Source of the DNA: Tubulanus polymorphus
Lineage: Eukaryota > Nemertea > Palaeonemertea > Tubulaniformes > Tubulanidae
Length of the DNA: 64,000 nucleotides
Assembly: GCF_964204645.1 (NCBI RefSeq)
Contig: NC_134032.1
Span: 15,122,275-15,186,274, forward strand
Direction: 5' to 3'
In this document: piece by piece, positions 1-64,000 of the stretch
Layout of the letters: the number at the start of each line of letters is the position of its first letter
Position numbering within the stretch: position 1 is the stretch's first letter
Position numbers and translations under genes: made by a program
The notes under the pieces: model-generated
What the model saw: the letters and a program-made list of their open reading frames with translations, nothing else
What the model was told of the DNA's origin: nothing
Databases searched by the model: none

Positions 1-343
1 GCGGTTCTGGACACTGAATTACACTGGTCCGGTTCATCGTTTAATTGCGGTTCTGGACACTGAATTACACTGGTCCGGTTCATCGTTTAATTGCAGTTCT
101 CGACACTGAATTACACTGGTCCGGTTCATCGTTTAATTGCGGTTCTGGACACTGAATTACACTGGTCCGGTTCATCGTTTAATTGCAGTTCTCGACACTG
201 AATTACACTGGTCCGGTTCATTGTTTAATTGCGGTTCTCAACAATGAATTACACTGGTCCGGTTTATCGTTTAATTGCGGTTGTGGACACTGAATTACAC
301 TGGTCCGGTTCATCGTTTAATTGCGGTTCTCGGCACTGAATTA
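1..343. repeat. 46-bp tandem repeat, about 7 copies
   Basis: The unit contains GACACTGAATTACACTGGTC and recurs every 46 bases with a few substitutions. The array is already under way at the window edge, so its true left end lies outside. The adjoining 344-554 stretch has partial echoes of the unit (CACTGCATTGGTT) but no clear gene. Confidence 0.9.
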
Positions 344-554
344 CGTGAAGTTCAGCCGAGTAATCACTGCGCATTGGTTTGCATAGAAATTGTTTTGAAC
401 GGAACTGCACTGCATTGGTTCACACGGAATTCTACTGGTGTGAACAGAACTGTTTTCATGGTTTCAATCACATTGGTTCGATCTCAATAACTATCCTATA
501 GATGCAAAGTGTTGGTTCAATGAAATAGCAGAGTCTTGATTTTTGCTGCATGTG

Positions 555-1265
555 TATCTCAACAAATGACAAACTGAAAAGACAAAAAATAAACAACAAA
601 TAAATAAAGATGTCAAAGTCAACTCACTTATTGAAAAAAAAGGCTTTCAAGAATTTCATAGAAAAACATGAGATAATTACCTGATTTGTTTGAGTGATGA
701 TTTCTAAGCTGCAACTTGCGAACAATTCGTATCTGGTTATATCAGGAAGTCGCAATGAGATTTTCTTCAATCTACGCCGAATTAAGTCTTCAATATCTTA
801 AGTAACATTGTAACAGTTTCTGACTATAACTGATCACAGCTAATTGAAAACTGAAAAGACAAAAAATAAACAATAAATGAATAAGATTCCAAAGTCATTT
901 AATCGGAAAAACCAACGATAATAAATGATAGGCGATTTCATACAGAAATATAAGATAATTACCTGATTTGCTTGTCAGATGAATTCTATGTTGCCAGTTG
1001 TACGGACAATTTGTGAATAAATCTCTTAATATCAAAAAACCGCAATAAGATTTCTAACCGCTGAATAATGTCTGTTATCTTAACTACCGGTACCATTGTA
1101 ACAGCAAATTGAAAACTGAAAAGACAAAAATAAATGACAAATGAATAAAGATTTCAGAGTAAACTCATTAAATTTTAAAAACAAACGGGTAAAATAAGCG
1201 TTTCATACTAAAATATAAGATAATTACCTGATTTGCTCGTGAGATGAACTGCAAGTCACCAGATG
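555..1265 (-). repeat. Three related exon/intron-like modules
   Basis: Three copies of a module about 270 bp long lie here (near 570-735, 845-1005 and 1105-1250); a fourth lies near 4600-4735. On the minus strand each has a pyrimidine-rich tract ending in TTTTCAG and, about 100 bp further up the plus-strand coordinate, CAAATCAG followed by GTAATTAT. This resembles splice acceptor and donor sites. I read one intervening segment (681-850) in all three frames and found stops in each, so if transcribed it is probably non-coding or decayed. Confidence 0.45.
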
Positions 1266-1599
1266 TTCTAAGTCTGCTGAAGCTGAGTATGGTTGGTATG
1301 TGAGTAGTGGATTTCATTCAGGAGCTGATTAATTACTGATTACTGCTTCCTCTGATGTTGTTGTTGTTGTTGTCGCTGATTCTGTCGTCTTTCTGTCGTC
1401 TTGTTGATTTACAATATATTTTTTTTTTACAATATTTTTTTTTCTTACATCACTTTTTTTCTTTCAAACAATAATTATTCTTCCTTTTAAATTTAAACAA
1501 TACCTTTTTTGATCAAACAATTTTTTTTAAATCGTTATTTTGATTATTTAGAAACTAGGAATTACTAAATTGAGACAATCAAATCTTGACAATTAGAGG

Positions 1600-1830
1600 T
1601 TTGGTTCCTGATATTCAAATCAAAGATTTTCTAATCTTCATAATTAACAGGTTTGATTCCTGATATTCAAATCAAAGATTTTCTAATCTTCATAATTAAC
1701 AGGTTTGATTCCTGATATTCAAATCAAAGATTTTCTAATCTTCATAATTAACAGGTTTGATTCCTGATATTCAAATCAAAGATTTTCTAATCTTCATAAT
1801 TAACAGGTTTGATTCCTGATATTCAAAAAA
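1600..1830. repeat. 52-bp tandem repeat, about 4-5 copies
   Basis: The unit contains TTTGATTCCTGATATTCAAA and TTTTCTAATCTTCATAATTA. Copies are nearly identical, with diverged copies on both edges (to about 1945). The preceding 1266-1600 stretch is T-rich with a short GTT run and holds no recognisable gene. Confidence 0.9.
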
Positions 1831-2004
1831 CTTTTCATTCAAAATTCTTTCAATGTTCATAATTAGAAGTTTAGCTCCTGATTTTTTAATCAAGGCATTT
1901 AAATCTGACAATTGACAATTGACAGGTTTGATTCCTGATTTTTAACCGACGCAGTTTTCTCAAATGTGTCTCGAGACAAAGTAGATTTAACTGCAGCCTC
2001 GAGT

Positions 2005-2900
2005 CAATGATGAACTTTGGTAAGTTCTTTCAAGTACGTCTTACGATGAACAAAGAACTTTGAGAAGTTCTTTCAAACACATCTTACGATGAACAAAGAA
2101 CTTTGAGAAGTTCTTTCAAACACGTCTTGCGATGAACCAAGAACTTTGAGAAGTTCTTTCAAATACGTCTTAAGATGAACAAAGAACTCTGAGAAGTTCT
2201 TTCAAATACGTCTTACGATGAACAAAGAACTTTGAGAAGTTCTTTTAAATACGTCTTGCGATGAACCAAAAACTTTGAGAAGTTCTTTCAAATACGTCTC
2301 ACGTTGAACAAAGAACTTTGAGAAGTTCTTTTAAATACAGCTCTAGTTGAAGTAGATTAAACTATGGCTTGAGTCAAATCAAAACCTTCATACGAATACA
2401 TCTTATGACGAACAAAGAACTTTGAGAAGTTCATACAAATATGTCTTATGACAAATGAAGAACTTTGAGAAAATCTTTCAAGTCTGACTTTAGTCAAAGT
2501 AGATTTAAATGTGGTGCGAGTCAAATAATGAACTTTGAGATGTTCATTCATGTCTTATGACAAAGAACTTTGAGAAGGTCTATCGAATCGGACTTTAGTC
2601 GAAGTAGATTTAAATGCAGGCGCGAGTCAAATAATGAACTTTAAAAAGTTCATTCCACTTTATCTTACAACAACTTTCAGAAGTTCTTTCAAATCCAACT
2701 GCAGATCGACTTCAGTAATAAACTTTGAGAAGTTCATTCAAGTATGTTGTGGGCGGCTCGAGTCAAATAAAGAACTTTGAGGTGTTCATCTTTTAAGAAT
2801 TTCTTCCAAATCAATGAACTAAGAACTTACGCGAGTCAAATTTTGACTCTAAGAAGTTCTTTCCAAATGTAGTCCGAGACAAATTTCTCCCAAGATTTTC
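2005..2900. repeat. 43-bp tandem repeat, decaying rightward
   Basis: The unit is built round AGAACTTTGAGAAGTTCT, which contains a 7-bp inverted repeat (AGAACTT/AAGTTCT) with a 4-base gap. The first eight or so copies (2005-2340) are regular. To about 2900 the copies become irregular in spacing and sequence. 2900-3170 shows nothing recognisable. Confidence 0.88.
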
Positions 2901-3174
2901 AAACACTTGGTTAAATGACTTTTTTCCTATATGTATGGCTTCAATTAAATGATCTAATATTTCATCTTATATCATATCATCCTCAGGTGGAATAACTGTT
3001 GCAAGGTTCCCAAAATCTCATCTACATCTAGATTTTTCAATAAGCAATAACATTTCAATCTACCTGAGAACTCATCTGGAAGTGGCTGACATATGCCAGA
3101 AAACACTTCTTAATCTGATAAACACAGCAAGTTAAGCAAAAACATACATGGCTTCCAATAAACTTTTGAGTTTC

Positions 3175-3990
3175 AGATAAGTTTCAGATTCAAGAGATCG
3201 ATGTTTAAGTTTCAGATTCAACAGCTCGATGTTTGAGTTTCAGATTCAACAGCTCGATGTTTAAGTTTCAGATTCAACAGCTCGATGTTTAAGTTTCAGA
3301 TTCAACAGCTCGATGTTTAAGTTTCAGATTCAACAGATCGATGTTTGAGTTTCAGATTCAACAGATTGATGTTTAAGTTTCAGATTCAACAGATCGATGG
3401 TTAAGTTTCAGATTCAACAGATCGATGTTTAAGTTTCAGATTCAACAGCTCGATGTTTAAGTTTCAGATTCAACAGCTCGATGTTTAAGTTTCAGATTCA
3501 ACAGATCGATGTTTGAGTTTCAGATTCAACAGATTGATGTTTAAGTTTCAGATTCAACAGATCGATGGTTAAGTTTCAGATTCAACAGATCGATGTTTAA
3601 GTTTCAGATTCAACAGATCGATGTTTAAGTTTCAGATTCAACAGATCGATGTTTAAGTTTCAGATTCAACAGCTCGATGTTTAAGTTTCAGATTCAACAG
3701 ATCGATGTTTAAGTTTCAGATTCAACAGATCGATGTTTAAGTTTCAGATTCAACAGCTCGATGTTTAAGTTTCAGATTCAACAGATCGATGTTTGAGTTT
3801 CAGATTCAACAGATCGATGTTTAAGTTTCAGATTCAACAGCTCGATGGTTAAGTTTCAGATTCAACAGCTCGATGTTTAAGTTTCAGATTCAACAGATCG
3901 ATGGTTAAGTTTCAGATTCAACAGCTCGATGTTTAAGTTTCAGATTCAACAGATCGATGGTTAAGTTTCAGATTCAACAGCTCGATTCAG
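3175..3990. repeat. 28-bp tandem repeat, about 29 copies
   Basis: The unit is approximately AGATTCAACAGCTCGATG plus TTTAAGTTTC. Variants at three positions (GCTCGATG/GATCGATG, TTTAAG/TTTGAG, ATGTTT/ATGGTT) recur in blocks, which suggests segmental duplication within the array. It shares period and most of its sequence with the array at 5468-5860. The flank 3990-4600 shows no supported gene. Confidence 0.93.
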
Positions 3991-4744
3991 AACTGATGTT
4001 TAATTAATTTCAAATTTTCAAACAGATGCCAGAATTAATTGATAAAGATGCAGAAGTGGTGAAGTGTGAATGGTGTAGTGCAGGTGCAAGTCGGCGCCTT
4101 GTGCAATAAATACGTGAAGTGAAGATGTGCATGAATCAACTTTCTTCTGGCATCTTTCCAACAGCAGTATCTACCAAATTATAGATCACCTAATCAATAG
4201 TAAGAGGATGAGCAATTTCTAACACAAAAATCTCTTTCAAGATTTTTAAATCGCTTTTAAACCCTTGAAATTCATAATTAGTAATAATCTCTTTATATCA
4301 AGGTAACGATAATGAATCCTAACTTTCCTTGCAACAGTTATATTCCTAGAATATTTTGATTGAATTTGATGTATATACCAATAGATATGCAATTGATTCA
4401 AGGTGGAAACAATTGATCTCGTTTAACACGAATGGGGTGTAGGTTTTCGCCAGCTAATAGCTGTTTTGTAGCAGCATTTTGAGAGTCGATATTTGGCAGT
4501 CTCGGAGCAGCATTAACAAAACCGACCCTGCGCCACATGGTTATTCTTTGTTGTATGTGAGATGTATTTCGATAGTTGCGATTACACACGACGATCTGCG
4601 TAAATATAAAACTGAAACGACAAAGAAAATGACAAATAAATAACAATGTCAAAGTAAATTCATTTAATCGTTAAAACAAATATGTAAAATAAGTAATTTC
4701 ATACAGTAACAGCATAATTACCTGATTTGCATTGATTTGATCTG

Positions 4745-5295
4745 ATGAGCTGCTGTTGGAGCTATTGAGTGACGAGGAGCTGTTGAGTGACGAGGAGCTG
4801 TTGAATGACGAGGAGCTGTTGAGTGACGAGGAGCTGTTGAGTGACGAGGAGCTGCTGCTGATTTTCTAAGAGGAGCTGTTGTCTGACGAGAAGCTGTTGA
4901 TTTTCGATGCAGAGCTGTTGATTTCCGATGAGGAGCTGTTGTGTGACGAGGAGCTGTTGTGTGACGAAGAGCTGTTGATTTCCGATGAGCAGCTGTTGAT
5001 TTCCGACGAGGAGTTGTTGTGTGACGAGGAGCTGTTGATTTCCGATGAGGAGCTGTTGATTTCCGATGAGGAGCTGTTGATTTCCGATGAGGAGCTGTTG
5101 TGTGACGAGGAGCTGTTGTGTGATGAGGAGCTATTGATTTCCGACGAGGAGCTGTTGTGTGACGAAGAGCTGTTGATTTCCGATGAGGAGCTGTTGATTT
5201 TCGATGAGGAACTGTTTATTTCCGATGAGGAGCTGTAGTGTGACGAGGAGCTGTTGTGTGACGAGGAGCTGTTGATTTCTGATGAGGAGCTGTTG
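4745..5295. repeat. Mixed 18/21-bp repeat, open in both directions
   Basis: Two monomers alternate irregularly: an 18-mer (GAGGAGCTGTTGTGTGAC) and a 21-mer in which TGTGAC is replaced by ATTTCCGAT. Both lengths are multiples of three, so long frames stay open on both strands: serine/asparagine-rich on minus (4866-5372), Glu/Leu-rich on plus (4879-5238). I treat this as a minisatellite rather than a gene because neither frame has a conserved domain. A minus-strand exon ending at the donor-like site near 4720 cannot be excluded. Confidence 0.8.
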
Positions 5296-5467
5296 TAGAG
5301 TTCTTCAAAAACATACATAACGGCGACCAATATGTGACCAAAGTTCAATTTGTATAAATCATTATTTATCAATTATTTTATATTTCAATTTTGCAGTGCG
5401 TTATAATCTTGCCAACTGCATCTTACGACTGTTTGAGAACTTTAACTTTTCTTTTTCTTTTTTTTTA

Positions 5468-5860
5468 GATTCAATACCTCGATGTTTTAGTTCGAGATTC
5501 AATACCTCGATGATTCAGTTCGAGATTCAATACCTCGATGTTTCAGTTCGAGATTCAATACCTCGATGGTTTAGTTCGAGATTCAATACCTCGATGATTC
5601 AGTTCGAGATTCAATACTTCGATGTTTCAGTTCGAGATTCAATACCTCGATGGTTCAGTTCGAGATTCAATACCTCGATGTTTCAGTTCGAGATTCAATA
5701 CCTCGATATTTCAGTTTGAGACTCAATACCTCGATGTTTCAGTTCGAGATTCAATACTTCGATGTTTCAGTTCGAGATTCAATACCTTGATATTTCAGTT
5801 CGAGATTCAATACCTCGATGTTTCAGTTCGAGATTCAATACTTCGATGTTTCAGTCGCAC
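5468..5860. repeat. 28-bp tandem repeat, about 14 copies
   Basis: The unit is approximately AGATTCAATACCTCGATG plus TTTCAGTTCG. It aligns over its whole length with the 28-bp unit of 3175-3990, so the two arrays belong to one monomer family that has diverged. Confidence 0.92.
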
Positions 5861-6610
5861 CCGCAAATAAATAAATTGGATGAGATTTTTAAAGATTTTA
5901 TAATTTTTTTTTCATTTTTGATTTTTTAGATTTTTTTGATGAATGACATGAATGGGTGCGATAGGAATCGCACCCGCAAATAAATAAATTGGATGTAATG
6001 AGATGAGATTTTTTAAGATTTTATAATTTTTTTTTCATTTTTGATTTTTTAGATTTTTTTGATGAATGACATGAATGGGTGCGATAGGAATCGCACCCGC
6101 AAATAAATTGGATGAAATGAGATGAGATTTTTTAAGATTTTATAATTTTTTCTTATTTTTGATTTTTTAGATTTTTTTGATGAATGACATGAATGGGTGC
6201 GATAGGAATCGCACCCGCAAATAAATTGGATGAAATGAGATGAGATTTTTTAAGATTTTATAATTTCTTTTTCATTTTTGATTTTTTAGATTTTTTTGAT
6301 GAATGACATGAATGGGTGCGATAGGAATCGCACCCGCAAATAAATTGGATGAAATGAGATGAGATTTTTTAAGATTTTATAATTTTTTTTAATTTTTTAT
6401 TTTTTAGATTTTTTTGATGAATGACATGAATGGGTGCGATAGGGATCGCACCCGCAAATAAATTGGATGAAATGAGATGAGATTTTTAAAGATTTTATAA
6501 TTTTTTTTTCATTTTTGATTTTTTAATTTTTTTGATGAATGACATGAATGGGTGCGATAGGGATCGCACCCGCAAATAAATAAATTGGATGAAATGAGAT
6601 GAGATTTTTT
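5855..6610. repeat. ~118-bp tandem repeat with hairpin core
   Basis: Six to seven copies, each with a T-rich half and a perfect 9-bp inverted repeat GGGTGCGAT/ATCGCACCC separated by 4 bases. The core could be a tRNA-like arm from a SINE tail, but no canonical box B (GGTTCGANTCC) is present. Confidence 0.88.
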
Positions 6611-6906
6611 ATTTTTTATTAATTTTTTAAAAGTTAAATAAACCACCCCTGGGGTACACCGGCTAGGAAAGCAAGCGCCACCATACGGACGATGAGCTAA
6701 AGAAGGCAATCAAGGAGGAACCCTAAACTAACCCCAACCCCACCACCATCCCCCCGGCTTTGTACTGGTACAATTCCGGATTTAAGAAAATAAAAATCAA
6801 AAATAACATATACCACATTGAATAACACAACAACATGAGCCAACGCAATTTAAAATGAGGGCAGTTTAAAGTCATACCCAGGACAAATTTTAAAAGCAAA
6901 GTCGAA
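6611..6906. other. Region without supported gene
   Basis: The stretch 6640-6725 is GC-richer than its surroundings and on the minus strand has a faint tRNA-like look (TTTAGCTCATCGTCC). The rest is A-rich. A segment containing GGGCAGTTTAAAGTC at about 6861 recurs near 7164 and, with one difference, near 7547, so the MITE to the right appears to sit inside an older repeated sequence. Confidence 0.4.
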
Positions 6907-6910
6907 TTAA

Positions 6911-7128
6911 CCCTTTAAAGCCCAGACACTCTAGGAAACTTATCAAAGGAGAGTGTGTGATGGCACCTTTCCCATCACCTGCCTTTGATAAGCTCCCAGA
7001 GCGAGCACCTTTAGGAGCCAACGCCCAGTATGCTGGGCGGGAAACAGAAACGGGAAGTAAACAGGCCCAATTCCCGACCACCTTCATACTGGACGTTGAG
7101 TCAAAAAGGTGCTTTGGGCTTTAAAGAG
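6911..7128. mobile_element. piggyBac-like MITE, 218 bp
   Basis: The element starts CCCTTTAAAGCCCA and ends TGGGCTTTAAAGAG; the ends are inverted repeats matching at 13 of 14 positions. It is flanked on both sides by TTAA (6907-6910 and 7129-7132), the target duplication typical of piggyBac transposons. Internal inverted segments (TATCAAAGG/CCTTTGATA near 6940 and 6982) give further fold-back structure. There is no transposase, so it is non-autonomous. Confidence 0.8.
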
Positions 7129-7204
7129 TTAAATCGACACGCCTTAAAAATGAGTTAAAATCAGGGCAGTTTAAAGTCGTACCCAGGACGAATTCACCAG
7201 CCAA

Positions 7205-7545
7205 ATCAAACCCATACAACAATGTACAGTTACAACAATGTACAGCTACAACAATGTACAGTTAAAACTATATACAGTTAAAACTATGTACAGTTAAAAC
7301 TATATACAATTGTGAAACTAAGTACTGTTAAGACTATATACAATTAAAACTATGTACAGTTAAAACTATGTACTATTAAAACTATATACAGTTAAAACTA
7401 TGTACAGTTAAAACTATATACAATTGAAACTATGTACAGTTAAGACTATATACTGTACAGTTAAGACTATATACAATTAAAACTATGTACAATTAAAACT
7501 ATGTACAGTTAAAACTATGTACAATTAAAACTATGTACAAAAGTC
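7205..7545. repeat. 16-bp tandem repeat, about 20 copies
   Basis: The unit is approximately TTAAAACTATGTACAG, with ATATAC/ATGTAC variants. The same unit builds the array at 10560-11288, on the far side of the 40-bp array. The following 7546-8001 stretch contains no supported gene, only short echoes such as CTGTGGAACTGAATCC. Confidence 0.9.
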
Positions 7546-8001
7546 AGGGCAGTTTAACGTCTTACCCCAGGACAAATTCATCCGCAGAACTGGTCCCAGA
7601 GTCAAAGCAAACCCAAACAACTGTGTGATTGGATCCAGACTCAAATCGAAACCAGAGAGTTAGTCACATCCAGAAAACTGTGGAACTGAATCCCGACACA
7701 GGCAGCCAGTAACAACAGAACCATCGCGTCCTGTAAGCTACAAACTAATCAAAGTTTCCAATAAAAAATCACTCAAGTCGGTTAAAAGTTTACTCCAGAC
7801 TAGATAAGCCTTCGAGATAGAAAGTGAAGACCAACTCAGAATTCATATCTGAGTTCAAAGAATGCCTCAAACACGTGCGATCAATTGATCTAACAAAAAG
7901 CCAGGGTTATACCATAGTTAACATAGACAGTAATATCACCTCACCCATGTGCAGGATGATATCTGTACACATGTACAGTGTTCACCTGTACACTGTTCTA
8001 C

Positions 8002-10162
8002 AGTAATACCGGTCCGAACTAACTACCACGTTAAATCATCTAGTAATACCGGTCCGAACTAACTACCACGTTCAATCATCTAGTAATACCGGTACGAACT
8101 TACTACCACGTTCAATCATCTAGTAATACCGGTCCGAACTAACTACCACGTTCAATCATCTAGTAATACCGGTACGAACTAACTACCACGTTCAATCATC
8201 TAGTAATACCGGTCCGAACTAACTACCACGTTCAATCATCTAGTAATACCGGTCCGAACTTACTACCACGTTCAATCATCTAGTAATACAGGTCCGAACT
8301 AACTACTACGTTCAATCATCTAGTAATACCGGTACGAACTAACTACCACGTTCAATCATCTAGTAATACCGGTCCGAACTAACTACCACGTTCAATCATC
8401 TAGTAATACCGGTCCGAACTAACTACTACGTTCAATCATCTAGTAATACCGGTCCGAACTAACTACTACGTTCAATCATCTAGTAATACCGGTCCGAACT
8501 AACTACCACATTCAATCATCTAGTAATACCGGTCCGAACTAACTACCACATTCAATCATCTAGTAATACTGGTCCGAACTAACAACTACGTTCAATCATC
8601 TAGTAATACTGGTCCGAACTAACAACTACGTTCAATCATCTAGTAATACCGGTCTGAACTAACTACCACGTTCAATCATCTAGTAATACCGGTCTGAACT
8701 AACTACCACGTTCAATCATCTAGTAATACCGGTCCGAACTAACTACCACGTTCAATCATCTAGTAATACCGGTCTGAACTAACTACCACGTTCAATCATC
8801 TAGTAATACCGGTCCGAACTAACTACCACGTTTAATCATCTAGTAATACCGGTCCGAACTAACTACTACGTTCAATCATCTAGTAATACCGGTCTGAACT
8901 AACTACCACGTTCAATCATCTAGTAATACCGGTCCGAACTAACTACCACGTTTAATCATCTAGTAATACCGGTACGAACTAACTACCACGTTCAATCATC
9001 TAGTAATACCGGTCCGAACTAACTACCACGTTCAATCATCTAGTAATACCGGTCCGAACTAACTACTACGTTCAATCATCTAGTAATACCGGTACGAACT
9101 TACTACCACGTTCAATCATCTAGTAATACCGGTCCGAACTAACTACCACGTTCAATCATCTAGTAATACCGGTCCTAACTTACTACCACGTTTAATCATC
9201 TAGTAATACCGGTCCGAACTAACTACTACGTTCAATCATCTAGTAATACCGGTACGAACTAACTACCACGTTCAATCATCTAGTAATACCGGTCCGAACT
9301 AACTACCACGTTCAATCATCTAGTAATACCGGTCCGAACTAACTACTACGTTCAATCATCTAGTAATACCGGTACGAACTAACTACCACGTTCAATCATC
9401 TAGTAATACCGGTCCGAACTAACTACTACGTTCAATCACTTAGTAATACCGGTCCTAACTTACTACCACGTTTAATCATCTAGTAATACTGGTCCTAACT
9501 TACTACCATGTTCAATCATCTAGTAATACCGGTCCGAACTAACTACCACGTTCAATCATCTAGTAATACCGGTCCTAACTTACTACCACGTTTAATCATC
9601 TAGTAATACCGGTCCGAACTAACTACCACGTTCAATCATCTAGTAATACCGGTACGAACTAACTACCACGTTCAATCATCTAGTAATACCGGTCCGAACT
9701 AACTACTACGTTCAATCATCTAGTAATACCGGTACGAACTAACTACCACGTTCAATCATCTAGTAATACCGGTCCGAACTAACTACCACGTTCAATCATC
9801 TAGTAATACCGGTCCGAACTAACTACCACGTTCAATCATCTAGTAATACCGGTCCGAACTAACTACCACGTTCAATCATCTAGTAATACCGGTCCGAACT
9901 AACTACCACATTCAATCATCTAGTAATACCGGTCCGAACTAACTACTACGTTCAATCATCTAGTAATACCGGTACGAACTTACTACCACGTTCAATCATC
10001 TAGTAATACCGGTACGAACTAACTACCACGTTCAATCATCTAGTAATACCGGTCCGAACTAACTACCACGTTCAATCATCTAGTAATACCGGTCCGAACT
10101 AACTACCACGTTCAATCATCTAGTAATACCGGTCCGAACTAACTACTACGTTCAATCATCTA
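8002..10162. repeat. 40-bp satellite-like array, 54 copies
   Basis: The unit contains AGTAATACCGGTCCGAACTA and CTACCACGTTCAATCATC and repeats every 40 bases without length change for about 2.16 kb. Recurrent variants (GGTACG/GGTCCG, TACTACC/AACTACC, CACG/TACG) recur in blocks, suggesting multi-unit homogenisation. Confidence 0.97.
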
Positions 10163-10269
10163 TCAGCCATAGAAATACAACCAGACAACGAGCGGATTAA
10201 ACAAGCAGGCTTCACGAGTGGGCTTAATAAGTGAGCATAACCAGCCGGCTTAATGAACAGCCTTCACGA

Positions 10270-10382
10270 GCCGGGAGAGGGAGAGAGAGAGAGCGAGGGG
10301 GAGAGAGAGAGAGCGAGGGGGAGAGAGAGAGAGAGCGAGGGGGAGAGAGAGAGAGAGCGAGGGAGAGAGAGAGAGCGAGGGG

Positions 10383-10422
<40 letters not shown>

Positions 10423-10500
10423 TAGAAAAAGGGAGGAAGAAAAAAGAAAAAGAGAGATGTAGAAAAAGAGAGGGGGACCTGTATGTATATATATACATAT
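10270..10500. repeat. GA-rich microsatellite
   Basis: GAGAGA runs interspersed with GCGAGGGGGAGA, then an (AT)n-like stretch near 10485-10505. Apparent open frames here are Arg/Glu or Ser/Leu runs caused by the dinucleotide period. Confidence 0.95.
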
Positions 10501-10559
10501 ATATGTTCTTCAAGATGGTCGCCATAGACACAAAGTGGACGGAGAATTAAAAAGAACCT

Positions 10560-11288
10560 ATATACACTATACAACTAAAACTATATACAGTTGAAACTAT
10601 GTACAGTTAAAACTATATACAGTTAAAACTATATACAACTAAAACTATGTACAATCAAAACTATGTACAACTAAAACTATATACAGTTGAAACTATATAC
10701 AACTAAAACTATATACAACTAAAACTATATACAACTAAAACTATATACAACTAAAACTATATACAACTAAAACTATGTACAGTTGAAACTATATACAACT
10801 AAAACTATGTACAGTTAAAACTACGTACAGTTGAAACTATATACAACTAAAACTATATACAGTTGAAACTATATACAGTGAAAACTATATACAATTAAAA
10901 CTATGTACAGTTGAAACTATATACAACTAAAACTATATACAGTTGAAACTATATACAGTGAAAACTATATACAATTAAAACTATGCACAGTTAAAACTAT
11001 ATACAACTAAAACTATGTACAGTTGAAACTATATACAACTAAAACTATATACAACTAAAACTATATACAGTTGAAACTATATACAACTAAAACTATGTAC
11101 AGTTAAAACTATATACACTTGAAACTATATACAACTAAAACTATATACAACTAAAACTATATACAATTAAAACTATATACAATCAAAACTATATACAATT
11201 AAAACTTTGTACAGTTAAAACTATGTACAATTAAAACTATGTACAAGTAAAACTTTGTACAATTAAAATTATATACAATCAAAACTAT
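10560..11288. repeat. 16-bp tandem repeat, about 45 copies
   Basis: Unit ACTAAAACTATATACA and close variants. It is the same family as 7205-7545. It adjoins the 38-bp array directly on its right. Confidence 0.93.
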
Positions 11289-13212
11289 TAAACGCACCGA
11301 ACTGTGGAACTGAGTCCAGGTGTAATTAAACGCACCGAACTGTGGAACTGAGTCCAGGTGTAATTAAACGCATCGAACTGTGGAACTGGATCCAGGTGTA
11401 ATTAAACGCACCGAACTGTGGAACTGAGTCCAGGTGTAATTAAACGCACCGAACTGTGGAACTGAGTCCAGGTGTAATTAAACGCATCGAACTGTGGAAC
11501 TGGATCCAGGTGTAATTAAACGCACCGAACTGTGGAACTGAGTCCAGGTGTAATTAAACGCATCGAACTGTGGAACTGGATCCAGGTGTAATTAAACGCA
11601 CCGAACTGTGGAACTGAGTCCAGGTGTAATTAAACGCACCGAACTGTGGAACTGAGTCCAGGTGTAATTAAACGCATCGAACTGTGGAACTGAGTCCAGG
11701 TGTAATTAAACGCATCGAACTGTGGAACTGGATCCAGGTGTAATTAAACGCACCGAACTGTGGAACTGAGTCCAGGTGTAATTAAACGCACCGAACTGTG
11801 GAACTGAGTCCAGGTATAATTAAACGCACCGAACTGTGGAACTGAGTCCAGGTCTAATTAAACGCACCGAACTGTGGAACTGAGTCCAGGTGTAATTAAA
11901 CGCACCGAACTGTGGAACTGAGTCCAGGTGTAATTAAACGCATCGAACTGTGGAACTGAGTCCAGGTGTAATTAAACGCATCGAACTGTGGAACTGGATC
12001 CAGGTGTAATTAAACGCACCGAACTGTGGAACTGAGTCCAGGTGTAATTAAACGCACCGAACTGTGGAACTGAGTCCAGGTATAATTAAACGCACCGAAC
12101 TGTGGAACTGAGTCCAGGTCTAATTAAACGCACCGAACTGTGGAACTGAGTCCAGGTGTAATTAAACGCACCGAACTGTGGAACTGAGTCCAGGTGTAAT
12201 TAAACGCACCGAACTGTGGAACTGAGTCCAGGTGTAATTAAACGCATCGATCTGTGGAACTGAGTCCAGGTGTAATTAAACGCACCGAACTGTGGAACTG
12301 AGTCCAGGTATAATTTAACGCACCGAACTGTGGAACTGAGTCCAGGTATAATTAAACGCACTGAACTGTGGAACTGAGTCCAGGTATAATTAAACGCACC
12401 GAACTGTGGAACTGAGTCCAGGTATAATTAAACGCAACGAACTGTGGAACTGAGTCCAGGTGTAATTAAACGCACCGAACTGTGGAACTGAGTCCAGGTA
12501 TAATTAAACGCACCGAACTGTGGAACTGAGTCCAGGTATAATTAAACGCACCGAACTGTGGAACTGAGTCCAGGTATAATTAAACGCACCGAACTGTGGA
12601 ACTGAGTCCAGGTATAATTAAACGCACCGAACTGTGGAACTGAGTCCAGGTATAATTAAACGCACCGAACTGTGGAACTGAGTCCAGGTATAATTAAACG
12701 CACCGAACTGTGGAACTGAGTCCAGGTATAATTAAACGCACCGAATTGTGGAACTGAGTCCAGGTATAATTAAACGCACCGAACTGTGGAACTGAGTCCA
12801 GGTATAATTAAACGCATCGAACTGTGGAACTGAGTCCAGGTATAATTAAACGCACCGAACTGTGGAACTGAGTCCAGGTGTAATTAAACGCACCGAACTG
12901 TGGAACTGAGTCCAGGTATAATTAAACGCACCGAACTGTGGAACTGAGTCCAGGTATAATTAAACGCACCGAACTGTGGAACTGAGTCCAGGTATAATTA
13001 AACGCACCGAACTGTGGAACTGAGTCCAGGTATAATTAAACGCACTGAACTGTGGAACTGAGTCCAGGTATAATTAAACGCACTGAACTGTGGAACTGAG
13101 TCCAGGTATAATTAAACGCACCGAACTGTGGAACTGAGTCCAGGTATAATTAAACGCACCGAACTGTGGAACTGAGTCCACGTATAATTAAACGCACCGA
13201 ACTGTGGAACTG
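11289..13212. repeat. 38-bp tandem array A, about 50 copies
   Basis: The unit contains GAACTGTGGAACTGAGTCCA and GGTGTAATTAAACGCACC. It lies just downstream of the 3' end of the minus-strand gene. A shorter array of the same unit, in opposite orientation, lies at 33405-33963 downstream of the right-arm copy of the same last exon, so gene end and array were duplicated together. Confidence 0.96.
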
Positions 13213-13270
13213 TAGAATGCTGTTGAAGCTGTTGTGTTATTCATTTGGGTATATGTTATAATTGATTTTT

Positions 13271-13342
13271 TTTCAGTGAAGGCATATTAGGTGCACATGA
13301 ACGTCTCATGCGTTCAAGGCACCTAATATCCCTTCACTGAAA
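13271..13342. other. Hairpin spanning the gene's stop codon
   Basis: An imperfect inverted repeat with arms of about 31 bp, each beginning TTTCAGTGAAGG at its outer edge, encloses a short loop. The minus-strand gene's last five codons and its TAG stop lie inside one arm. The same hairpin occurs at 33282-33353. Confidence 0.85.
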
Positions 13343-15309
13343 GAATATTTTTCAAATCAGTTAACAAATCCGGAATTGTCCCAGAACGCAGCCGCTCCTC
13401 CCACATTCCATCCGTATGTCGGGCCACCACCTCTACCTCTCGGGCCACTCGATCACTCGCCAGCTTTTTGGCGAGTGAACGAGTGACCGCCCGAGATACG
13501 GATGGAGGAGCAGGAGGAGCAGGACCCGCACCATCCCCAGCCCCACCACCATCCCTCCTCGGCCTCTTCCTATTTATTCTTACCCCTTCCTCCTGATTGC
13601 CTTGATCAGCCGCACCATCCGCAGGGGCTACTCTTGCCTCCCCTCCCTGAGGAGCCACGACCACCGGAACTTTTCTTTTTCGTTTTGTTCTTGTTTTTTT
13701 AGGCGGTGGTCGTGTCTGTAAAGAGAAAAAATAAAAAATTTGTTTAGCATAAAATTAAATATCAGTATTAAAAATCGAAATGAGAAAACCAGCGATTCAA
13801 CAAATAAACACCTATACGTAGTTAAGATATTTGGCAATTGGCCGGGGGGGGGGGGAGAGGTGCGGGGAGGTTGGGAGGGAGTTTTAATACTAGGCTGTCA
13901 TGTGATACAAATATCAGAAGTCTACAGCCTTCTTGTAAAAGTCGGCCTCTGCACACGGGCCACGGTGCCGAACTCATTAACTTGTTTTCCAACCGAGTTG
14001 CCCCGATGACAAAATCGGATTATGTTTGTCAGGAAATATTTGAAATGATATTCAGAGACGTGTCATGCACGCATTGAACAATCTTCATCGAGAGGCTAGA
14101 GGAGTATTTCAGCCAATCACCAGTCGGACGGCATGACTCCGCAGATGGCGCTGATCGGCGAAAATATCCGTTATTCGAAAAAAAATTACTCGGATCGAAA
14201 CGGTTTTACATGGAAATCTATAATTCCATTAATAGGTTTTTGTTGAATTTGTTGTTAACTAGACGTATAGGATTATAGAATATTTACTGAACAACTGAAT
14301 TCTGAGTTGAGTGATAACTGTGCAGACTCAAAACATTGAATTCAATTCATCTTTCAAACTCAAATAGAATAAGACAAAACAAATAAAGATTCTTACCTCC
14401 GTCAGATCTCCTTCAGACAGCCGTCCCCGGACTCTTTCCGACCATCTTTTGGCACCCGGGGGCGGCTGTCTGACAGGCCGCTGCTGAGGCGAATTTCCCT
14501 GAGGTTGTGGGGGAGGGGCAGCAGCGGGCGACAAAGGATTCACCGGTGGTGGGATCCTATCTGGTACCAAGTTTCGCGCAAAATCCTCAATGGGCCCCCT
14601 AAAGGGGCACTCCTGTAGAATATCTATGACTGTAAAATAGAAAGAGAGAAATACATTAAACAACGAGTCAAAGGGTTTCAAACGCTGTAAATATGAATAT
14701 TATCCCACCAGGGGGCGCCTGACACTATTAAAATGTAATATCAATGGTTATTGCGTTGATTTAGCCGCAATCGCTGATCAGACTAGGAAAAGATCAGTAA
14801 TTTAAACAGTTTTACTTTGTTGTAAGGTTGCATGATTATTTGTCACATTACAATTTCTTAATGATTCAACGAAAAATGTAGTTTTTCTAACTGCGACGAA
14901 TTGTTTGTCGCTACGAGCAAATTGAGTATCAGAGATTCTAAACTTTGTGGGGCTAATAATTGGTTGAATATTTTGACTAGATTTTGAGATATCAGGTGAC
15001 ACTCTAATAGCTGCCCTTAAGGATATTGTATGAAAATAGTTGAACTACTTACACTCAGGTAGAAACAAGCTGACGAACTCCTCTCGCCGGAACGCACGTC
15101 GAATACGGAATGCTAGTGCTGTAAAAACAATAATACAATTCATTAAAATCACATACATTAATTACAAAACTAGTTTGAATTCTAAAGCAGTTTGTCAGAG
15201 GTGAACTGTGGATCCTGAAACAGAACGCCGCCGCCGGGTCCAGTGCCGGAACAACGATTCTGTTCTTCTAACTCTATCGAGGAGGTTGCCCCAAAACAGA
15301 TCAATCGGG

Positions 15310-15340
<31 letters not shown>

Positions 15341-18300
15341 TCTGAGATCTGTCTGTAATTAGCTGTAAATTTGTCATTTATTTATCCTTCACTCCGTGCA
15401 TATAGTTCACATACAACCCGTGCGGTGGCGCTATTTATGATGTTATCTATGACAATCAACACAAGCACGTGTGCGCGCTAGTACATGGAGCCTATGCATA
15501 ATTGATAAAATAAACATTGATTGTTCACTGTATTCACAGACCTACGGCACTATTATTTTAAAGATTTCGTTAGCAATTCACTACTTTTCTAAAAATCACT
15601 ATTTTTGATTTAATGGTTTAAATTCTCTCTCTTATCATCAGAGCATCAGAAAATTCACTATTTTTCTAAAAATCATTATTTTTGATTTAACGGTTTAAAT
15701 TCTCTCCTCATCATCAGAGCATCAGAAAATTCACTATTTTTCTAAAAATCACTATTTTTGATTTAATGGTTTCAATTCTCTCTCTTTTTATCAGAGCATC
15801 AGAAAATTCACTATTTTTTTAACTAAAAATCACTATTTTTGATTTAACGGTTTAAATTCTCTCCTCATCATCAGAGCATCAGAAAATTCACTATTTTTCT
15901 AAAAATCCCTATTTTTGATTAATCGGTTTAAATTCTCTCCTCATCATCAGAGCATCAGAAAATTCACTATTTTTCTAAAAATCCCTATTTTTGATTAATC
16001 GGTTTAAATTCTCTCCTCATCATCAGAGCATCAGAAAATTCACTATTTTTCTAAAAATCACTATTTTTGATTTAATGGTTTAAATTCTCTCTCTTTTTAT
16101 CAGAGCATCAGAAAATTCACTATTTTTCTAAAAATCGCTATTTTTGATTTATCGGTTTAAATTCTCTCTCTCATCATCAGAGCATCAGAAAATTCACTAT
16201 TTTTTTAAAAATCACTATTTTTGATTCAACGGTTTCAATTCTCTCTCTTTTTATCAGAGCATCAGAAAATTCACTATTTTTCTAAAAATCCCTATTTTTG
16301 ATTAATCGGTTTAAATTCTCTCCTCATCATCAGAGCATCAGAAAATTCACTATTTTTTTTACTAAAAATCATTATTTTTGATTTAACGGTTTAAATTCTC
16401 TCTCTCATCATCAGAGCATCAGAAAATTCACTATTTTTCTAAAAATCCCTATTTTTGATTAATCGGTTTAAATTCTCTCCTCATCATCAGAGCATCAGAA
16501 AATTCACTATTTTTTTTACTAAAAATCATTATTTTTGATTTATCGGTTTAAATTCTGTCTCTTTTCATCAGATCATCAGAAAATTCACTATTTTTTTTTA
16601 CAAAAAATTATTATTTTTGATTTATCGGTTTAAATTCTCTCTCTTTTCATCAGAGCATCAGAAAATTCACTATTTTTCTAAAAATCCCTATTTTTGATTA
16701 ATCGGTTTAAATTCTCTCTCTTTTCATCAGAGCATCAGAAAATTCACTATTTTCTCACTAAAAATCATTATTTTTGATTTATCGGTTTAAATTCTCTCTC
16801 TTTCACAGAGCATCAGAAAATTCACTATTTTTTTACTAAAAATTATTATTTTTGATTTATCGGTTTAAATTCTCTCTCTTATCATCAGAGCATCAGAAAA
16901 TTCACTATTTTTTACTAAAAATCATTATTTTTGATTTATCGGTTTAAATTCTGTCTCTTTTCATCAGAGCATCAGAAAATTGACTATTTTTCTAAAAATC
17001 ATTATTTATGATTAATCGGTTTAAATTCTCTCTCTTTTCATCAGAGCATCAGAAAATTCACTATTTTTTTACTAAAAATTATTATTTTTGATTTATCGGT
17101 TTCAATTCTCTCTCTTTTCATCAGAGCATCAGAAAATTCACTATTTTTTACTAAAAATTATTTTTTTTGATTTATCGGTTTCAATTCTCTCTCTTTTCAT
17201 CAGAGCATCAGAGAATTCACTATTTTTTTACTAAAAATTATTATTTTTGATTTATCGGTTTAAATTCTCTCTCTTTTCATCAGAGCATCAGAAAATTCAC
17301 TATTTTTTTACTAAAAATTATTATTTTTGATTTATCGGTTTAAATTCTCTCTCTTTTCATCAGAGCATCAGAGAATTCACTATTTTTTTACTAAAAATTA
17401 TTAATTTTTGATTTATCGGTTTCAATTCTCTCTCTTTCACAGAGCATCAGAAAATTCACAATTTTTTTACTAAAAATTATTATTTTTGATTTATCGGTTT
17501 CAATTCTCTCTCTTTTCATCATGTTCTTCTAGTTCTTTTAAGGTTGCAGCAAAACAGACCAAATTAATCAGGTTAATTCTGAATGTTTAAAACTCAAGGA
17601 AATTTGGGAATTTAATGGCAGTAAATGGTATTTCGGGCCATCCTATTGTAATTGATATTGCTCCCCTGCCAGTGGTGGTTCACCTGCCAGTTAAAATAAG
17701 TGTCATTTGAAAAAGTTGATAATTATTTAACTGGTCCAAGCAAATACCGGCAAATAAAAATCTAAACAAGAACAAATTGACTAAAATGGACTAAATTTTG
17801 GTCAGTGTCAATTTGTAATGAAATGTCTTATATTAGAACATTCTTTAAAACTCAACAAATGATTTCAGGGATGAGATGAGGCACATTTTTTTCATATTGC
17901 TATTTCTACCTTTTGGCATTTCTTCACACATAACACAAAAATATTTTATGCAAGAATTGCATAGTTAAACATGTTTATGACAAAGTAACAATTATGACCT
18001 GTAATTAGGGTACTATAAAAATCAGTGACTGACACTAACCTACGAACACATGTACATGAACTACAAACATGTACATGTACTCCAAACATGTACCTGTACT
18101 ATGAACTTTCTTGGGTCAAATCAGAGATAGATAAATACATACAGCCTGTGAGGAAAACTATGTAGGAAACACAAGACTTTTCAAAAATCAAAGTTTCCAA
18201 AATTTTCAGATTTTTCAATCAAAAAACTACTTTTCAGATATGTTCATGTTTTTTTTCATATTTTTCCCAGGAATCTCCTCATCGCTGTGATTTTGATAGA

Positions 18301-21300
18301 TCCTGAGCAAGTGTATTAAAGCCAGATACAATCTAGCGTGAAGGCCGCCTCAACAACTACACCGCGACAATTCATTGGTAACGCCAGAAACTTTACCCAA
18401 CTATTAGACATCGGCATCAAAGCCTAAAAATCTCACAATGAAAATGAGATTAAACAGACCAGTGTTACGTGTAAAAGCCGGCCGGCCACAACATCGAAGC
18501 CACTCTTAAGCTAAAGCTAGGGGCACACAGCTATAAAGCTAAAGCTAGGGGCACACGAGCTATAAAGCTAAAGTTAGTGGCACACAGCTATAAAGCTAAA
18601 GCTAGGGGCACACAGCTATAAAGCTTAAGCTAGGGGCACACGAGCTATAAAGCTAAAGCTAGGGGCACATGAGCTATGAAGCTTAAGGTAGGGGCACACA
18701 GCTATAAAGCTAAAGCTAGGGGCACACAGCTATAAAGCTAAAGCTAGGGGCACACGAGCTATAAAGCTAAAGCTAGGGGCACATGAGCTATGAAGCTTAA
18801 GGTAGGGGCACACAGCTATAAAGCTAAAGTTAGTGGCACACAGCTATAAAGCTAAAGCTAGGGGCACATGAGCTATGAAGCTTAAGCTAGGGGCACACAG
18901 CTATAAAGCTAAAGCTAGGGGCACACGAGCTATAAAGCTAAAGCTAGGGGCACATGAGCTATGAAGCTTAAGCTAGGGGCACACGAGCTATAAAGCTAAA
19001 GCTAGGGGCACATGAGCTATAAAGCTAAAGCTAGGGGCACATGAGCTATGAAGCTTAAGGTAGGGGCACACAGCTATAAAGCTAAAGCTAGGGGCACACG
19101 AGCTATAAAGCTAAAGCTAGGGGCACATGAGCTATGAAGCTTAAGGTAGGGGCACACAGCTATAAAGCTAAAGCTAGGGGCACACGAGCTATAAAGCTAA
19201 AGCTAGGGGCACATGAGCTATGAAGCTTAAGGTAGGGGCACACAGCTATAAAGCTAAAGCTAGGGGCACACGAGCTATAAAGCTAAAGCTAGGGGCACAT
19301 GAGCTATGAAGCTTAAGGTAGGGGCACACAGCTATAAAGCTAAAGCTAGGGGCACACGAGCTATAAAGCTAAAGCTAGGGGCACACGAGCTACGATTAAC
19401 AATCTTCAAGTTGTTTGTAGTCCAACTGACTAACTTTACTCACAAATGACGCCGTGCATCAACATGGGATTTTTGACACCGTAGAACATCCTTATCATTT
19501 TTCTTTTAAAGTTTAGTCGATGTTAATCGGATGAGAATTTTAAATTTCATCTAGTTCATAACTTTTAAAGAGGGCAATAATACATTCGACGATGAACCGG
19601 TTTACTCAACTGAAAGACGCTAGCTGCCTACGCGCATGAATAAGTGCCAGTCTTATCGCTAAGCCTCGTATTATAACCAACAATGAAAGGAACCGAGATT
19701 TTCTGACTAAGATTTTAAATTTTTTAACGTTATTACGAAAAATAAACCTACGAAAGTGATGTAATTTCGTTGACAAGAAGTTAAGCAAGAAAGCTAGCGA
19801 CGATGAAAATGAACTCTAATGATTCCATAAAAATTTGATGGATTAAAGCTAAAAATGATATCGTACATTGTCTTTACCAAGCCTGTCATAGAGTTATGAT
19901 AACTGGTCATTTTAACAAAATAAAAATAGATTGAATGCTATGAAATTGAATTTAAAGAATGAACTTACTACGAGCTTGAAGTGCTGGAGGCGTCTCCGGC
20001 GGGAGGAGTGGTCCACTGTCGTCGAAACTCTGTAAATAGTAATAATTTAATAATTAAAATTGGAAAAGCGGCCGCTAACTACAGCAGTAGTTCACAGAAA
20101 TACTGAAATGAACAAGGTCTGAGAAATAAATCATATTAAGATCATCATACAATTTGTCGGGGCATTGGCACCTACACCATGGCGCGTGTTATCTATAACT
20201 GATAGTAAACGCCACCTACACCATGGCGCGTGTTATCTATAACTGATAGTAAATGCCACCTACACCGTGGCGCATGTTATCTATAACTGATAGTAAACGC
20301 CACCTACACCGTGGTGCGTGTTATCTATAACTGATAGTAAACGCCACCTACACCGTGGCACGTGTTATCTATAACTGATAGTAAACGCCACCTACACTGT
20401 GGTGCGTGTTATCTATAACTGATAGTAAACGCCACCTACACCGTGGCACGTGTTATCTATAACTGATAGTGAACGCCACCTACACCGTGGCGCGTGTTAT
20501 CTATAACTGATAGTGAATGCCACCTACACCGTGGCGCGTGTTATCTATAACTGATAGTAAACGCCACCTACACCGTGGCGCGTGTTATCTATAACTGATA
20601 GTAAACGCCACCTACACCGTGGCGCGTGTTATCTATAACTGATAGTAAACGCCACCTACACCGTGGTGCGTGTTATCTATAACTGATAGTGAATGCCACC
20701 TACACCGTGGCGCGTGTTATCTATAACTGATAGTAAACGCCACCTACACTGTGGCGCGTGTTATCTATAACTGATAGTAAACGCCACCTACACCATGGCG
20801 CGTGTTATCTATAACTGATAGTAAACGCCACCTACACCGTGGTGCGTGTTATCTATAACTGATAGTAAACGCCACCTACACCATGGCGCATGTTATCTAT
20901 AACTGATAGTAAACGCCACCTACACCGTGGCGCGTGTTATCTATAACTGATAGTAAACGCCACCTACACCATGGCGCGTGTTATCTATAACTGATAGTAA
21001 ACGCCACCTACACCGTGGCGCGTGTTATCTATAACTGATAGTAAACGCCACCTACACCATGGCGCGTGTTATCTATAACTGATAGTAAACGCCACCTACA
21101 CTGTGGCGCGTGTTATCTATAACTGATAGTAAACGCCACCTACACTGTGGCGCGTGTTATCTATAACTGATAGTGAACGCCACCTACACCATGGCGCGTG
21201 TTATCTATAACTGATAGTAAACGCCACCTACACCGTGGCGCGTGTTATCTATAACTGATAGTAAACGCCACCTACACTGTGGCGCGTGTTATCTATAACT

Positions 21301-24300
21301 GATAGTAAACGCCACCTACACCGTGGCGCGTGATATTGCCGATGCGACTGTACCACACGCACACTACTCCCTGTGCCACAAATAACAAACTAATACAGAT
21401 AATCAGGTTCTAAAATGGATGCTTATTGCGAGCGTTGATAAAATGACTTCAATTAATGATGATGAAACAATCATTCCAGTCGTGCTAATATCAGACACGC
21501 GACGGGTGTGGCGAGACATGTGGTGCGGCGTGTGGCGGGGCATGTGGAGAGGCGTGTGGGGAGGCATGTGGCGCGTGTGGGGAGGCATGTGGCGCAGCGT
21601 GTGGGGACGGGTGTGGGGAGGGGTGTGGCGAGGCGTGTGGCGAGACATGTGGCGCGGCGTGTGGCGCAGCGTTTAGCGAGGCATGTGGGGAGACATGTGG
21701 CGGGGCGTGCGAGGAGGCATGTGGTGAGACATGTGGCGCGGCGTGTGGCGAGACATGTGGCGCAGCGTGTGGCGAGACATGTGGCGCGGCGTGGGGCAAG
21801 ACATGTGGCGAGGCGTTTAGCGAGGCATGTAGGGAGGTATGTGGGGAGACATGTGGCGCGGCGTGTGGCGAGACGTATGGTTCGGCGTGTAGCGAGGCGT
21901 GTGGGGAGGCATGTGGCGAGGCGTGTGGGGAGGTGTGTAGCGAGGCGTGTGGCGGGGCGTGTGGCGAGACATGTGGCGCGGCGTGTGGGGAGGCGTGTAG
22001 CGCAGCGTGTGGGGAGGCGTGTAGCGTGGCATGTGGGGAGGCGTGTGGGGAGGGGTGTGGGGAGGCGTTTAGCGAGGCGTGTGGGGAGGCATGTAGCGTG
22101 GCGTGTGGGGAGGCGTGTAGCGAGGCGTGTGGCGAGGCGTGTGGCGGGGCATGTGGGGAGGCGTGTAGCGCGGCGTGTGGGGAGGCGTGTAGCGTGGCAT
22201 GTGGGGAGGCGTGTGGGGAGGGGTGTGAGGTGGCGTTTAGCGAGGCGTGTGGAGAGGCATGTAGCGTGGCGTGTGGGGAGGCGTGCGGGGAGGCGTGTAG
22301 GGAGGCGCGCGGGGAGGCGTGTGGAGAGGGGTGTAGCGAGGCGTGATGCGCTTATACTCTAAAACATATATCAGTCATCTCTCTCCCTGGGGAGAAGTTA
22401 CACCGAGCTGCTAACAAGCGCTCAGGAGTTGCAGGTACCCATTTACTCCTGGGTGGAGAGAGGTGATGAGGATAAGTGTCTCGCGCGAGGACGCTACGGC
22501 AATGTACGGGGTTCGAATCAACGACCTGGATTCCCAGAGCCGCACCGCTCCACACAGAACACACACAGAAAACATCAAACTAGAATTATAACTTACCGGT
22601 CGTACGGGCGACAGCGGCACGGTAGAGTCAAGGTCAAATGTGGTGTTCTAGAAAAATAAAATGATTTTAAAGATTAAATCATGCATTTTCTCTGCCAGAA
22701 ACTGAATTCATCAAATCTATTAAATATTCCAGTGAGATGAATTGTAAAGAGCCCCCCGAGTATTAGGGTAATCAACAGACCCTCCACACAATTTGATGCA
22801 GTAAACCCGATTAAGGCGGTTTCTCTATTATTTGTCGTCATGCGTTGATATAGAATATTTTGTTTGTTACACAATATCCGGCCGGAACTAATAACCGAAT
22901 GCACTATAGTTCGGTCTTAACGTATTTCACGGTGTCGGCCATTTTGGAAATGGGTTGAAAACTACAGCGACCGGCGGCCGGGCAGCAGACACACTGATAG
23001 GTAACTTGTCGAATGTTCAGATTTTGGCAGCACGCGCTGAAGCTGCTCGTAATTCCCTTAGACACATAAGAGGGAATGGGAGTTTAGGATACTGACTGAT
23101 TGAAATATTTATACTTACGGGCGTCAGCCGCGGCGACTGCCTCCGATGAGGAGGAGCTCTACCCTAGAAACAACAATAATATAAACATAATTAGTCAAAT
23201 GCATTAAGGGTTGAATTTTCAAACATTTCTTATGCGATGTTTTTTATTTCAAAATCAAAATTTTATTTCAAAATTTGATGCACAATTTTTACATGATGTT
23301 AAATGTTCCTTAATAACACATACATTGGTGAAACAATGCGACATTTGGCCACAAGGGTAAAGGAGCATGGAACTTCGCCTTCAGCAATTAAGGAACATTT
23401 AACATCATGTAAAAATTGTGCGTCAAATTTTTCTTTAAAAAACAACTTTTCAATCGTTGATTCTGGAAAAAATGACTTTGAAATCACCATCAAAGAGGCA
23501 TTTTTTATTTCAACTTGTCGGTTTTAATCATTTTAAGCGAACAAAAAGTATTCCGGGATGGAATCCACGAATCAAGGTCCCCAGCGATGTGGCGCCGGTA
23601 TCGGGTCCCCAGCGATATGGCGCCCGTATCGGGTCCCCAGCGATATGGCGCCGGTATTGGGTCCCCAGCGATGTGGCGCCGCTATCGGGTCCCCAGCGAT
23701 GTGGCGCCCGTATCGGGTCCCCAGCGATATGGCGCCCGTATCGGGTCCCCAGCGATATGGCGCCCGTATCGGGTCCCCAGCGATGTGGCGCCCGTATCGG
23801 GTCCCCAGCGATGTGGCGCCCGTATCGGGTCCCCAGCGATGAGGGGCTTTTTCAGTTTCTTCATTTAATTAATTAGATCTCTGTTATTTCAACAAGAATC
23901 GTTTAGAGACCATTTATTTATTTGAGCATCTTTAAATTGTTCAATCAATGGAGCCTTGGATCCAGCCAGATTAAAAACCGACCCCTTACATACTCATCAA
24001 CCTAACAGGTGCAACAAACAGTAAAGGTTTTCAATATAAGGGATCGTTCAATTCTCCGTGCCTTGTTCTTAACCCTCCTACTCCTGTACGCACACGCATT
24101 ACAATAATGATTTTTACTTATATAAATGGTGGCTTTTATTGTTTAGAGCCGACCCTGATATGAGTATAAACAGTAACGAGGGGACTAGAGATACCGTACC
24201 CACTTGGGAAGTGGTCGCAAATACTCAACAATCTGACAATCTTTAAATTCAACGCCCCCTGGTGAATAATAAACCAAAGATATTGAAAATCAATAAAACC

Positions 24301-26342
24301 ATAGAAAAACTTTGCAATTGAATGCGATAACTATATATACAGAGACATCCAAACATAAATGGAAATGAATATTAAGATGATAGCTGCATCAAAAATGACT
24401 GATCCAAAAACCTGTTCGATGATGTTTCAAAAAACTATAGAAACAATGGAACCATTTGAATAGCGGTAACGAGCTGTCAGGGGACGAGGGTAACGAGCTG
24501 TCAAGGGTAACGAGCTGTCAGGGGACGAGTGTAACGAGCTGTCAGGGGACGAGGGTAACGAGCTGTCAGGGGACGAGGGTAACGAGCTGTCAGGGAACGA
24601 GGGTAATGAGCTGTCAGGGAATGAGGGTAACGAGCTGTCAGGGGACGAGGGTAACGAGCTGTCAGGGGACAAGGGTAACGAGCTGTCAGGGGACGAGGGT
24701 AACAGCTGTCAGGGGACGGCAGTAATGAGCTGTCACGGGACGAGGGTAATGAGCTGTCAGGGAACGAGGGTAACAGCTGTCAGGGGACGAGGGTAAAAGC
24801 TGTCAGGGGACGGCAGTAATGAGCTGTCACGGGACGAGGGTAACAGCTGTCAGGGGACGGCAGTAATGAGCTGTCACGGGATTTCCTAAGAAAACTAGAT
24901 TTTATCTACAGACTGACGAAAAGTGAACGCAATAGCGCAATAACTTAAGTCCCAAGTGGGATAAAAAAAGCATGAATTAGTTTGGACTTAAATGCAAGAT
25001 GTTTGTTTAATCACTTACAGCTGACGGTCCTGGTATTGGTGACAAATTCTGTAAAGATAAAATAAAACAAAATATTAGATGGATATTCATGAATACATGT
25101 ATCACTGATTCTTCAGTAGTTTTATAACCAATCTAAAAATTCAACACCAGTCTAAACTCATTTTAGTTCTATAACCAATCTAACAACTTTAGACCAGTCT
25201 AAGCTCATTTTAGTTCTATAACCAATCTAACAACTTAAGACCAGTCTAAATTCATTTTAGTTCTATAACCAATCTAACAACTTAAGACCAGTCTGAACTC
25301 ATTTTAGTTCTATAGCCAATCTAAAAATTCAACACCAGTCAAAACTCATTGTAGTTCTATAACCAATCTAACAACTTAAGACCAGTCTAAACACATTTTA
25401 GTTCTATAAACAGAGAGAACACATGTAGTTGTTACTTACAGGTGTCGGCGGCGGCGGTGGCGCCACTTGTCCCGGCGTCGGAGGTACGATCTGTAAGTAC
25501 AATCAAAAATACACAATTTAAAACAAGAACTGATTTTAGTTTTAAGGTTGGAGGGAAGTCGATCAGTTTTGGGGTTGGAGGGAAGTCTATCAGTTTTGGG
25601 GTTGGAGGGAAGTCTATCAGTTTTGGGGTTGGAGGGAAGTCTATCAGTTTTGGGGTTGGAGGGAAGTCTATCAGTTTTGGGGTTGGAGGGAAGTCTATCA
25701 GTTTTTTTGTTGATTGTATTTATTTCTGGAGTAGCAGCAGAAACATGGTTCAAAGTTCCCCCTCCCCCCAGCTGCTTCAGACTCACTACATGTGTTTATT
25801 GTAGTTATAACTTACCGACTCGCCGAGTTGTTGTTGCTGCTGTTGCTGCTGCTGTTGATGCTGGAAAAGAAAAAAAAAATATTCATGCAATGACAATTGA
25901 GCTTTAGTGATAATTATGATAGATATAGATATAGGAAGGACACAGCTGTGAAATTACACTTTAAAATACGATAAATGTATCGCCATGGGAACGACCAATA
26001 ATCGGTGCCAAATATCGTTATTTAAATGTTACCATGGTTACTATAAATAAAAACCAGTTCACGATAGCATTTTTCACAGAACAAATTTGCTCAATCGACC
26101 TCAAATTCAATTCAAATACCGTTTTATTCAAAACGTTACCAAATTCGTTCATGTTTATCATTGGTCTCATTAACGGTGTTATTTAACAGAACACTTTGAC
26201 TCTACCTGTTTTTACACTTGTTTTCTAACATAGTATGAATAAATTAGCATGAAAGCAGTAAATTTGAACTTACCGAAGGACTTGACGTAAGCGGGCCGGG
26301 CCGCCCGTGCCCACGAACCGATTTTTTGTTGGTTTTCGGCAT
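13323..26342 (-). CDS. Unrecognised proline-rich nuclear-type protein, 347 aa, 10 coding exons
   Basis: Coding exons in transcript order: 26342-26274, 25860-25816, 25490-25440, 25048-25019, 23163-23119, 22647-22597, 20029-19969, 15118-15053, 14629-14397, 13715-13323. Each has an AG acceptor and GT donor (mostly GTAAGT). The lengths total 1,044 nt with consistent phases and no internal stop. Residues 1-23 are basic (MPKTNKKS); 24-38 include ten consecutive Gln; 39-117 are rich in Pro and S/T-P sites (LTP, SPVRP); about 118-165 look folded and contain RIRRAFRREEF, DILQECPF and IEDFARNL. A Pro/Gln stretch follows, then KKTRTKRKRKV (a likely nuclear localisation signal, about 223-233), a Gly/Arg segment, and a helical C-terminus ending LLTDLKNILSVKGY. 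I do not recognise the family; nuclear location is inferred from the basic clusters. The start is the first ATG after an acceptor, so a non-coding first exon is expected (see 27290). Long introns carry many different tandem arrays. Confidence 0.75.
13716..15052 (-). other. Introns and exon 9 of the left-arm gene
   Basis: Apart from exon 9 (14397-14629), no other gene is visible. The intron at 13716-14396 has a poly-G run near 13843. Its 3' part, up to AGGTGTTTATTTG near 13815 (read on minus), is shared with the right-arm units; beyond that point the sequences differ, which marks a recombination breakpoint. Confidence 0.5.
15310..15337. repeat. (TA)n microsatellite
   Basis: About 14 TA dinucleotides inside the intron between exons 7 and 8 of the minus-strand gene, followed by AGATCTGAGATCTG. 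Confidence 0.95.
15560..17525. repeat. 77-80-bp tandem repeat, about 25 copies
   Basis: The unit contains CAGAGCATCAGAAAATTCAC, TATTTTTGATTTATCGGTTT and AATTCTCTCTC. Unit length varies mainly in the T-run and in a CTAAAAAT segment. It fills part of the intron between exons 7 and 8. Confidence 0.93.
17526..18500. other. Intron sequence without supported feature
   Basis: Low-GC intron DNA of the minus-strand gene. A short cluster of ACATGTACATG / ACATGTACCTG motifs lies near 18045-18105. No coding exon with both splice sites and a compatible phase was seen. Confidence 0.5.
18515..19392. repeat. 27/29-bp repeat with 86-bp higher-order unit
   Basis: The monomer is approximately AAAGCTAAAGCTAGGGGCAC plus ACGAGCTAT; a 2-base indel (ACACAG/ACACGAG) makes 27- and 29-bp forms. 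From about 18780 three monomer types (CACACAG, CACACGAG, CACATGAG with AAGCTTAAGG) recur in fixed order. AAGGTAGGGG is found at 19057, 19143, 19229 and 19315, exactly 86 bases apart. Confidence 0.95.
19393..19968. other. Intron sequence without supported feature
   Basis: Unique-looking intron DNA between the 27/29-bp array and exon 7. The short minus frame near 19606-19788 has no recognisable motif and is not called. Confidence 0.5.
20165..21335. repeat. 44-bp tandem repeat, about 26 copies
   Basis: The unit contains CGCCACCTACACCGTGGCGC and GTGTTATCTATAACTGATAG. It lies in the intron between exons 6 and 7 of the minus-strand gene. Variation is mostly CpG/TpG, as expected from deamination of methylated cytosine. 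Confidence 0.96.
21490..22346. repeat. 12-bp G-rich repeat, about 70 copies
   Basis: The core is GGCGTGTGGGGA with variants. The 12-base period keeps several frames open, including 284 codons on plus (Arg/His/Val-rich) and 137 codons on plus (Cys-Gly-Glu-Ala-like). I do not call these genes: the array lies inside an intron of the minus-strand gene, and no flanking exon or domain supports translation. Confidence 0.92.
22355..22562 (-). mobile_element. tRNA-derived SINE
   Basis: On the minus strand a tRNA-like head (GGAGCGGTGCGGCTCTGGG) is followed by a central domain containing CCTCTCTCCACCCAGG and AAATGGGTACC. I recognise that domain from tRNA-SINE families spread through molluscs and other marine invertebrates. 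Box B is diverged: GTTCGAATC is visible only on the opposite strand. It sits in the intron between exons 6 and 7, in the same orientation as the gene. Confidence 0.7.
23273..23527 (+). mobile_element. Penelope-like element fragment: GIY-YIG endonuclease
   Basis: The plus frame from 23303 encodes 74 residues with NTYIGETMRHLATRVKEH, then SAIKEHLTSC, FSIVDSGKNDFEITIKEAFF. This is the layout of the GIY-YIG nuclease at the C-terminus of Penelope-like retrotransposons, cut off before the end. The first 40 bp (23273-23312) is an inverted copy of 23389-23430. Only this fragment is present; no reverse transcriptase was seen. It is antisense to the host gene, in the intron between exons 4 and 5. Confidence 0.72.
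23570..23850. repeat. 28-bp tandem repeat, 10 copies
   Basis: The unit contains GGGTCCCCAGCGATGTGGCG followed by CCCGTATC. It starts about 40 bp after the Penelope fragment ends. Open frames across it arise from the short unit and are not called. Confidence 0.95.
23851..24450. other. Intron sequence without supported feature
   Basis: Unique-looking intron DNA between the 28-bp and 24-bp arrays. No exon or RNA gene seen. Confidence 0.5.
24455..24885. repeat. 24-bp tandem repeat, about 17 copies
   Basis: The unit is approximately GTAACGAGCTGTCAGGGGAC plus GAGG, with several indels in the right half (CGGCAGTAAT variants). It lies in the intron between exons 4 and 5. Confidence 0.94.
25130..25415. 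repeat. 47-bp tandem repeat, about 6 copies
   Basis: The unit contains CTATAACCAATCTAACAACT and AGACCAGTCTAAACTCATTT. It occupies most of the intron between exons 3 and 4. Confidence 0.93.
25548..25705. repeat. 26-bp tandem repeat, 6 copies
   Basis: The unit is TTTGGGGTTGGAGGGAAGTC plus TATCAG, nearly invariant. It lies in the intron between exons 2 and 3. Confidence 0.96.
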
Positions 26343-26709
26343 AATCTAGAAAAATAAATAAATAAAACAATTAAATCATATGAAAATATCAGACATGAAT
26401 CATGCACAGTTTAGTCAATTATTCCTGTATATGGTTCACTCAGTAGAGTACTGAACATAAAGTAACTAATAAACAGGTGAATCTAGTAACAATCGCTCAA
26501 CAGAATGTAGAGTACAAGTCAGACACCTCGGCTACTAATGGATTTCTCTTCAAAAATGTAAATTAAGCTATTTCAATCACATGGTTGACCATTTCCCGAC
26601 TTAAGCTCCCACTAACTGACAATCGGTTCCACATGTCGACTATCTGTAACCCATGATTTATCTGATTATATCAAAAATTGATGCTACTTAACCTTGGCCT
26701 GACTCAAAA

Positions 26710-27035
26710 ATGGCGTTGGAACAGCAGCAGCGAAACCACGCCAATAATTTAGTAAATGACCTTTTTTTCTGTTCTATACTGTTTTTGAAAATTGAAGTAA
26801 ATTCACTGCAGCATAGAACCTGTCAAAAATCAGCAATTTGCTGCGACAATCAAAAATTGCTTCAGTGGCGTTGGAAGTGTAGAGACTGCAGCGGCGATAA
26901 TTAACTGAATCACGTTTGTTTTTCTTTGAATACCACATTTTTGAAGAAATTAAGTAAATTTGCCGCAGCAATATTTAGAACCTGTCCAAAATCGGCGTTT
27001 GGCTGCGGCAATAAAAAATTGCTTCCAACACCCCT
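26710..27035. repeat. Diverged ~160-bp duplication in the 5' intron
   Basis: Two related segments each run from AAGTAAATT...GCAGCA...TAGAACCTGT through CAAAAATTGCTTC / AAAAAATTGCTTCC. They lie in the presumed intron upstream of the start codon. No coding potential was identified. Confidence 0.55.
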
Positions 27036-27039
27036 GCTC

Positions 27040-27450
27040 AATATGGCCGCCAATTTGACCTTGACTTCACTGTAAATATGGCCGCCGGCTAGGAAAAATT
27101 TTCCACCAGCAAAAATGCATTAAAATGATAAATCTTGACCGATGTTTATGTGATATCTAATAATTACTAACTGGAGCTAGGAACTGATCTGATGTGTTTA
27201 TCATCAGTTTATCATTCACTAAGGCCTTCAATACATGTGTATAATATTTACGCTGATTTAACGAAAAGTTGAAAAGTTGTTGCACTCACTTTAATGTCTG
27301 TGAAACGAATGATTCGATCAACTGACCGCTGGTCATCGTTCAGTGACCCGCACCATCCTCAACCAATCAACAGGCGTCTTCGTGCATTTCATATTCAAAT
27401 AAGCTCCGCCTCCACGATTCAAACCATATATTCAACGCAAAATAAGGCTA
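27040..27450 (-). promoter_or_regulatory. Presumed promoter and first exon, left arm
   Basis: From about 27150 to 27450 the minus strand matches 31870-32115 on the plus strand, so the two arms share a 5' region. A splice-donor-like GTGAGTGCAACAAC, conserved in both, would end a non-coding first exon at 27290. The nearest upstream coding frame is absent. Promoter function is inferred from position and conservation between arms; no TATA box was identified. Confidence 0.5.
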
Positions 27451-27862
27451 ATGTTGAGATGAGTTCGTGTTCATGCACAAAACGGAAGTAATACCGAAAA
27501 AAAAAGGCAGCTTCTGAATCGAGGAGGGTTCTTCAGGTAGTTCAACTGAACTAACCATCTCGCATAAATCGGTGTTCATTGATTTAAAAACCGATATTAA
27601 AGTTTGAATCAGAATTATTACTGATATATTCTAAATGTGATTGTAAATGTTATGAAATAATTCAAAATATAATGTAAAATGATTATTTCCGGTCATTATT
27701 TTTCAGCAATGAATTTTCAATGTAGACTCTGCTGCACGAGGAGTACTCCGACTCACTTACCAGGCAACGGAATAACGCCAGTCTGGAGTTCGCCTGCCAG
27801 GGTATGGAACAGCGGCCGCGGGCGATTTGACAGACCCCGGTATGATCCTAATGCGGCAAGCA

Positions 27863-27971
27863 GGACCCAGCTCCACAATCGTGAGTTAGAGTTAACTCTG
27901 GGTTAAAATTAGTTCATTCCAATGACTTAACTCTGAGTCAAATCTTCACTCACAACTGTGGAACTGGGTCC
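27863..27971. mobile_element. MITE-like element with 24-bp inverted ends
   Basis: It begins GGACCCAGCTCCACAATCGT and ends ACAACTGTGGAACTGGGTCC; 21 of 24 outer bases are complementary. Inside, GTTAACTCTGGGTTAA and TTAACTCTGAGTCA are related to each other. No target duplication was identified. The end sequence matches the core of the 38-bp array. Confidence 0.6.
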
Positions 27972-29335
27972 GGCAGTATAAGTTAGTTCACAGATTTACC
28001 GCTATTGATTAGTATTGGGGCAGCACCCGACGGTCAAGAATTGACGAACTGATACACCTCAACATCTTACTGTGGCATGCGAGGTTCAACACAATAGTAT
28101 TCCAGTACTAGTTTTACCTCGAAAGTTAATCAAAGTATCACCATCAATCAAACTCATACTTTGATTAAGAGCTGTAGAACTTTATCGCTTACGAAATAAG
28201 CATATTGTATACAGAAATGCTTGTTATCGATGGAATATTCTAAATTCCCGAAAAAATACAATTATGCAAAATCGTTCAATAAAATTTGTTTTAAAAGAGT
28301 TGAATCCGTTTTCTATTTCTTCAATCATTTCCAGAAGGTCGAGATGCACAGTGTGGGTCATGATAAGACTTGTCTGTCTTAAAGTTGTTACGATTTGCTA
28401 GTGAACTTTAAGATGGTCTAAAAGAGACTGGTCTTAATTACATGAATGAGTGAATTCCACCATTCTCGGCTAAGAGTAATAAGATGTGAGCTCAGATGAA
28501 TCCCACAGAAAACATTACAACCAGAAAAAACAACTTTAAAATGAAGAAGCAATGTATATGATTGACAAACTAGTTTTATTAGAAGGCTTAAGTTGAATCA
28601 CATTTTTTTAAAAGACATGATCATGTACTATAAACATTACAGAAAATGATTTCAAAGTATGTTATAGACTTAACATTAGACAACTATAAATTAACTTTTG
28701 CTAAAAAAAAAATATTTACATTTTGATTTATTTCAGAAATGAACAACAATTTCTCAATAAAAATGACATTAATTTTAGAAGATGACTACACAATTTGTTT
28801 ATTTGTTTAGAAAAACTGGTATAAAATCGACACAAATCATGTCCAGAAACAAAACAGTTAAACCTCCTTAAGTCATTCTAGTTGTGGCAATCATTGTTTC
28901 AACAACTTATCTGAATCGCAAATAAAATTGGGCGCCAAAAATAGAGATGACTTCAGTAATGTGACAACTTATCCAAATGATGACTTACACTTAGTGAATA
29001 GAATTAGAAATACAAATTGTGACTCAAAAATAGAGATGACTTCAGTAATGTGACAATTCAATCAAGTTTGATTTTATAACATAAATTGTGAATGATTATG
29101 TTCAGGTTTTGCTCTGAATAGTTTTGTTGTATCATACTGAATATTGTCCCTTAATGAAATATCACCCACAAAGTCTCATCCACTTTCGGAATATTGTCCA
29201 TTTCTTTGATGTATATCTTCATTTCTCTTTCATTTGAGTTATTAACATTTCCCTGAAAATACATTAAAATTGAAAATATCACTGCAGCTGTATCTTACGA
29301 GAATAAAACTTGCATGAACTAGAAACATTTGGTTT
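27972..29335. other. Spacer between the two arms, no supported gene
   Basis: Low-GC DNA. A short phrase (ATAGAGATGACTTCAGTAAT) occurs twice, about 82 bases apart near 28945 and 29028. No exon chain or RNA gene was recognised; an unannotated 3' UTR cannot be excluded. Confidence 0.4.
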
Positions 29336-29339
29336 CAGT

Positions 29340-29494
29340 CTCTGGGTCCAGTTTCACAAAATGAAACAAATAACTTCTAAGAGTTAGACTTTTTAGAGAA
29401 TTCGAACCCAGGGCCCTAATTCACAAAACAAAGGAAAACTCTAAATTCTGTTTAATTTCGTCAATTCCTTTCTGTGAAACTTTGCCCAGTTTTA
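29340..29494. mobile_element. Probable MITE-like relic
   Basis: It starts CTGGGTCCAGTTTCACAAAA and ends TCTGTGAAACTTTGCCCAG, which are imperfect inverted ends. The middle holds a second CCCAGGGCCCTAATTCACAAAA phrase, so it may be two adjoining fragments. No clear target duplication. Confidence 0.4.
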
Positions 29495-29599
29495 AGGTAG
29501 ATATTGTTATCAGAGCACATTGTAAATACCTTTTGAGTAGCGGATGTAAATATTCTCAGACGGATTGGTTCCATTAAACGCACCCAGCATAGCACAGAC

Positions 29600-30150
29600 T
29601 CAATGCTGATTTCATCCCAGTATCAATGCTGATTTCATCCCAGTATCAATGCTGATTTCATCCCAGTATCAATGCTGATTTCATCCCAGTCTCAATGCTG
29701 ATTTCATCCCAGTATCAATGCTGATTTCATCCCAGTCTCAATGCTGATTTCATCCCAGTATCAATGCTGATTTCATCCCAGTATCAATGCTGATTTCATC
29801 CCAGTATCAATGCTGATTTCATCCCAGTATCAATGCTGATTTCATCCCAGTATCAATGCTGATTTCATCCCAGTATCAATGCTGATTTCATCCCAGTATC
29901 AATGCTGATTTCATCCCAGTATCAATGCTGATTTAATCCCAGTCTCAATGCTGATTTAATCCAAGTATCAATGCTGATTTAATCCCAGTATCAATGCTGA
30001 TTTCATCCCAGTATCAATGCTGATTTCATCCCAGTATCAATGCTGATTTCATCCCAGTATCAATGCTGATTTAATCCCAGTCTCAATGCTGATTTAATCC
30101 CAGTATCAATGCTGATTTAATCCCAGTATCAATGCTGATTTCATCCCTGT
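29600..30150. repeat. 23-bp tandem repeat, about 24 copies
   Basis: The unit is AATGCTGATTTCATCCCAGT plus ATC, with TTAATCC and GTCTC variants clustered towards the right. Confidence 0.96.
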
Positions 30151-30399
30151 GTCACTAAAATTAGAATAATGAAATCACAGATGATGAAAATATACAATTA
30201 AGAGAAGAACAGACATTATCTGTAATAAATGAAAGATGTGACCCGAGCTAGTAACAGCAACGGTTAGCAGACCAGTGGAGAATAAGACACACAGGGGTAC
30301 CACTAAATCAGGGAAAATAGGCCTCAGTCAGTGAGAGCCGTGCCTCTTTGTTTTCAGTTCTGCAGAGATTTCAGCTTTTGGAAATATGTCAAGAACTAT

Positions 30400-30740
30400 G
30401 TATGAGTGGACTGACGGATCGTCTCTCGATCTGCATGCATAAACCACCTACATCCAGTCCGAAAGGAAAAAGGACAAATGACAACAAGGCAAAGTGGTGC
30501 AAAAAATACAGACTGCAGTAGTGAGGTGGTTATGGTGCGGGGGGGGGGGGTTGTTTGCAATCATACAGATCCTGGATCGATCGCCCAAAGAGCTCTCGAT
30601 CTGCGTGCTTAAAATACCTCTCAATCCAGTCCAAATGACAAGTAGTGAAGTAGTGCAGAAAATAATATGACCTTAGCAACAAGAAGGTGGTTATGGTGTT
30701 GGGGGGGGGGTTGGGGGTAAAGTTGCTCATGCTGCAGCTA
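30400..30740. repeat. Two diverged ~180-bp copies with poly-G
   Basis: Both copies contain CTCTCGATCTGC, a phrase near CATCCAGTCC / AATCCAGTCC, and GGTGGTTATGGTG followed by a run of ten or more G. They share order and strand, so this looks like an old tandem duplication. The minus frame near 30530-30808 is not supported. Confidence 0.6.
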
Positions 30741-31107
30741 CCAACAAACTTCTCAAATCGGAAATGACTTTTAAAACGCAGGAACAAATAATCAGTATGG
30801 ATGTACAATCTGTAGATGGACTGTCCTTAGAGATCCACATATCCAATAATAGTATGGAATGAATATTCTCTATTTCTACACAGTTCACCAGTGCAGTCGT
30901 CATTCAGGAATTTTATATTTTCTCCACTTGAAAAAAAAGTGTTAAGCTAGAGATGAAGCTGCCAGTCACGAAGCAACTCTTAACTGAAAGCACAATGTGG
31001 GACTGCTCCTGCCAACATTCTGAGCAGTCCTCAGCGCGTCTCCTGGAGCTCCACCATCGTGATGACCAACCACCAAACTAAAACAACCAGGTACATCAGA
31101 TGATCTG

Positions 31108-31842
31108 GTGGGGCTATACGGGCAATAACACAGCAGGACCTCGCCCGGGGCTATACGGGCAATAACACAGCAGGACCTCGCCCCGGGGCTATACGGGCAA
31201 TAACACAGCAGGACCTCGCCCAGGGCTATACGGGCAATAACACAGCAGGACCTCGCCCCGGGGCTATACGGGCAATAACACAGCAGGACCTCGCCCCGGG
31301 GCTATACGGGCAATAACACAGCAGGACCTCGCCCCGGGGCTAAACGGGCAATAACACAGCAGGACCTCGCCCCGGGGCTATACCGGCAATAACACAGCAG
31401 GACCTCGCCCCGGGGCTATACGGGCAATAACACAGCAGGACCTCGCCCCGGGGCTATACGGGCAATAACACAGCAGGACCTCGCCCCGGGGCTATACGGG
31501 AAATAACACAGCAGGACCTCGCCCCGGGGCTATACGGGCAATAACACAGCAGGACCTCACCCCGGGGCTATACGGGCAATAACACAGCAGGACCTCGCGC
31601 CGGGGGTATACGGGCAATAACACAGCAGGATCTCGCCCCGGGGGTATACGGGCAATAACACAGCAGGACCTCGCCCCGGGGGTATACAGGCAATAACACA
31701 GCAGGATCTCGCCCCGGGGCTATACGGGCAATAACACAGCAGGACCTCGCCCCGGGGGTATACGGGCAATAACACAGCAGGACCTCGCCCCGGGGCTATA
31801 CGGGCAATAACACAGCAGGACCTCGCCCCGGGGCTATACGAC
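31108..31842. repeat. 38-bp tandem array B, about 19 copies
   Basis: The unit is GGGGCTATACGGGCAATAAC plus ACAGCAGGACCTCGCCCC; each junction forms the palindrome GCCCCGGGGC. It is unrelated in sequence to array A. It ends about 30 bp before the right-arm copy of the shared 5' region. Confidence 0.96.
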
Positions 31843-31869
31843 CACACCCTGTATACCGAGCATTGATTG

Positions 31870-32115
31870 ACCAAATCAACGATATGGTTTGAATCTGGTT
31901 AGAGTATGAAATGCACGAAGACGCGTGTTGATTGGTTGAGGCTGGTGTGGGTCACTGACCGGTGACAAGCGGTCAGCTGATCGAGTGAGTGCAACAACTT
32001 TTCAACTTTTCGTTAAATCAGCGTAAATATTATACACATGTATTGAAGGCCTTAGTGAATGATAAACTGATGATAAACACATCAGATCAGTTCCTAGCTC
32101 CAGTTAGTAATTATT
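31870..32115 (+). promoter_or_regulatory. Right-arm copy of the shared 5' region
   Basis: Reverse-complement match to the left arm at 27150-27450, including the donor-like GTGAGTGCAACAAC at 31985. It would drive plus-strand transcription into the array. It is present once; the tandem units downstream do not carry it. Confidence 0.5.
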
Positions 32116-32445
32116 AGATTAATACTAGCAGTTCCGTATCTAAATAAGAAATCAATCAGTCTTGTACTGTCACATTTCTACTTGACAATCGTCTAGTTAG
32201 ATAATTATCATAATATTCTATATCAACGCATGACAACTAATAATAGAGAAACCTCTCTAATCGGGTTTACTGCATCAAATTGTGTGGAGTATTTTAAACA
32301 GGGTCCTGAAGGGTCTGTTGATTACCCTAATCCTCAGAGGGCTCTTAACAGTTCATCTCACTGAAATATTTAATAGATTTGATGAATTCAGTTTGTCGCA
32401 GTGAAAATGCATGATTTAATCTTTAAAATCATTTTATTTTTCTAG

Positions 32446-33301
32446 AACACGACATTAGACTCTACTATACCGCTGTCGCCCGTACGACCGGTAAGTTATA
32501 ATTCTAGTTTGATGTTTTTCAGTACTGTAAGATGACAATGATGTATATCCCAAATAAATGTCTCATATTCGTGATCCTTAATAATTTTTCTTTTCATTTC
32601 AGCTGAAACTATAGCCAATGAATTGGCAAAGCAACAAGGAGAGTCTGAACAAGGCTACGAGGCAGCTACCCAACTTTGGGAAACAGTTATCAGCTGCACC
32701 AAAACGATAAATCCCACGCTGTCTCAACAGCCTGAGGAGCCAGCTCCACTAACCCCTGAGTTGGCTCCTTCGCAGGTGGTGGACCCTGTTTCGCCGGTGC
32801 AGGTGTTTATAGGTGTTTATTTGTTGAATCGCTGGTTTTCTCATTTTGATTTTTAATACTGATATTTAATTCTATGCTAAACAAATTTTTTATTTTTTCT
32901 CTTTACAGACACGACCACCGCCTAAAAAAACCAGATCAAAACGAAAAAGAAAAGTTGCGGTCGTCGTGGCTCCTCAGGGAGGGGAGGCAAGAGTAGCCCC
33001 TGCGGATGGTGCGGCTGACGAAGGTAATCGGGAGGAAGGGGAGGGGATAAATAGGAAGCGGCCGAGGAGGGATGGTGGTGGGGCTGGGGATGGTGCGGGT
33101 CCTGCTCCTCCTGCTCCTCCATCCGTATCTCGGGCAGTCACTCGTTCACTCGCCAAAAAGCTGGCGAGTGAACGAGTGGCCCGAGAGGTAGAGGTGGTGG
33201 CCCGGCATACGGATGGAATGTGGGAGGAGCGGCTGCGTTCTGGGACAATTCCGGATTTGTTGACTGATTTGAAAAATATTCTTTCAGTGAAGGGATATTA
33301 G
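32446..33301 (+). pseudogene. U0: 5'-truncated copy keeping the original last exon
   Basis: Exons with splice sites: 32446-32490 (matches left-arm exon 6), 32603-32802 (no left-arm counterpart; contains NELAKQQGESEQGYEAATQL) and 32909-33301 (matches left-arm exon 10, ending NILSVKGY). The start exon and exons 2-5 and 7-9 of the left-arm gene are absent. Exon 32446-32490 ends in phase 0 but the next exon needs an incoming phase of 1; a direct join meets a stop after three codons. The middle and last exons join in phase, so the source gene probably had another exon between. Likely non-functional unless a different upstream exon is used. Confidence 0.65.
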
Positions 33302-33353
33302 GTGCCTTGAACGCATGAGACGTTCATGTGCACCTAATATGCCTTCACTGAAA
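33282..33353. other. Hairpin spanning the stop codon, right arm
   Basis: Same inverted repeat as at 13271-13342, in the opposite orientation, again covering the codons for SVKGY and the stop. Confidence 0.85.
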
Positions 33354-33404
33354 AAAAATCAATTATAACATATACCCAAATGAATAACACACAACAGTTT
33401 CAAC

Positions 33405-33963
33405 AGCATTCTACAGTTCCACAGTTTGGTGCGTTTAATTACACATGGACTCAGTTCCACAGTTCGGTGCGTTTAATTATACCTGGACTCAGTTCCACAG
33501 TTCGGTGCGTTTAATTATACCTGGACTCAGTTCCACAGTTCGGTGCGTTTAATTACACCTGGACTCAGTTCCACAGTTCGGTGCGTTTAATTACACCTGG
33601 ACTCAGCTCCACAGTTCGGTGCGTTTAATTACACCTGGACTCAGCTCCACAGTTCGGTGCGTTTAATTACACCTGGACTCACTTCCACAGTTCGGTGCGT
33701 TTAATTACACCTGGACTCAGTTCCACAGTTCGGTGCATTTAATTACACCTGGATCCAGTTCCACAGTTCGGTGCGTTTAATTATACCTGGACTCAGTTCC
33801 ACAGTTCGATGCGTTTAATTACACCTGGACTCAGTTCCACAGTTCGGTGCGTTTAATTACACCTGGATCCAGTTCCACAGTTCGGTGCGTTTAATTACAC
33901 CTGGACTCAGTTCCACAGTTCGGTGCATTTAATTACACCTGGATCCAGTTCCACAGTTCGGTT
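33405..33963. repeat. 38-bp tandem array A, inverted copy, about 14 copies
   Basis: Reverse complement of the 38-bp unit at 11289-13212. It follows the U0 last exon at the same distance as in the left arm, then breaks off directly into the first 2.69-kb unit at about 33967. Confidence 0.95.
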
Positions 33964-34399
33964 TCCTCAAATTGGCGGCCATATTGAGCAGGGGTGTTTT
34001 TTGACTGTCGCAGCAAATTGCTTCTTTTAAATCTAGTAACATAGGTGTAATGTGGTCCACGATAACACGCTGTTGACAATCTAATTTTTCACTCTTCCAA
34101 TATGGCCGCCATTGCAGACATGTACAATCTTATCCATTAATGAATTAATTATAGTATTTTGAGTTTATCTTAATTTACATTTTTGAAGAGAAATCCATTA
34201 GTAGCCGAGGTGTCTGACTTGTACTCTACATTCTGTTGAGCGATTGTTACTAGATTCACCTGTTTATTAGTTACTTTATGTTCAGTACTCTACTGAGTGA
34301 ACCATATACAGGAATAATTGACTAAACTGTGCATGATTCATGTCTGATATAATAATCTATTTTCATATGATTTAATTGTTCTATTTATTTTTCTAGAAT

Positions 34400-35605
34400 A
34401 TGCCAAAAGCAAAAAAAAAATCGGTTTGTGGGCACGGGCGGCCCGGGCCGCTGACGTCAAGTCCTTCGGTAAGTTCAAATTTACTGCTTTCATGCTAATT
34501 TATTCATACTATGTTAGAAAACAAGTGTAAAAACAGGTAGAGTCAAAGTGTTCTGTTAAATAACACCGTTAATGAGACCAATGATAAACATGAACGAATT
34601 TGGTAACGTTTTGAATAAAATGGTATTTGAATTGAAGGATTCTAAAGCAATTTCACTTTCACTTCTCCTGGCACAATACAAATCCAAACAGCCTATTTTA
34701 CCATTATGGCCTGTATTTTGACACTTGTTTTCTCCCAAATATGACGAGGCCATCGCAAAATAAAGCGGTCACGGTGTAGGATGTCCCATAAGTCACATTT
34801 ATCATTGATTCTTTCCTGTATTTTACTCTTAATTGTTGAAATTCAAGAAAAATGCTATATTCTATTTTATCATCTTATTTTAAAGTCTAATTAAGGGGGA
34901 GGGGGAAGGGGAGGGGGAAAGTTGACATAAAAAACCTTGCATTAGAAATGCTTAAAAATTCAACCCTTAATGAATTTGACTAATTATGTTTATATTATTG
35001 TTGTTTCTAGGGTAAAGCTCCTCATCAGAGGCCGTCACCGAGATTGACGCCCGTAAGTATAAATATTTCAATCAGTCAGTATCCTAAACTCCCATTCCCT
35101 CTTATATGTCTAAGGGAATTATGAGCAGCTTCAGCGCGTGCTGCCAAAATCTGAACATTCGACATGGTAACTATTAAAGTGTCTGCCATGCCGTGGTAGC
35201 CCGGACGGAGGCGCCACAGGTTCAGGCTCCTGGCCCGCGCAGGTCGCCCCGGAAAAAACCGTAGGGAAGTCGACTCACGGGAGGTTTGGGGCATCTACAC
35301 ATAAGAAAAGAAAACGTGCGGCTCCTCCCCAACAGCCAGATGCTTCGGTGGAGTCGAGTGATGAGGAGTTGCCTACTGCACCTAGATCCTCACCGCCAGG
35401 GTCCTCACCACCAGCGCGACGACCTTCACCACCACCAAAAACAACTGCTCCGGCGGGGGTAGAACCCTCCCCCGTTGTAGAGCTCGTGCGTGGCCCTGGC
35501 TGGTCAAGGATAATTGAGTTTGACGACCCAATTACCTTGCTCTGCGACGTCGAAGGGGCATTCCAAGGGGAATATCAACTCATCAAGCGGAGGAGAACCC
35601 ATTGA
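34400..35605 (+). CDS. U1 chimeric three-exon ORF, unrecognised family
   Basis: Exons 34400-34468, 35011-35052 and 35243-35605, with GTAAGT-type donors and AG acceptors, join in phase 0 to give 157 residues. The N-terminus (MPKAKKKSVCGHGRPG) is homologous to the left-arm gene; the second exon (GKAPHQRPSPRLTP) is one codon shorter than its relatives. The third exon encodes a basic signal (KKRKR), an acidic patch (SSDEELPT), Pro-rich sequence and a less biased C-terminus containing GPGWSRIIEFDDPITLLCDV and ending KRRRTH. This exon has no match in the left-arm gene. The acceptor at 35241-35242 follows a weak pyrimidine tract, so the splice is inferred. Function unknown; a nuclear, DNA- or RNA-binding role would be guesswork from charge. 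Confidence 0.5.
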
Positions 35606-35849
35606 TTTGGTAAGAGTACATAGGAAGCAGCTGAGCTGATGGTGTTGGGGCTGGCGAGTGATCGAGTGGCCCGAGAGGTAGAGGTGGTGGCCTGGCATAC
35701 CGATGGAGAGTGGGAGGAGCGTTAATTACCCCAATACCCGGGGGGCTCTTTACGGTTCATCTCACCGACAAATTTAATAGATTTGATGAATTCAGTTTGT
35801 CGCAGTGAAAATGCACGATTTAATCTTTAAAATCATTTTATTTTTCTAG

Positions 35850-36556
35850 AACACGACATTAGACTCTACTATACCGCTGTCGCCCGTACGACCGGTAAGT
35901 TATAATTCTAGTTTGATGTTTTTCAGTACTGTAAGATGACAATGATGTATATCCCAAATAAATGTCTCATATTCGTGATCCTTAATAATTTTTCTTTTCA
36001 TTTCAGCTGAAACTATAGCCAATGAATTGGCAAAGCAACAAGGAGAGTCTGAACAAGGCTACGAGGCAGCTACCCAACTTTGGGAAACAGTTATCAGCTG
36101 CACCAAAACGATAAATCCCACGCTGTCTCAACAGCCTGAGGAGCCAGCTCCACTAACCCCTGAGTTGGCTCCTTCGCAGGTGGTGGACCCTGTTTCGCCG
36201 GTGCAGGTGTTTATAGGTGTTTATTTGTTGAATCGCTGGTTTTCTCATTTTGATTTTTAATACTGATATTTAATTCTATGCTAAACAAATTTTTTATTTT
36301 TTTCTCTTTACAGACACGACCACCGCCTAAAAAAACCAAAAGAAAAAGAAAAGTTGCGATCGTCGTGGCTCCTCAGGGAGGGGAGGCAAGAGTAGCCCCT
36401 GCGGATGGTGCGGCTGACGAAGGTAATCGGGAGGAAGGGGAGGGGATAAATAGGTAGCGGCCGAGGAGGGATGGTGGTGGGGCTGGGGATGGTGCGGGTC
36501 CTGCTCCTCCTGCTCCTCCATCCGTATCTCGGGCGGTCACTCGTTCACTCGCCAAA
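35850..36556 (+). pseudogene. U1 trailing exons of the older gene
   Basis: Exons at 35850-35894, 36007-36206 and from 36314 correspond to those of U0. They follow the stop codon of the U1 ORF. The last exon carries a TAG at about 36455-36457 that is absent from the other copies, and it is fused to the next unit after the codons for TRSLAK. These exons could be 3' UTR or relics. Confidence 0.6.
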
Positions 36557-37086
36557 CAATGTTGTTCCAGCACTACAGCATTGATCAGAAAGAGTCCGAG
36601 GGCGGATGTATGGTGTCTCCTAGCCGGCGGCCATATTTATAGTGAAGCCAAGGTCAAATTGGCGGCCATATTGAGCAGGGGTGTTTTTTGACTGTCGCAG
36701 CAAATTGCTTCTTTTAAATCCAGTAACATAGGTGTAATGTGGTCTACGATAACACGCTGTTGAAAATCTAATTTTTCACTCTTCCAATATGGCCGCCATT
36801 GCAGACATGTACAATCTTATCCATTAATGAATTAATTATAGTATTTTGAGTTTATCTTAATTTACATTTTTGAAGAGAAATCCATTAGTAGCCGAGGTGT
36901 CTGACTTGTACTCTACATTCTGTTGAGCGATTGTTACTAGATTCACCTGTTTATTAGTTACTTTATGTTCAGTACTCTACTGAGTGAACCATATACAGGA
37001 ATAATTGACTAAACTGTGCATGATTCATGTCTGATATAATAATCTATTTTCATATGATTTAATTGTTCTATTTATTTTTCTAGAAT

Positions 37087-38295
37087 ATGCCAAAAGCAAA
37101 AAAAAAATCGGTTTGTGGGCACGGGCGGCCCGGGCCGCTGACGTCAAGTCCTTCGGTAAGTTCAAATTTACTGCTTTCATGCTAATTTATTCATACTATG
37201 TTAGAAAACAAGTGTAAAAACAGGTAGAGTCAAAGTGTTCTGTTAAATAACACCGTTAATGAGACCAATGATAAACATGAACGAATTTGGTAACGTTTTG
37301 AATAAAATGGTATTTGAATTGAAGGATTCTAAAGCAATTTCACTTTCACTTCTCCTGGCACAATACAAATCCAAACAGCCTATTTTACCATTATGGCCTG
37401 TATTTTGACACTTGTTTTCTCCCAAATATGACGAGGCCATCGCAAAATAAAGCGTTCACGGTGTAGGATGTCCCATAAGTCACATTTATCATTGATTCTT
37501 TCCTGTATTTTACTCTTAATTGTTGAAATTCAAGAAAAATGCTATATTCTATTTTATCATCTTATTTTAAAGTCTAATTAAGGGGGAGGGGGAAGGGGAG
37601 GGGGAAAGTTGACATAAAAAACCTTGCATTAGAAATGCTTAAAAATTCAACCCTTAATGAATTTGACTAATTATGTTTATATTATTGTTGTTTCTAGGGT
37701 AGAGCTCCTCCTGCCTCAAGGCCGTCACCGCGGCTGACGCCCGTAAGTATAAATATTTCAATCAGTCAGTATCCTAAACTCCCATTCCCTCTTATATGTC
37801 TAAGGGAATTATGAGCAGCTTCAGCGCGTGCTGCCAAAATCTGAACATTCGACATGGTAACTATTAAAGTGTCTGCCATGCCGTGGTAGCCCGGACGGAG
37901 GCGCCACAGGTTCAGGCTCCTGGCCCGCGCAGGTCGCCCCGGAAAAAACCGTAGGGAAGTCGACTCACGGGAGGTTTGGGGCATCTACACATAAGAAAAG
38001 AAAACGTGCGGCTCCTCCCCAACAGCCAGATGCTTCGGTGGAGTCGAGTGATGAGGAGTTGCCTACTGCACCTAGATCCTCACCGCCAGGGTCCTCACCA
38101 CCAGCGCGACGACCTTCACCACCACCAAAAACAACTGCTCCGGCGGGGGTAGAACCCTCCCCCGTTGTAGAGCTCGTGCGTGGCCCTGGCTGGTCAAGGA
38201 TAATTGAGTTTGACGACCCAATTACCTTGCTCTGCGACGTCGAAGGGGCATTCCAAGGGGAATATCAACTCATCAAGCGGAGGAGAACCCATTGA
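37087..38295 (+). CDS. U2 chimeric three-exon ORF, 158 aa
   Basis: Exons 37087-37155, 37698-37742 and 37933-38295 join in phase 0 without a stop. The second exon encodes GRAPPASRPSPRLTP. The third exon matches that of U1. Splice donors are intact. The same caveats on the third exon's acceptor apply as for U1. Confidence 0.5.
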
Positions 38296-38499
38296 TTTGG
38301 TAAGAGTAAATAGGAAGCAGCTGAGCTGATGGGGCTGGCGAGTGATCGAGTGGCCCGAGAGGTAGAGGTGGTGGCCATGCACACCGATAGAGAGTGGGAG
38401 GAGCGTTAATTACCCCAATACCCGGAGGGGCTCTTTACGGTTCATCTCACCGACAAATTTAATAGATTTGATGAATTCAGTTTGTCGCAGTGAAAATGC

Positions 38500-39375
38500 A
38501 CGATTTAATCGTTAAAATCATTTTATCTTTCTAGAACACAACATTAGACTCGACAGTGCCGCTGTCGCCCGTACGACCGGTAAGTTATAATTCTAGTTTG
38601 ATGTTTTTCAGTACTGTAAGATGACAATGATGTATATCCCAAATAAATGTCTCATATTCATGATCCTTAATAATTTTTCTTTTCATTTCAGCTGAAACTA
38701 TAGCCAATGAATTAGCAAAACAACAAGGAGAGTCTGAACAAGGCTACGAGGCAGCTACCCAACTTTGGGAAACAGTTATCAGCTGCACCAAAACGATAAA
38801 TCCCAAGCTGTCTCAACAGCCTGAGGAGCCAGCTCCACTAACCCCTGAGTTGGCTCCTTCGCAGGTGGTGGACCCTGTTTCGCCGGTGCAGGTGTTTATA
38901 GGTGTTTATTTGTTGAATCGCTGGTTTTCTCATTTTGATTTTTAATACTGATATTTAATTCTATGCTAAACAAATTTTTTATTTTTTCTCTTTACAGACA
39001 CGACCACCGCCTAAAAAAACCAAAAGAAAAAGAAAAGTTGCGATCGTCGTGGCTCCTCAGGGAGGGGAGGCAAGAGTAGCCCCTGCGGATGGTGCGGCTG
39101 ACGAAGGTAATCGGGAGGAAGGGGAGGGGATAAATAGGAAGCGGCCGAGGAGGGATGGTGGTGGGGCTGGGGATGGTGCGGGTCCTGCTCCTCCTGCTCC
39201 TCCATCCGTATCTCGGGCGGTCACTCGTTCACTCGCCAAACAATGTTGTTCCAGCACTACAGCATTGATCAGAAAGAGTCCGAGGGCGGATGTATGGTGT
39301 CTCCTAGCCGGCGGCCATATTTATAGTGAAGCCAAGGTCAAATTGGCGGCCATATTGAGCAGGGGTGTTTTTTGA
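38500..39375 (+). pseudogene. U2 trailing exons and fused tail
   Basis: Contains the exon matching left-arm exon 6 (near 38535), the NELAKQQGESE exon (ending near 38890) and the last exon from about 38998. After codons for TRSLAK the frame runs through the unit junction into former intron DNA, adding 44 codons that end ILSRGVF. The same fused tail is seen in U3-U6. Confidence 0.6.
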
Positions 39376-39776
39376 CTGTCGCAGCAAATTGCTTCTTTTA
39401 AATCTAGTAACATAGGTGTAATGTGGTCCACGATAACACGCTGTTGACAATCTAATTTTTCACTCTTCCAATATGGCCGCCATTGCAGACATGTACAATC
39501 TTATCCATTAATGAATTAATTATAGTATTTTGAGTTTATCTTAATTTACATTTTTGAAGAGAAATCCATTAGTAGCCGAGGTGTCTGACTTGTACTCTAC
39601 ATTCTGTTGAGCGATTGTTACTAGATTCACCTGTTTATTAGTTACTTTATGTTCAGTACTCTACTGAGTGAACCATATACAGGAATAATTGACTAAACTG
39701 TGCATGATTCATGTCTGATATAATATCTATAATCTATTTTCATATGATTTAATTGTTCTATTTATTTTTCTAGAAT

Positions 39777-40986
39777 ATGCCAAAAGCAAACAAAAAATCG
39801 GTTTGTGGGCACGGGCGGCCCGGGCCGCTGACGTCAAGTCCTTCGGTAAGTTCAAATTTACTGCTTTCATGCTAATTTATTCATACTATGTTAGAAAACA
39901 AGTGTAAAAACAGGTAGAGTCAAAGTGTTCTGTTAAATAACACCGTTAATGAGACCAATGATAAACATGAACGAATTTGGTAACGTTTTGAATAAAATGG
40001 TATTTGAATTGAAGGATTCTAAAGCAATTTCACTTTCACTTCTCCTGGCACAATACAAATCCAAACAGCCTATTTTACCATTATGGCCTGTATTTTGACA
40101 CTTGTTTTCTCCCAAATATGACGAGGCCATCGCAAAATAAAGCGGTCACGGTGTAGGATGTCCCATAAGTCACATTTATCATTGATTCTTTCCTGTATTT
40201 TACTCTTAATTGTTGAAATTCAAGAAAAATGCTATATTCTATTTTATCATCTTATTTTAAAGTCTAATTAAGGGGGAGGGGGAAGGGGAGGGGGAAAGTT
40301 GACATAAAAAACCTTGCATTAGAAATGCTTAAAAATTCAACCCTTAATGAATTTGACTAATTATGTTTATATTATTGTTGTTTCTAGGGTAGAGCTCCTC
40401 CTGCCTCAAGGCCGTCACCGCGGCTGACGCCCGTAAGTATAAATATTTCAATCAGTCAGTATCCTAAACTCCCATTCCCTCTTATATGTCTAAGGGAATT
40501 ATGAGCAGCTTCAGCGCGTGCTGCCAAAATCTGAACATTCGACATGGTAACTATTAAAGTGTCTGCCATGCCGTGGTAGCCCGGACGGAGGCGCCATAGG
40601 GTTCAGGCTCCTGGCCCGCGCAGGTCGCCCCGGAAAAAACCGTAGGGAAGTCGACTCACGGGAGGTTTGGGGCATCTACACATAAGAAAAGAAAACGTGC
40701 GGCTCCTCCCCAACAGCCAGATGCTTCGGTGGAGTCGAGTGATGAGGAGTTGCCTACTGCACCTAGATCCTCACCGCCAGGGTCCTCACCACCAGCGCGA
40801 CGACCTTCACCACCACCAAAAACAACTGCTCCGGCGGGGGTAGAACCCTCCCCCGTTGTAGAGCTCATGCGTGGCCCTGGCTGGTCAAGGATAATTGAGT
40901 TTGACGACCCAATTACCTTGCTCTGCGACGTCGAAGGGGCATTCCAAGGGGAATATCAACTCATCAAGCGGAGGAGAACCCATTGA
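39777..40986 (+). CDS. U3 chimeric three-exon ORF, 158 aa
   Basis: Exons 39777-39845, 40388-40432 and 40624-40986 join in phase 0 without a stop. The start exon reads MPKANKKS, nearer to the left-arm gene than U1/U2. A base insertion (GCCATAGGGTTC) lies just upstream of the third exon's acceptor and does not touch the frame if that acceptor is used. In this unit the trailing NELAKQQGESE exon has a stop at about 41520-41522. Confidence 0.5.
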
Positions 40987-42473
40987 TTTGGTAAGAGTAC
41001 ATAGGAAGCAGCTGAGCTGATGGTGATGGGGCTGGCGAGTGATCGAGTGGCCCGAGAGGTAGAGGTGGTGGCCTGGCATACCGATGGAGAGTGGGAGGAG
41101 CGTTAATTACCCCAATACCCGGAGGGGCTCTTTACGGTTCATCTCACCGACAAATTTAATAGATTTGATGAATTCAGTTTGTCGCAGTGAAAATGCACGA
41201 TTTAATCTTTAAAATCATTTTATTTTTCTAGAACACAACATTAGACTCGACAGTGCCGCTGTCGCCCGTACGACCGGTAAGTTATAATTCTAGTTTGATG
41301 TTTTTCAGTACTGTAAGATGACAATGATGTATATCCCAAATAAATGTCTCATATTCGTGATCCTTAATAATTTTTCTTTTCATTTCAGCTGAAACTATAG
41401 CCAATGAATTGGCAAAGCAACAAGGAGAGTCTGAACAAGGCTACGAGGCAGCTACCCAACTTTGGGAAACAGTTATCAGCTGCACCAAAACGATAAATCC
41501 CAATTTGTCTCAACAGCCTTAGGAGCCAGCTCCACTAACCCCTGAGTTGGCTCCTTCGCAGGTGGTGGACCCTGTTTCGCCGGTGCAGGTGTTTATAGGT
41601 GTTTATTTGTTGAATCGCTGGTTTTCTCATTTTGATTTTTAATACTGATATTTAATTCTATGCTAAACAAATTTTTCATTTTTTCTCTTTACAGACACGA
41701 CCACCGCCAAAAAAAACCAGATCAAAACGAAAAAGAAAAGTTGCGGTCGTCGTGGCTCCGCAGGGAGGGGGAGCAAGAGTGGTCCCGGCGGATGGTGCGG
41801 CTGACGAAGGTAATCGGGAGGAAGGGGAGGGGATAAATAGGAAGCGGCCGAGGAGGGATGGTGGTGGGGCTGGGGATGGTGCGGGTCCTGCTGCTCCTGC
41901 TCCTCCATCCGTATCTCGGGCGGTCACTCGTTCACTCGCCAAACAATGTTGTTCCAGCACTACAGCATTGATCAGAAAGAGTCCGAGGGCGGATGTATGG
42001 TGTCTCCTAGCCGGCGGCCATATTTATAGTGAAGCCAAGGTCAAATTGGCGGCCATATTGAGCAGGGGTGTTTTTTGACTGTCGCAGCAAATTGCTTCTT
42101 TTAAATCTAGTAACATAGGTGTGATGTGGTCCACGATAACACGCTGTTGACAATCTAATTTTTCACTCTTCCAATATGGCCGCCATTGCAGACATGTACA
42201 ATCTTATCCATTAATGAATTAATTATAGTATTTTGAGTTTATCTTAATTTACATTTTTGAAGAGAAATCCATTAGTAGCCGAGGTGTCTGACTTGTACTC
42301 TACATTCTGTTGAGCGATTGTTACTAGATTCACCTGTTTATTAGTTACTTTATGTTCAGTACTCTACTGAGTGAACCATATACAGGAATAATTGACTAAA
42401 CTGTGCATGATTCATGTCTGATATAATAATCTATTTTCATATGATTTAATTGTTTTATTTATTTTTCTAGATT

Positions 42474-43684
42474 ATGCCAAAAGCAAGTAGAAAATCTGTG
42501 GGTGGGCGCGGGCGGCCCGGGCCGCTGACGTAGAGTCCTTCGGTAAGTTCAAATTTACTGCTTTCATGCTAATTTATTCATACTATGTTAGAAAACAAGT
42601 GTAAAAACAGGTAGAGTCAAAGTGTTATGTTAAATAACACCGTTAATGAGACCAATGATAAACATGAACGAATTTGGTAACGTTTTGAATAAAATGGTAT
42701 TTGAATTGAAGGATTCTAAAGCAATTTCACTTTCACTTCTCCTGGCACAATACAAATCCAAACAGCCTATTTTACCATTATGGCCTGTATTTTGACACTT
42801 GTTTTCTCCCAAATATGACGAGGCCATCGCAAAATAAAGCGGTCACGGTGTAGGATGTCCCATAAGTCACATTTATCATTGATTCTTTCCTATATTTTAC
42901 TCTTAATTGTTGAAATTCAAAAAAAAAATGCTATATTCTATTTTATCATCTTATTTTAAAGTCTAATTAAGGGGGAGGGGGAAGGGGAGGGGGAAAGTTG
43001 ACATAAAAAACCTTGCATTAGAAATGCTTAAAAATTCAACCCTTAATGAATTTGACTAATTATGTTTATATTATTGTTGTTTCTAGGGTAGAGCTCCTCC
43101 TGCCTCAAGGCCGTCACCGCGGATGACGCCCGTAAGTATAAATATTTCAATCAGTCAGTATCCTAAACTCCCATTCCCTCTAATAGGTCTAAGGGAATTA
43201 TGAGCAGCTTCAGCGCGTGCTGCCAAAATCTGAACATTCGACATGGTAACTATTTAAGTGTCTGCCATGCCGTGGTAGCCCGGACGGAGGCGCCACAGGT
43301 TCAGGCTCCTGGCCCGCGCAGGTCGCCCCGGAAAAAACCGTAGGGAAGTCGACTCACGGGAGGTTTGGGGCATCTACACATAAGAAAAGAAAACGTGCGG
43401 CTCCTCCCCAACAGCCAGATACTTCGGTGGAGTCGAGTGATGAGGAGTTGCCTACTGCACCTAGATCCTCACCGCCAGGGTCCTCACCACCAGCGCGACG
43501 ACCTTCACCACCACCAAAAACAACTGCTCCGGCGGGGGTAGAACACTCCCCCGTTGTAGAGCTCGTGCGTGGCCCTGGCTGGTCAAGGATAATTGAGTTT
43601 GACGACCCAATTACCTTGCTCTGCGACGTCGAAGGGGCATTCCAAGGGGAATATCAACTCATCAAGCGGAGGAGAACCCATTGA
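42474..43684 (+). pseudogene. U4 chimeric ORF with early stop
   Basis: The start exon (42474-42542) reads MPKASRKSVGGRGRPGPLT and then TAG, where U1-U3 have TCA. The second (43087-43131) and third (43322-43684) exons are open. The same start exon has several other differences (SRKSVGGRG), more than the rest of the unit. Confidence 0.65.
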
Positions 43685-45170
43685 TTTGGTAAGAGTACAT
43701 AGGAAGCAGCTGAGCTGATGGTGATGGGGCTGGCGAGTGATCGAGTGGCCCGAGAGGTAGAGGTGGTGGCCTGGCATACCGATGGAGAGTGGGAGGAGCG
43801 TTAATTACCCCAATACCCGGGGGGCTCTTTACGGTTCATCTCACCGACAAATTTAATAGATTTGATGAATTCAGTTTGTCGCAGTGAAAATGCACGATTT
43901 AATCTTTAAAATCATTTTATTTTTCTAGAACACAACATTAGACTCTACAGTGCCGCTGTCGCCCGTACGACCGGTAAGTTATAATTCTAGTTTGATGTTT
44001 TTCAGTACTGTAAGATGACAATGATGTATATCCCAAATAAATGTCTCATATTCGTGATCCTTAATAATTTTTCTTTTCATTTCAGCTGAAACTATGGCCA
44101 ATGAATTGGCAAAGCAACAAGGAGAGTCTGAACAAGGCTACGAGGCAGCTACCCAACTTTGGGAAACAGTTATCAGCTGCACCAAAACGATAAATGCCAC
44201 GCTGTCTCAACAGCCTGAGGAGCCAGCAACACTAACCCCTGAGTTGGCTCCTTCGCAGGTGGTTGACCCTGTTTCGCCGGTGCAGGTGTTTATAGGTGTT
44301 TATTTGTTGAATCGCTGGTTTTCTCATTTTGATTTTTAATACTGATATTTAATTCTATGCTAAACAAATTTTTTATTTTTTCTCTTTACAGACACGACCA
44401 CCGCCAAAAAAAACCAGATCAAAACGAAAAAGAAAAGTTGCGGTCGTCGTGGCTCCGCAGGGAGGAGGAGCAAGAGTGGTCCCGGCGGATGGTGCGGCTG
44501 ACGAAGGTAATCGGGAGGAAGGGGAGGGGATAAATAGGAAGCGGCCGAGGAGGGATGGTGGTGGGGCTGGGGATGGTGCGGGTCCTGCTCCTCCTGCTCC
44601 TCCATCCGTATCTCGGGCGGTCACTCGTTCACTCGCCAAACAATGTTGTTCCAGCACTACAGCATTGATCAGAAAGAGTCCGAGGGCGGATGTATGGTGT
44701 CTCCTAGCCGGCGGCCATATTTATAGTGAAGCCAAGGTCAAATTGGCGGCCATATTGAGCAGGGGTGTTTTTTGACTGTCGCAGCAAATTGCTTCTTTTA
44801 AATCTAGTAACATAGGTGTAATGTGGTCCACGATAACACGCTGTTGACAATCTAATTTTTCACTCTTCCAATATGGCCGCCATTGCAGACATGTACAATC
44901 TTATCCATTAATGAATTAATTATAGTATTTTGAGTTTATCTTAATTTACATTTTTGAAGAGAAATCCATTAGTAGCCGAGGTGTCTGACTTGTACTCTAC
45001 ATTCTGTTGAGCGATTGTTACTAGATTCACCTGTTTATTAGTTACTTTATGTTCAGTACTCTACTGAGTGAACCATATACAGGAATAATTGACTAAACTG
45101 TGCATGATTCATGTCTGATATAATAATCTATTTTCATATGATTTAATTGTTCTATTTATTTTTCTAGAAT

Positions 45171-46375
45171 ATGCCAAAAGCAAAAAAAAAATCCGTTGGC
45201 GGGCGCGGGCGGCCCGGGCCGCTGACGTCAAGTCCTTCGGTTCAAATTTACTGCTTTCATGCTAATTTATTCATACTATGTTAGAAAACAAGTGTAAAAA
45301 CAGGTAGAGTCAAAGTGTTCTGTTAAATAACACCGTTAATGAGACCAATGATAAACATGAACGAATTTGGTAACGTTTTGAATAAAATGGTATTTGAATT
45401 GAAGGATTCTAAAGCAATTTCACTTTCACTTCTCCTGGCACAATACAAATCCAAACAGCCTATTTTACCATTATGGCCTGTATTTTGACACTTGTTTTCT
45501 CCCAAATATGACGAGGCCATCGCAAAATAAAGCGGTCACGGTGTAGGATGTCCCATAAGTCACATTTATCATTGATTCTTTCCTGTATTTTACTCTTAAT
45601 TGTCGAAATTCAAGAAAAATGCTATATTCTATTTTATCATCTTATTTTAAAGTCTAATTAAGGGGGAGGGGGAAGGGGAGGGGGAAAGTTGACATAAAAA
45701 ACCTTGCATTAGAAATGCTTAAAAATTCAACCCTTAATGAATTTGACTAATTATGTTTATATTATTGTTGTTTCTAGGGTAGAGCTCCTCCTGCCTCAAG
45801 GCCGTCACCGCGGCTGACGCCCGTAAGTATAAATATTTCAATCAGTCAGTATCCTAAACTCCCATTCCCTCTTATATGTCTAAGGGAATTATGAGCAGCT
45901 TCAGCGCGTGCTGCCAAAATCTGAACATTCGACATGGTAACTATTAAAGTGTCTGCCATGCCGTGGTAGCCCTGACGGAGGCGCCACAGGTTCAGGCTCC
46001 TGGCCCGCGCAGGTCGCCCCGGAAAAAACCGTAGGGAAGTCGACTCACGGGAGGTTTGGGGCATCTACACATAAGAAAAGAAAACGTGCGGCTCCTCCCC
46101 AACAGCCAGATACTTCGGTGGAGTCGAGTGATGAGGAGTTGCCTACTGCACCTAGATCCTCACCGCCAGGGTCCTCACCACCAGCGCGACGACCTTCACC
46201 ACCACCAAAAACAACTGCTCCGGCGGGGGTAGAACACTCCCCCGTTGTAGAGCTCATGCGTGGCCCTGGCTGGTCAAGGATAATTGAGTTTGACGACCCA
46301 ATTACCTTGCTCTGCGACGTCGAAGGGGCATTCCAAGGGGAATATCAACTCATCAAGCGGAGGAGAACCCATTGA
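45171..46375 (+). pseudogene. U5 chimeric ORF without first donor
   Basis: The start exon is followed by CCTTCGGTTCAAAT: the GTAAG of the donor is missing, a 5-base deletion relative to U1-U4. The second (45778-45822) and third (46013-46375) exons are open. Without another donor the first exon cannot splice normally. Confidence 0.6.
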
Positions 46376-47855
46376 TTTGGTAAGAGTACATAGGAAGCAG
46401 CTGAGCTGATGGTGATGGGGCTGGCGAGTGATCGAGTGGCCCGAGAGGTAGAGGTGGTGGCCTGGCATACCGATGGAGAGTGGGAGGAGCGTTAATTACC
46501 CCAATACCCGGGGGGCTCTTTACGGTTCATCTCACCGACAAATTTAATAGATTTGATGAATTCAGTTTGTCGCAGTGAAAATGCACGATTTAATCTTTAA
46601 AATCATTTTATTTTTCTAGAACACGACATTAGACGACACTATACCGCTGTCGCCCGTACGACCGGTAAGTTATAATTCTAGTTTGATGTTTTTCAGTACT
46701 GTAAGATGACAATGATGTATATCCCAAATAAATGTCTCATATTCGTGATCCTTAATAATTTTTCTTTTCATTTCAGCTGAAACTATAGCCAATGAATTGG
46801 CAAAGCAACAAGGAGAGTCTGAACAAGGCTACGAGGCAGCTACCCAACTTTGGGAAACAGTTATCAGCTGCACCAAAACGATAAATCCCACGCTGTCTCA
46901 ACAGCCTGAGGAGCCAGCTCCACTAACCCCTGAGTTGGCTCCTTCGCAGGTGGTGGACCCTGTTTCGCCGGTGCAGGTGTTTATAGGTGTTTATTTGTTG
47001 AATCGCTGGTTTTCTCGTTTTGATTTTTAATACTGATATTTAATTCTATGCTAAACAAATTTTTTATTTTTTCTCTTTACAGACACGACCACCGCCTAAA
47101 AAAACCAAAAGAAAAAGAAAAGTTGCGGTCGTCGTGGCTCCTCAGGGAGGGGAGGCAAGAGTAGCCCCTGCGGATCGTGCGGCTGACGAAGGTAATCGGG
47201 AGGAAGGGGAGGGGATAAATAGGAAGCGGCCGAGGAGGGATGGTGGTGGGGCTGGGGATGGTGCGGGTCCTGCTCCTCCTGCTCCTCCATCCGTATCTCG
47301 GGCGGTCACTCGTTCACTCGCCAAACAATGTTGTTCCAGCACTACAGCATTGATCAGAAAGAGTCCGAGGGCGGATGTATGGTGTCTCCTAGCCGGCGGC
47401 CATATTTATAGTGAAGCCAAGGTCAAATTGGCGGCCATATTGAGCAGGGGTGTTTTTTGACTGTCGCAGCAAATTGCTTCTTTTAAATCTAGTAACATAG
47501 GTGTAATGTGGTCCACGATAACACGCTGTTGACAATCTAATTTTTCACTCTTCCAATATGGCCGCCATTGCAGACATGTACAATCTTATCCATTAATGAA
47601 TTAATTATAGTATTTTGAGTTTATCTTAATTTACATTTTTGAAGAGAAATCCATTAGTAGCCGAGGTGTCTGACTTGTACTCTACATTCTGTTGAGCGAT
47701 TGTTACTAGATTCACCTGTTTATTAGTTACTTTATGTTCAGTACTCTACTGAGTGAACCATATACAGGAATAATTGACTAAACTGTGCATGATTCATGTC
47801 TGATATAATAATCTATTTTCATATGATTTAATTGTTCTATTTATTTTTCTAGAAT

Positions 47856-49060
47856 ATGCCAAAAGCAAAAAAAAAATCGGTTTGTGGGCACGGGCGGCCC
47901 GGCCCGCTTACGTCAAGTCCTTCGGTTCAAATTTACTGCTTTCATGCTTATTTATTCATACTATGTTAGAAAACAAGTGTAAAAACAGGTAGAGTCAAAG
48001 TGTTCTGTTAAATAACACCGTTAATGAGACCAATGATAAACATGAACGAATTTGGTAACGTTTTGAATAAAATGGTATTTGAATTGAAGGATTCTAAAGC
48101 AATTTCACTTTCACTTCTCCTGGCACAATACAAATCCAAACAGCCTATTTTACCATTATGGCCTGTATTTTGACACTTGTTTTCTCCCAAATATGACGAG
48201 GCCATCGCAAAATAAAGCGGTCACGGTGTAGGATGTCCCATAAGTCACATTTATAATTGATTCTTTCCTGAATTTTACTCTTAATTGTTGAAATTCAAGA
48301 AAAATGCTATATTCTATTTTATCATCTTATTTTAAAGTCTAATTAAGGGGGAGGGGGAAGGGGAGGGGGAAAGTTGACATAAAAATCCTTGCATTAAAAA
48401 TGCTTAAAAATTCAACCCTTAATGAATTTGACTAATTATGTTTATATTATTGTTGTTTCTAGGGTAGAGCTCCTCCTGCCTCAAGGCCGTCACCGCGGCT
48501 GACGCCCGTAAGTATAAATATTTCAATCAGTCAGTATCCTAAACTCCCATTCCCTCTTATATGTCTAAGGGAATTATGAGCAGCTTCAGCGCGTGCTGCC
48601 AAAATCTGAACATTCGACATGGTAACTATTAAAGTGTCTGCCATGCCGTGGTAGCCCGGACGGAGGCGCCACAGGTTCAGGCTCCTGGCCCGCGCAGGTC
48701 GCCCCGGAAAAAACCGTAGGGAAGTCGACTCACGGGAGGTTTGGGGCATCTACACATAAGAAAAGAAAACGTGCGGCTCCTCCCCAACAGCCAGATACTT
48801 CGGTGGAGTCGAGTGATGAGGAGTTGCCTACTGCACCTAGATCCTCACCACCAGGGTCTTCACCACCAGCGCGATGACCTTCACCACCACCAAAAACAAC
48901 TGCTCCGGCCGGGGTAGAACCCTCCCCCGTTGTAGAGCTCGTGCGTGGCCCTGGCTGGTCAAGGATAATTGAGTTTGACGACCCAATTACCTTGCTCTGC
49001 GACGTTGAAGGGGCATTCCAAGGGGAATATCAACTCATCAAGCGGAGGAGAACCCATTGA
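47856..49060 (+). pseudogene. U6 chimeric ORF: lost donor and stop
   Basis: Shares the 5-base donor deletion with U5, so the two are sisters or the deletion spread by conversion. The third exon (48698-49060) also has CGA changed to TGA near 48874, within the codons corresponding to PPARRPSPPP. Confidence 0.7.
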
Positions 49061-50534
49061 TTTGGTAAGAGTACATAGGAAGCAGCTGAGCTGATGGTGA
49101 TGGGGCTGGCGAGTGATCGAGTGGCCCGAGAGGTAGAGGTGGTGGCCTGGCATACCGATGGAGAGTGGGAGGAGCGTTAATTACCCCAATACCCGGGGGG
49201 CTCTTTACGGTTCATCTCACCGACAAATTTAATAGATTTGATGAATTCAGTTTGTCGCAGTGAAAATGCACGATTTAATCTTTAAAATCATTTTATTTTT
49301 CTAGAACACAACATTAGACGACACTATACCGCTGTCGCCCGTACGACCGGTAAGTTATAATTCTAGTTTGATGTTTTTCAGTACTGTAAGATGACAATGA
49401 TGTATATCCCAAATAAATGTCTCATATTCGTGATCCTTAATAATTTTTCTTTTCATTTCAGCTGAAACTATAGCCAATGAATTGGCAAAGCAACAAGGAG
49501 AGTCTGAACAAGGCTACGAGGCAGCTACCCAACTTTGGGAAACAGTTATCAGCTGCACCAAAACGATAAATCCCACGCTGTCTCAACAGCCTGAGGAGCC
49601 AGCTCCACTAACCCCTGAGTTGGCTCCTTCGCAGGTGGTGGACCCTGTTTCGCCGGTGCAGGTGTTTATAGGTGTTTATTTGTTGAATCGCTGATTTTCT
49701 CATTTTGATTTTTAATACTGATATTTAATTCTATGCTAAACAAATTTTTTATTTTTTCTCTTTACAGACACGACCACCGCCTAAAAAAACCAAAAGAAAA
49801 GTTGCGGTCGTCGTGGCTCCTCAGGGAGGGGAGGCAAGAGTAGCCCCTGCGGATGGTGCGGCTGACGAAGGTAATCGGGAGGAAGGGGAGGGGATAAATA
49901 GGAAGCGGCCGAGGAGGGATGGTGGTGGGGCTGGGGATGGTGCGGGTCCTGCTCCTCCTGCTCCTCCATCCGTATCTCGGGCGGTCACTCGTTCACTCGC
50001 CAAACAATGTTGTTCCAGCACTACAGCATTGATCAGAAAGAGTCCGAGGGCGGATGTATGGTGTCTCCAAGCCGGCGGCCATATTTATAGTGAAGCCAAG
50101 GTCAAATTGGCGGCCATATTGAGCAGGGGTGTTTTTTGACTGTCGCAGCAAATTGCTTCTTTTAAATCTAGTAACATAGGTGTAATGTGGTCCACGATAA
50201 CACGCTGTTGACAATCTAATTTTTCACTCTTCCAATATGGCCGCCATTGCAGACATGTACAATCTTATCCATTAATGAATTAATTATAGTATTTTGAGTT
50301 TATCTTAATTTACATTTTTGAAGAGAAATCCATTAGTAGCCGAGGTGTCTGACTTGTACTCTACATTCTGTTGAGCGATTGTTACTAGATTCACCTGTTT
50401 ATTAGTTACTTTATGTTCAGTACTCTACTGAGTGAACCATATACAGGAATAATTGACTAAACTGTGCATGATTCATGTCTGATATAATAATCTATTTTCA
50501 TATGATTTAATTGTTCTATTTATTTTTCTAGAAT

Positions 50535-50690
50535 ATGCCAAAAGCAAAAAAAAATCAGTTTGTGGGCACGGGCGGCCCGGCCCGCTTACGTCAAGTCCTT
50601 CGGTAAGTTCAAATTTACTGCTTTCATGCTAATTTATTCATACTATATTAGAAAACAAGTGTAAAAACAGGTACAGTCAAAGCCCCTGCT
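50535..50690 (+). pseudogene. U7 partial unit, start exon frameshifted
   Basis: The poly-A run after MPKAK is one base shorter, which shifts the frame of the start exon. The donor GTAAGT is present. Similarity to the other units ends near 50680, inside the following intron, which marks the right end of the array. Confidence 0.65.
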
Positions 50691-51160
50691 TGCAGAGATT
50701 TAATATTTCTAACCTGCATGATTTTTGTAATTCTTTTTATTGTTGATGGTGAAATAATTATCATTATTCTCTTTCTATTCGCTTTAAATCAAACTTTTCT
50801 AAATAATATTTTGCAAAAATCTACGCGAAGAAAGTTGGATATAGGTGGCGCTGTTTAACATGTACAGGTCGAGCTGCTATACGCGTCCCATGGAAAGTGA
50901 AAATAAATTTGTATTCATATTTATTTAAGAAGGATCTAAGATTCATCAGAGTGAGAAATACAAGCAGTGAAGAACCAATTAATTTAATGCACAATCATAT
51001 ATTTATATATAAACTATAGGAGTTTAAACCTTAATTTTCATATTTTTTCCTAAGTCCCTATTTTTCTAGCAATCATAAAAAGACAGCAGAAACAGCTGAA
51101 CAGAAAAACAACGGAAACAGCAGAACAAAAAAACATTGGAAACAGCTGAACAGATAACAA
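50691..51160. other. Flank of the array, no supported gene
   Basis: Low-GC DNA with a short duplication of AACAGCTGAACAG phrases near 51090-51150. No exon or RNA gene was recognised. Confidence 0.45.
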
Positions 51161-51164
51161 AATT

Positions 51165-51335
51165 CACCTGACCGATGAGGAATCACCTGACCAGGCGGGG
51201 AATCACCTGACCAGGCGGGGAATCACCTGACCGGGCCGGGAATCACCTGACCGGGCGCGGAATCACCTGACCGGGCGGGGAATCACCTGACCGGGCGGGG
51301 AATCACCTGACTGGGTAGGGAATCACCTGACCGGG
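51165..51335. repeat. 20-bp tandem repeat, about 8 copies
   Basis: Unit AATCACCTGACCGGGCGGGG with a few substitutions. Confidence 0.95.
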
Positions 51336-51420
51336 CTGAAGCGGGGAGTTTTGAAAACTTGCATCTTTATTTTCTATACTCTGAAAAAAGATTGAAATAT
51401 TTCTACTTATCTTTTCTTTC

Positions 51421-52058
51421 ATGCTGCTCCTGCGAGTGTGGTGGTCTCAGTGGATGCTGCTCCTGCGAGTGTGGTGGTCCCAGTGGATGCTGCTCCTGCG
51501 AGTGTGGTGGTCCCAGTGGATGCTGCTCCTGCGAGTGTGGTGGTCTCAGTGGATGCTGCTCCTGCGAGTGTGGTGGTCCCAGTGGATGCTGCTCCTGCGA
51601 GTGTGGTGGTCTCAGTGGATGCTGCTCCTGCGAGTGTGGTGGTCTCAGTGGATGCTGCTCCTGCGAGTGTGGTGGTCCCAGTGGATGCTGCTCCTGCGAG
51701 TGTGGTGGTCTCAGTGGATGCTGCTCCTGCGAGTGTGGTGGTCTCAGTGGATGCTGCTCCTGCGAGTGTGGTGGTCCCAGTGGATGCTGCTCCTGCGAGT
51801 GTGGTGGTCCCAGTGGATGCTGCTCCTGCAAGTGTGGTGGTCCCAGTGGATGCTGCTCCTGCGAGTGTGGTGGTCTCAGTGGATGCTGCTCCTGAGAGTG
51901 TGGTGGTCTCAGTGGATGCTGCCCCTGCGAGTGTGGTGGTCCCAGTGGATGCTGCTCCTGCGAGTGTGGTGGTCTCAGTGGATGCTGCTCCTGAGAGTGT
52001 GGTGGTCTCAGTGGATGCTGCCCCTGCGAGTGTGGTGGTCCCAGTGGATGTTCCATGT
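51421..52058. repeat. 33-bp tandem repeat, about 19 copies, open in several frames
   Basis: The unit contains TGCTGCTCCTGCGAGTGTGG and TGGTCTCAGTGGA. The period is a multiple of three and there are few stops, so three plus frames and one minus frame stay open. The minus frame (11-residue unit with RPPHSQEQH) is the one most compatible with an exon: an acceptor-like TTTCAG lies near 52071 and a TAG follows at about 51403. No domain or upstream exon was found, so I do not call a gene. Confidence 0.9.
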
Positions 52059-52069
52059 TCTCAAGAGGA

Positions 52070-52890
52070 ATGCCTGAAATCATAAAATTCAAATGTTATA
52101 AAAACCAGTTTGATTGATCTGAAAATTATGAAGCAAAGGTGGTCACAGGGGCGCGGTCCTAGTATTGTGTGACACTAAGGTAACGATTGAAACAGCATCA
52201 GCAGCTGCAGCAGCAGCAACATCAATGGTTTGAGATTTTGATGGGTGTAATGCTGGTGGTGGCGGTATCAGTCAGTGGAGAGTTGTAAAACCCTAAACTA
52301 ACAACATCTCACGGATTTGGTAACTTGTGACCTGTACGTGTTTTAGATGACATCATATCATCGGGTCTGTTCATTCTCATGTTGTGCAATAAATATCAGA
52401 TAGTTTTTAATCATCTTTGGTGATAACCTCTTTGGTTTAGTTTGTGATAGAGACCACACTCTGGTTACAGACAGTGATACAGACAGCTGAAGCGCACACG
52501 TGTCACTACAGTCGTATTAGTGAGATGCTGAAGAGGAAGTGACTGGATTCCGGGGATTCCCCTGCAGAAATTCATCGCGCATTAAACTCTTTCGCTGCAG
52601 GTGTAACGATTATATTGGAGCGCGGAAGGAGGTTGATGCGATCCTCGCTTGCCAGGGCCACCTTCGGTTATCTGAGTTAGTCGAAGTGAAACCGAATGTC
52701 CGTTAGTCGGAACTATAGTCCGGAAATAGTTCGAAAATCAAGCGCATTCGATTATTTGTTCCGACCACTAGTCGACTAGATACGAAAACCGAATTTGGCC
52801 CAGGGGTCTGGTATCGCTCAACGACTGACGTCATATATCAACTTGCGGAATACTTCCTTCCGCTGATCGCCGATTGGTCCATTTAACGGA
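52070..52890. other. No supported gene
   Basis: Mixed-composition DNA with a short GCAGCAGCAGCAACA run near 52205. Nothing else recognised. Confidence 0.4.
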
Positions 52891-52904
52891 ATATCCAACT
52901 GACG

Positions 52905-52990
52905 GTTGTGACAAGCGCTGTGATTGGCCCGGTTCGAGAACAGATCAAAGCGCAGTGGGTTCGAATCCCTAGTGGGTGTCAAGATGAACT
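52905..52990 (+). mobile_element. tRNA-like (SINE?) relic
   Basis: GTGGGTTCGAATCCCTAGTG near 52955 is a good match to a tRNA T-arm / pol III box B. Upstream, GATTGGCCCGGTTCGAG could be a decayed box A. No complete cloverleaf can be drawn, so a SINE remnant is more likely than a functional tRNA. Confidence 0.4.
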
Positions 52991-53203
52991 GAGGGTGGGA
53001 CAACTTATAAAACAATGGCATAATCCACGACAAATTTTGGTGGTGATTGCAAATTTACTTCCTTTGTGCAACTTCTAAGCAAAGTCCTGATCCTTTCTAG
53101 AACATTAACTGCATTGAGATTTCCAGACAATAAATATGAATGGTTCCTTTTTGTTTATAGAATTATCAGCCTCGTCTTGTGAAAATGTGTGCCCCCTTTC
53201 TAC

Positions 53204-54029
53204 CTATGGGATCAGACTATTATGAAAAGGGGCAGGACATTTTGAAGACAGTAGCACATGCGCGTGGAGCATCATACCGTCTGAATCCGGAGCCAGCCTA
53301 GTTTCGTTGTCAAACCACTTGCTTCCAGATAGGAAATTGCGCAACAAGTCTTCAACACCTTTCATTGAACAAGAAACAAACGGTTTTCAGGAATCCTAAT
53401 GAATATATGATTTAAATAACTTACTCTTGTCTGTTTTATCCGACCAAAAGGCGCTCATCGAGACATTCTTTCATTATAGTGCTTTCAACTGTTTTTTATA
53501 TACCTACAAAAGAATACAAAATATTGTATATTTCTAAATGAAATAAATGGAGCTTAAAACGACAAGAATTAAACAGTACCAATTAGTTCAATTGTAATTG
53601 TAAACAATTGGCCGAAACAGTTTTGTGAACAAATTTAAACCTAGATATTAACTGTTTAATTATGTGACCAATCGCAATTTAACTGAAAAGTTTAACAATT
53701 CACATTTCGAAAATGAACTTTTTGTTTTTAACTATTCGAGTCAAACTAAACCGACAACAGTTGAACCGGGTTCAGAAAAATGTAGTTAAAATGAAAAAGA
53801 GTTCGTGAAGCCTTTCTAAAATATATTTCTATCGGTTTGAACACTTACAGTTGTACCAAATGTAGAAGTTCCTGAGTTTCGGGAGCATTTTTCGCAGACG
53901 TGTTTGCTGTCTGGCTTCCAGTGGTCGAAAGGAATGTTGGATCAGGGTCGCGGTCCATCCATGCGTCCGTTGAACAATACCTGTCATATCCAATGGTAGC
54001 GTCGGAAATGGAATGCGCGCCGAGACCAT
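53204..54029 (-). other. Candidate minus-strand exons, weak
   Basis: A 54029-53849 segment has a 60-codon frame and a good donor (GTAAGTGT). Below it, an exon from about 53503 to 53425 contains ATG at 53458 (MSAFWSDKTDK) and ends at GTAAGTT. It joins in phase to 53358-53204, giving a 62-residue product with SVEDLLRNF and GMMLHAHVLLSSKC before a TAG. The last phrase vaguely resembles a BTB-domain segment. Against this, the plus strand at 53161-53301 also reads as a plausible 47-codon terminal exon with a good acceptor, and only one can be real. Confidence 0.25.
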
Positions 54030-54345
54030 TGTGAAAACAGTCGATCAGAATCGAACTGACCTGAACCTACATCCGGATACAATGGCAACAGTGGACCCAA
54101 CATACGAAATATATAGGTTATAATGGGTTATAGATCCACATACACGCTGTATGCTATTTTATAAACAGATGCTGTACTTTCTAGATAGAATAAATCAATT
54201 TCAAACATTTTTCAAATTCAGCATCTTTCTTAAGTCGATTTAATGAAAATGCGAGGTGGAGGTGAACAATTATTTTATACAAGACAAAACGTGAGACACG
54301 ATTAACATTGTGAATCGACCAGTCAAACTGTGGGACTGAAGTCCA

Positions 54346-54778
54346 TTAATAACTGTTGAACTGAGTCCAGGTGGAACTGGCTCCAGAACTGTGGAACTGG
54401 GTCCAGGTGGAACTGGCTCCAGAACTGTGTCCAAGTGGAACTGGCTCCAGAACTGTGGAACTGGGTCCAGGTGGAACTGGCTCCAGAACTGTGTCCAGGT
54501 GGAACTGGCTCCAGAACTGTGGAACTGAGTCCAGGTGGAACTGGCTCCAGAACTGAGTCCAGGTGGAACTGGCTCCAGAACTGTGTCCAAGTGGAACTGG
54601 CTCCAGAACTGTGGGACTGAGTCCAGGTGGAACTGGCTCCAGAACTGTGGAACTGGATCCAGAACTGTGGAACTGGGTCCAGAACTGTGGAACTGAGTCC
54701 AGGTGGAACTGATCCAGAACTGTGAAACTCGAGTCCAGGTGGAACTGGCTCCAGAACTGTGGGACTGAGTCCAGCATT
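54346..54778. repeat. Irregular array related to array A
   Basis: Built from GGAACTGGCTCCAGAACTGT and GGAACTGGGTCCAGGT modules in irregular order. The core CTGTGGAACTGAGTCCAGGT is identical to the core of the 38-bp array A and similar to the MITE end at 27952-27971. Confidence 0.9.
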
Positions 54779-55290
54779 AGTCCATGTTTTAGTTCCGCTT
54801 TCTATTGGACATCCCTGTACATGTTTTTTTCGGTAACCCAGTTTGTCTCTCGTACCCACTCAAATTCTAATGAAGACTTTATTGAACATTTTATTGCTAT
54901 CGATTTCGGCGATTAATATTCATACGATCTCTATTTCTATTCTATATATATATGGGTTCGGTACCCAGTTATAGAATAACCATGTTTTTCGCGACTGATG
55001 CCTCTAATAGATCTTTCTGGCCGACACTAAATATAAAGTGTTCCACTTAATGTCTTAGTAAATAGTAATGAGTAGTCCTGCGCCGCAGTAACGGCTATCC
55101 GTCAGGCCTTGTGGGATGTATCGTCACGGTTTCTAGAGGTTTTACATTTTTATCAAAAGTATCTTTAAAATTAGTCTGCTGGAACATGGGTCCATTCCTT
55201 GTGATTTATCCATTGATTAAACGCCGATCCAAACGAATCATAAGAAAGATATTATTCGAAACAAGCAGTTTTATTATATACCATAGAAAG
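54779..55290. other. No supported gene
   Basis: Unique-looking DNA between two arrays. Short open frames have no recognisable domain. Confidence 0.4.
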
Positions 55291-55299
55291 AAAATATGT

Positions 55300-57060
55300 G
55301 TTCCGTGGTACCCAGTGATTAAATACAAAATAACATGTGTTCCGTGGTACCCAGTGACAATCAAACAACATGTGTTCCGTGGTACCCAGTGACAATTAAA
55401 CAACTTGTGTTCCGTGGTACCCAGTGACAATTAAACAACTTGTGTTCCGTGGTACCCAGTGACAATTAAACAACTTGTGTTCTGTGGTACCCAGTGACAA
55501 TTAAACAACTTGTGTTCTGTTGTACCCAGTGACAATGAAATAACATGTTTTCCGTGGTACCCAGTGACAATTAAACAACTTGTGTTCTGTGGTACCCAGT
55601 GATTAAATATGAAATAACATGACATTGTGTTCTGTGGTACCCAGTGACAATCAAACAACTCGTGTTCTGTTGTACCCAGTGACAATGAAATAAAATGTGT
55701 TCCGTGGTACCCAGTGACAATTAAACAACTCATGTTCCGTGGTACCCAGTGACAATTAAACAACTTGTGTTCCGTGGTACCCAGTGACAATTAAACAACT
55801 TGTGTTCCGTGGTACCCAGTGACAATTAAACAACTTGTGTTCCGTGGTACCCAGTGACAATCAAACAACTTGTGTTCCGTGGTACCCAGTGACAATTAAA
55901 CAACTTGTGTTCCGTGGTACCCAGTGACAATTAAACAACTTGTGTTCCGTGGTACCCAGTGACAATTAAACAACTTGTGTTCCGTGGTACCCAGTGACAA
56001 TTAAACAACTTGTGTTCCGTGGTACCCAGTGACAATTAAACAACTTGTGTTCCGTGGTACCCAGTGACAATTAAACAACTTGTGTTCCGTGGTACCCAGT
56101 GACAATTAAACAACTTGTGTTCCGTGGTACCCAGTGACAATTAAACAACTTGTGTTCCGTGGTACCCAGTGACAATTAAACAACTTGTGTTCCGTGGTAC
56201 CCAGTGACAATTAAACAACTTGTGTTCCGTGGTACCCAGTGACAATTAAACAACTTGTGTTCCGTGGTACCCAGTGACAATTAAACAACTTGTGTTCTGT
56301 GGTACCCAGTGACAATTAAACAACTTGTGTTCTGTGGTACCCAGTGACAATCAAACAACTTGTGTTCTGTTGTACCCAGTGACAATGAAATAAAATGTGT
56401 TCCGTGGTACCCAGTGACAATTAAACAACTCATGTTCCGTGGTACCCAATGACAATTAAACAACTTGTGTTCTGTGGTACCCAGTGACAAGTTAACAACT
56501 TGTGTTCCGTGGTACCCAGTGACAATTAAACAACTTGTGTTCTGTGATACCCAGTGACAATTAAACAACTTGTGTTCCGTGGTACCCAGTGACAATTAAA
56601 CAACTTTTGTTCTGTGGTACCCAGTGACAATTAAACAACTTGTGTTCTGTGGTACCCAGTGACAATCAAACAACTTGTGTTCCGTGGTACCCAGTGACAA
56701 TTAAACAACTTGTGTTCTGTGGTACCCAGTGACAATTAAACAACTTGTGTTCCGTGGTACCCAGTGACAATTAAACAACTTGTGTTCTGTGGTACCTAGT
56801 GATTAAATATGAAATAACATGACATTGTGTTCTGTGGTACCCAGTGACAATTAAACAACTTGTGTTCTGTGGTACCCAGTGACAATCAAACAACTTGTGT
56901 TCCGTGGTACCCAGTGACAATTAAACAACTCATGTTCCGTGGTACCCAGTGACAATCAAACAACTCATGTTCCGTGGTACCCAGTGACAATCAAACAACT
57001 CATGTTCCGTGGTAACCGGTGACAATTAAACAACATGTGTTCTGTGGTAACCGGTGACAA
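55300..57060. repeat. 36-bp tandem array, about 49 copies
   Basis: The unit contains CAGTGACAATTAAACAACTT and GTGTTCCGTGGTACCC. About a dozen consecutive identical units occupy roughly 55866-56286, while the flanking units vary. Two longer phrases occur twice about 700 and 1,200 bases apart: TTGTACCCAGTGACAATGAA (near 55670 and 56370) and GATTAAATATGAAATAACAT (near 55600 and 56802). Blocks of several units have therefore been copied within the array. Confidence 0.96.
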
Positions 57061-57071
57061 TTAAGTAGGCC

Positions 57072-57122
57072 TATCTCAGGTACTATAAGATTGTCTTTAT
57101 ATATATTATAGTACCTGAGATA
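57072..57122. other. Perfect 17-bp inverted repeat
   Basis: TATCTCAGGTACTATAA at 57072-57088 is exactly complementary to 57106-57122, with a 17-base T/A-rich loop. It lies directly at the right edge of the 36-bp array. Its role is unknown; a hairpin or short MITE core is possible. Confidence 0.85.
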
Positions 57123-58110
57123 CCGGATGATTTAGTCTGGGCTACGGTTGACCCCCAAACTTAGTGGATTGTCCTCTCTATACAGCTACAGGGCTGAGAC
57201 ACATTTTACCCCAGTCTGTGGCACAGTATCACGATATTGATATGACATATTTATGATAGTATGTCAACATCTAAAAATATATATTTATGCTATTTTCAAG
57301 ATCAAACTGAAGTTGAACATCCAAGTGATGAAAAAAGTAATAAATTTCATTGATTGCATTTACCAGCAGTCAGCACACGCCAGTTGGTGGCAGTGCTATT
57401 GAATCTCTATCATAGCCTAAAATCTAAATGTAGAGTGATTTCAACAGTCTGGAACTTCTATTGGAAGCAGGCCTATGCCTATACCGATACAGCAACAACA
57501 TTCTCTTCATAATCGGGCCCTTTATGGACTGAGTGTGTAAAATGTATACTAATGCAGCCTCTAGCGTGTCAATCAATTGAATTGATATTGACAAGCTATC
57601 GGACGATTTTTGACAAGCTAGCGGACGATTCGCGCATTGGGGTATCAGCGACTGGGTATGAGCGGACACTTGTAAAGTACATATGAATCTCCTTATAACC
57701 GTAACCCTAGCATGCCAGAGTTGACTTACATTAGTGTATGGAAATCCCGCTAACAATGAGCATAGCGGCAGCACCGTACGGTAAAATGTTGATATCCTAT
57801 CAAAAGTAATTACTGACACTGATTCAGAGTTGTCCTGATGCTGAATAGAGGATGTACAGGGGTGTTCCGGGTTCGTACCAAGTAATTACTGATATTGGTT
57901 CAGAGTGGTCCTGATACTGAATAGAGGATGTACAGGTCACGTTCCTCCCTCGGCAGGTGGCACCCATCCCTTAAAGTGTACTAGTTCCAACGCCATAATT
58001 CATTCGATTATGATTACGATTACGATTTTATTTACACTGCAACCATTTCCACGGTATATGGAGGAAAATTATTACACATGTATATAGCTTTTGTCACACT
58101 GACCAAGTAG
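57123..58110. other. No supported gene; short duplication at 57808-57936
   Basis: AATAGAGGATGTACAGG with its flanks (TAATTACTGA..CAGAGT.GTCCTGAT) occurs twice about 80 bases apart. Other open frames here have no recognisable domain. Confidence 0.45.
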
Positions 58111-58311
58111 ATGATGAGTACCACGTATTGCAATGCTTACAGTGCCCTGAGAAGCAATTTGTTTTCGAACTATTATGTTCACCATCCATCTGTCTTCAAA
58201 TTTATTAACTTATTAACTTCCAACTGTCCTGCCACCATTATAAAACTAGGCAAGTGTTTATATCAATTATTTAAAAGAAGAAAATTGCTACTCAGGGACC
58301 ATAATCTCTAA
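58111..58311 (+). pseudogene. Possible transposase-derived fragment
   Basis: A 66-codon frame with a phrase NLFSNYYVHHPSVFKFINLL that recalls the tail of MULE/FLYWCH-associated transposase-like proteins (pattern HxHPxxWxFI). No other part of such a protein is present. The resemblance is from memory and short. Confidence 0.2.
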
Positions 58312-59640
58312 ATCGCATAAACCGTCATATGTATCATTATCTTTTATTTATTGTCATTACAAGTTTGTAAACAACTTTGACAGAAATAAATAAATACTAT
58401 GAAATATTTATATACAAATATTTACAAAACAACACTGAAGTGATTAAAATTTAGAGAATGAAAACGTAACAAGATATATATACATCAACTATTTACAATA
58501 CTATATATACTATTGGAGGGATCTATATACATCTAAGCCGGTCTTAAGTTTCCTGGACCTAGCCATCTTTTTGATCAGATGAACCCGAACTCGGCATGAG
58601 GTCTTTAACAGCTGATCGCATAGGTGTGTCCACTCCGCGCTGTGCGATAAATTCGCAGCGAAAATCGCACAAAATATTACAACAATTTACAGGTTGCTAA
58701 TTGAAGTGCGCAAACTTTGGTTGTTGACAATTGAATGTGATATCACCAAGTTGGATATTCAACCAAAGGTGATGATTAGATGACAGACCATTATATAGCC
58801 CGGCCCATCCCTGGTTATGCTATATTTCTCTAACGCGTAGAGGCGGTTGTGGTTCACGCGAGCCCTATACGCAATATGCGGAGCGCCACGAACCAGCCAT
58901 GCTCAGGACTGAGGGGTTAAGTTCGGGGCGTATAACTTATCCACAAAATGCAACCTATCTTTAATCTAAAGAATACCTATAGAATTCGTTTTGTTTTCAG
59001 CCGGTACCAGCGGGGTTTGAACTCAGCAGCGGCAGCGGCAGCAGCAGCAGCACACTCCAGGGTCCCTCGCAATTGTTCACGCAATTTTATTTTCATTGCT
59101 CAATCTGTTTTTTGTTATGAATGAAATAACTCTCTGTTGGGTATTTGGCTAGTATATAAGTATTATATAATTTCAATGTTTAACGCAATCGCAATCGCGA
59201 AGCTACTGTGGAAATCGAGGATCCGCTAGGGGCGTTGGTGTTAATTAAGTATTTTACTTATTAAATGCTTTAAAAATTTTTTTACTTTCTTAGCATGAAG
59301 TTTAAAAAAGTAGTTAAACGCAGCCTTAGTTCGAGCGACGGCCGTTTCGAGTTGTTGATGCCCGTTAGAGGCGTGGCCACGGAAGAGGCGTGGCAATACG
59401 ATTAAGATTGACGTTTTACCTCCGAGGATTCTCACCATCCACACGCTCGATAAGTTTGAGACACTAGCACTGTAGTGATCAGACGACGCGTCGAAAACCG
59501 AAAGCTTTGATTCACTCAGAAAAACTGTCGTTTAAGTGGATATTGCGCACTGTGTCCTCAGTGGTATATTCTAACTCACCATCGCGTCGCGGTCGGCATT
59601 TACTCATTGTTTTATCGATAGGATTACATACTTTTAAAAC
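58312..59640. other. No supported gene
   Basis: A (GGCAGC)n/(CAG)n-like stretch lies near 59030-59050, next to GGGGTTTGAACTCAGC, a weak box B-like phrase. Otherwise no exon, RNA gene or array was recognised upstream of the GPCR. Confidence 0.4.
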
Positions 59641-59773
59641 CAGGGGCCAGTTGCTCAAAGGTTGGTTAATGATAACAAGTCGTTAAATACCACAGTAACA
59701 ATGAAATTTCAATTGTCACCATATCAACTATCCACTGGTTAACTCTAACCAACTTTTGAGCAACCGGCCCCTG
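59641..59773. mobile_element. MITE-like element, 133 bp
   Basis: It begins CAGGGGCCAGTTGCTCAAAG and ends with its near-complement (CTTTTGAGCAACCGGCCCCTG); roughly 26 of 28 terminal bases pair. The CAG...CTG ends suggest a cut-and-paste DNA transposon derivative. I saw no obvious target-site duplication, and the interior has no coding capacity. Confidence 0.7.
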
Positions 59774-60067
59774 CGTGTTACGAAGCGAATCGGAACTCCT
59801 TCGTGTCGGACGCGCGTAGAAAAAAAGGTAAAACTTACATATATATATATATTTACAAACCGGCGTTTAAAAGTAAGAATATTTCTGATCGATGAAATAT
59901 TAAACGTATTTAAAATTTCGCCGGTTTTATTTTCTTGGTAAAACAGCGATATGACGTGTTTTATTGCGAATTTCATTGCGGTTTACAAAAATGACCCGAT
60001 CGATTAGGAGTGACTTTTAAGGTAACAATTTTTAGCAATTCGAGATTTGAATCTTTTTTTCAAGAAA

Positions 60068-61123
60068 ATGGATTCCACTACTTCGAGTAACACGAATGAA
60101 AGTCGTCTGCACGCTGAAGATCAGTTCGGTGCGTACTATTGCTACCTGTACTTCATCTCTCCGGTGGATTTAGTCGACACGATGGCCTCGTGGATGAAAT
60201 GGGTACAAATAATTTGCACGTCGTTTTTTATCGTTTTCGGACTGATGTCGAATGTCGTATCGTTTATCGTTATGACGATGCCGAAAATGCGCAAGTGCTC
60301 GTTCGCGGTCTACCTGGCAGCCCTAGCCGTGAGCGACGGGTGCAATTTGATACTTCACGGGATTTTCTGGATTAATTTCATCAGCGCGCTTTCGGGTGGA
60401 CCCTTAATCATCCGGGTCAGTGACAAAGTGGCGAAAACATTTCTGAAGTATACAAGCATGTATTTCGCGATTTTGAGCAGCTGGCTGGTTACATTGATTA
60501 GCATTGAACGTTTCATTGTCGTCTGTTTCCCGATGTCGGCTTCGCGTTTGTGTCGCCGTCGATCGGCACGTGGCGCCACCTGTTGTACGGTTCTCGGCGT
60601 ACTGTGCGTGATGTTGATCGACGGTTCGCTGCGTCCGTGGATGGACTACGACGTCGCGGCCGGTTGTCGAATGCCCGATCGACGCTACGACTCGCGCACT
60701 GTCGGAGTTCTGATGATCGGCTATGTACCGTTCTTCGTCATTACGTTCTGTTGTGTCAGTATAGTCACAGTTCTGAACATGCGCAGTGCTAGACTTCCGA
60801 TCGCCGCTGTTAAACTGACCAATAACAAAGTCACTCGACTCATGCTCTTCGTGATGGCTGTATTTCTATTGTTACTATTCCCTACTATTGTCACTATTAC
60901 AGTAGTAGCCGTGCTCCCGCACTTGCGGCAAGTAATGAAATTCGCTTCGGGTCCGCTGACCGCCATACTATGGGAAATGAGCTATTCGGTTAACTTCCTA
61001 ATCTACGCGCTGACCAGTCGCAAAGTCAGGGAAACGTTCGTCGAGAAGTTTCTTAGAGTTTGGTCGACAGATGGCGCTCGCAGATCTAACGGTCGAATGA
61101 ATACAACACCCGTACCTCCATAA
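60068..61123 (+). CDS. Class A (rhodopsin-like) GPCR, 351 aa, intronless
   Basis: Seven hydrophobic segments at about 46-70, 80-104, 124-149, 171-188, 211-236, 255-284 and 294-315. Family marks: N62 in TM1, ALAVSD (D90) in TM2, ERF at 147-149 in place of DRY, FPT in TM6 at the usual CWxP position, and SVNFLIY (309-313) in place of NPxxY. An N-glycosylation site (NES, 10-12) lies in the extracellular N-terminus. No Cys is found at the usual top of TM3, although C200 is in the second extracellular loop, so the standard disulfide may be absent. The start is the ATG at 60068; an upstream in-frame TTG is not needed. The pattern is like peptide-receptor-type orphan GPCRs expanded in lophotrochozoans; ligand unknown. 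AATAAA at about 61383 is a possible polyadenylation signal. Confidence 0.93.
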   Translation: MDSTTSSNTNESRLHAEDQFGAYYCYLYFISPVDLVDTMASWMKWVQIICTSFFIVFGLMSNVVSFIVMTMPKMRKCSFAVYLAALAVSDGCNLILHGIFWINFISALSGGPLIIRVSDKVAKTFLKYTSMYFAILSSWLVTLISIERFIVVCFPMSASRLCRRRSARGATCCTVLGVLCVMLIDGSLRPWMDYDVAAGCRMPDRRYDSRTVGVLMIGYVPFFVITFCCVSIVTVLNMRSARLPIAAVKLTNNKVTRLMLFVMAVFLLLLFPTIVTITVVAVLPHLRQVMKFASGPLTAILWEMSYSVNFLIYALTSRKVRETFVEKFLRVWSTDGARRSNGRMNTTPVPP

Positions 61124-61404
61124 CCGTTAGTTTGACGTTTGAACTGGCGACTTTTGTACCGATGTAGGGTACGAGGAATAGAATGAACTATAAGATTATA
61201 CGTATTGGTGCATATATTTGCATATGTAAATGAGGGGGAGGGGTGAATTGGTTAAGTGTGCTCTAGGATTCTTGTGATTAAAAGAATAATTTTATAAGTG
61301 ATGTCACTTCAAAAACATTTAACATCTATATGCTTATTATAAATGTGCTTGATGTAAGGAATGAAATTTATTCGGGAGATGAATAAAATGTTCGCGATGT
61401 TGAC

Positions 61405-61510
61405 ATTAAATGTCTGGTGTTTGTAGTTCATTTTCAATCAAAAATGTCTCAGGTGAAGCACTGAACACATGTGAAGTGTGGACGATCAGTTTTTGAAAGT
61501 GAGCTGATGA
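61405..61510 (+). repeat. Dispersed repeat copy 1
   Basis: A ~100-bp segment containing TGGTGTTTGTAGTTCA, TGTCTCAGGTGAAG and ACATGTGAAGTGTGGACGAT. An inverted, rearranged copy lies in the third astacin intron at 63655-63765. Partial echoes continue to about 61570. Confidence 0.75.
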
Positions 61511-61570
61511 AATGTCTAATATATGGTGTTTGAAAGTTTGCTGATAAAATGTCTAATATCTGATTGATAC

Positions 61571-62220
61571 CCAGTTAATCATTGATATTGAGCTGACCGA
61601 TGATAAACCTGGATCAGGTATTTCACAGGATATTTCCCCCGTTATCACACAGGGATCAACTGTTTTATCAACACGTTCTATATCCATGAATTCCGCACCA
61701 CCTGCAATTTCTCTTAAATTCCCGAACTCTGATTTCACATGTCGTTCATTCGTTAATTTGCCGTGAACGTTTTGAAGGTAGGCGAAAACCGATTTGTTTC
61801 TCCGGGGATTTAGAGTAATTTCCGAAACTCTTAGTTTATAACTAAGGCATTATTCACTTGCATTTGTTGTCGCATTACTGTCCAAGTCGTCACTACTTTT
61901 GAGTTCCAATTTGTATTTCTAATTGAATAAGTGTCAGTCTTATCGTCAAAAAAATTATCACCGCAATTCGACTAAGTCATTAGTTGAAGGTACATGTGCT
62001 TAATGAAAATAAAAATTTGTAAAATATTCTAAAAGAACAATATTAGAATTTGTATGATTGATAACATCCATAGTTCGATATATTTGAAAACAGACCCACA
62101 AATGAGAAATGATTATAGGCAAGTTGTTTATTGGAAAAAATTAAAGCATTGTGCCAAAAACAGCTCGGTCTCGAGCGCGGGTTTCCAGCACTGAAACACG
62201 TGTCGCGGAATAAGCGGTTA
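61571..62220. other. No supported gene
   Basis: Unique-looking DNA between the GPCR and the tRNA-like element. No exon chain was recognised. Confidence 0.4.
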
Positions 62221-62259
62221 GCTATGTTAGGTAGTTTTTGTGTTAAATGACTATCCTCC

Positions 62260-62325
62260 ACGGCAGGGATTCGAACCCGATGGCATCGCACGACTCAGCC
62301 ATCGCTCGAAACCCTGCCACACTAG
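62260..62325 (-). mobile_element. tRNA-like element, probable SINE head
   Basis: On the minus strand GGCAGGG and CCCTGCC pair as a 7-bp outer stem, with CGATGGC/GCCATCG nested inside. ATGGCTGAGTCG resembles box A and GGGTTCGAATCCC is an excellent box B. The outer stem overlaps the T-arm, so the normal cloverleaf cannot form; a SINE head or tRNA-like relic is likelier than a working tRNA. Confidence 0.55.
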
Positions 62326-62329
62326 ACTG

Positions 62330-62776
62330 GGTGCGCAGGTACACGAATAAAATCCGCTTTTATATCATCAAACTTTGCTTGTATATTGGGTTTTAACCTT
62401 ATCATCTGTTCTCCACGCCAGCGTACACGCAGGCTATTCTACTTCTACCCTCTAGCCTCAACCCACGGGAAGTCACTCTGGACATTATTAGCAGGTTCGA
62501 AGTTTCTTTTTCCGCCTTACCATATTAGTGTCTTCCGAAAGAGCATGAGGTTGATATTCGGAGAGTTTCTTTTATCGCAAGTGAACTCTACTTCCACCAG
62601 GAGTGAAAACCTATAATACCCGTCATCCTACCGAAGGTCTTCTTTCTGATTTTTGTCCTCACCTATCGATAACAATAACAACGCAGCCTTTCGTTTGTTA
62701 GCAGAGACTTTCTTTCCTTAATTGATGTTCATATTCCAGGTAACCTGACGTTCAACCATAGGAACAGAGGTAAACA
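62330..62776. other. Upstream region of the astacin gene
   Basis: No domain was recognised in the 76-codon plus frame at 62386-62616. It may include the promoter and 5' UTR of the astacin gene; an acceptor-like TTCCAG lies near 62740. Confidence 0.35.
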
Positions 62777-64000
62777 ATGAAGCTTATTCACTGTGGCATC
62801 CCGCTAGTTATGGTCTTGTGTTGGTGGTGTCAGTATCAGGTCACTCACGCGGCATACATCAGTAAGTATCGTTAGGGTCAACTGATTTGCTAATTACGGC
62901 TGTGACAGTAACAATTATATCATGAAAGGTTCGGATCCGATGGTAGACTTGGGAGCGCGCAGAAATGAAAGAGGCACACCCAGTTCAACAGGGCAGAGCA
63001 AACGTCAAGTGTTTTCTGTAATTATTTTGTTTAATTCAAGGGAACGCTTACAACGACGGCGTCCATGACGCGTCGAAACGCCACCTGGCGAGGAACGATG
63101 AAACGATCGATGATATGATTAACCGCATCAATAAAAGTAAGTTCGGTCACGTGTTAAATTGGTCACGTGGACCTCTGAAAGCACCCTAGGGCTTTGGTAC
63201 AGCGTGCATAAACCAGCCATTTCGCCATCTTGGATTTCAAAAAATGGATGTTCTAGTAAAACTACAACAAGTTGGTTTCTTTTTCTGAGCTGTGCAGCGG
63301 AAGCTAAAGATCAAGAAAAAGTAGTATTCCAGACGGCCACTCTCGAGTCATATTGACCACTGTCTATTTCATTTAGATATAAACCGACCGGATGTGATAG
63401 AGGGCGATATAATCGTGCCGTTAGATGGCGCCAACAGAAGGCGTTCGGCTGTGCGGGGAAAATGGAAAACTTGGCCGAACAAAGTCGTACCGTACGAGTT
63501 TACCAGTTCGATCAGTGTCGGTAATGTATTCAATATGGCGGATGCTTATAGTCTGTTCATTATCCTTTGATTTCTGCTTCCAATATCTTTCGAGTTACAT
63601 GTGTTCAGTGCTTCAATTTTTAATTTTTGATTCAATTAAGAGACATTTTTAATTGAAAGTGAACTACAAACACCAGGCGTTAGACTTTTTTGCAGCACAC
63701 TTTCAAAAACTGATCGTCCACACTTCACATGTGTCCACTGTGTCCAACTTCACCTGAGACATTTTTGATGGGACAGAAATTTTTTCTGCACATTTTCAAA
63801 CTTTCCTAAAATCTCCAAAAGTGAATGTCCGAGGGGGCCTCGAGGAACGCGTCGGAAGGGGGGGGGGTGTAGGGGGGCAGTGGTTCCAGGCTCGAAGTTT
63901 AACAACCGTATTACATGAATTATATGATTTTCTTTTGTAGATAAACGGGAAAAAATCAAAATGGCGATAACGGAATTAGCTTTGAAAACGTGTGTGAAAT
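62777..64000 (+). CDS. Astacin-family (M12A) zinc metalloprotease, 5' part
   Basis: Four exons: 62777-62861, 63041-63136, 63377-63520, and 63941 to the window edge. All internal joins are phase 1 and stay open. Exon 1 encodes a signal peptide (MKLIHCGIPLVMVLCWW). Exon 2 encodes a charged propeptide containing DASKRHLARNDE. Exon 3 contains EGDIIVPLDGANRRSAV and TWPNKVVPYEF, the familiar pro-to-mature junction and the start of the astacin domain. Exon 4 begins the helix ending in LALKTCVKF-like residues (K-T-C-V-K is visible). The catalytic HExxHxxGxxH and Met-turn lie beyond the window, so activity cannot be judged. The product is expected to be secreted and activated by propeptide removal. 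The third intron holds a dispersed repeat and a poly-G run. Confidence 0.88.
63655..63765 (-). repeat. Dispersed repeat copy 2 (inverted)
   Basis: The reverse complement matches 61405-61500 in its central phrases (ATCGTCCACACTTCACATGT, CACCTGAGACATTTTTGAT). The order of flanking parts differs, so the family itself is probably tandem or rearranged. Confidence 0.7.
63766..63940. other. Intron with poly-G run
   Basis: Last part of the third astacin intron, with GGGGGGGGGTGTAGGGGGGC near 63860. Nothing else was recognised. Confidence 0.5.

What the first reader, a model, noticed from the sequence alone, without database searches (positions are those of the whole stretch)
33967..50690. 2.69-kb tandem units that each carry a small chimeric gene
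Each unit's start exon and second exon come from the left-arm gene family, while the long third exon (C-terminus ...GEYQLIKRRRTH) has no counterpart there. Three units (U1-U3) can encode an intact 157-158 residue product. This looks like a new gene made by rearrangement and then amplified.
Basis: partly seen in the sequence, partly recalled or inferred. Interest (0 to 1): 0.85.

Follow-up and report, generated by a model that had tools for sequence, protein, structure and literature searches.

The report
Scrambled gene array with hypervariable exons
Six near-identical tandem copies of a patchwork built from two multi-copy gene families in an unnamed, probably animal genome; the proposed fusion gene is possible but unproven, and the surprise is that small family exons differ far more between copies than the DNA touching them.

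Summary
The array is real: six units of 2,679-2,703 bp, 98.0-99.1% alike, plus a partial seventh of about 580 bp. The third exon (X3) does have counterparts: it is the displaced 3' half of a terminal exon of a second family found on ten contigs; its 5' half lies further downstream in each unit. Against X3 as a regular exon: its acceptor has 2 T of 15 (10-12 in the unit's five other acceptors) and X3 varies like non-coding DNA (8/363 versus 34/1699 sites). E1, E2 and a family exon downstream of X3 (E3) vary at 27/156 sites (p=1.5e-14), so the main transcript more likely runs E1-E2-E3-KGY' and skips X3. Against that: KGY' lacks its family's conserved C-terminus. The excess recurs in E1 copies on C6, C3 and C8: pS 0.36, pN 0.08 (26 copies) against 0.011-0.015 in flanks, with sharp edges; it is weaker in E2, E3 and EDF and absent in the KGY exon. 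Best fit: gene conversion homogenises everything except exons whose differences are retained, as in primate opsins; an mRNA-templated process is not excluded. No expression data were available.

The parts
33967..36653 (+). array unit U1
   Evidence: self-comparison, unit alignment
36654..39337 (+). array unit U2
39338..42040 (+). array unit U3
42041..44737 (+). array unit U4 (stop codon in E1)
44738..47422 (+). array unit U5 (E1 donor lacks GTAA)
47423..50101 (+). array unit U6 (E1 donor lacks GTAA; stop in X3)
50102..50682 (+). partial seventh unit joining the right flank
34400..34468 (+). E1 of U1, start exon (MPKAKKKSVCGHGRPGPLTSSPS); hypervariable between units
   Evidence: 12/69 variable sites; homologue on left arm 26342-26274 minus
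35011..35052 (+). E2 of U1; hypervariable between units (mostly U1 against the other five)
   Evidence: 8/42 variable sites plus a 3-bp indel; left-arm homologue 23163-23119 minus
35186..35607 (+). block derived from the 3' half of the terminal exon of the second (RRRTR) family
   Evidence: about 89% identical to L001, L002, L003
35243..35605 (+).
   Evidence: 8/363 variable sites, p=0.84 against non-coding
35650..35721 (+). displaced fragment of the KGY-family terminal exon
   Evidence: 93% identical to 33160-33231
35850..35894 (+). E3, family exon downstream of X3; hypervariable between units
   Evidence: 7/45 variable sites
36007..36212 (+). AETIA block: 5' half of the RRRTR-family exon, placed downstream of its own 3' half
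36314..36580 (+). KGY', truncated copy of the KGY-family terminal exon (family homology ends at about 36556)
   Evidence: the U3/U4 version carries C6-type variants
13326..26342 (-). left-arm KGY-family gene copy: E1 26342-26274, E2 23163-23119, E3 22647-22597, EDF exon about 14630-14397, KGY exon 13715-13326; a complete gene model was not established for this copy
32317..33301 (+). divergently oriented piece outside the array with E3, AETIA and an intact KGY exon
   Evidence: 32317-33157 is 97% identical to 35721-36556; open frame 32870-33301

Best explanation
The array is a six-fold tandem amplification of a scrambled cassette assembled from two dispersed multi-copy gene families, called here KGY and RRRTR after their C-termini. 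Shown: the mosaic make-up, a paralogous segment without the array, the 98% homogeneity of the array, and an excess of variation confined to E1, E2 and E3. Inferred: amplification by unequal crossing-over; homogenisation of the rest by frequent gene conversion; retention of copy-specific exon sequence because conversion across exon differences is selected against (or blocked by mismatch), which also preserves linked synonymous differences. On this reading the units are, or recently were, KGY-family genes spliced E1-E2-E3-KGY' (176-180 codons open in four units, splice sites intact in two of these). X3 is a displaced relic of an RRRTR-family exon lying in the intron between E2 and E3, skipped or used only in a minority of transcripts.
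For: Mosaic and permuted order. Variable sites in the array: E1 12/69, E2 8/42, E3 7/45 against 34/1699 non-coding (p=6e-8, 4e-6, 5e-5); E1-E3 together against X3 p=3e-9; X3 against non-coding p=0.84. Edges: 27 substitution sites in E1-E3 (156 bp) against 4 in the 150 bp adjoining them, the 4-bp donor deletion of U5/U6 not counted. Acceptors: 10-12 T of 15 in the unit's other five, 2 of 15 for X3. KGY is a plausible gene family: a C6 copy gives a 269-residue, five-exon open reading frame; one search lists 28 matches to its whole E1 region. Replication: of 27 copies fetched, 26 without a gap give E1 pS 0.359 and pN 0.080, flank diversity being 0.011 and 0.015 (27 copies). Recombination in intron 1 of nine C6 copies: 300 of 528 informative site pairs fail the four-gamete test. 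U3 and U4 KGY' carry C6-type variants in an otherwise C8-type unit. Precedent for exon peaks of divergence under conversion: PMC3213168 (abstract and outline), PMC3924837 (passages).
Against: KGY' lacks the last 47 or so residues, conserved to C9/C11 relatives, so its product may be defective; U1 truncates it (99 residues), U4 stops in E1, U5/U6 lack the E1 donor. KGY' (13/267) and AETIA (11/202) exceed non-coding DNA (p=0.009, 0.006) but not X3 significantly (p=0.075, 0.051), and much of the KGY' excess is one block shared by U3 and U4. Conversion plus selection should give divergence that tapers into the flanks; the edges are sharp (0 sites in the 25 bp before and 1 in the 25 bp after E1). 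E1 pN/pS of 0.22 shows no net protein-level diversification. Low variation does not show that X3 is non-coding: the KGY exon, coding in the C6 gene model, varies at 13/393 sites in 11 copies, less than its intron. Between the left arm and the 16.3-Mb paralogue E2 and EDF show no clear excess.
Confidence: 0.5

Rival explanations
1. One reading: E1-E2-X3 is a genuine new chimeric gene, amplified in tandem; X3 supplies a basic segment and the conserved RRRTR C-terminus, replacing the C-terminus that KGY' has lost.
For: Open frame with intact E1/E2 splice sites in U1, U2, U3; the two indels in the 84-codon tail of X3 are in frame and pN/pS of that tail against L001/L002 is 0.35; weak resemblance between the RRRTR and KGY C-termini; E2-X3 junction not seen elsewhere.
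Against: T-poor acceptor inside ancestral coding sequence; X3 varies like non-coding DNA while E3 beyond it varies like an exon; upstream of the tail the block is frameshifted against the parent in most units and holds a stop in the parent frame; the Ala of VELVARGPGW, invariant in 12 of 12 parent copies aligned, is missing; changes assigned to the array lineage split 4 nonsynonymous to 4 synonymous, too few to decide.
Confidence: 0.22
2. The exon-confined variation comes from a process acting on mature mRNA: either error-prone copying of cDNA back into the exons, or selection on the RNA sequence itself, for example escape from small RNAs.
For: Sharp edges at splice sites, with two variable bases of the 5' UTR before ATG inside the variable stretch; synonymous diversity of E1 24-32 times that of its flanks with pN/pS 0.22; transition/transversion 0.61 in E1 against 1.41 in its flanks, pairwise counts that are not independent; multi-base codon swaps, one of which makes a stop codon in U4.
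Against: The KGY exon varies little in 11 copies although it is in the same predicted mRNA; the EDF excess (18/45 in 11 copies) falls to 5/45 without two copies; intron 1 is a mosaic, so ordinary exchange is active; opsins show the same kind of pattern with gene conversion and selection as the explanation.
Confidence: 0.17
3. The whole array is a dead cluster and the exon differences are inherited from old gene copies.
For: U4, U5 and U6 have a lesion in E1, its donor or X3, and U1 has one in KGY'; the surroundings are full of gene fragments.
Against: All units share the E2-X3 junction, so they descend from one cassette; an exon-only excess is not expected of neutral DNA of 98% identity.
Confidence: 0.11

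Closest known systems
Sdic tandem gene family of Drosophila melanogaster (PMC7475035, abstract and outline read; that Sdic is a chimeric gene is recalled and supported only by the search listing)
   Same: a lineage-specific gene family in a tandem array with widespread gene conversion and copies that differ in their 3' ends
   Different: Sdic affects sperm competition and all 31 annotated copies have coding potential (abstract); here no expression evidence exists, and the proposed fusion exon has a poor acceptor and non-coding-like variation
Primate L/M opsin pair: exon peaks of divergence under gene conversion (PMC3213168 abstract and outline; PMC3924837 passages)
   Same: duplicated genes whose introns are homogenised while exon divergence stays high
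   Different: two genes with known functional residues; here dozens of copies on several contigs, E1 synonymous diversity 24-32 times the flanks, very sharp edges, unknown function
Snake venom phospholipase A2 genes with exons evolving faster than introns (recalled, not looked up)
   Same: introns more conserved than coding exons between paralogues
   Different: there nonsynonymous change dominates, as recalled; here E1 has pN/pS of 0.22

Membership tests
Sdic-like amplified chimeric gene | tandem copies that share one rearrangement junction | tested here: met
   all six units share the junction at 35186 and equivalents, not crossed by any other match listed; the one at 36212 also occurs outside the array at 32808
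Sdic-like amplified chimeric gene | open reading frame across the fusion in most copies | tested here: inconclusive
   open with intact E1/E2 splice sites in 3 of 6 units
Sdic-like amplified chimeric gene | transcription of the chimeric product | not testable with these tools
   no RNA data; species unnamed
Exon divergence peaks under gene conversion (opsin type) | exon divergence, synonymous sites included, above intron divergence | tested here: met
   array E1-E3 pS 0.09-0.15 against non-coding 0.007; C6/C3/C8 E1 pS 0.359 against 0.011-0.015; not met for the KGY exon
Exon divergence peaks under gene conversion (opsin type) | frequent conversion or recombination among copies | tested here: met
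   300 of 528 site pairs fail the four-gamete test in 9 copies; C6-type segment in U3/U4
Exon divergence peaks under gene conversion (opsin type) | selection for different functions of the copies | not testable with these tools
   function unknown; no Pfam match above cut-off for the products scanned
KGY family (defined here) | MPKA start exon and small exons in phase | tested here: met
KGY family (defined here) | conserved C-terminus EVEVVARxxxGxWEE...GY | tested here: not met
   KGY' in the units ends before it and runs into the unit junction
RRRTR family (defined here) | undivided terminal exon with AESIA...VELVARGPGW...RRR | tested here: not met
   the two halves are separated and in reverse order in the units; the Ala invariant in 12 copies is missing

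The most novel reading that the evidence does not exclude
A eukaryotic gene family has a germline process that rewrites the 5' exons of its copies through their mature mRNA (reverse-transcribed, error-prone exchange), leaving introns untouched and the protein largely intact; the array U1-U6 is one of its products.
Probability: 0.1. Interest if true: 0.95.

Novelty: new variant of a known kind. Interest (0 to 1): 0.55.

Why it matters
The original point, a new gene by rearrangement and amplification, becomes a precise splice-choice question: does E2 join X3 or E3? The larger point is that copies about 98-99% identical carry a start exon differing at up to a fifth of its sites, with synonymous diversity 24-32 times that of the touching DNA and edges at the splice sites. 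That is an extreme form of conversion-resistant exon islands or, less likely, a sign of an mRNA-level diversification process. With dozens of copies in one assembled genome it can be tested directly by population and parent-offspring sequencing.

Tried and rejected
Tried without result: tRNA scan of the window, none; Rfam on 30-52 kb, three matches, all far below their gathering scores; Pfam, no family above cut-off for the KGY- and RRRTR-family products scanned; PDB by sequence with the L007 exon, best E 1.2; COX1 search in G000 to place the organism, no match; SSU rRNA search failed with a machine error and was not repeated. TTAGGG repeats were found, for example near an end of C1; the species was not identified, and 'animal' is inferred from the genome and a GPCR gene.

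Considered and rejected: that X3 is unique; that protein-level positive selection alone explains the exon variation (E1 pN 0.080 below pS 0.359; E2 is closer to it: pN 0.124 and pS 0.158 in 19 copies, 0.065 and 0.045 in 17); that L051, whose E1 differs at 13 of 63 sites from L038 despite identical flanks, proves exon-only transfer: its intron 1 is closest to two (L063, L055) of the four copies compared that share its E1 type, and no closer to the other two than to L038, so a short exchange is possible but exon precision is not shown. Homology of the KGY and RRRTR C-termini is suggestive only (hhalign E 0.31 full length, 0.017 C-terminus with probability 2.7%; shuffles reached the score in 14 to 896 of 5000 for six pairs). 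The EDF- and KGY-like exons of C9/C11 relatives show no exon excess in 8 copies; their N-terminal exons were not fetched. The parent exon of X3 shows no clear excess between L007 and L008 (17/756 exon against 16/903 and 7/452 flanks). E1-E3 peptides gave no convincing match near the seven RRRTR loci searched.

Results against an exon-only rule: the EDF excess depends on two of 11 copies; its intron holds a 200-bp stretch with 80 variable sites, 8 without L070 and L072 (L072 alone differs from the reference there at 77), and the remaining intron varies at 37/513 and 40/396 sites, more than the KGY exon (13/393). E3 of the C6/C3/C8 copies varies at 13/85 sites in 19 copies and 5/85 in 17, besides repeat-length changes.

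Rows dropped: L039 (1-bp deletion in E1) is left out of pN/pS, so 26 of 27 copies entered; one of the 28 full-length E1 matches (C6:666942) was not fetched; E2/E3 figures are given with and without L092 and L093; L016 did not enter for want of the anchor motif. Paper searches for conserved introns with hypervariable or accelerated exons gave none and one search listed six papers of which only the opsin one was opened; absence from print is not claimed.

Full report
The window is G000:C8:15122275-15186274, in a 268-Mb genome of 77 contigs, probably animal (a rhodopsin-type GPCR gene lies at 60026-61123; TTAGGG repeats occur, for example, near an end of C1). The names KGY and RRRTR are mine, after the C-termini of the two protein families; E1, E2, E3, EDF, AETIA, KGY' and X3 are also my labels.

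The array. Self-comparison gives six complete units of 2,679-2,703 bp and a partial seventh, 50102-50682. Pairwise identity is 98.0-99.1%. Each unit is a patchwork: a stretch 95% identical to the inverted left-arm block 26570-26106 (E1), one 91% identical to 23252-22985 (E2), a block 35186-35607 without counterpart elsewhere in the window, a displaced KGY fragment (35650-35721), and a stretch 97% identical to 32317-33157 that carries E3, AETIA and the start of a KGY exon.

Where the third exon comes from. The block 35186-35607 is about 89% identical to copies at C8:15.017, 15.899 and 16.331 Mb and 71-74% to copies on C1, C2, C4, C5 and C11. There it is the 3' half of one exon that ends in a stop codon: in L002 a 240-residue open frame, in the other loci examined 222-324 residues, some cut by the ends of the fetched stretch; the copies in L001 and L003 are interrupted. 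The 5' half of that exon is present in the array unit too, but downstream (36007-36212): the order is permuted. A protein search with the L002 exon lists 135 exon-wise matches on C1-C6 and C8-C11, many near contig ends (a bias to ends was not tested). No match listed other than the six units crosses the junction at 35186; 40 of 142 candidates were scored there.

A related segment without the array. C8:16,303,000-16,342,500 is collinear with much of window 1-54.3 kb, most blocks 92-99% identical. Window 31108-50306 corresponds there to 4.7 kb, which holds pieces of the same kinds in another order, some of them more than once, but no six-fold array.

The gene family behind E1 and E2. One search lists 27 full-length, open KGY exons on C6 (18, between 0.65 and 1.75 Mb) and C3 (9, between 0.42 and 1.33 Mb), others on C8, and diverged relatives on C9 and C11; an EDF-like match also occurs on C12. 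One C6 copy reads as a five-exon gene of 269 residues in one frame. No Pfam family matches above cut-off.

Exon-confined variation. Among U1-U6, variable sites are 12/69 in E1, 8/42 in E2, 7/45 in E3, 13/267 in KGY', 11/202 in AETIA, 8/363 in X3 and 34/1699 in the remaining DNA. Against the remainder: E1+E2+E3 p=1.5e-14, AETIA 0.006, KGY' 0.009, X3 0.84. Against X3: E1+E2+E3 p=3e-9, AETIA 0.051, KGY' 0.075. In the 25 bp on each side of E1, E2 and E3 there are 4 variable sites in 150 bp, the 4-bp donor deletion of U5/U6 not counted.

Replication. One search listed 28 matches covering the whole E1 region; 27 were fetched. E1 has 24/63 variable sites against 28/387 in the flanks (p=1e-9); pS 0.359 and pN 0.080 (26 copies) against flank diversity 0.011 and 0.015; 0 variable sites in the 25 bp before the acceptor and 1 in the 25 bp from the donor on. 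E2 in 19 copies (the C6 reference and 18 fetched): 20/39 variable sites against 4 and 1 in the adjoining 25 bp; without two diverged copies 7/39 against 2 and 1. E3: 13/85 in 19 copies, 5/85 in 17, against 2 and 0, 1 and 0. EDF in 11 copies: 18 of its first 45 bp vary, 5 without L070 and L072; the rest of EDF 8/185, the KGY exon 13/393, the intron between them 37/513, 80/200 and 40/396 in three stretches, the second owing mainly to one copy, L072. So the effect is strong in E1, clear but smaller in E2, modest in E3 and EDF and absent in KGY. Window left arm against the 16.3-Mb paralogue: E1 8/68 against 3/334 in the flanks; E2 2/45 against 8/178; E3 1/45 plus a 6-bp indel against 5/187; EDF 11/234 against 14/400; KGY 10/384 against 1/200.

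What this says about the proposed gene. E3 clearly does not, KGY' weakly so; X3 does. Model E1-E2-E3-KGY' is in phase with T-rich acceptors and is open for 178, 180, 178 and 176 codons in U2, U3, U5 and U6 (99 in U1, 19 in U4), though U5 and U6 have lost part of the E1 donor. Against it, KGY' lacks about 47 C-terminal residues with 24 columns invariant across 8 aligned sequences, C9/C11 relatives included. X3 would supply the RRRTR C-terminus, but without an Ala that is invariant in 12 of 12 aligned parent copies. The tail of X3 against L001 or L002 has 9 synonymous and 9 nonsynonymous differences (pS 0.139, pN 0.049); codon changes assigned to the array lineage are 4 and 4, with 3 unassigned: undecided.

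Mechanism. Intron 1 of nine C6 copies is a mosaic (300 of 528 informative site pairs fail the four-gamete test), and U3/U4 carry a C6-type stretch in KGY': exchange between copies is active. Conversion plus retention of exon differences explains high exon and low intron divergence, as argued for primate opsins (abstract of PMC3213168; passages of PMC3924837). The sharp edges, the transversion-rich exon changes (Ts/Tv 0.61 against 1.41) and pN/pS of 0.22 in E1 are not what that model predicts most simply, so an mRNA-level process stays open at low probability.

Verdict. The array is real and its origin by rearrangement and amplification well supported. The chimeric E1-E2-X3 gene is possible (about 0.2) but not the best reading; transcript data would decide. 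The exon-confined variation was not part of the finding and is the more surprising result.

Noticed in passing
G000:C6:650000-1752000 and C3:404000-1327000 (L031, L032, L037-L055, L057-L071, L073-L092, L103-L111): 27 full-length open copies of a KGY-family terminal exon, on C6 often 30-36 or about 60 kb apart, with scrambled fragments, many on the opposite strand, in the same regions; start exon hypervariable, intron 1 about 1% different.
   Followed up: partly
L009 (G000:C1:31520000-31523500): A tandem array with a 134-bp period, 14 listed copies of which 67 bp match the X3 block at 81-85%: a piece of the RRRTR-family exon has become a satellite.
   Followed up: no
C8:16303000-16342500 (L011, L012, L003, L004, L013): A collinear paralogue of much of the window 1.2 Mb away, most blocks 92-99% identical, without the six-fold array.
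   Followed up: yes
window:60026-61123: Single open frame of 365 residues matching rhodopsin-type GPCRs (7tm_1, E 4.4e-14).
   Followed up: no
window:1-57064: Many minisatellites, e.g. 8002-10162 (40 bp x 54), 11287-13212 (38 bp x 51), 55297-57064 (35 bp x 50); TRF masks 31% of the window.
   Followed up: no
window: just after 45239 and 47924 (equivalents of 34469 in U5 and U6): U5 and U6 share a 4-bp loss of GTAA at the E1 donor, suggesting common descent or copying.
   Followed up: partly
window:34397-34399 and equivalents; C6/C3/C8 E1 copies L037-L063: ATG follows the E1 acceptor by 3 bases, or by none in four copies, so the 5' UTR may come from an upstream exon or a trans-spliced leader.
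   Followed up: no
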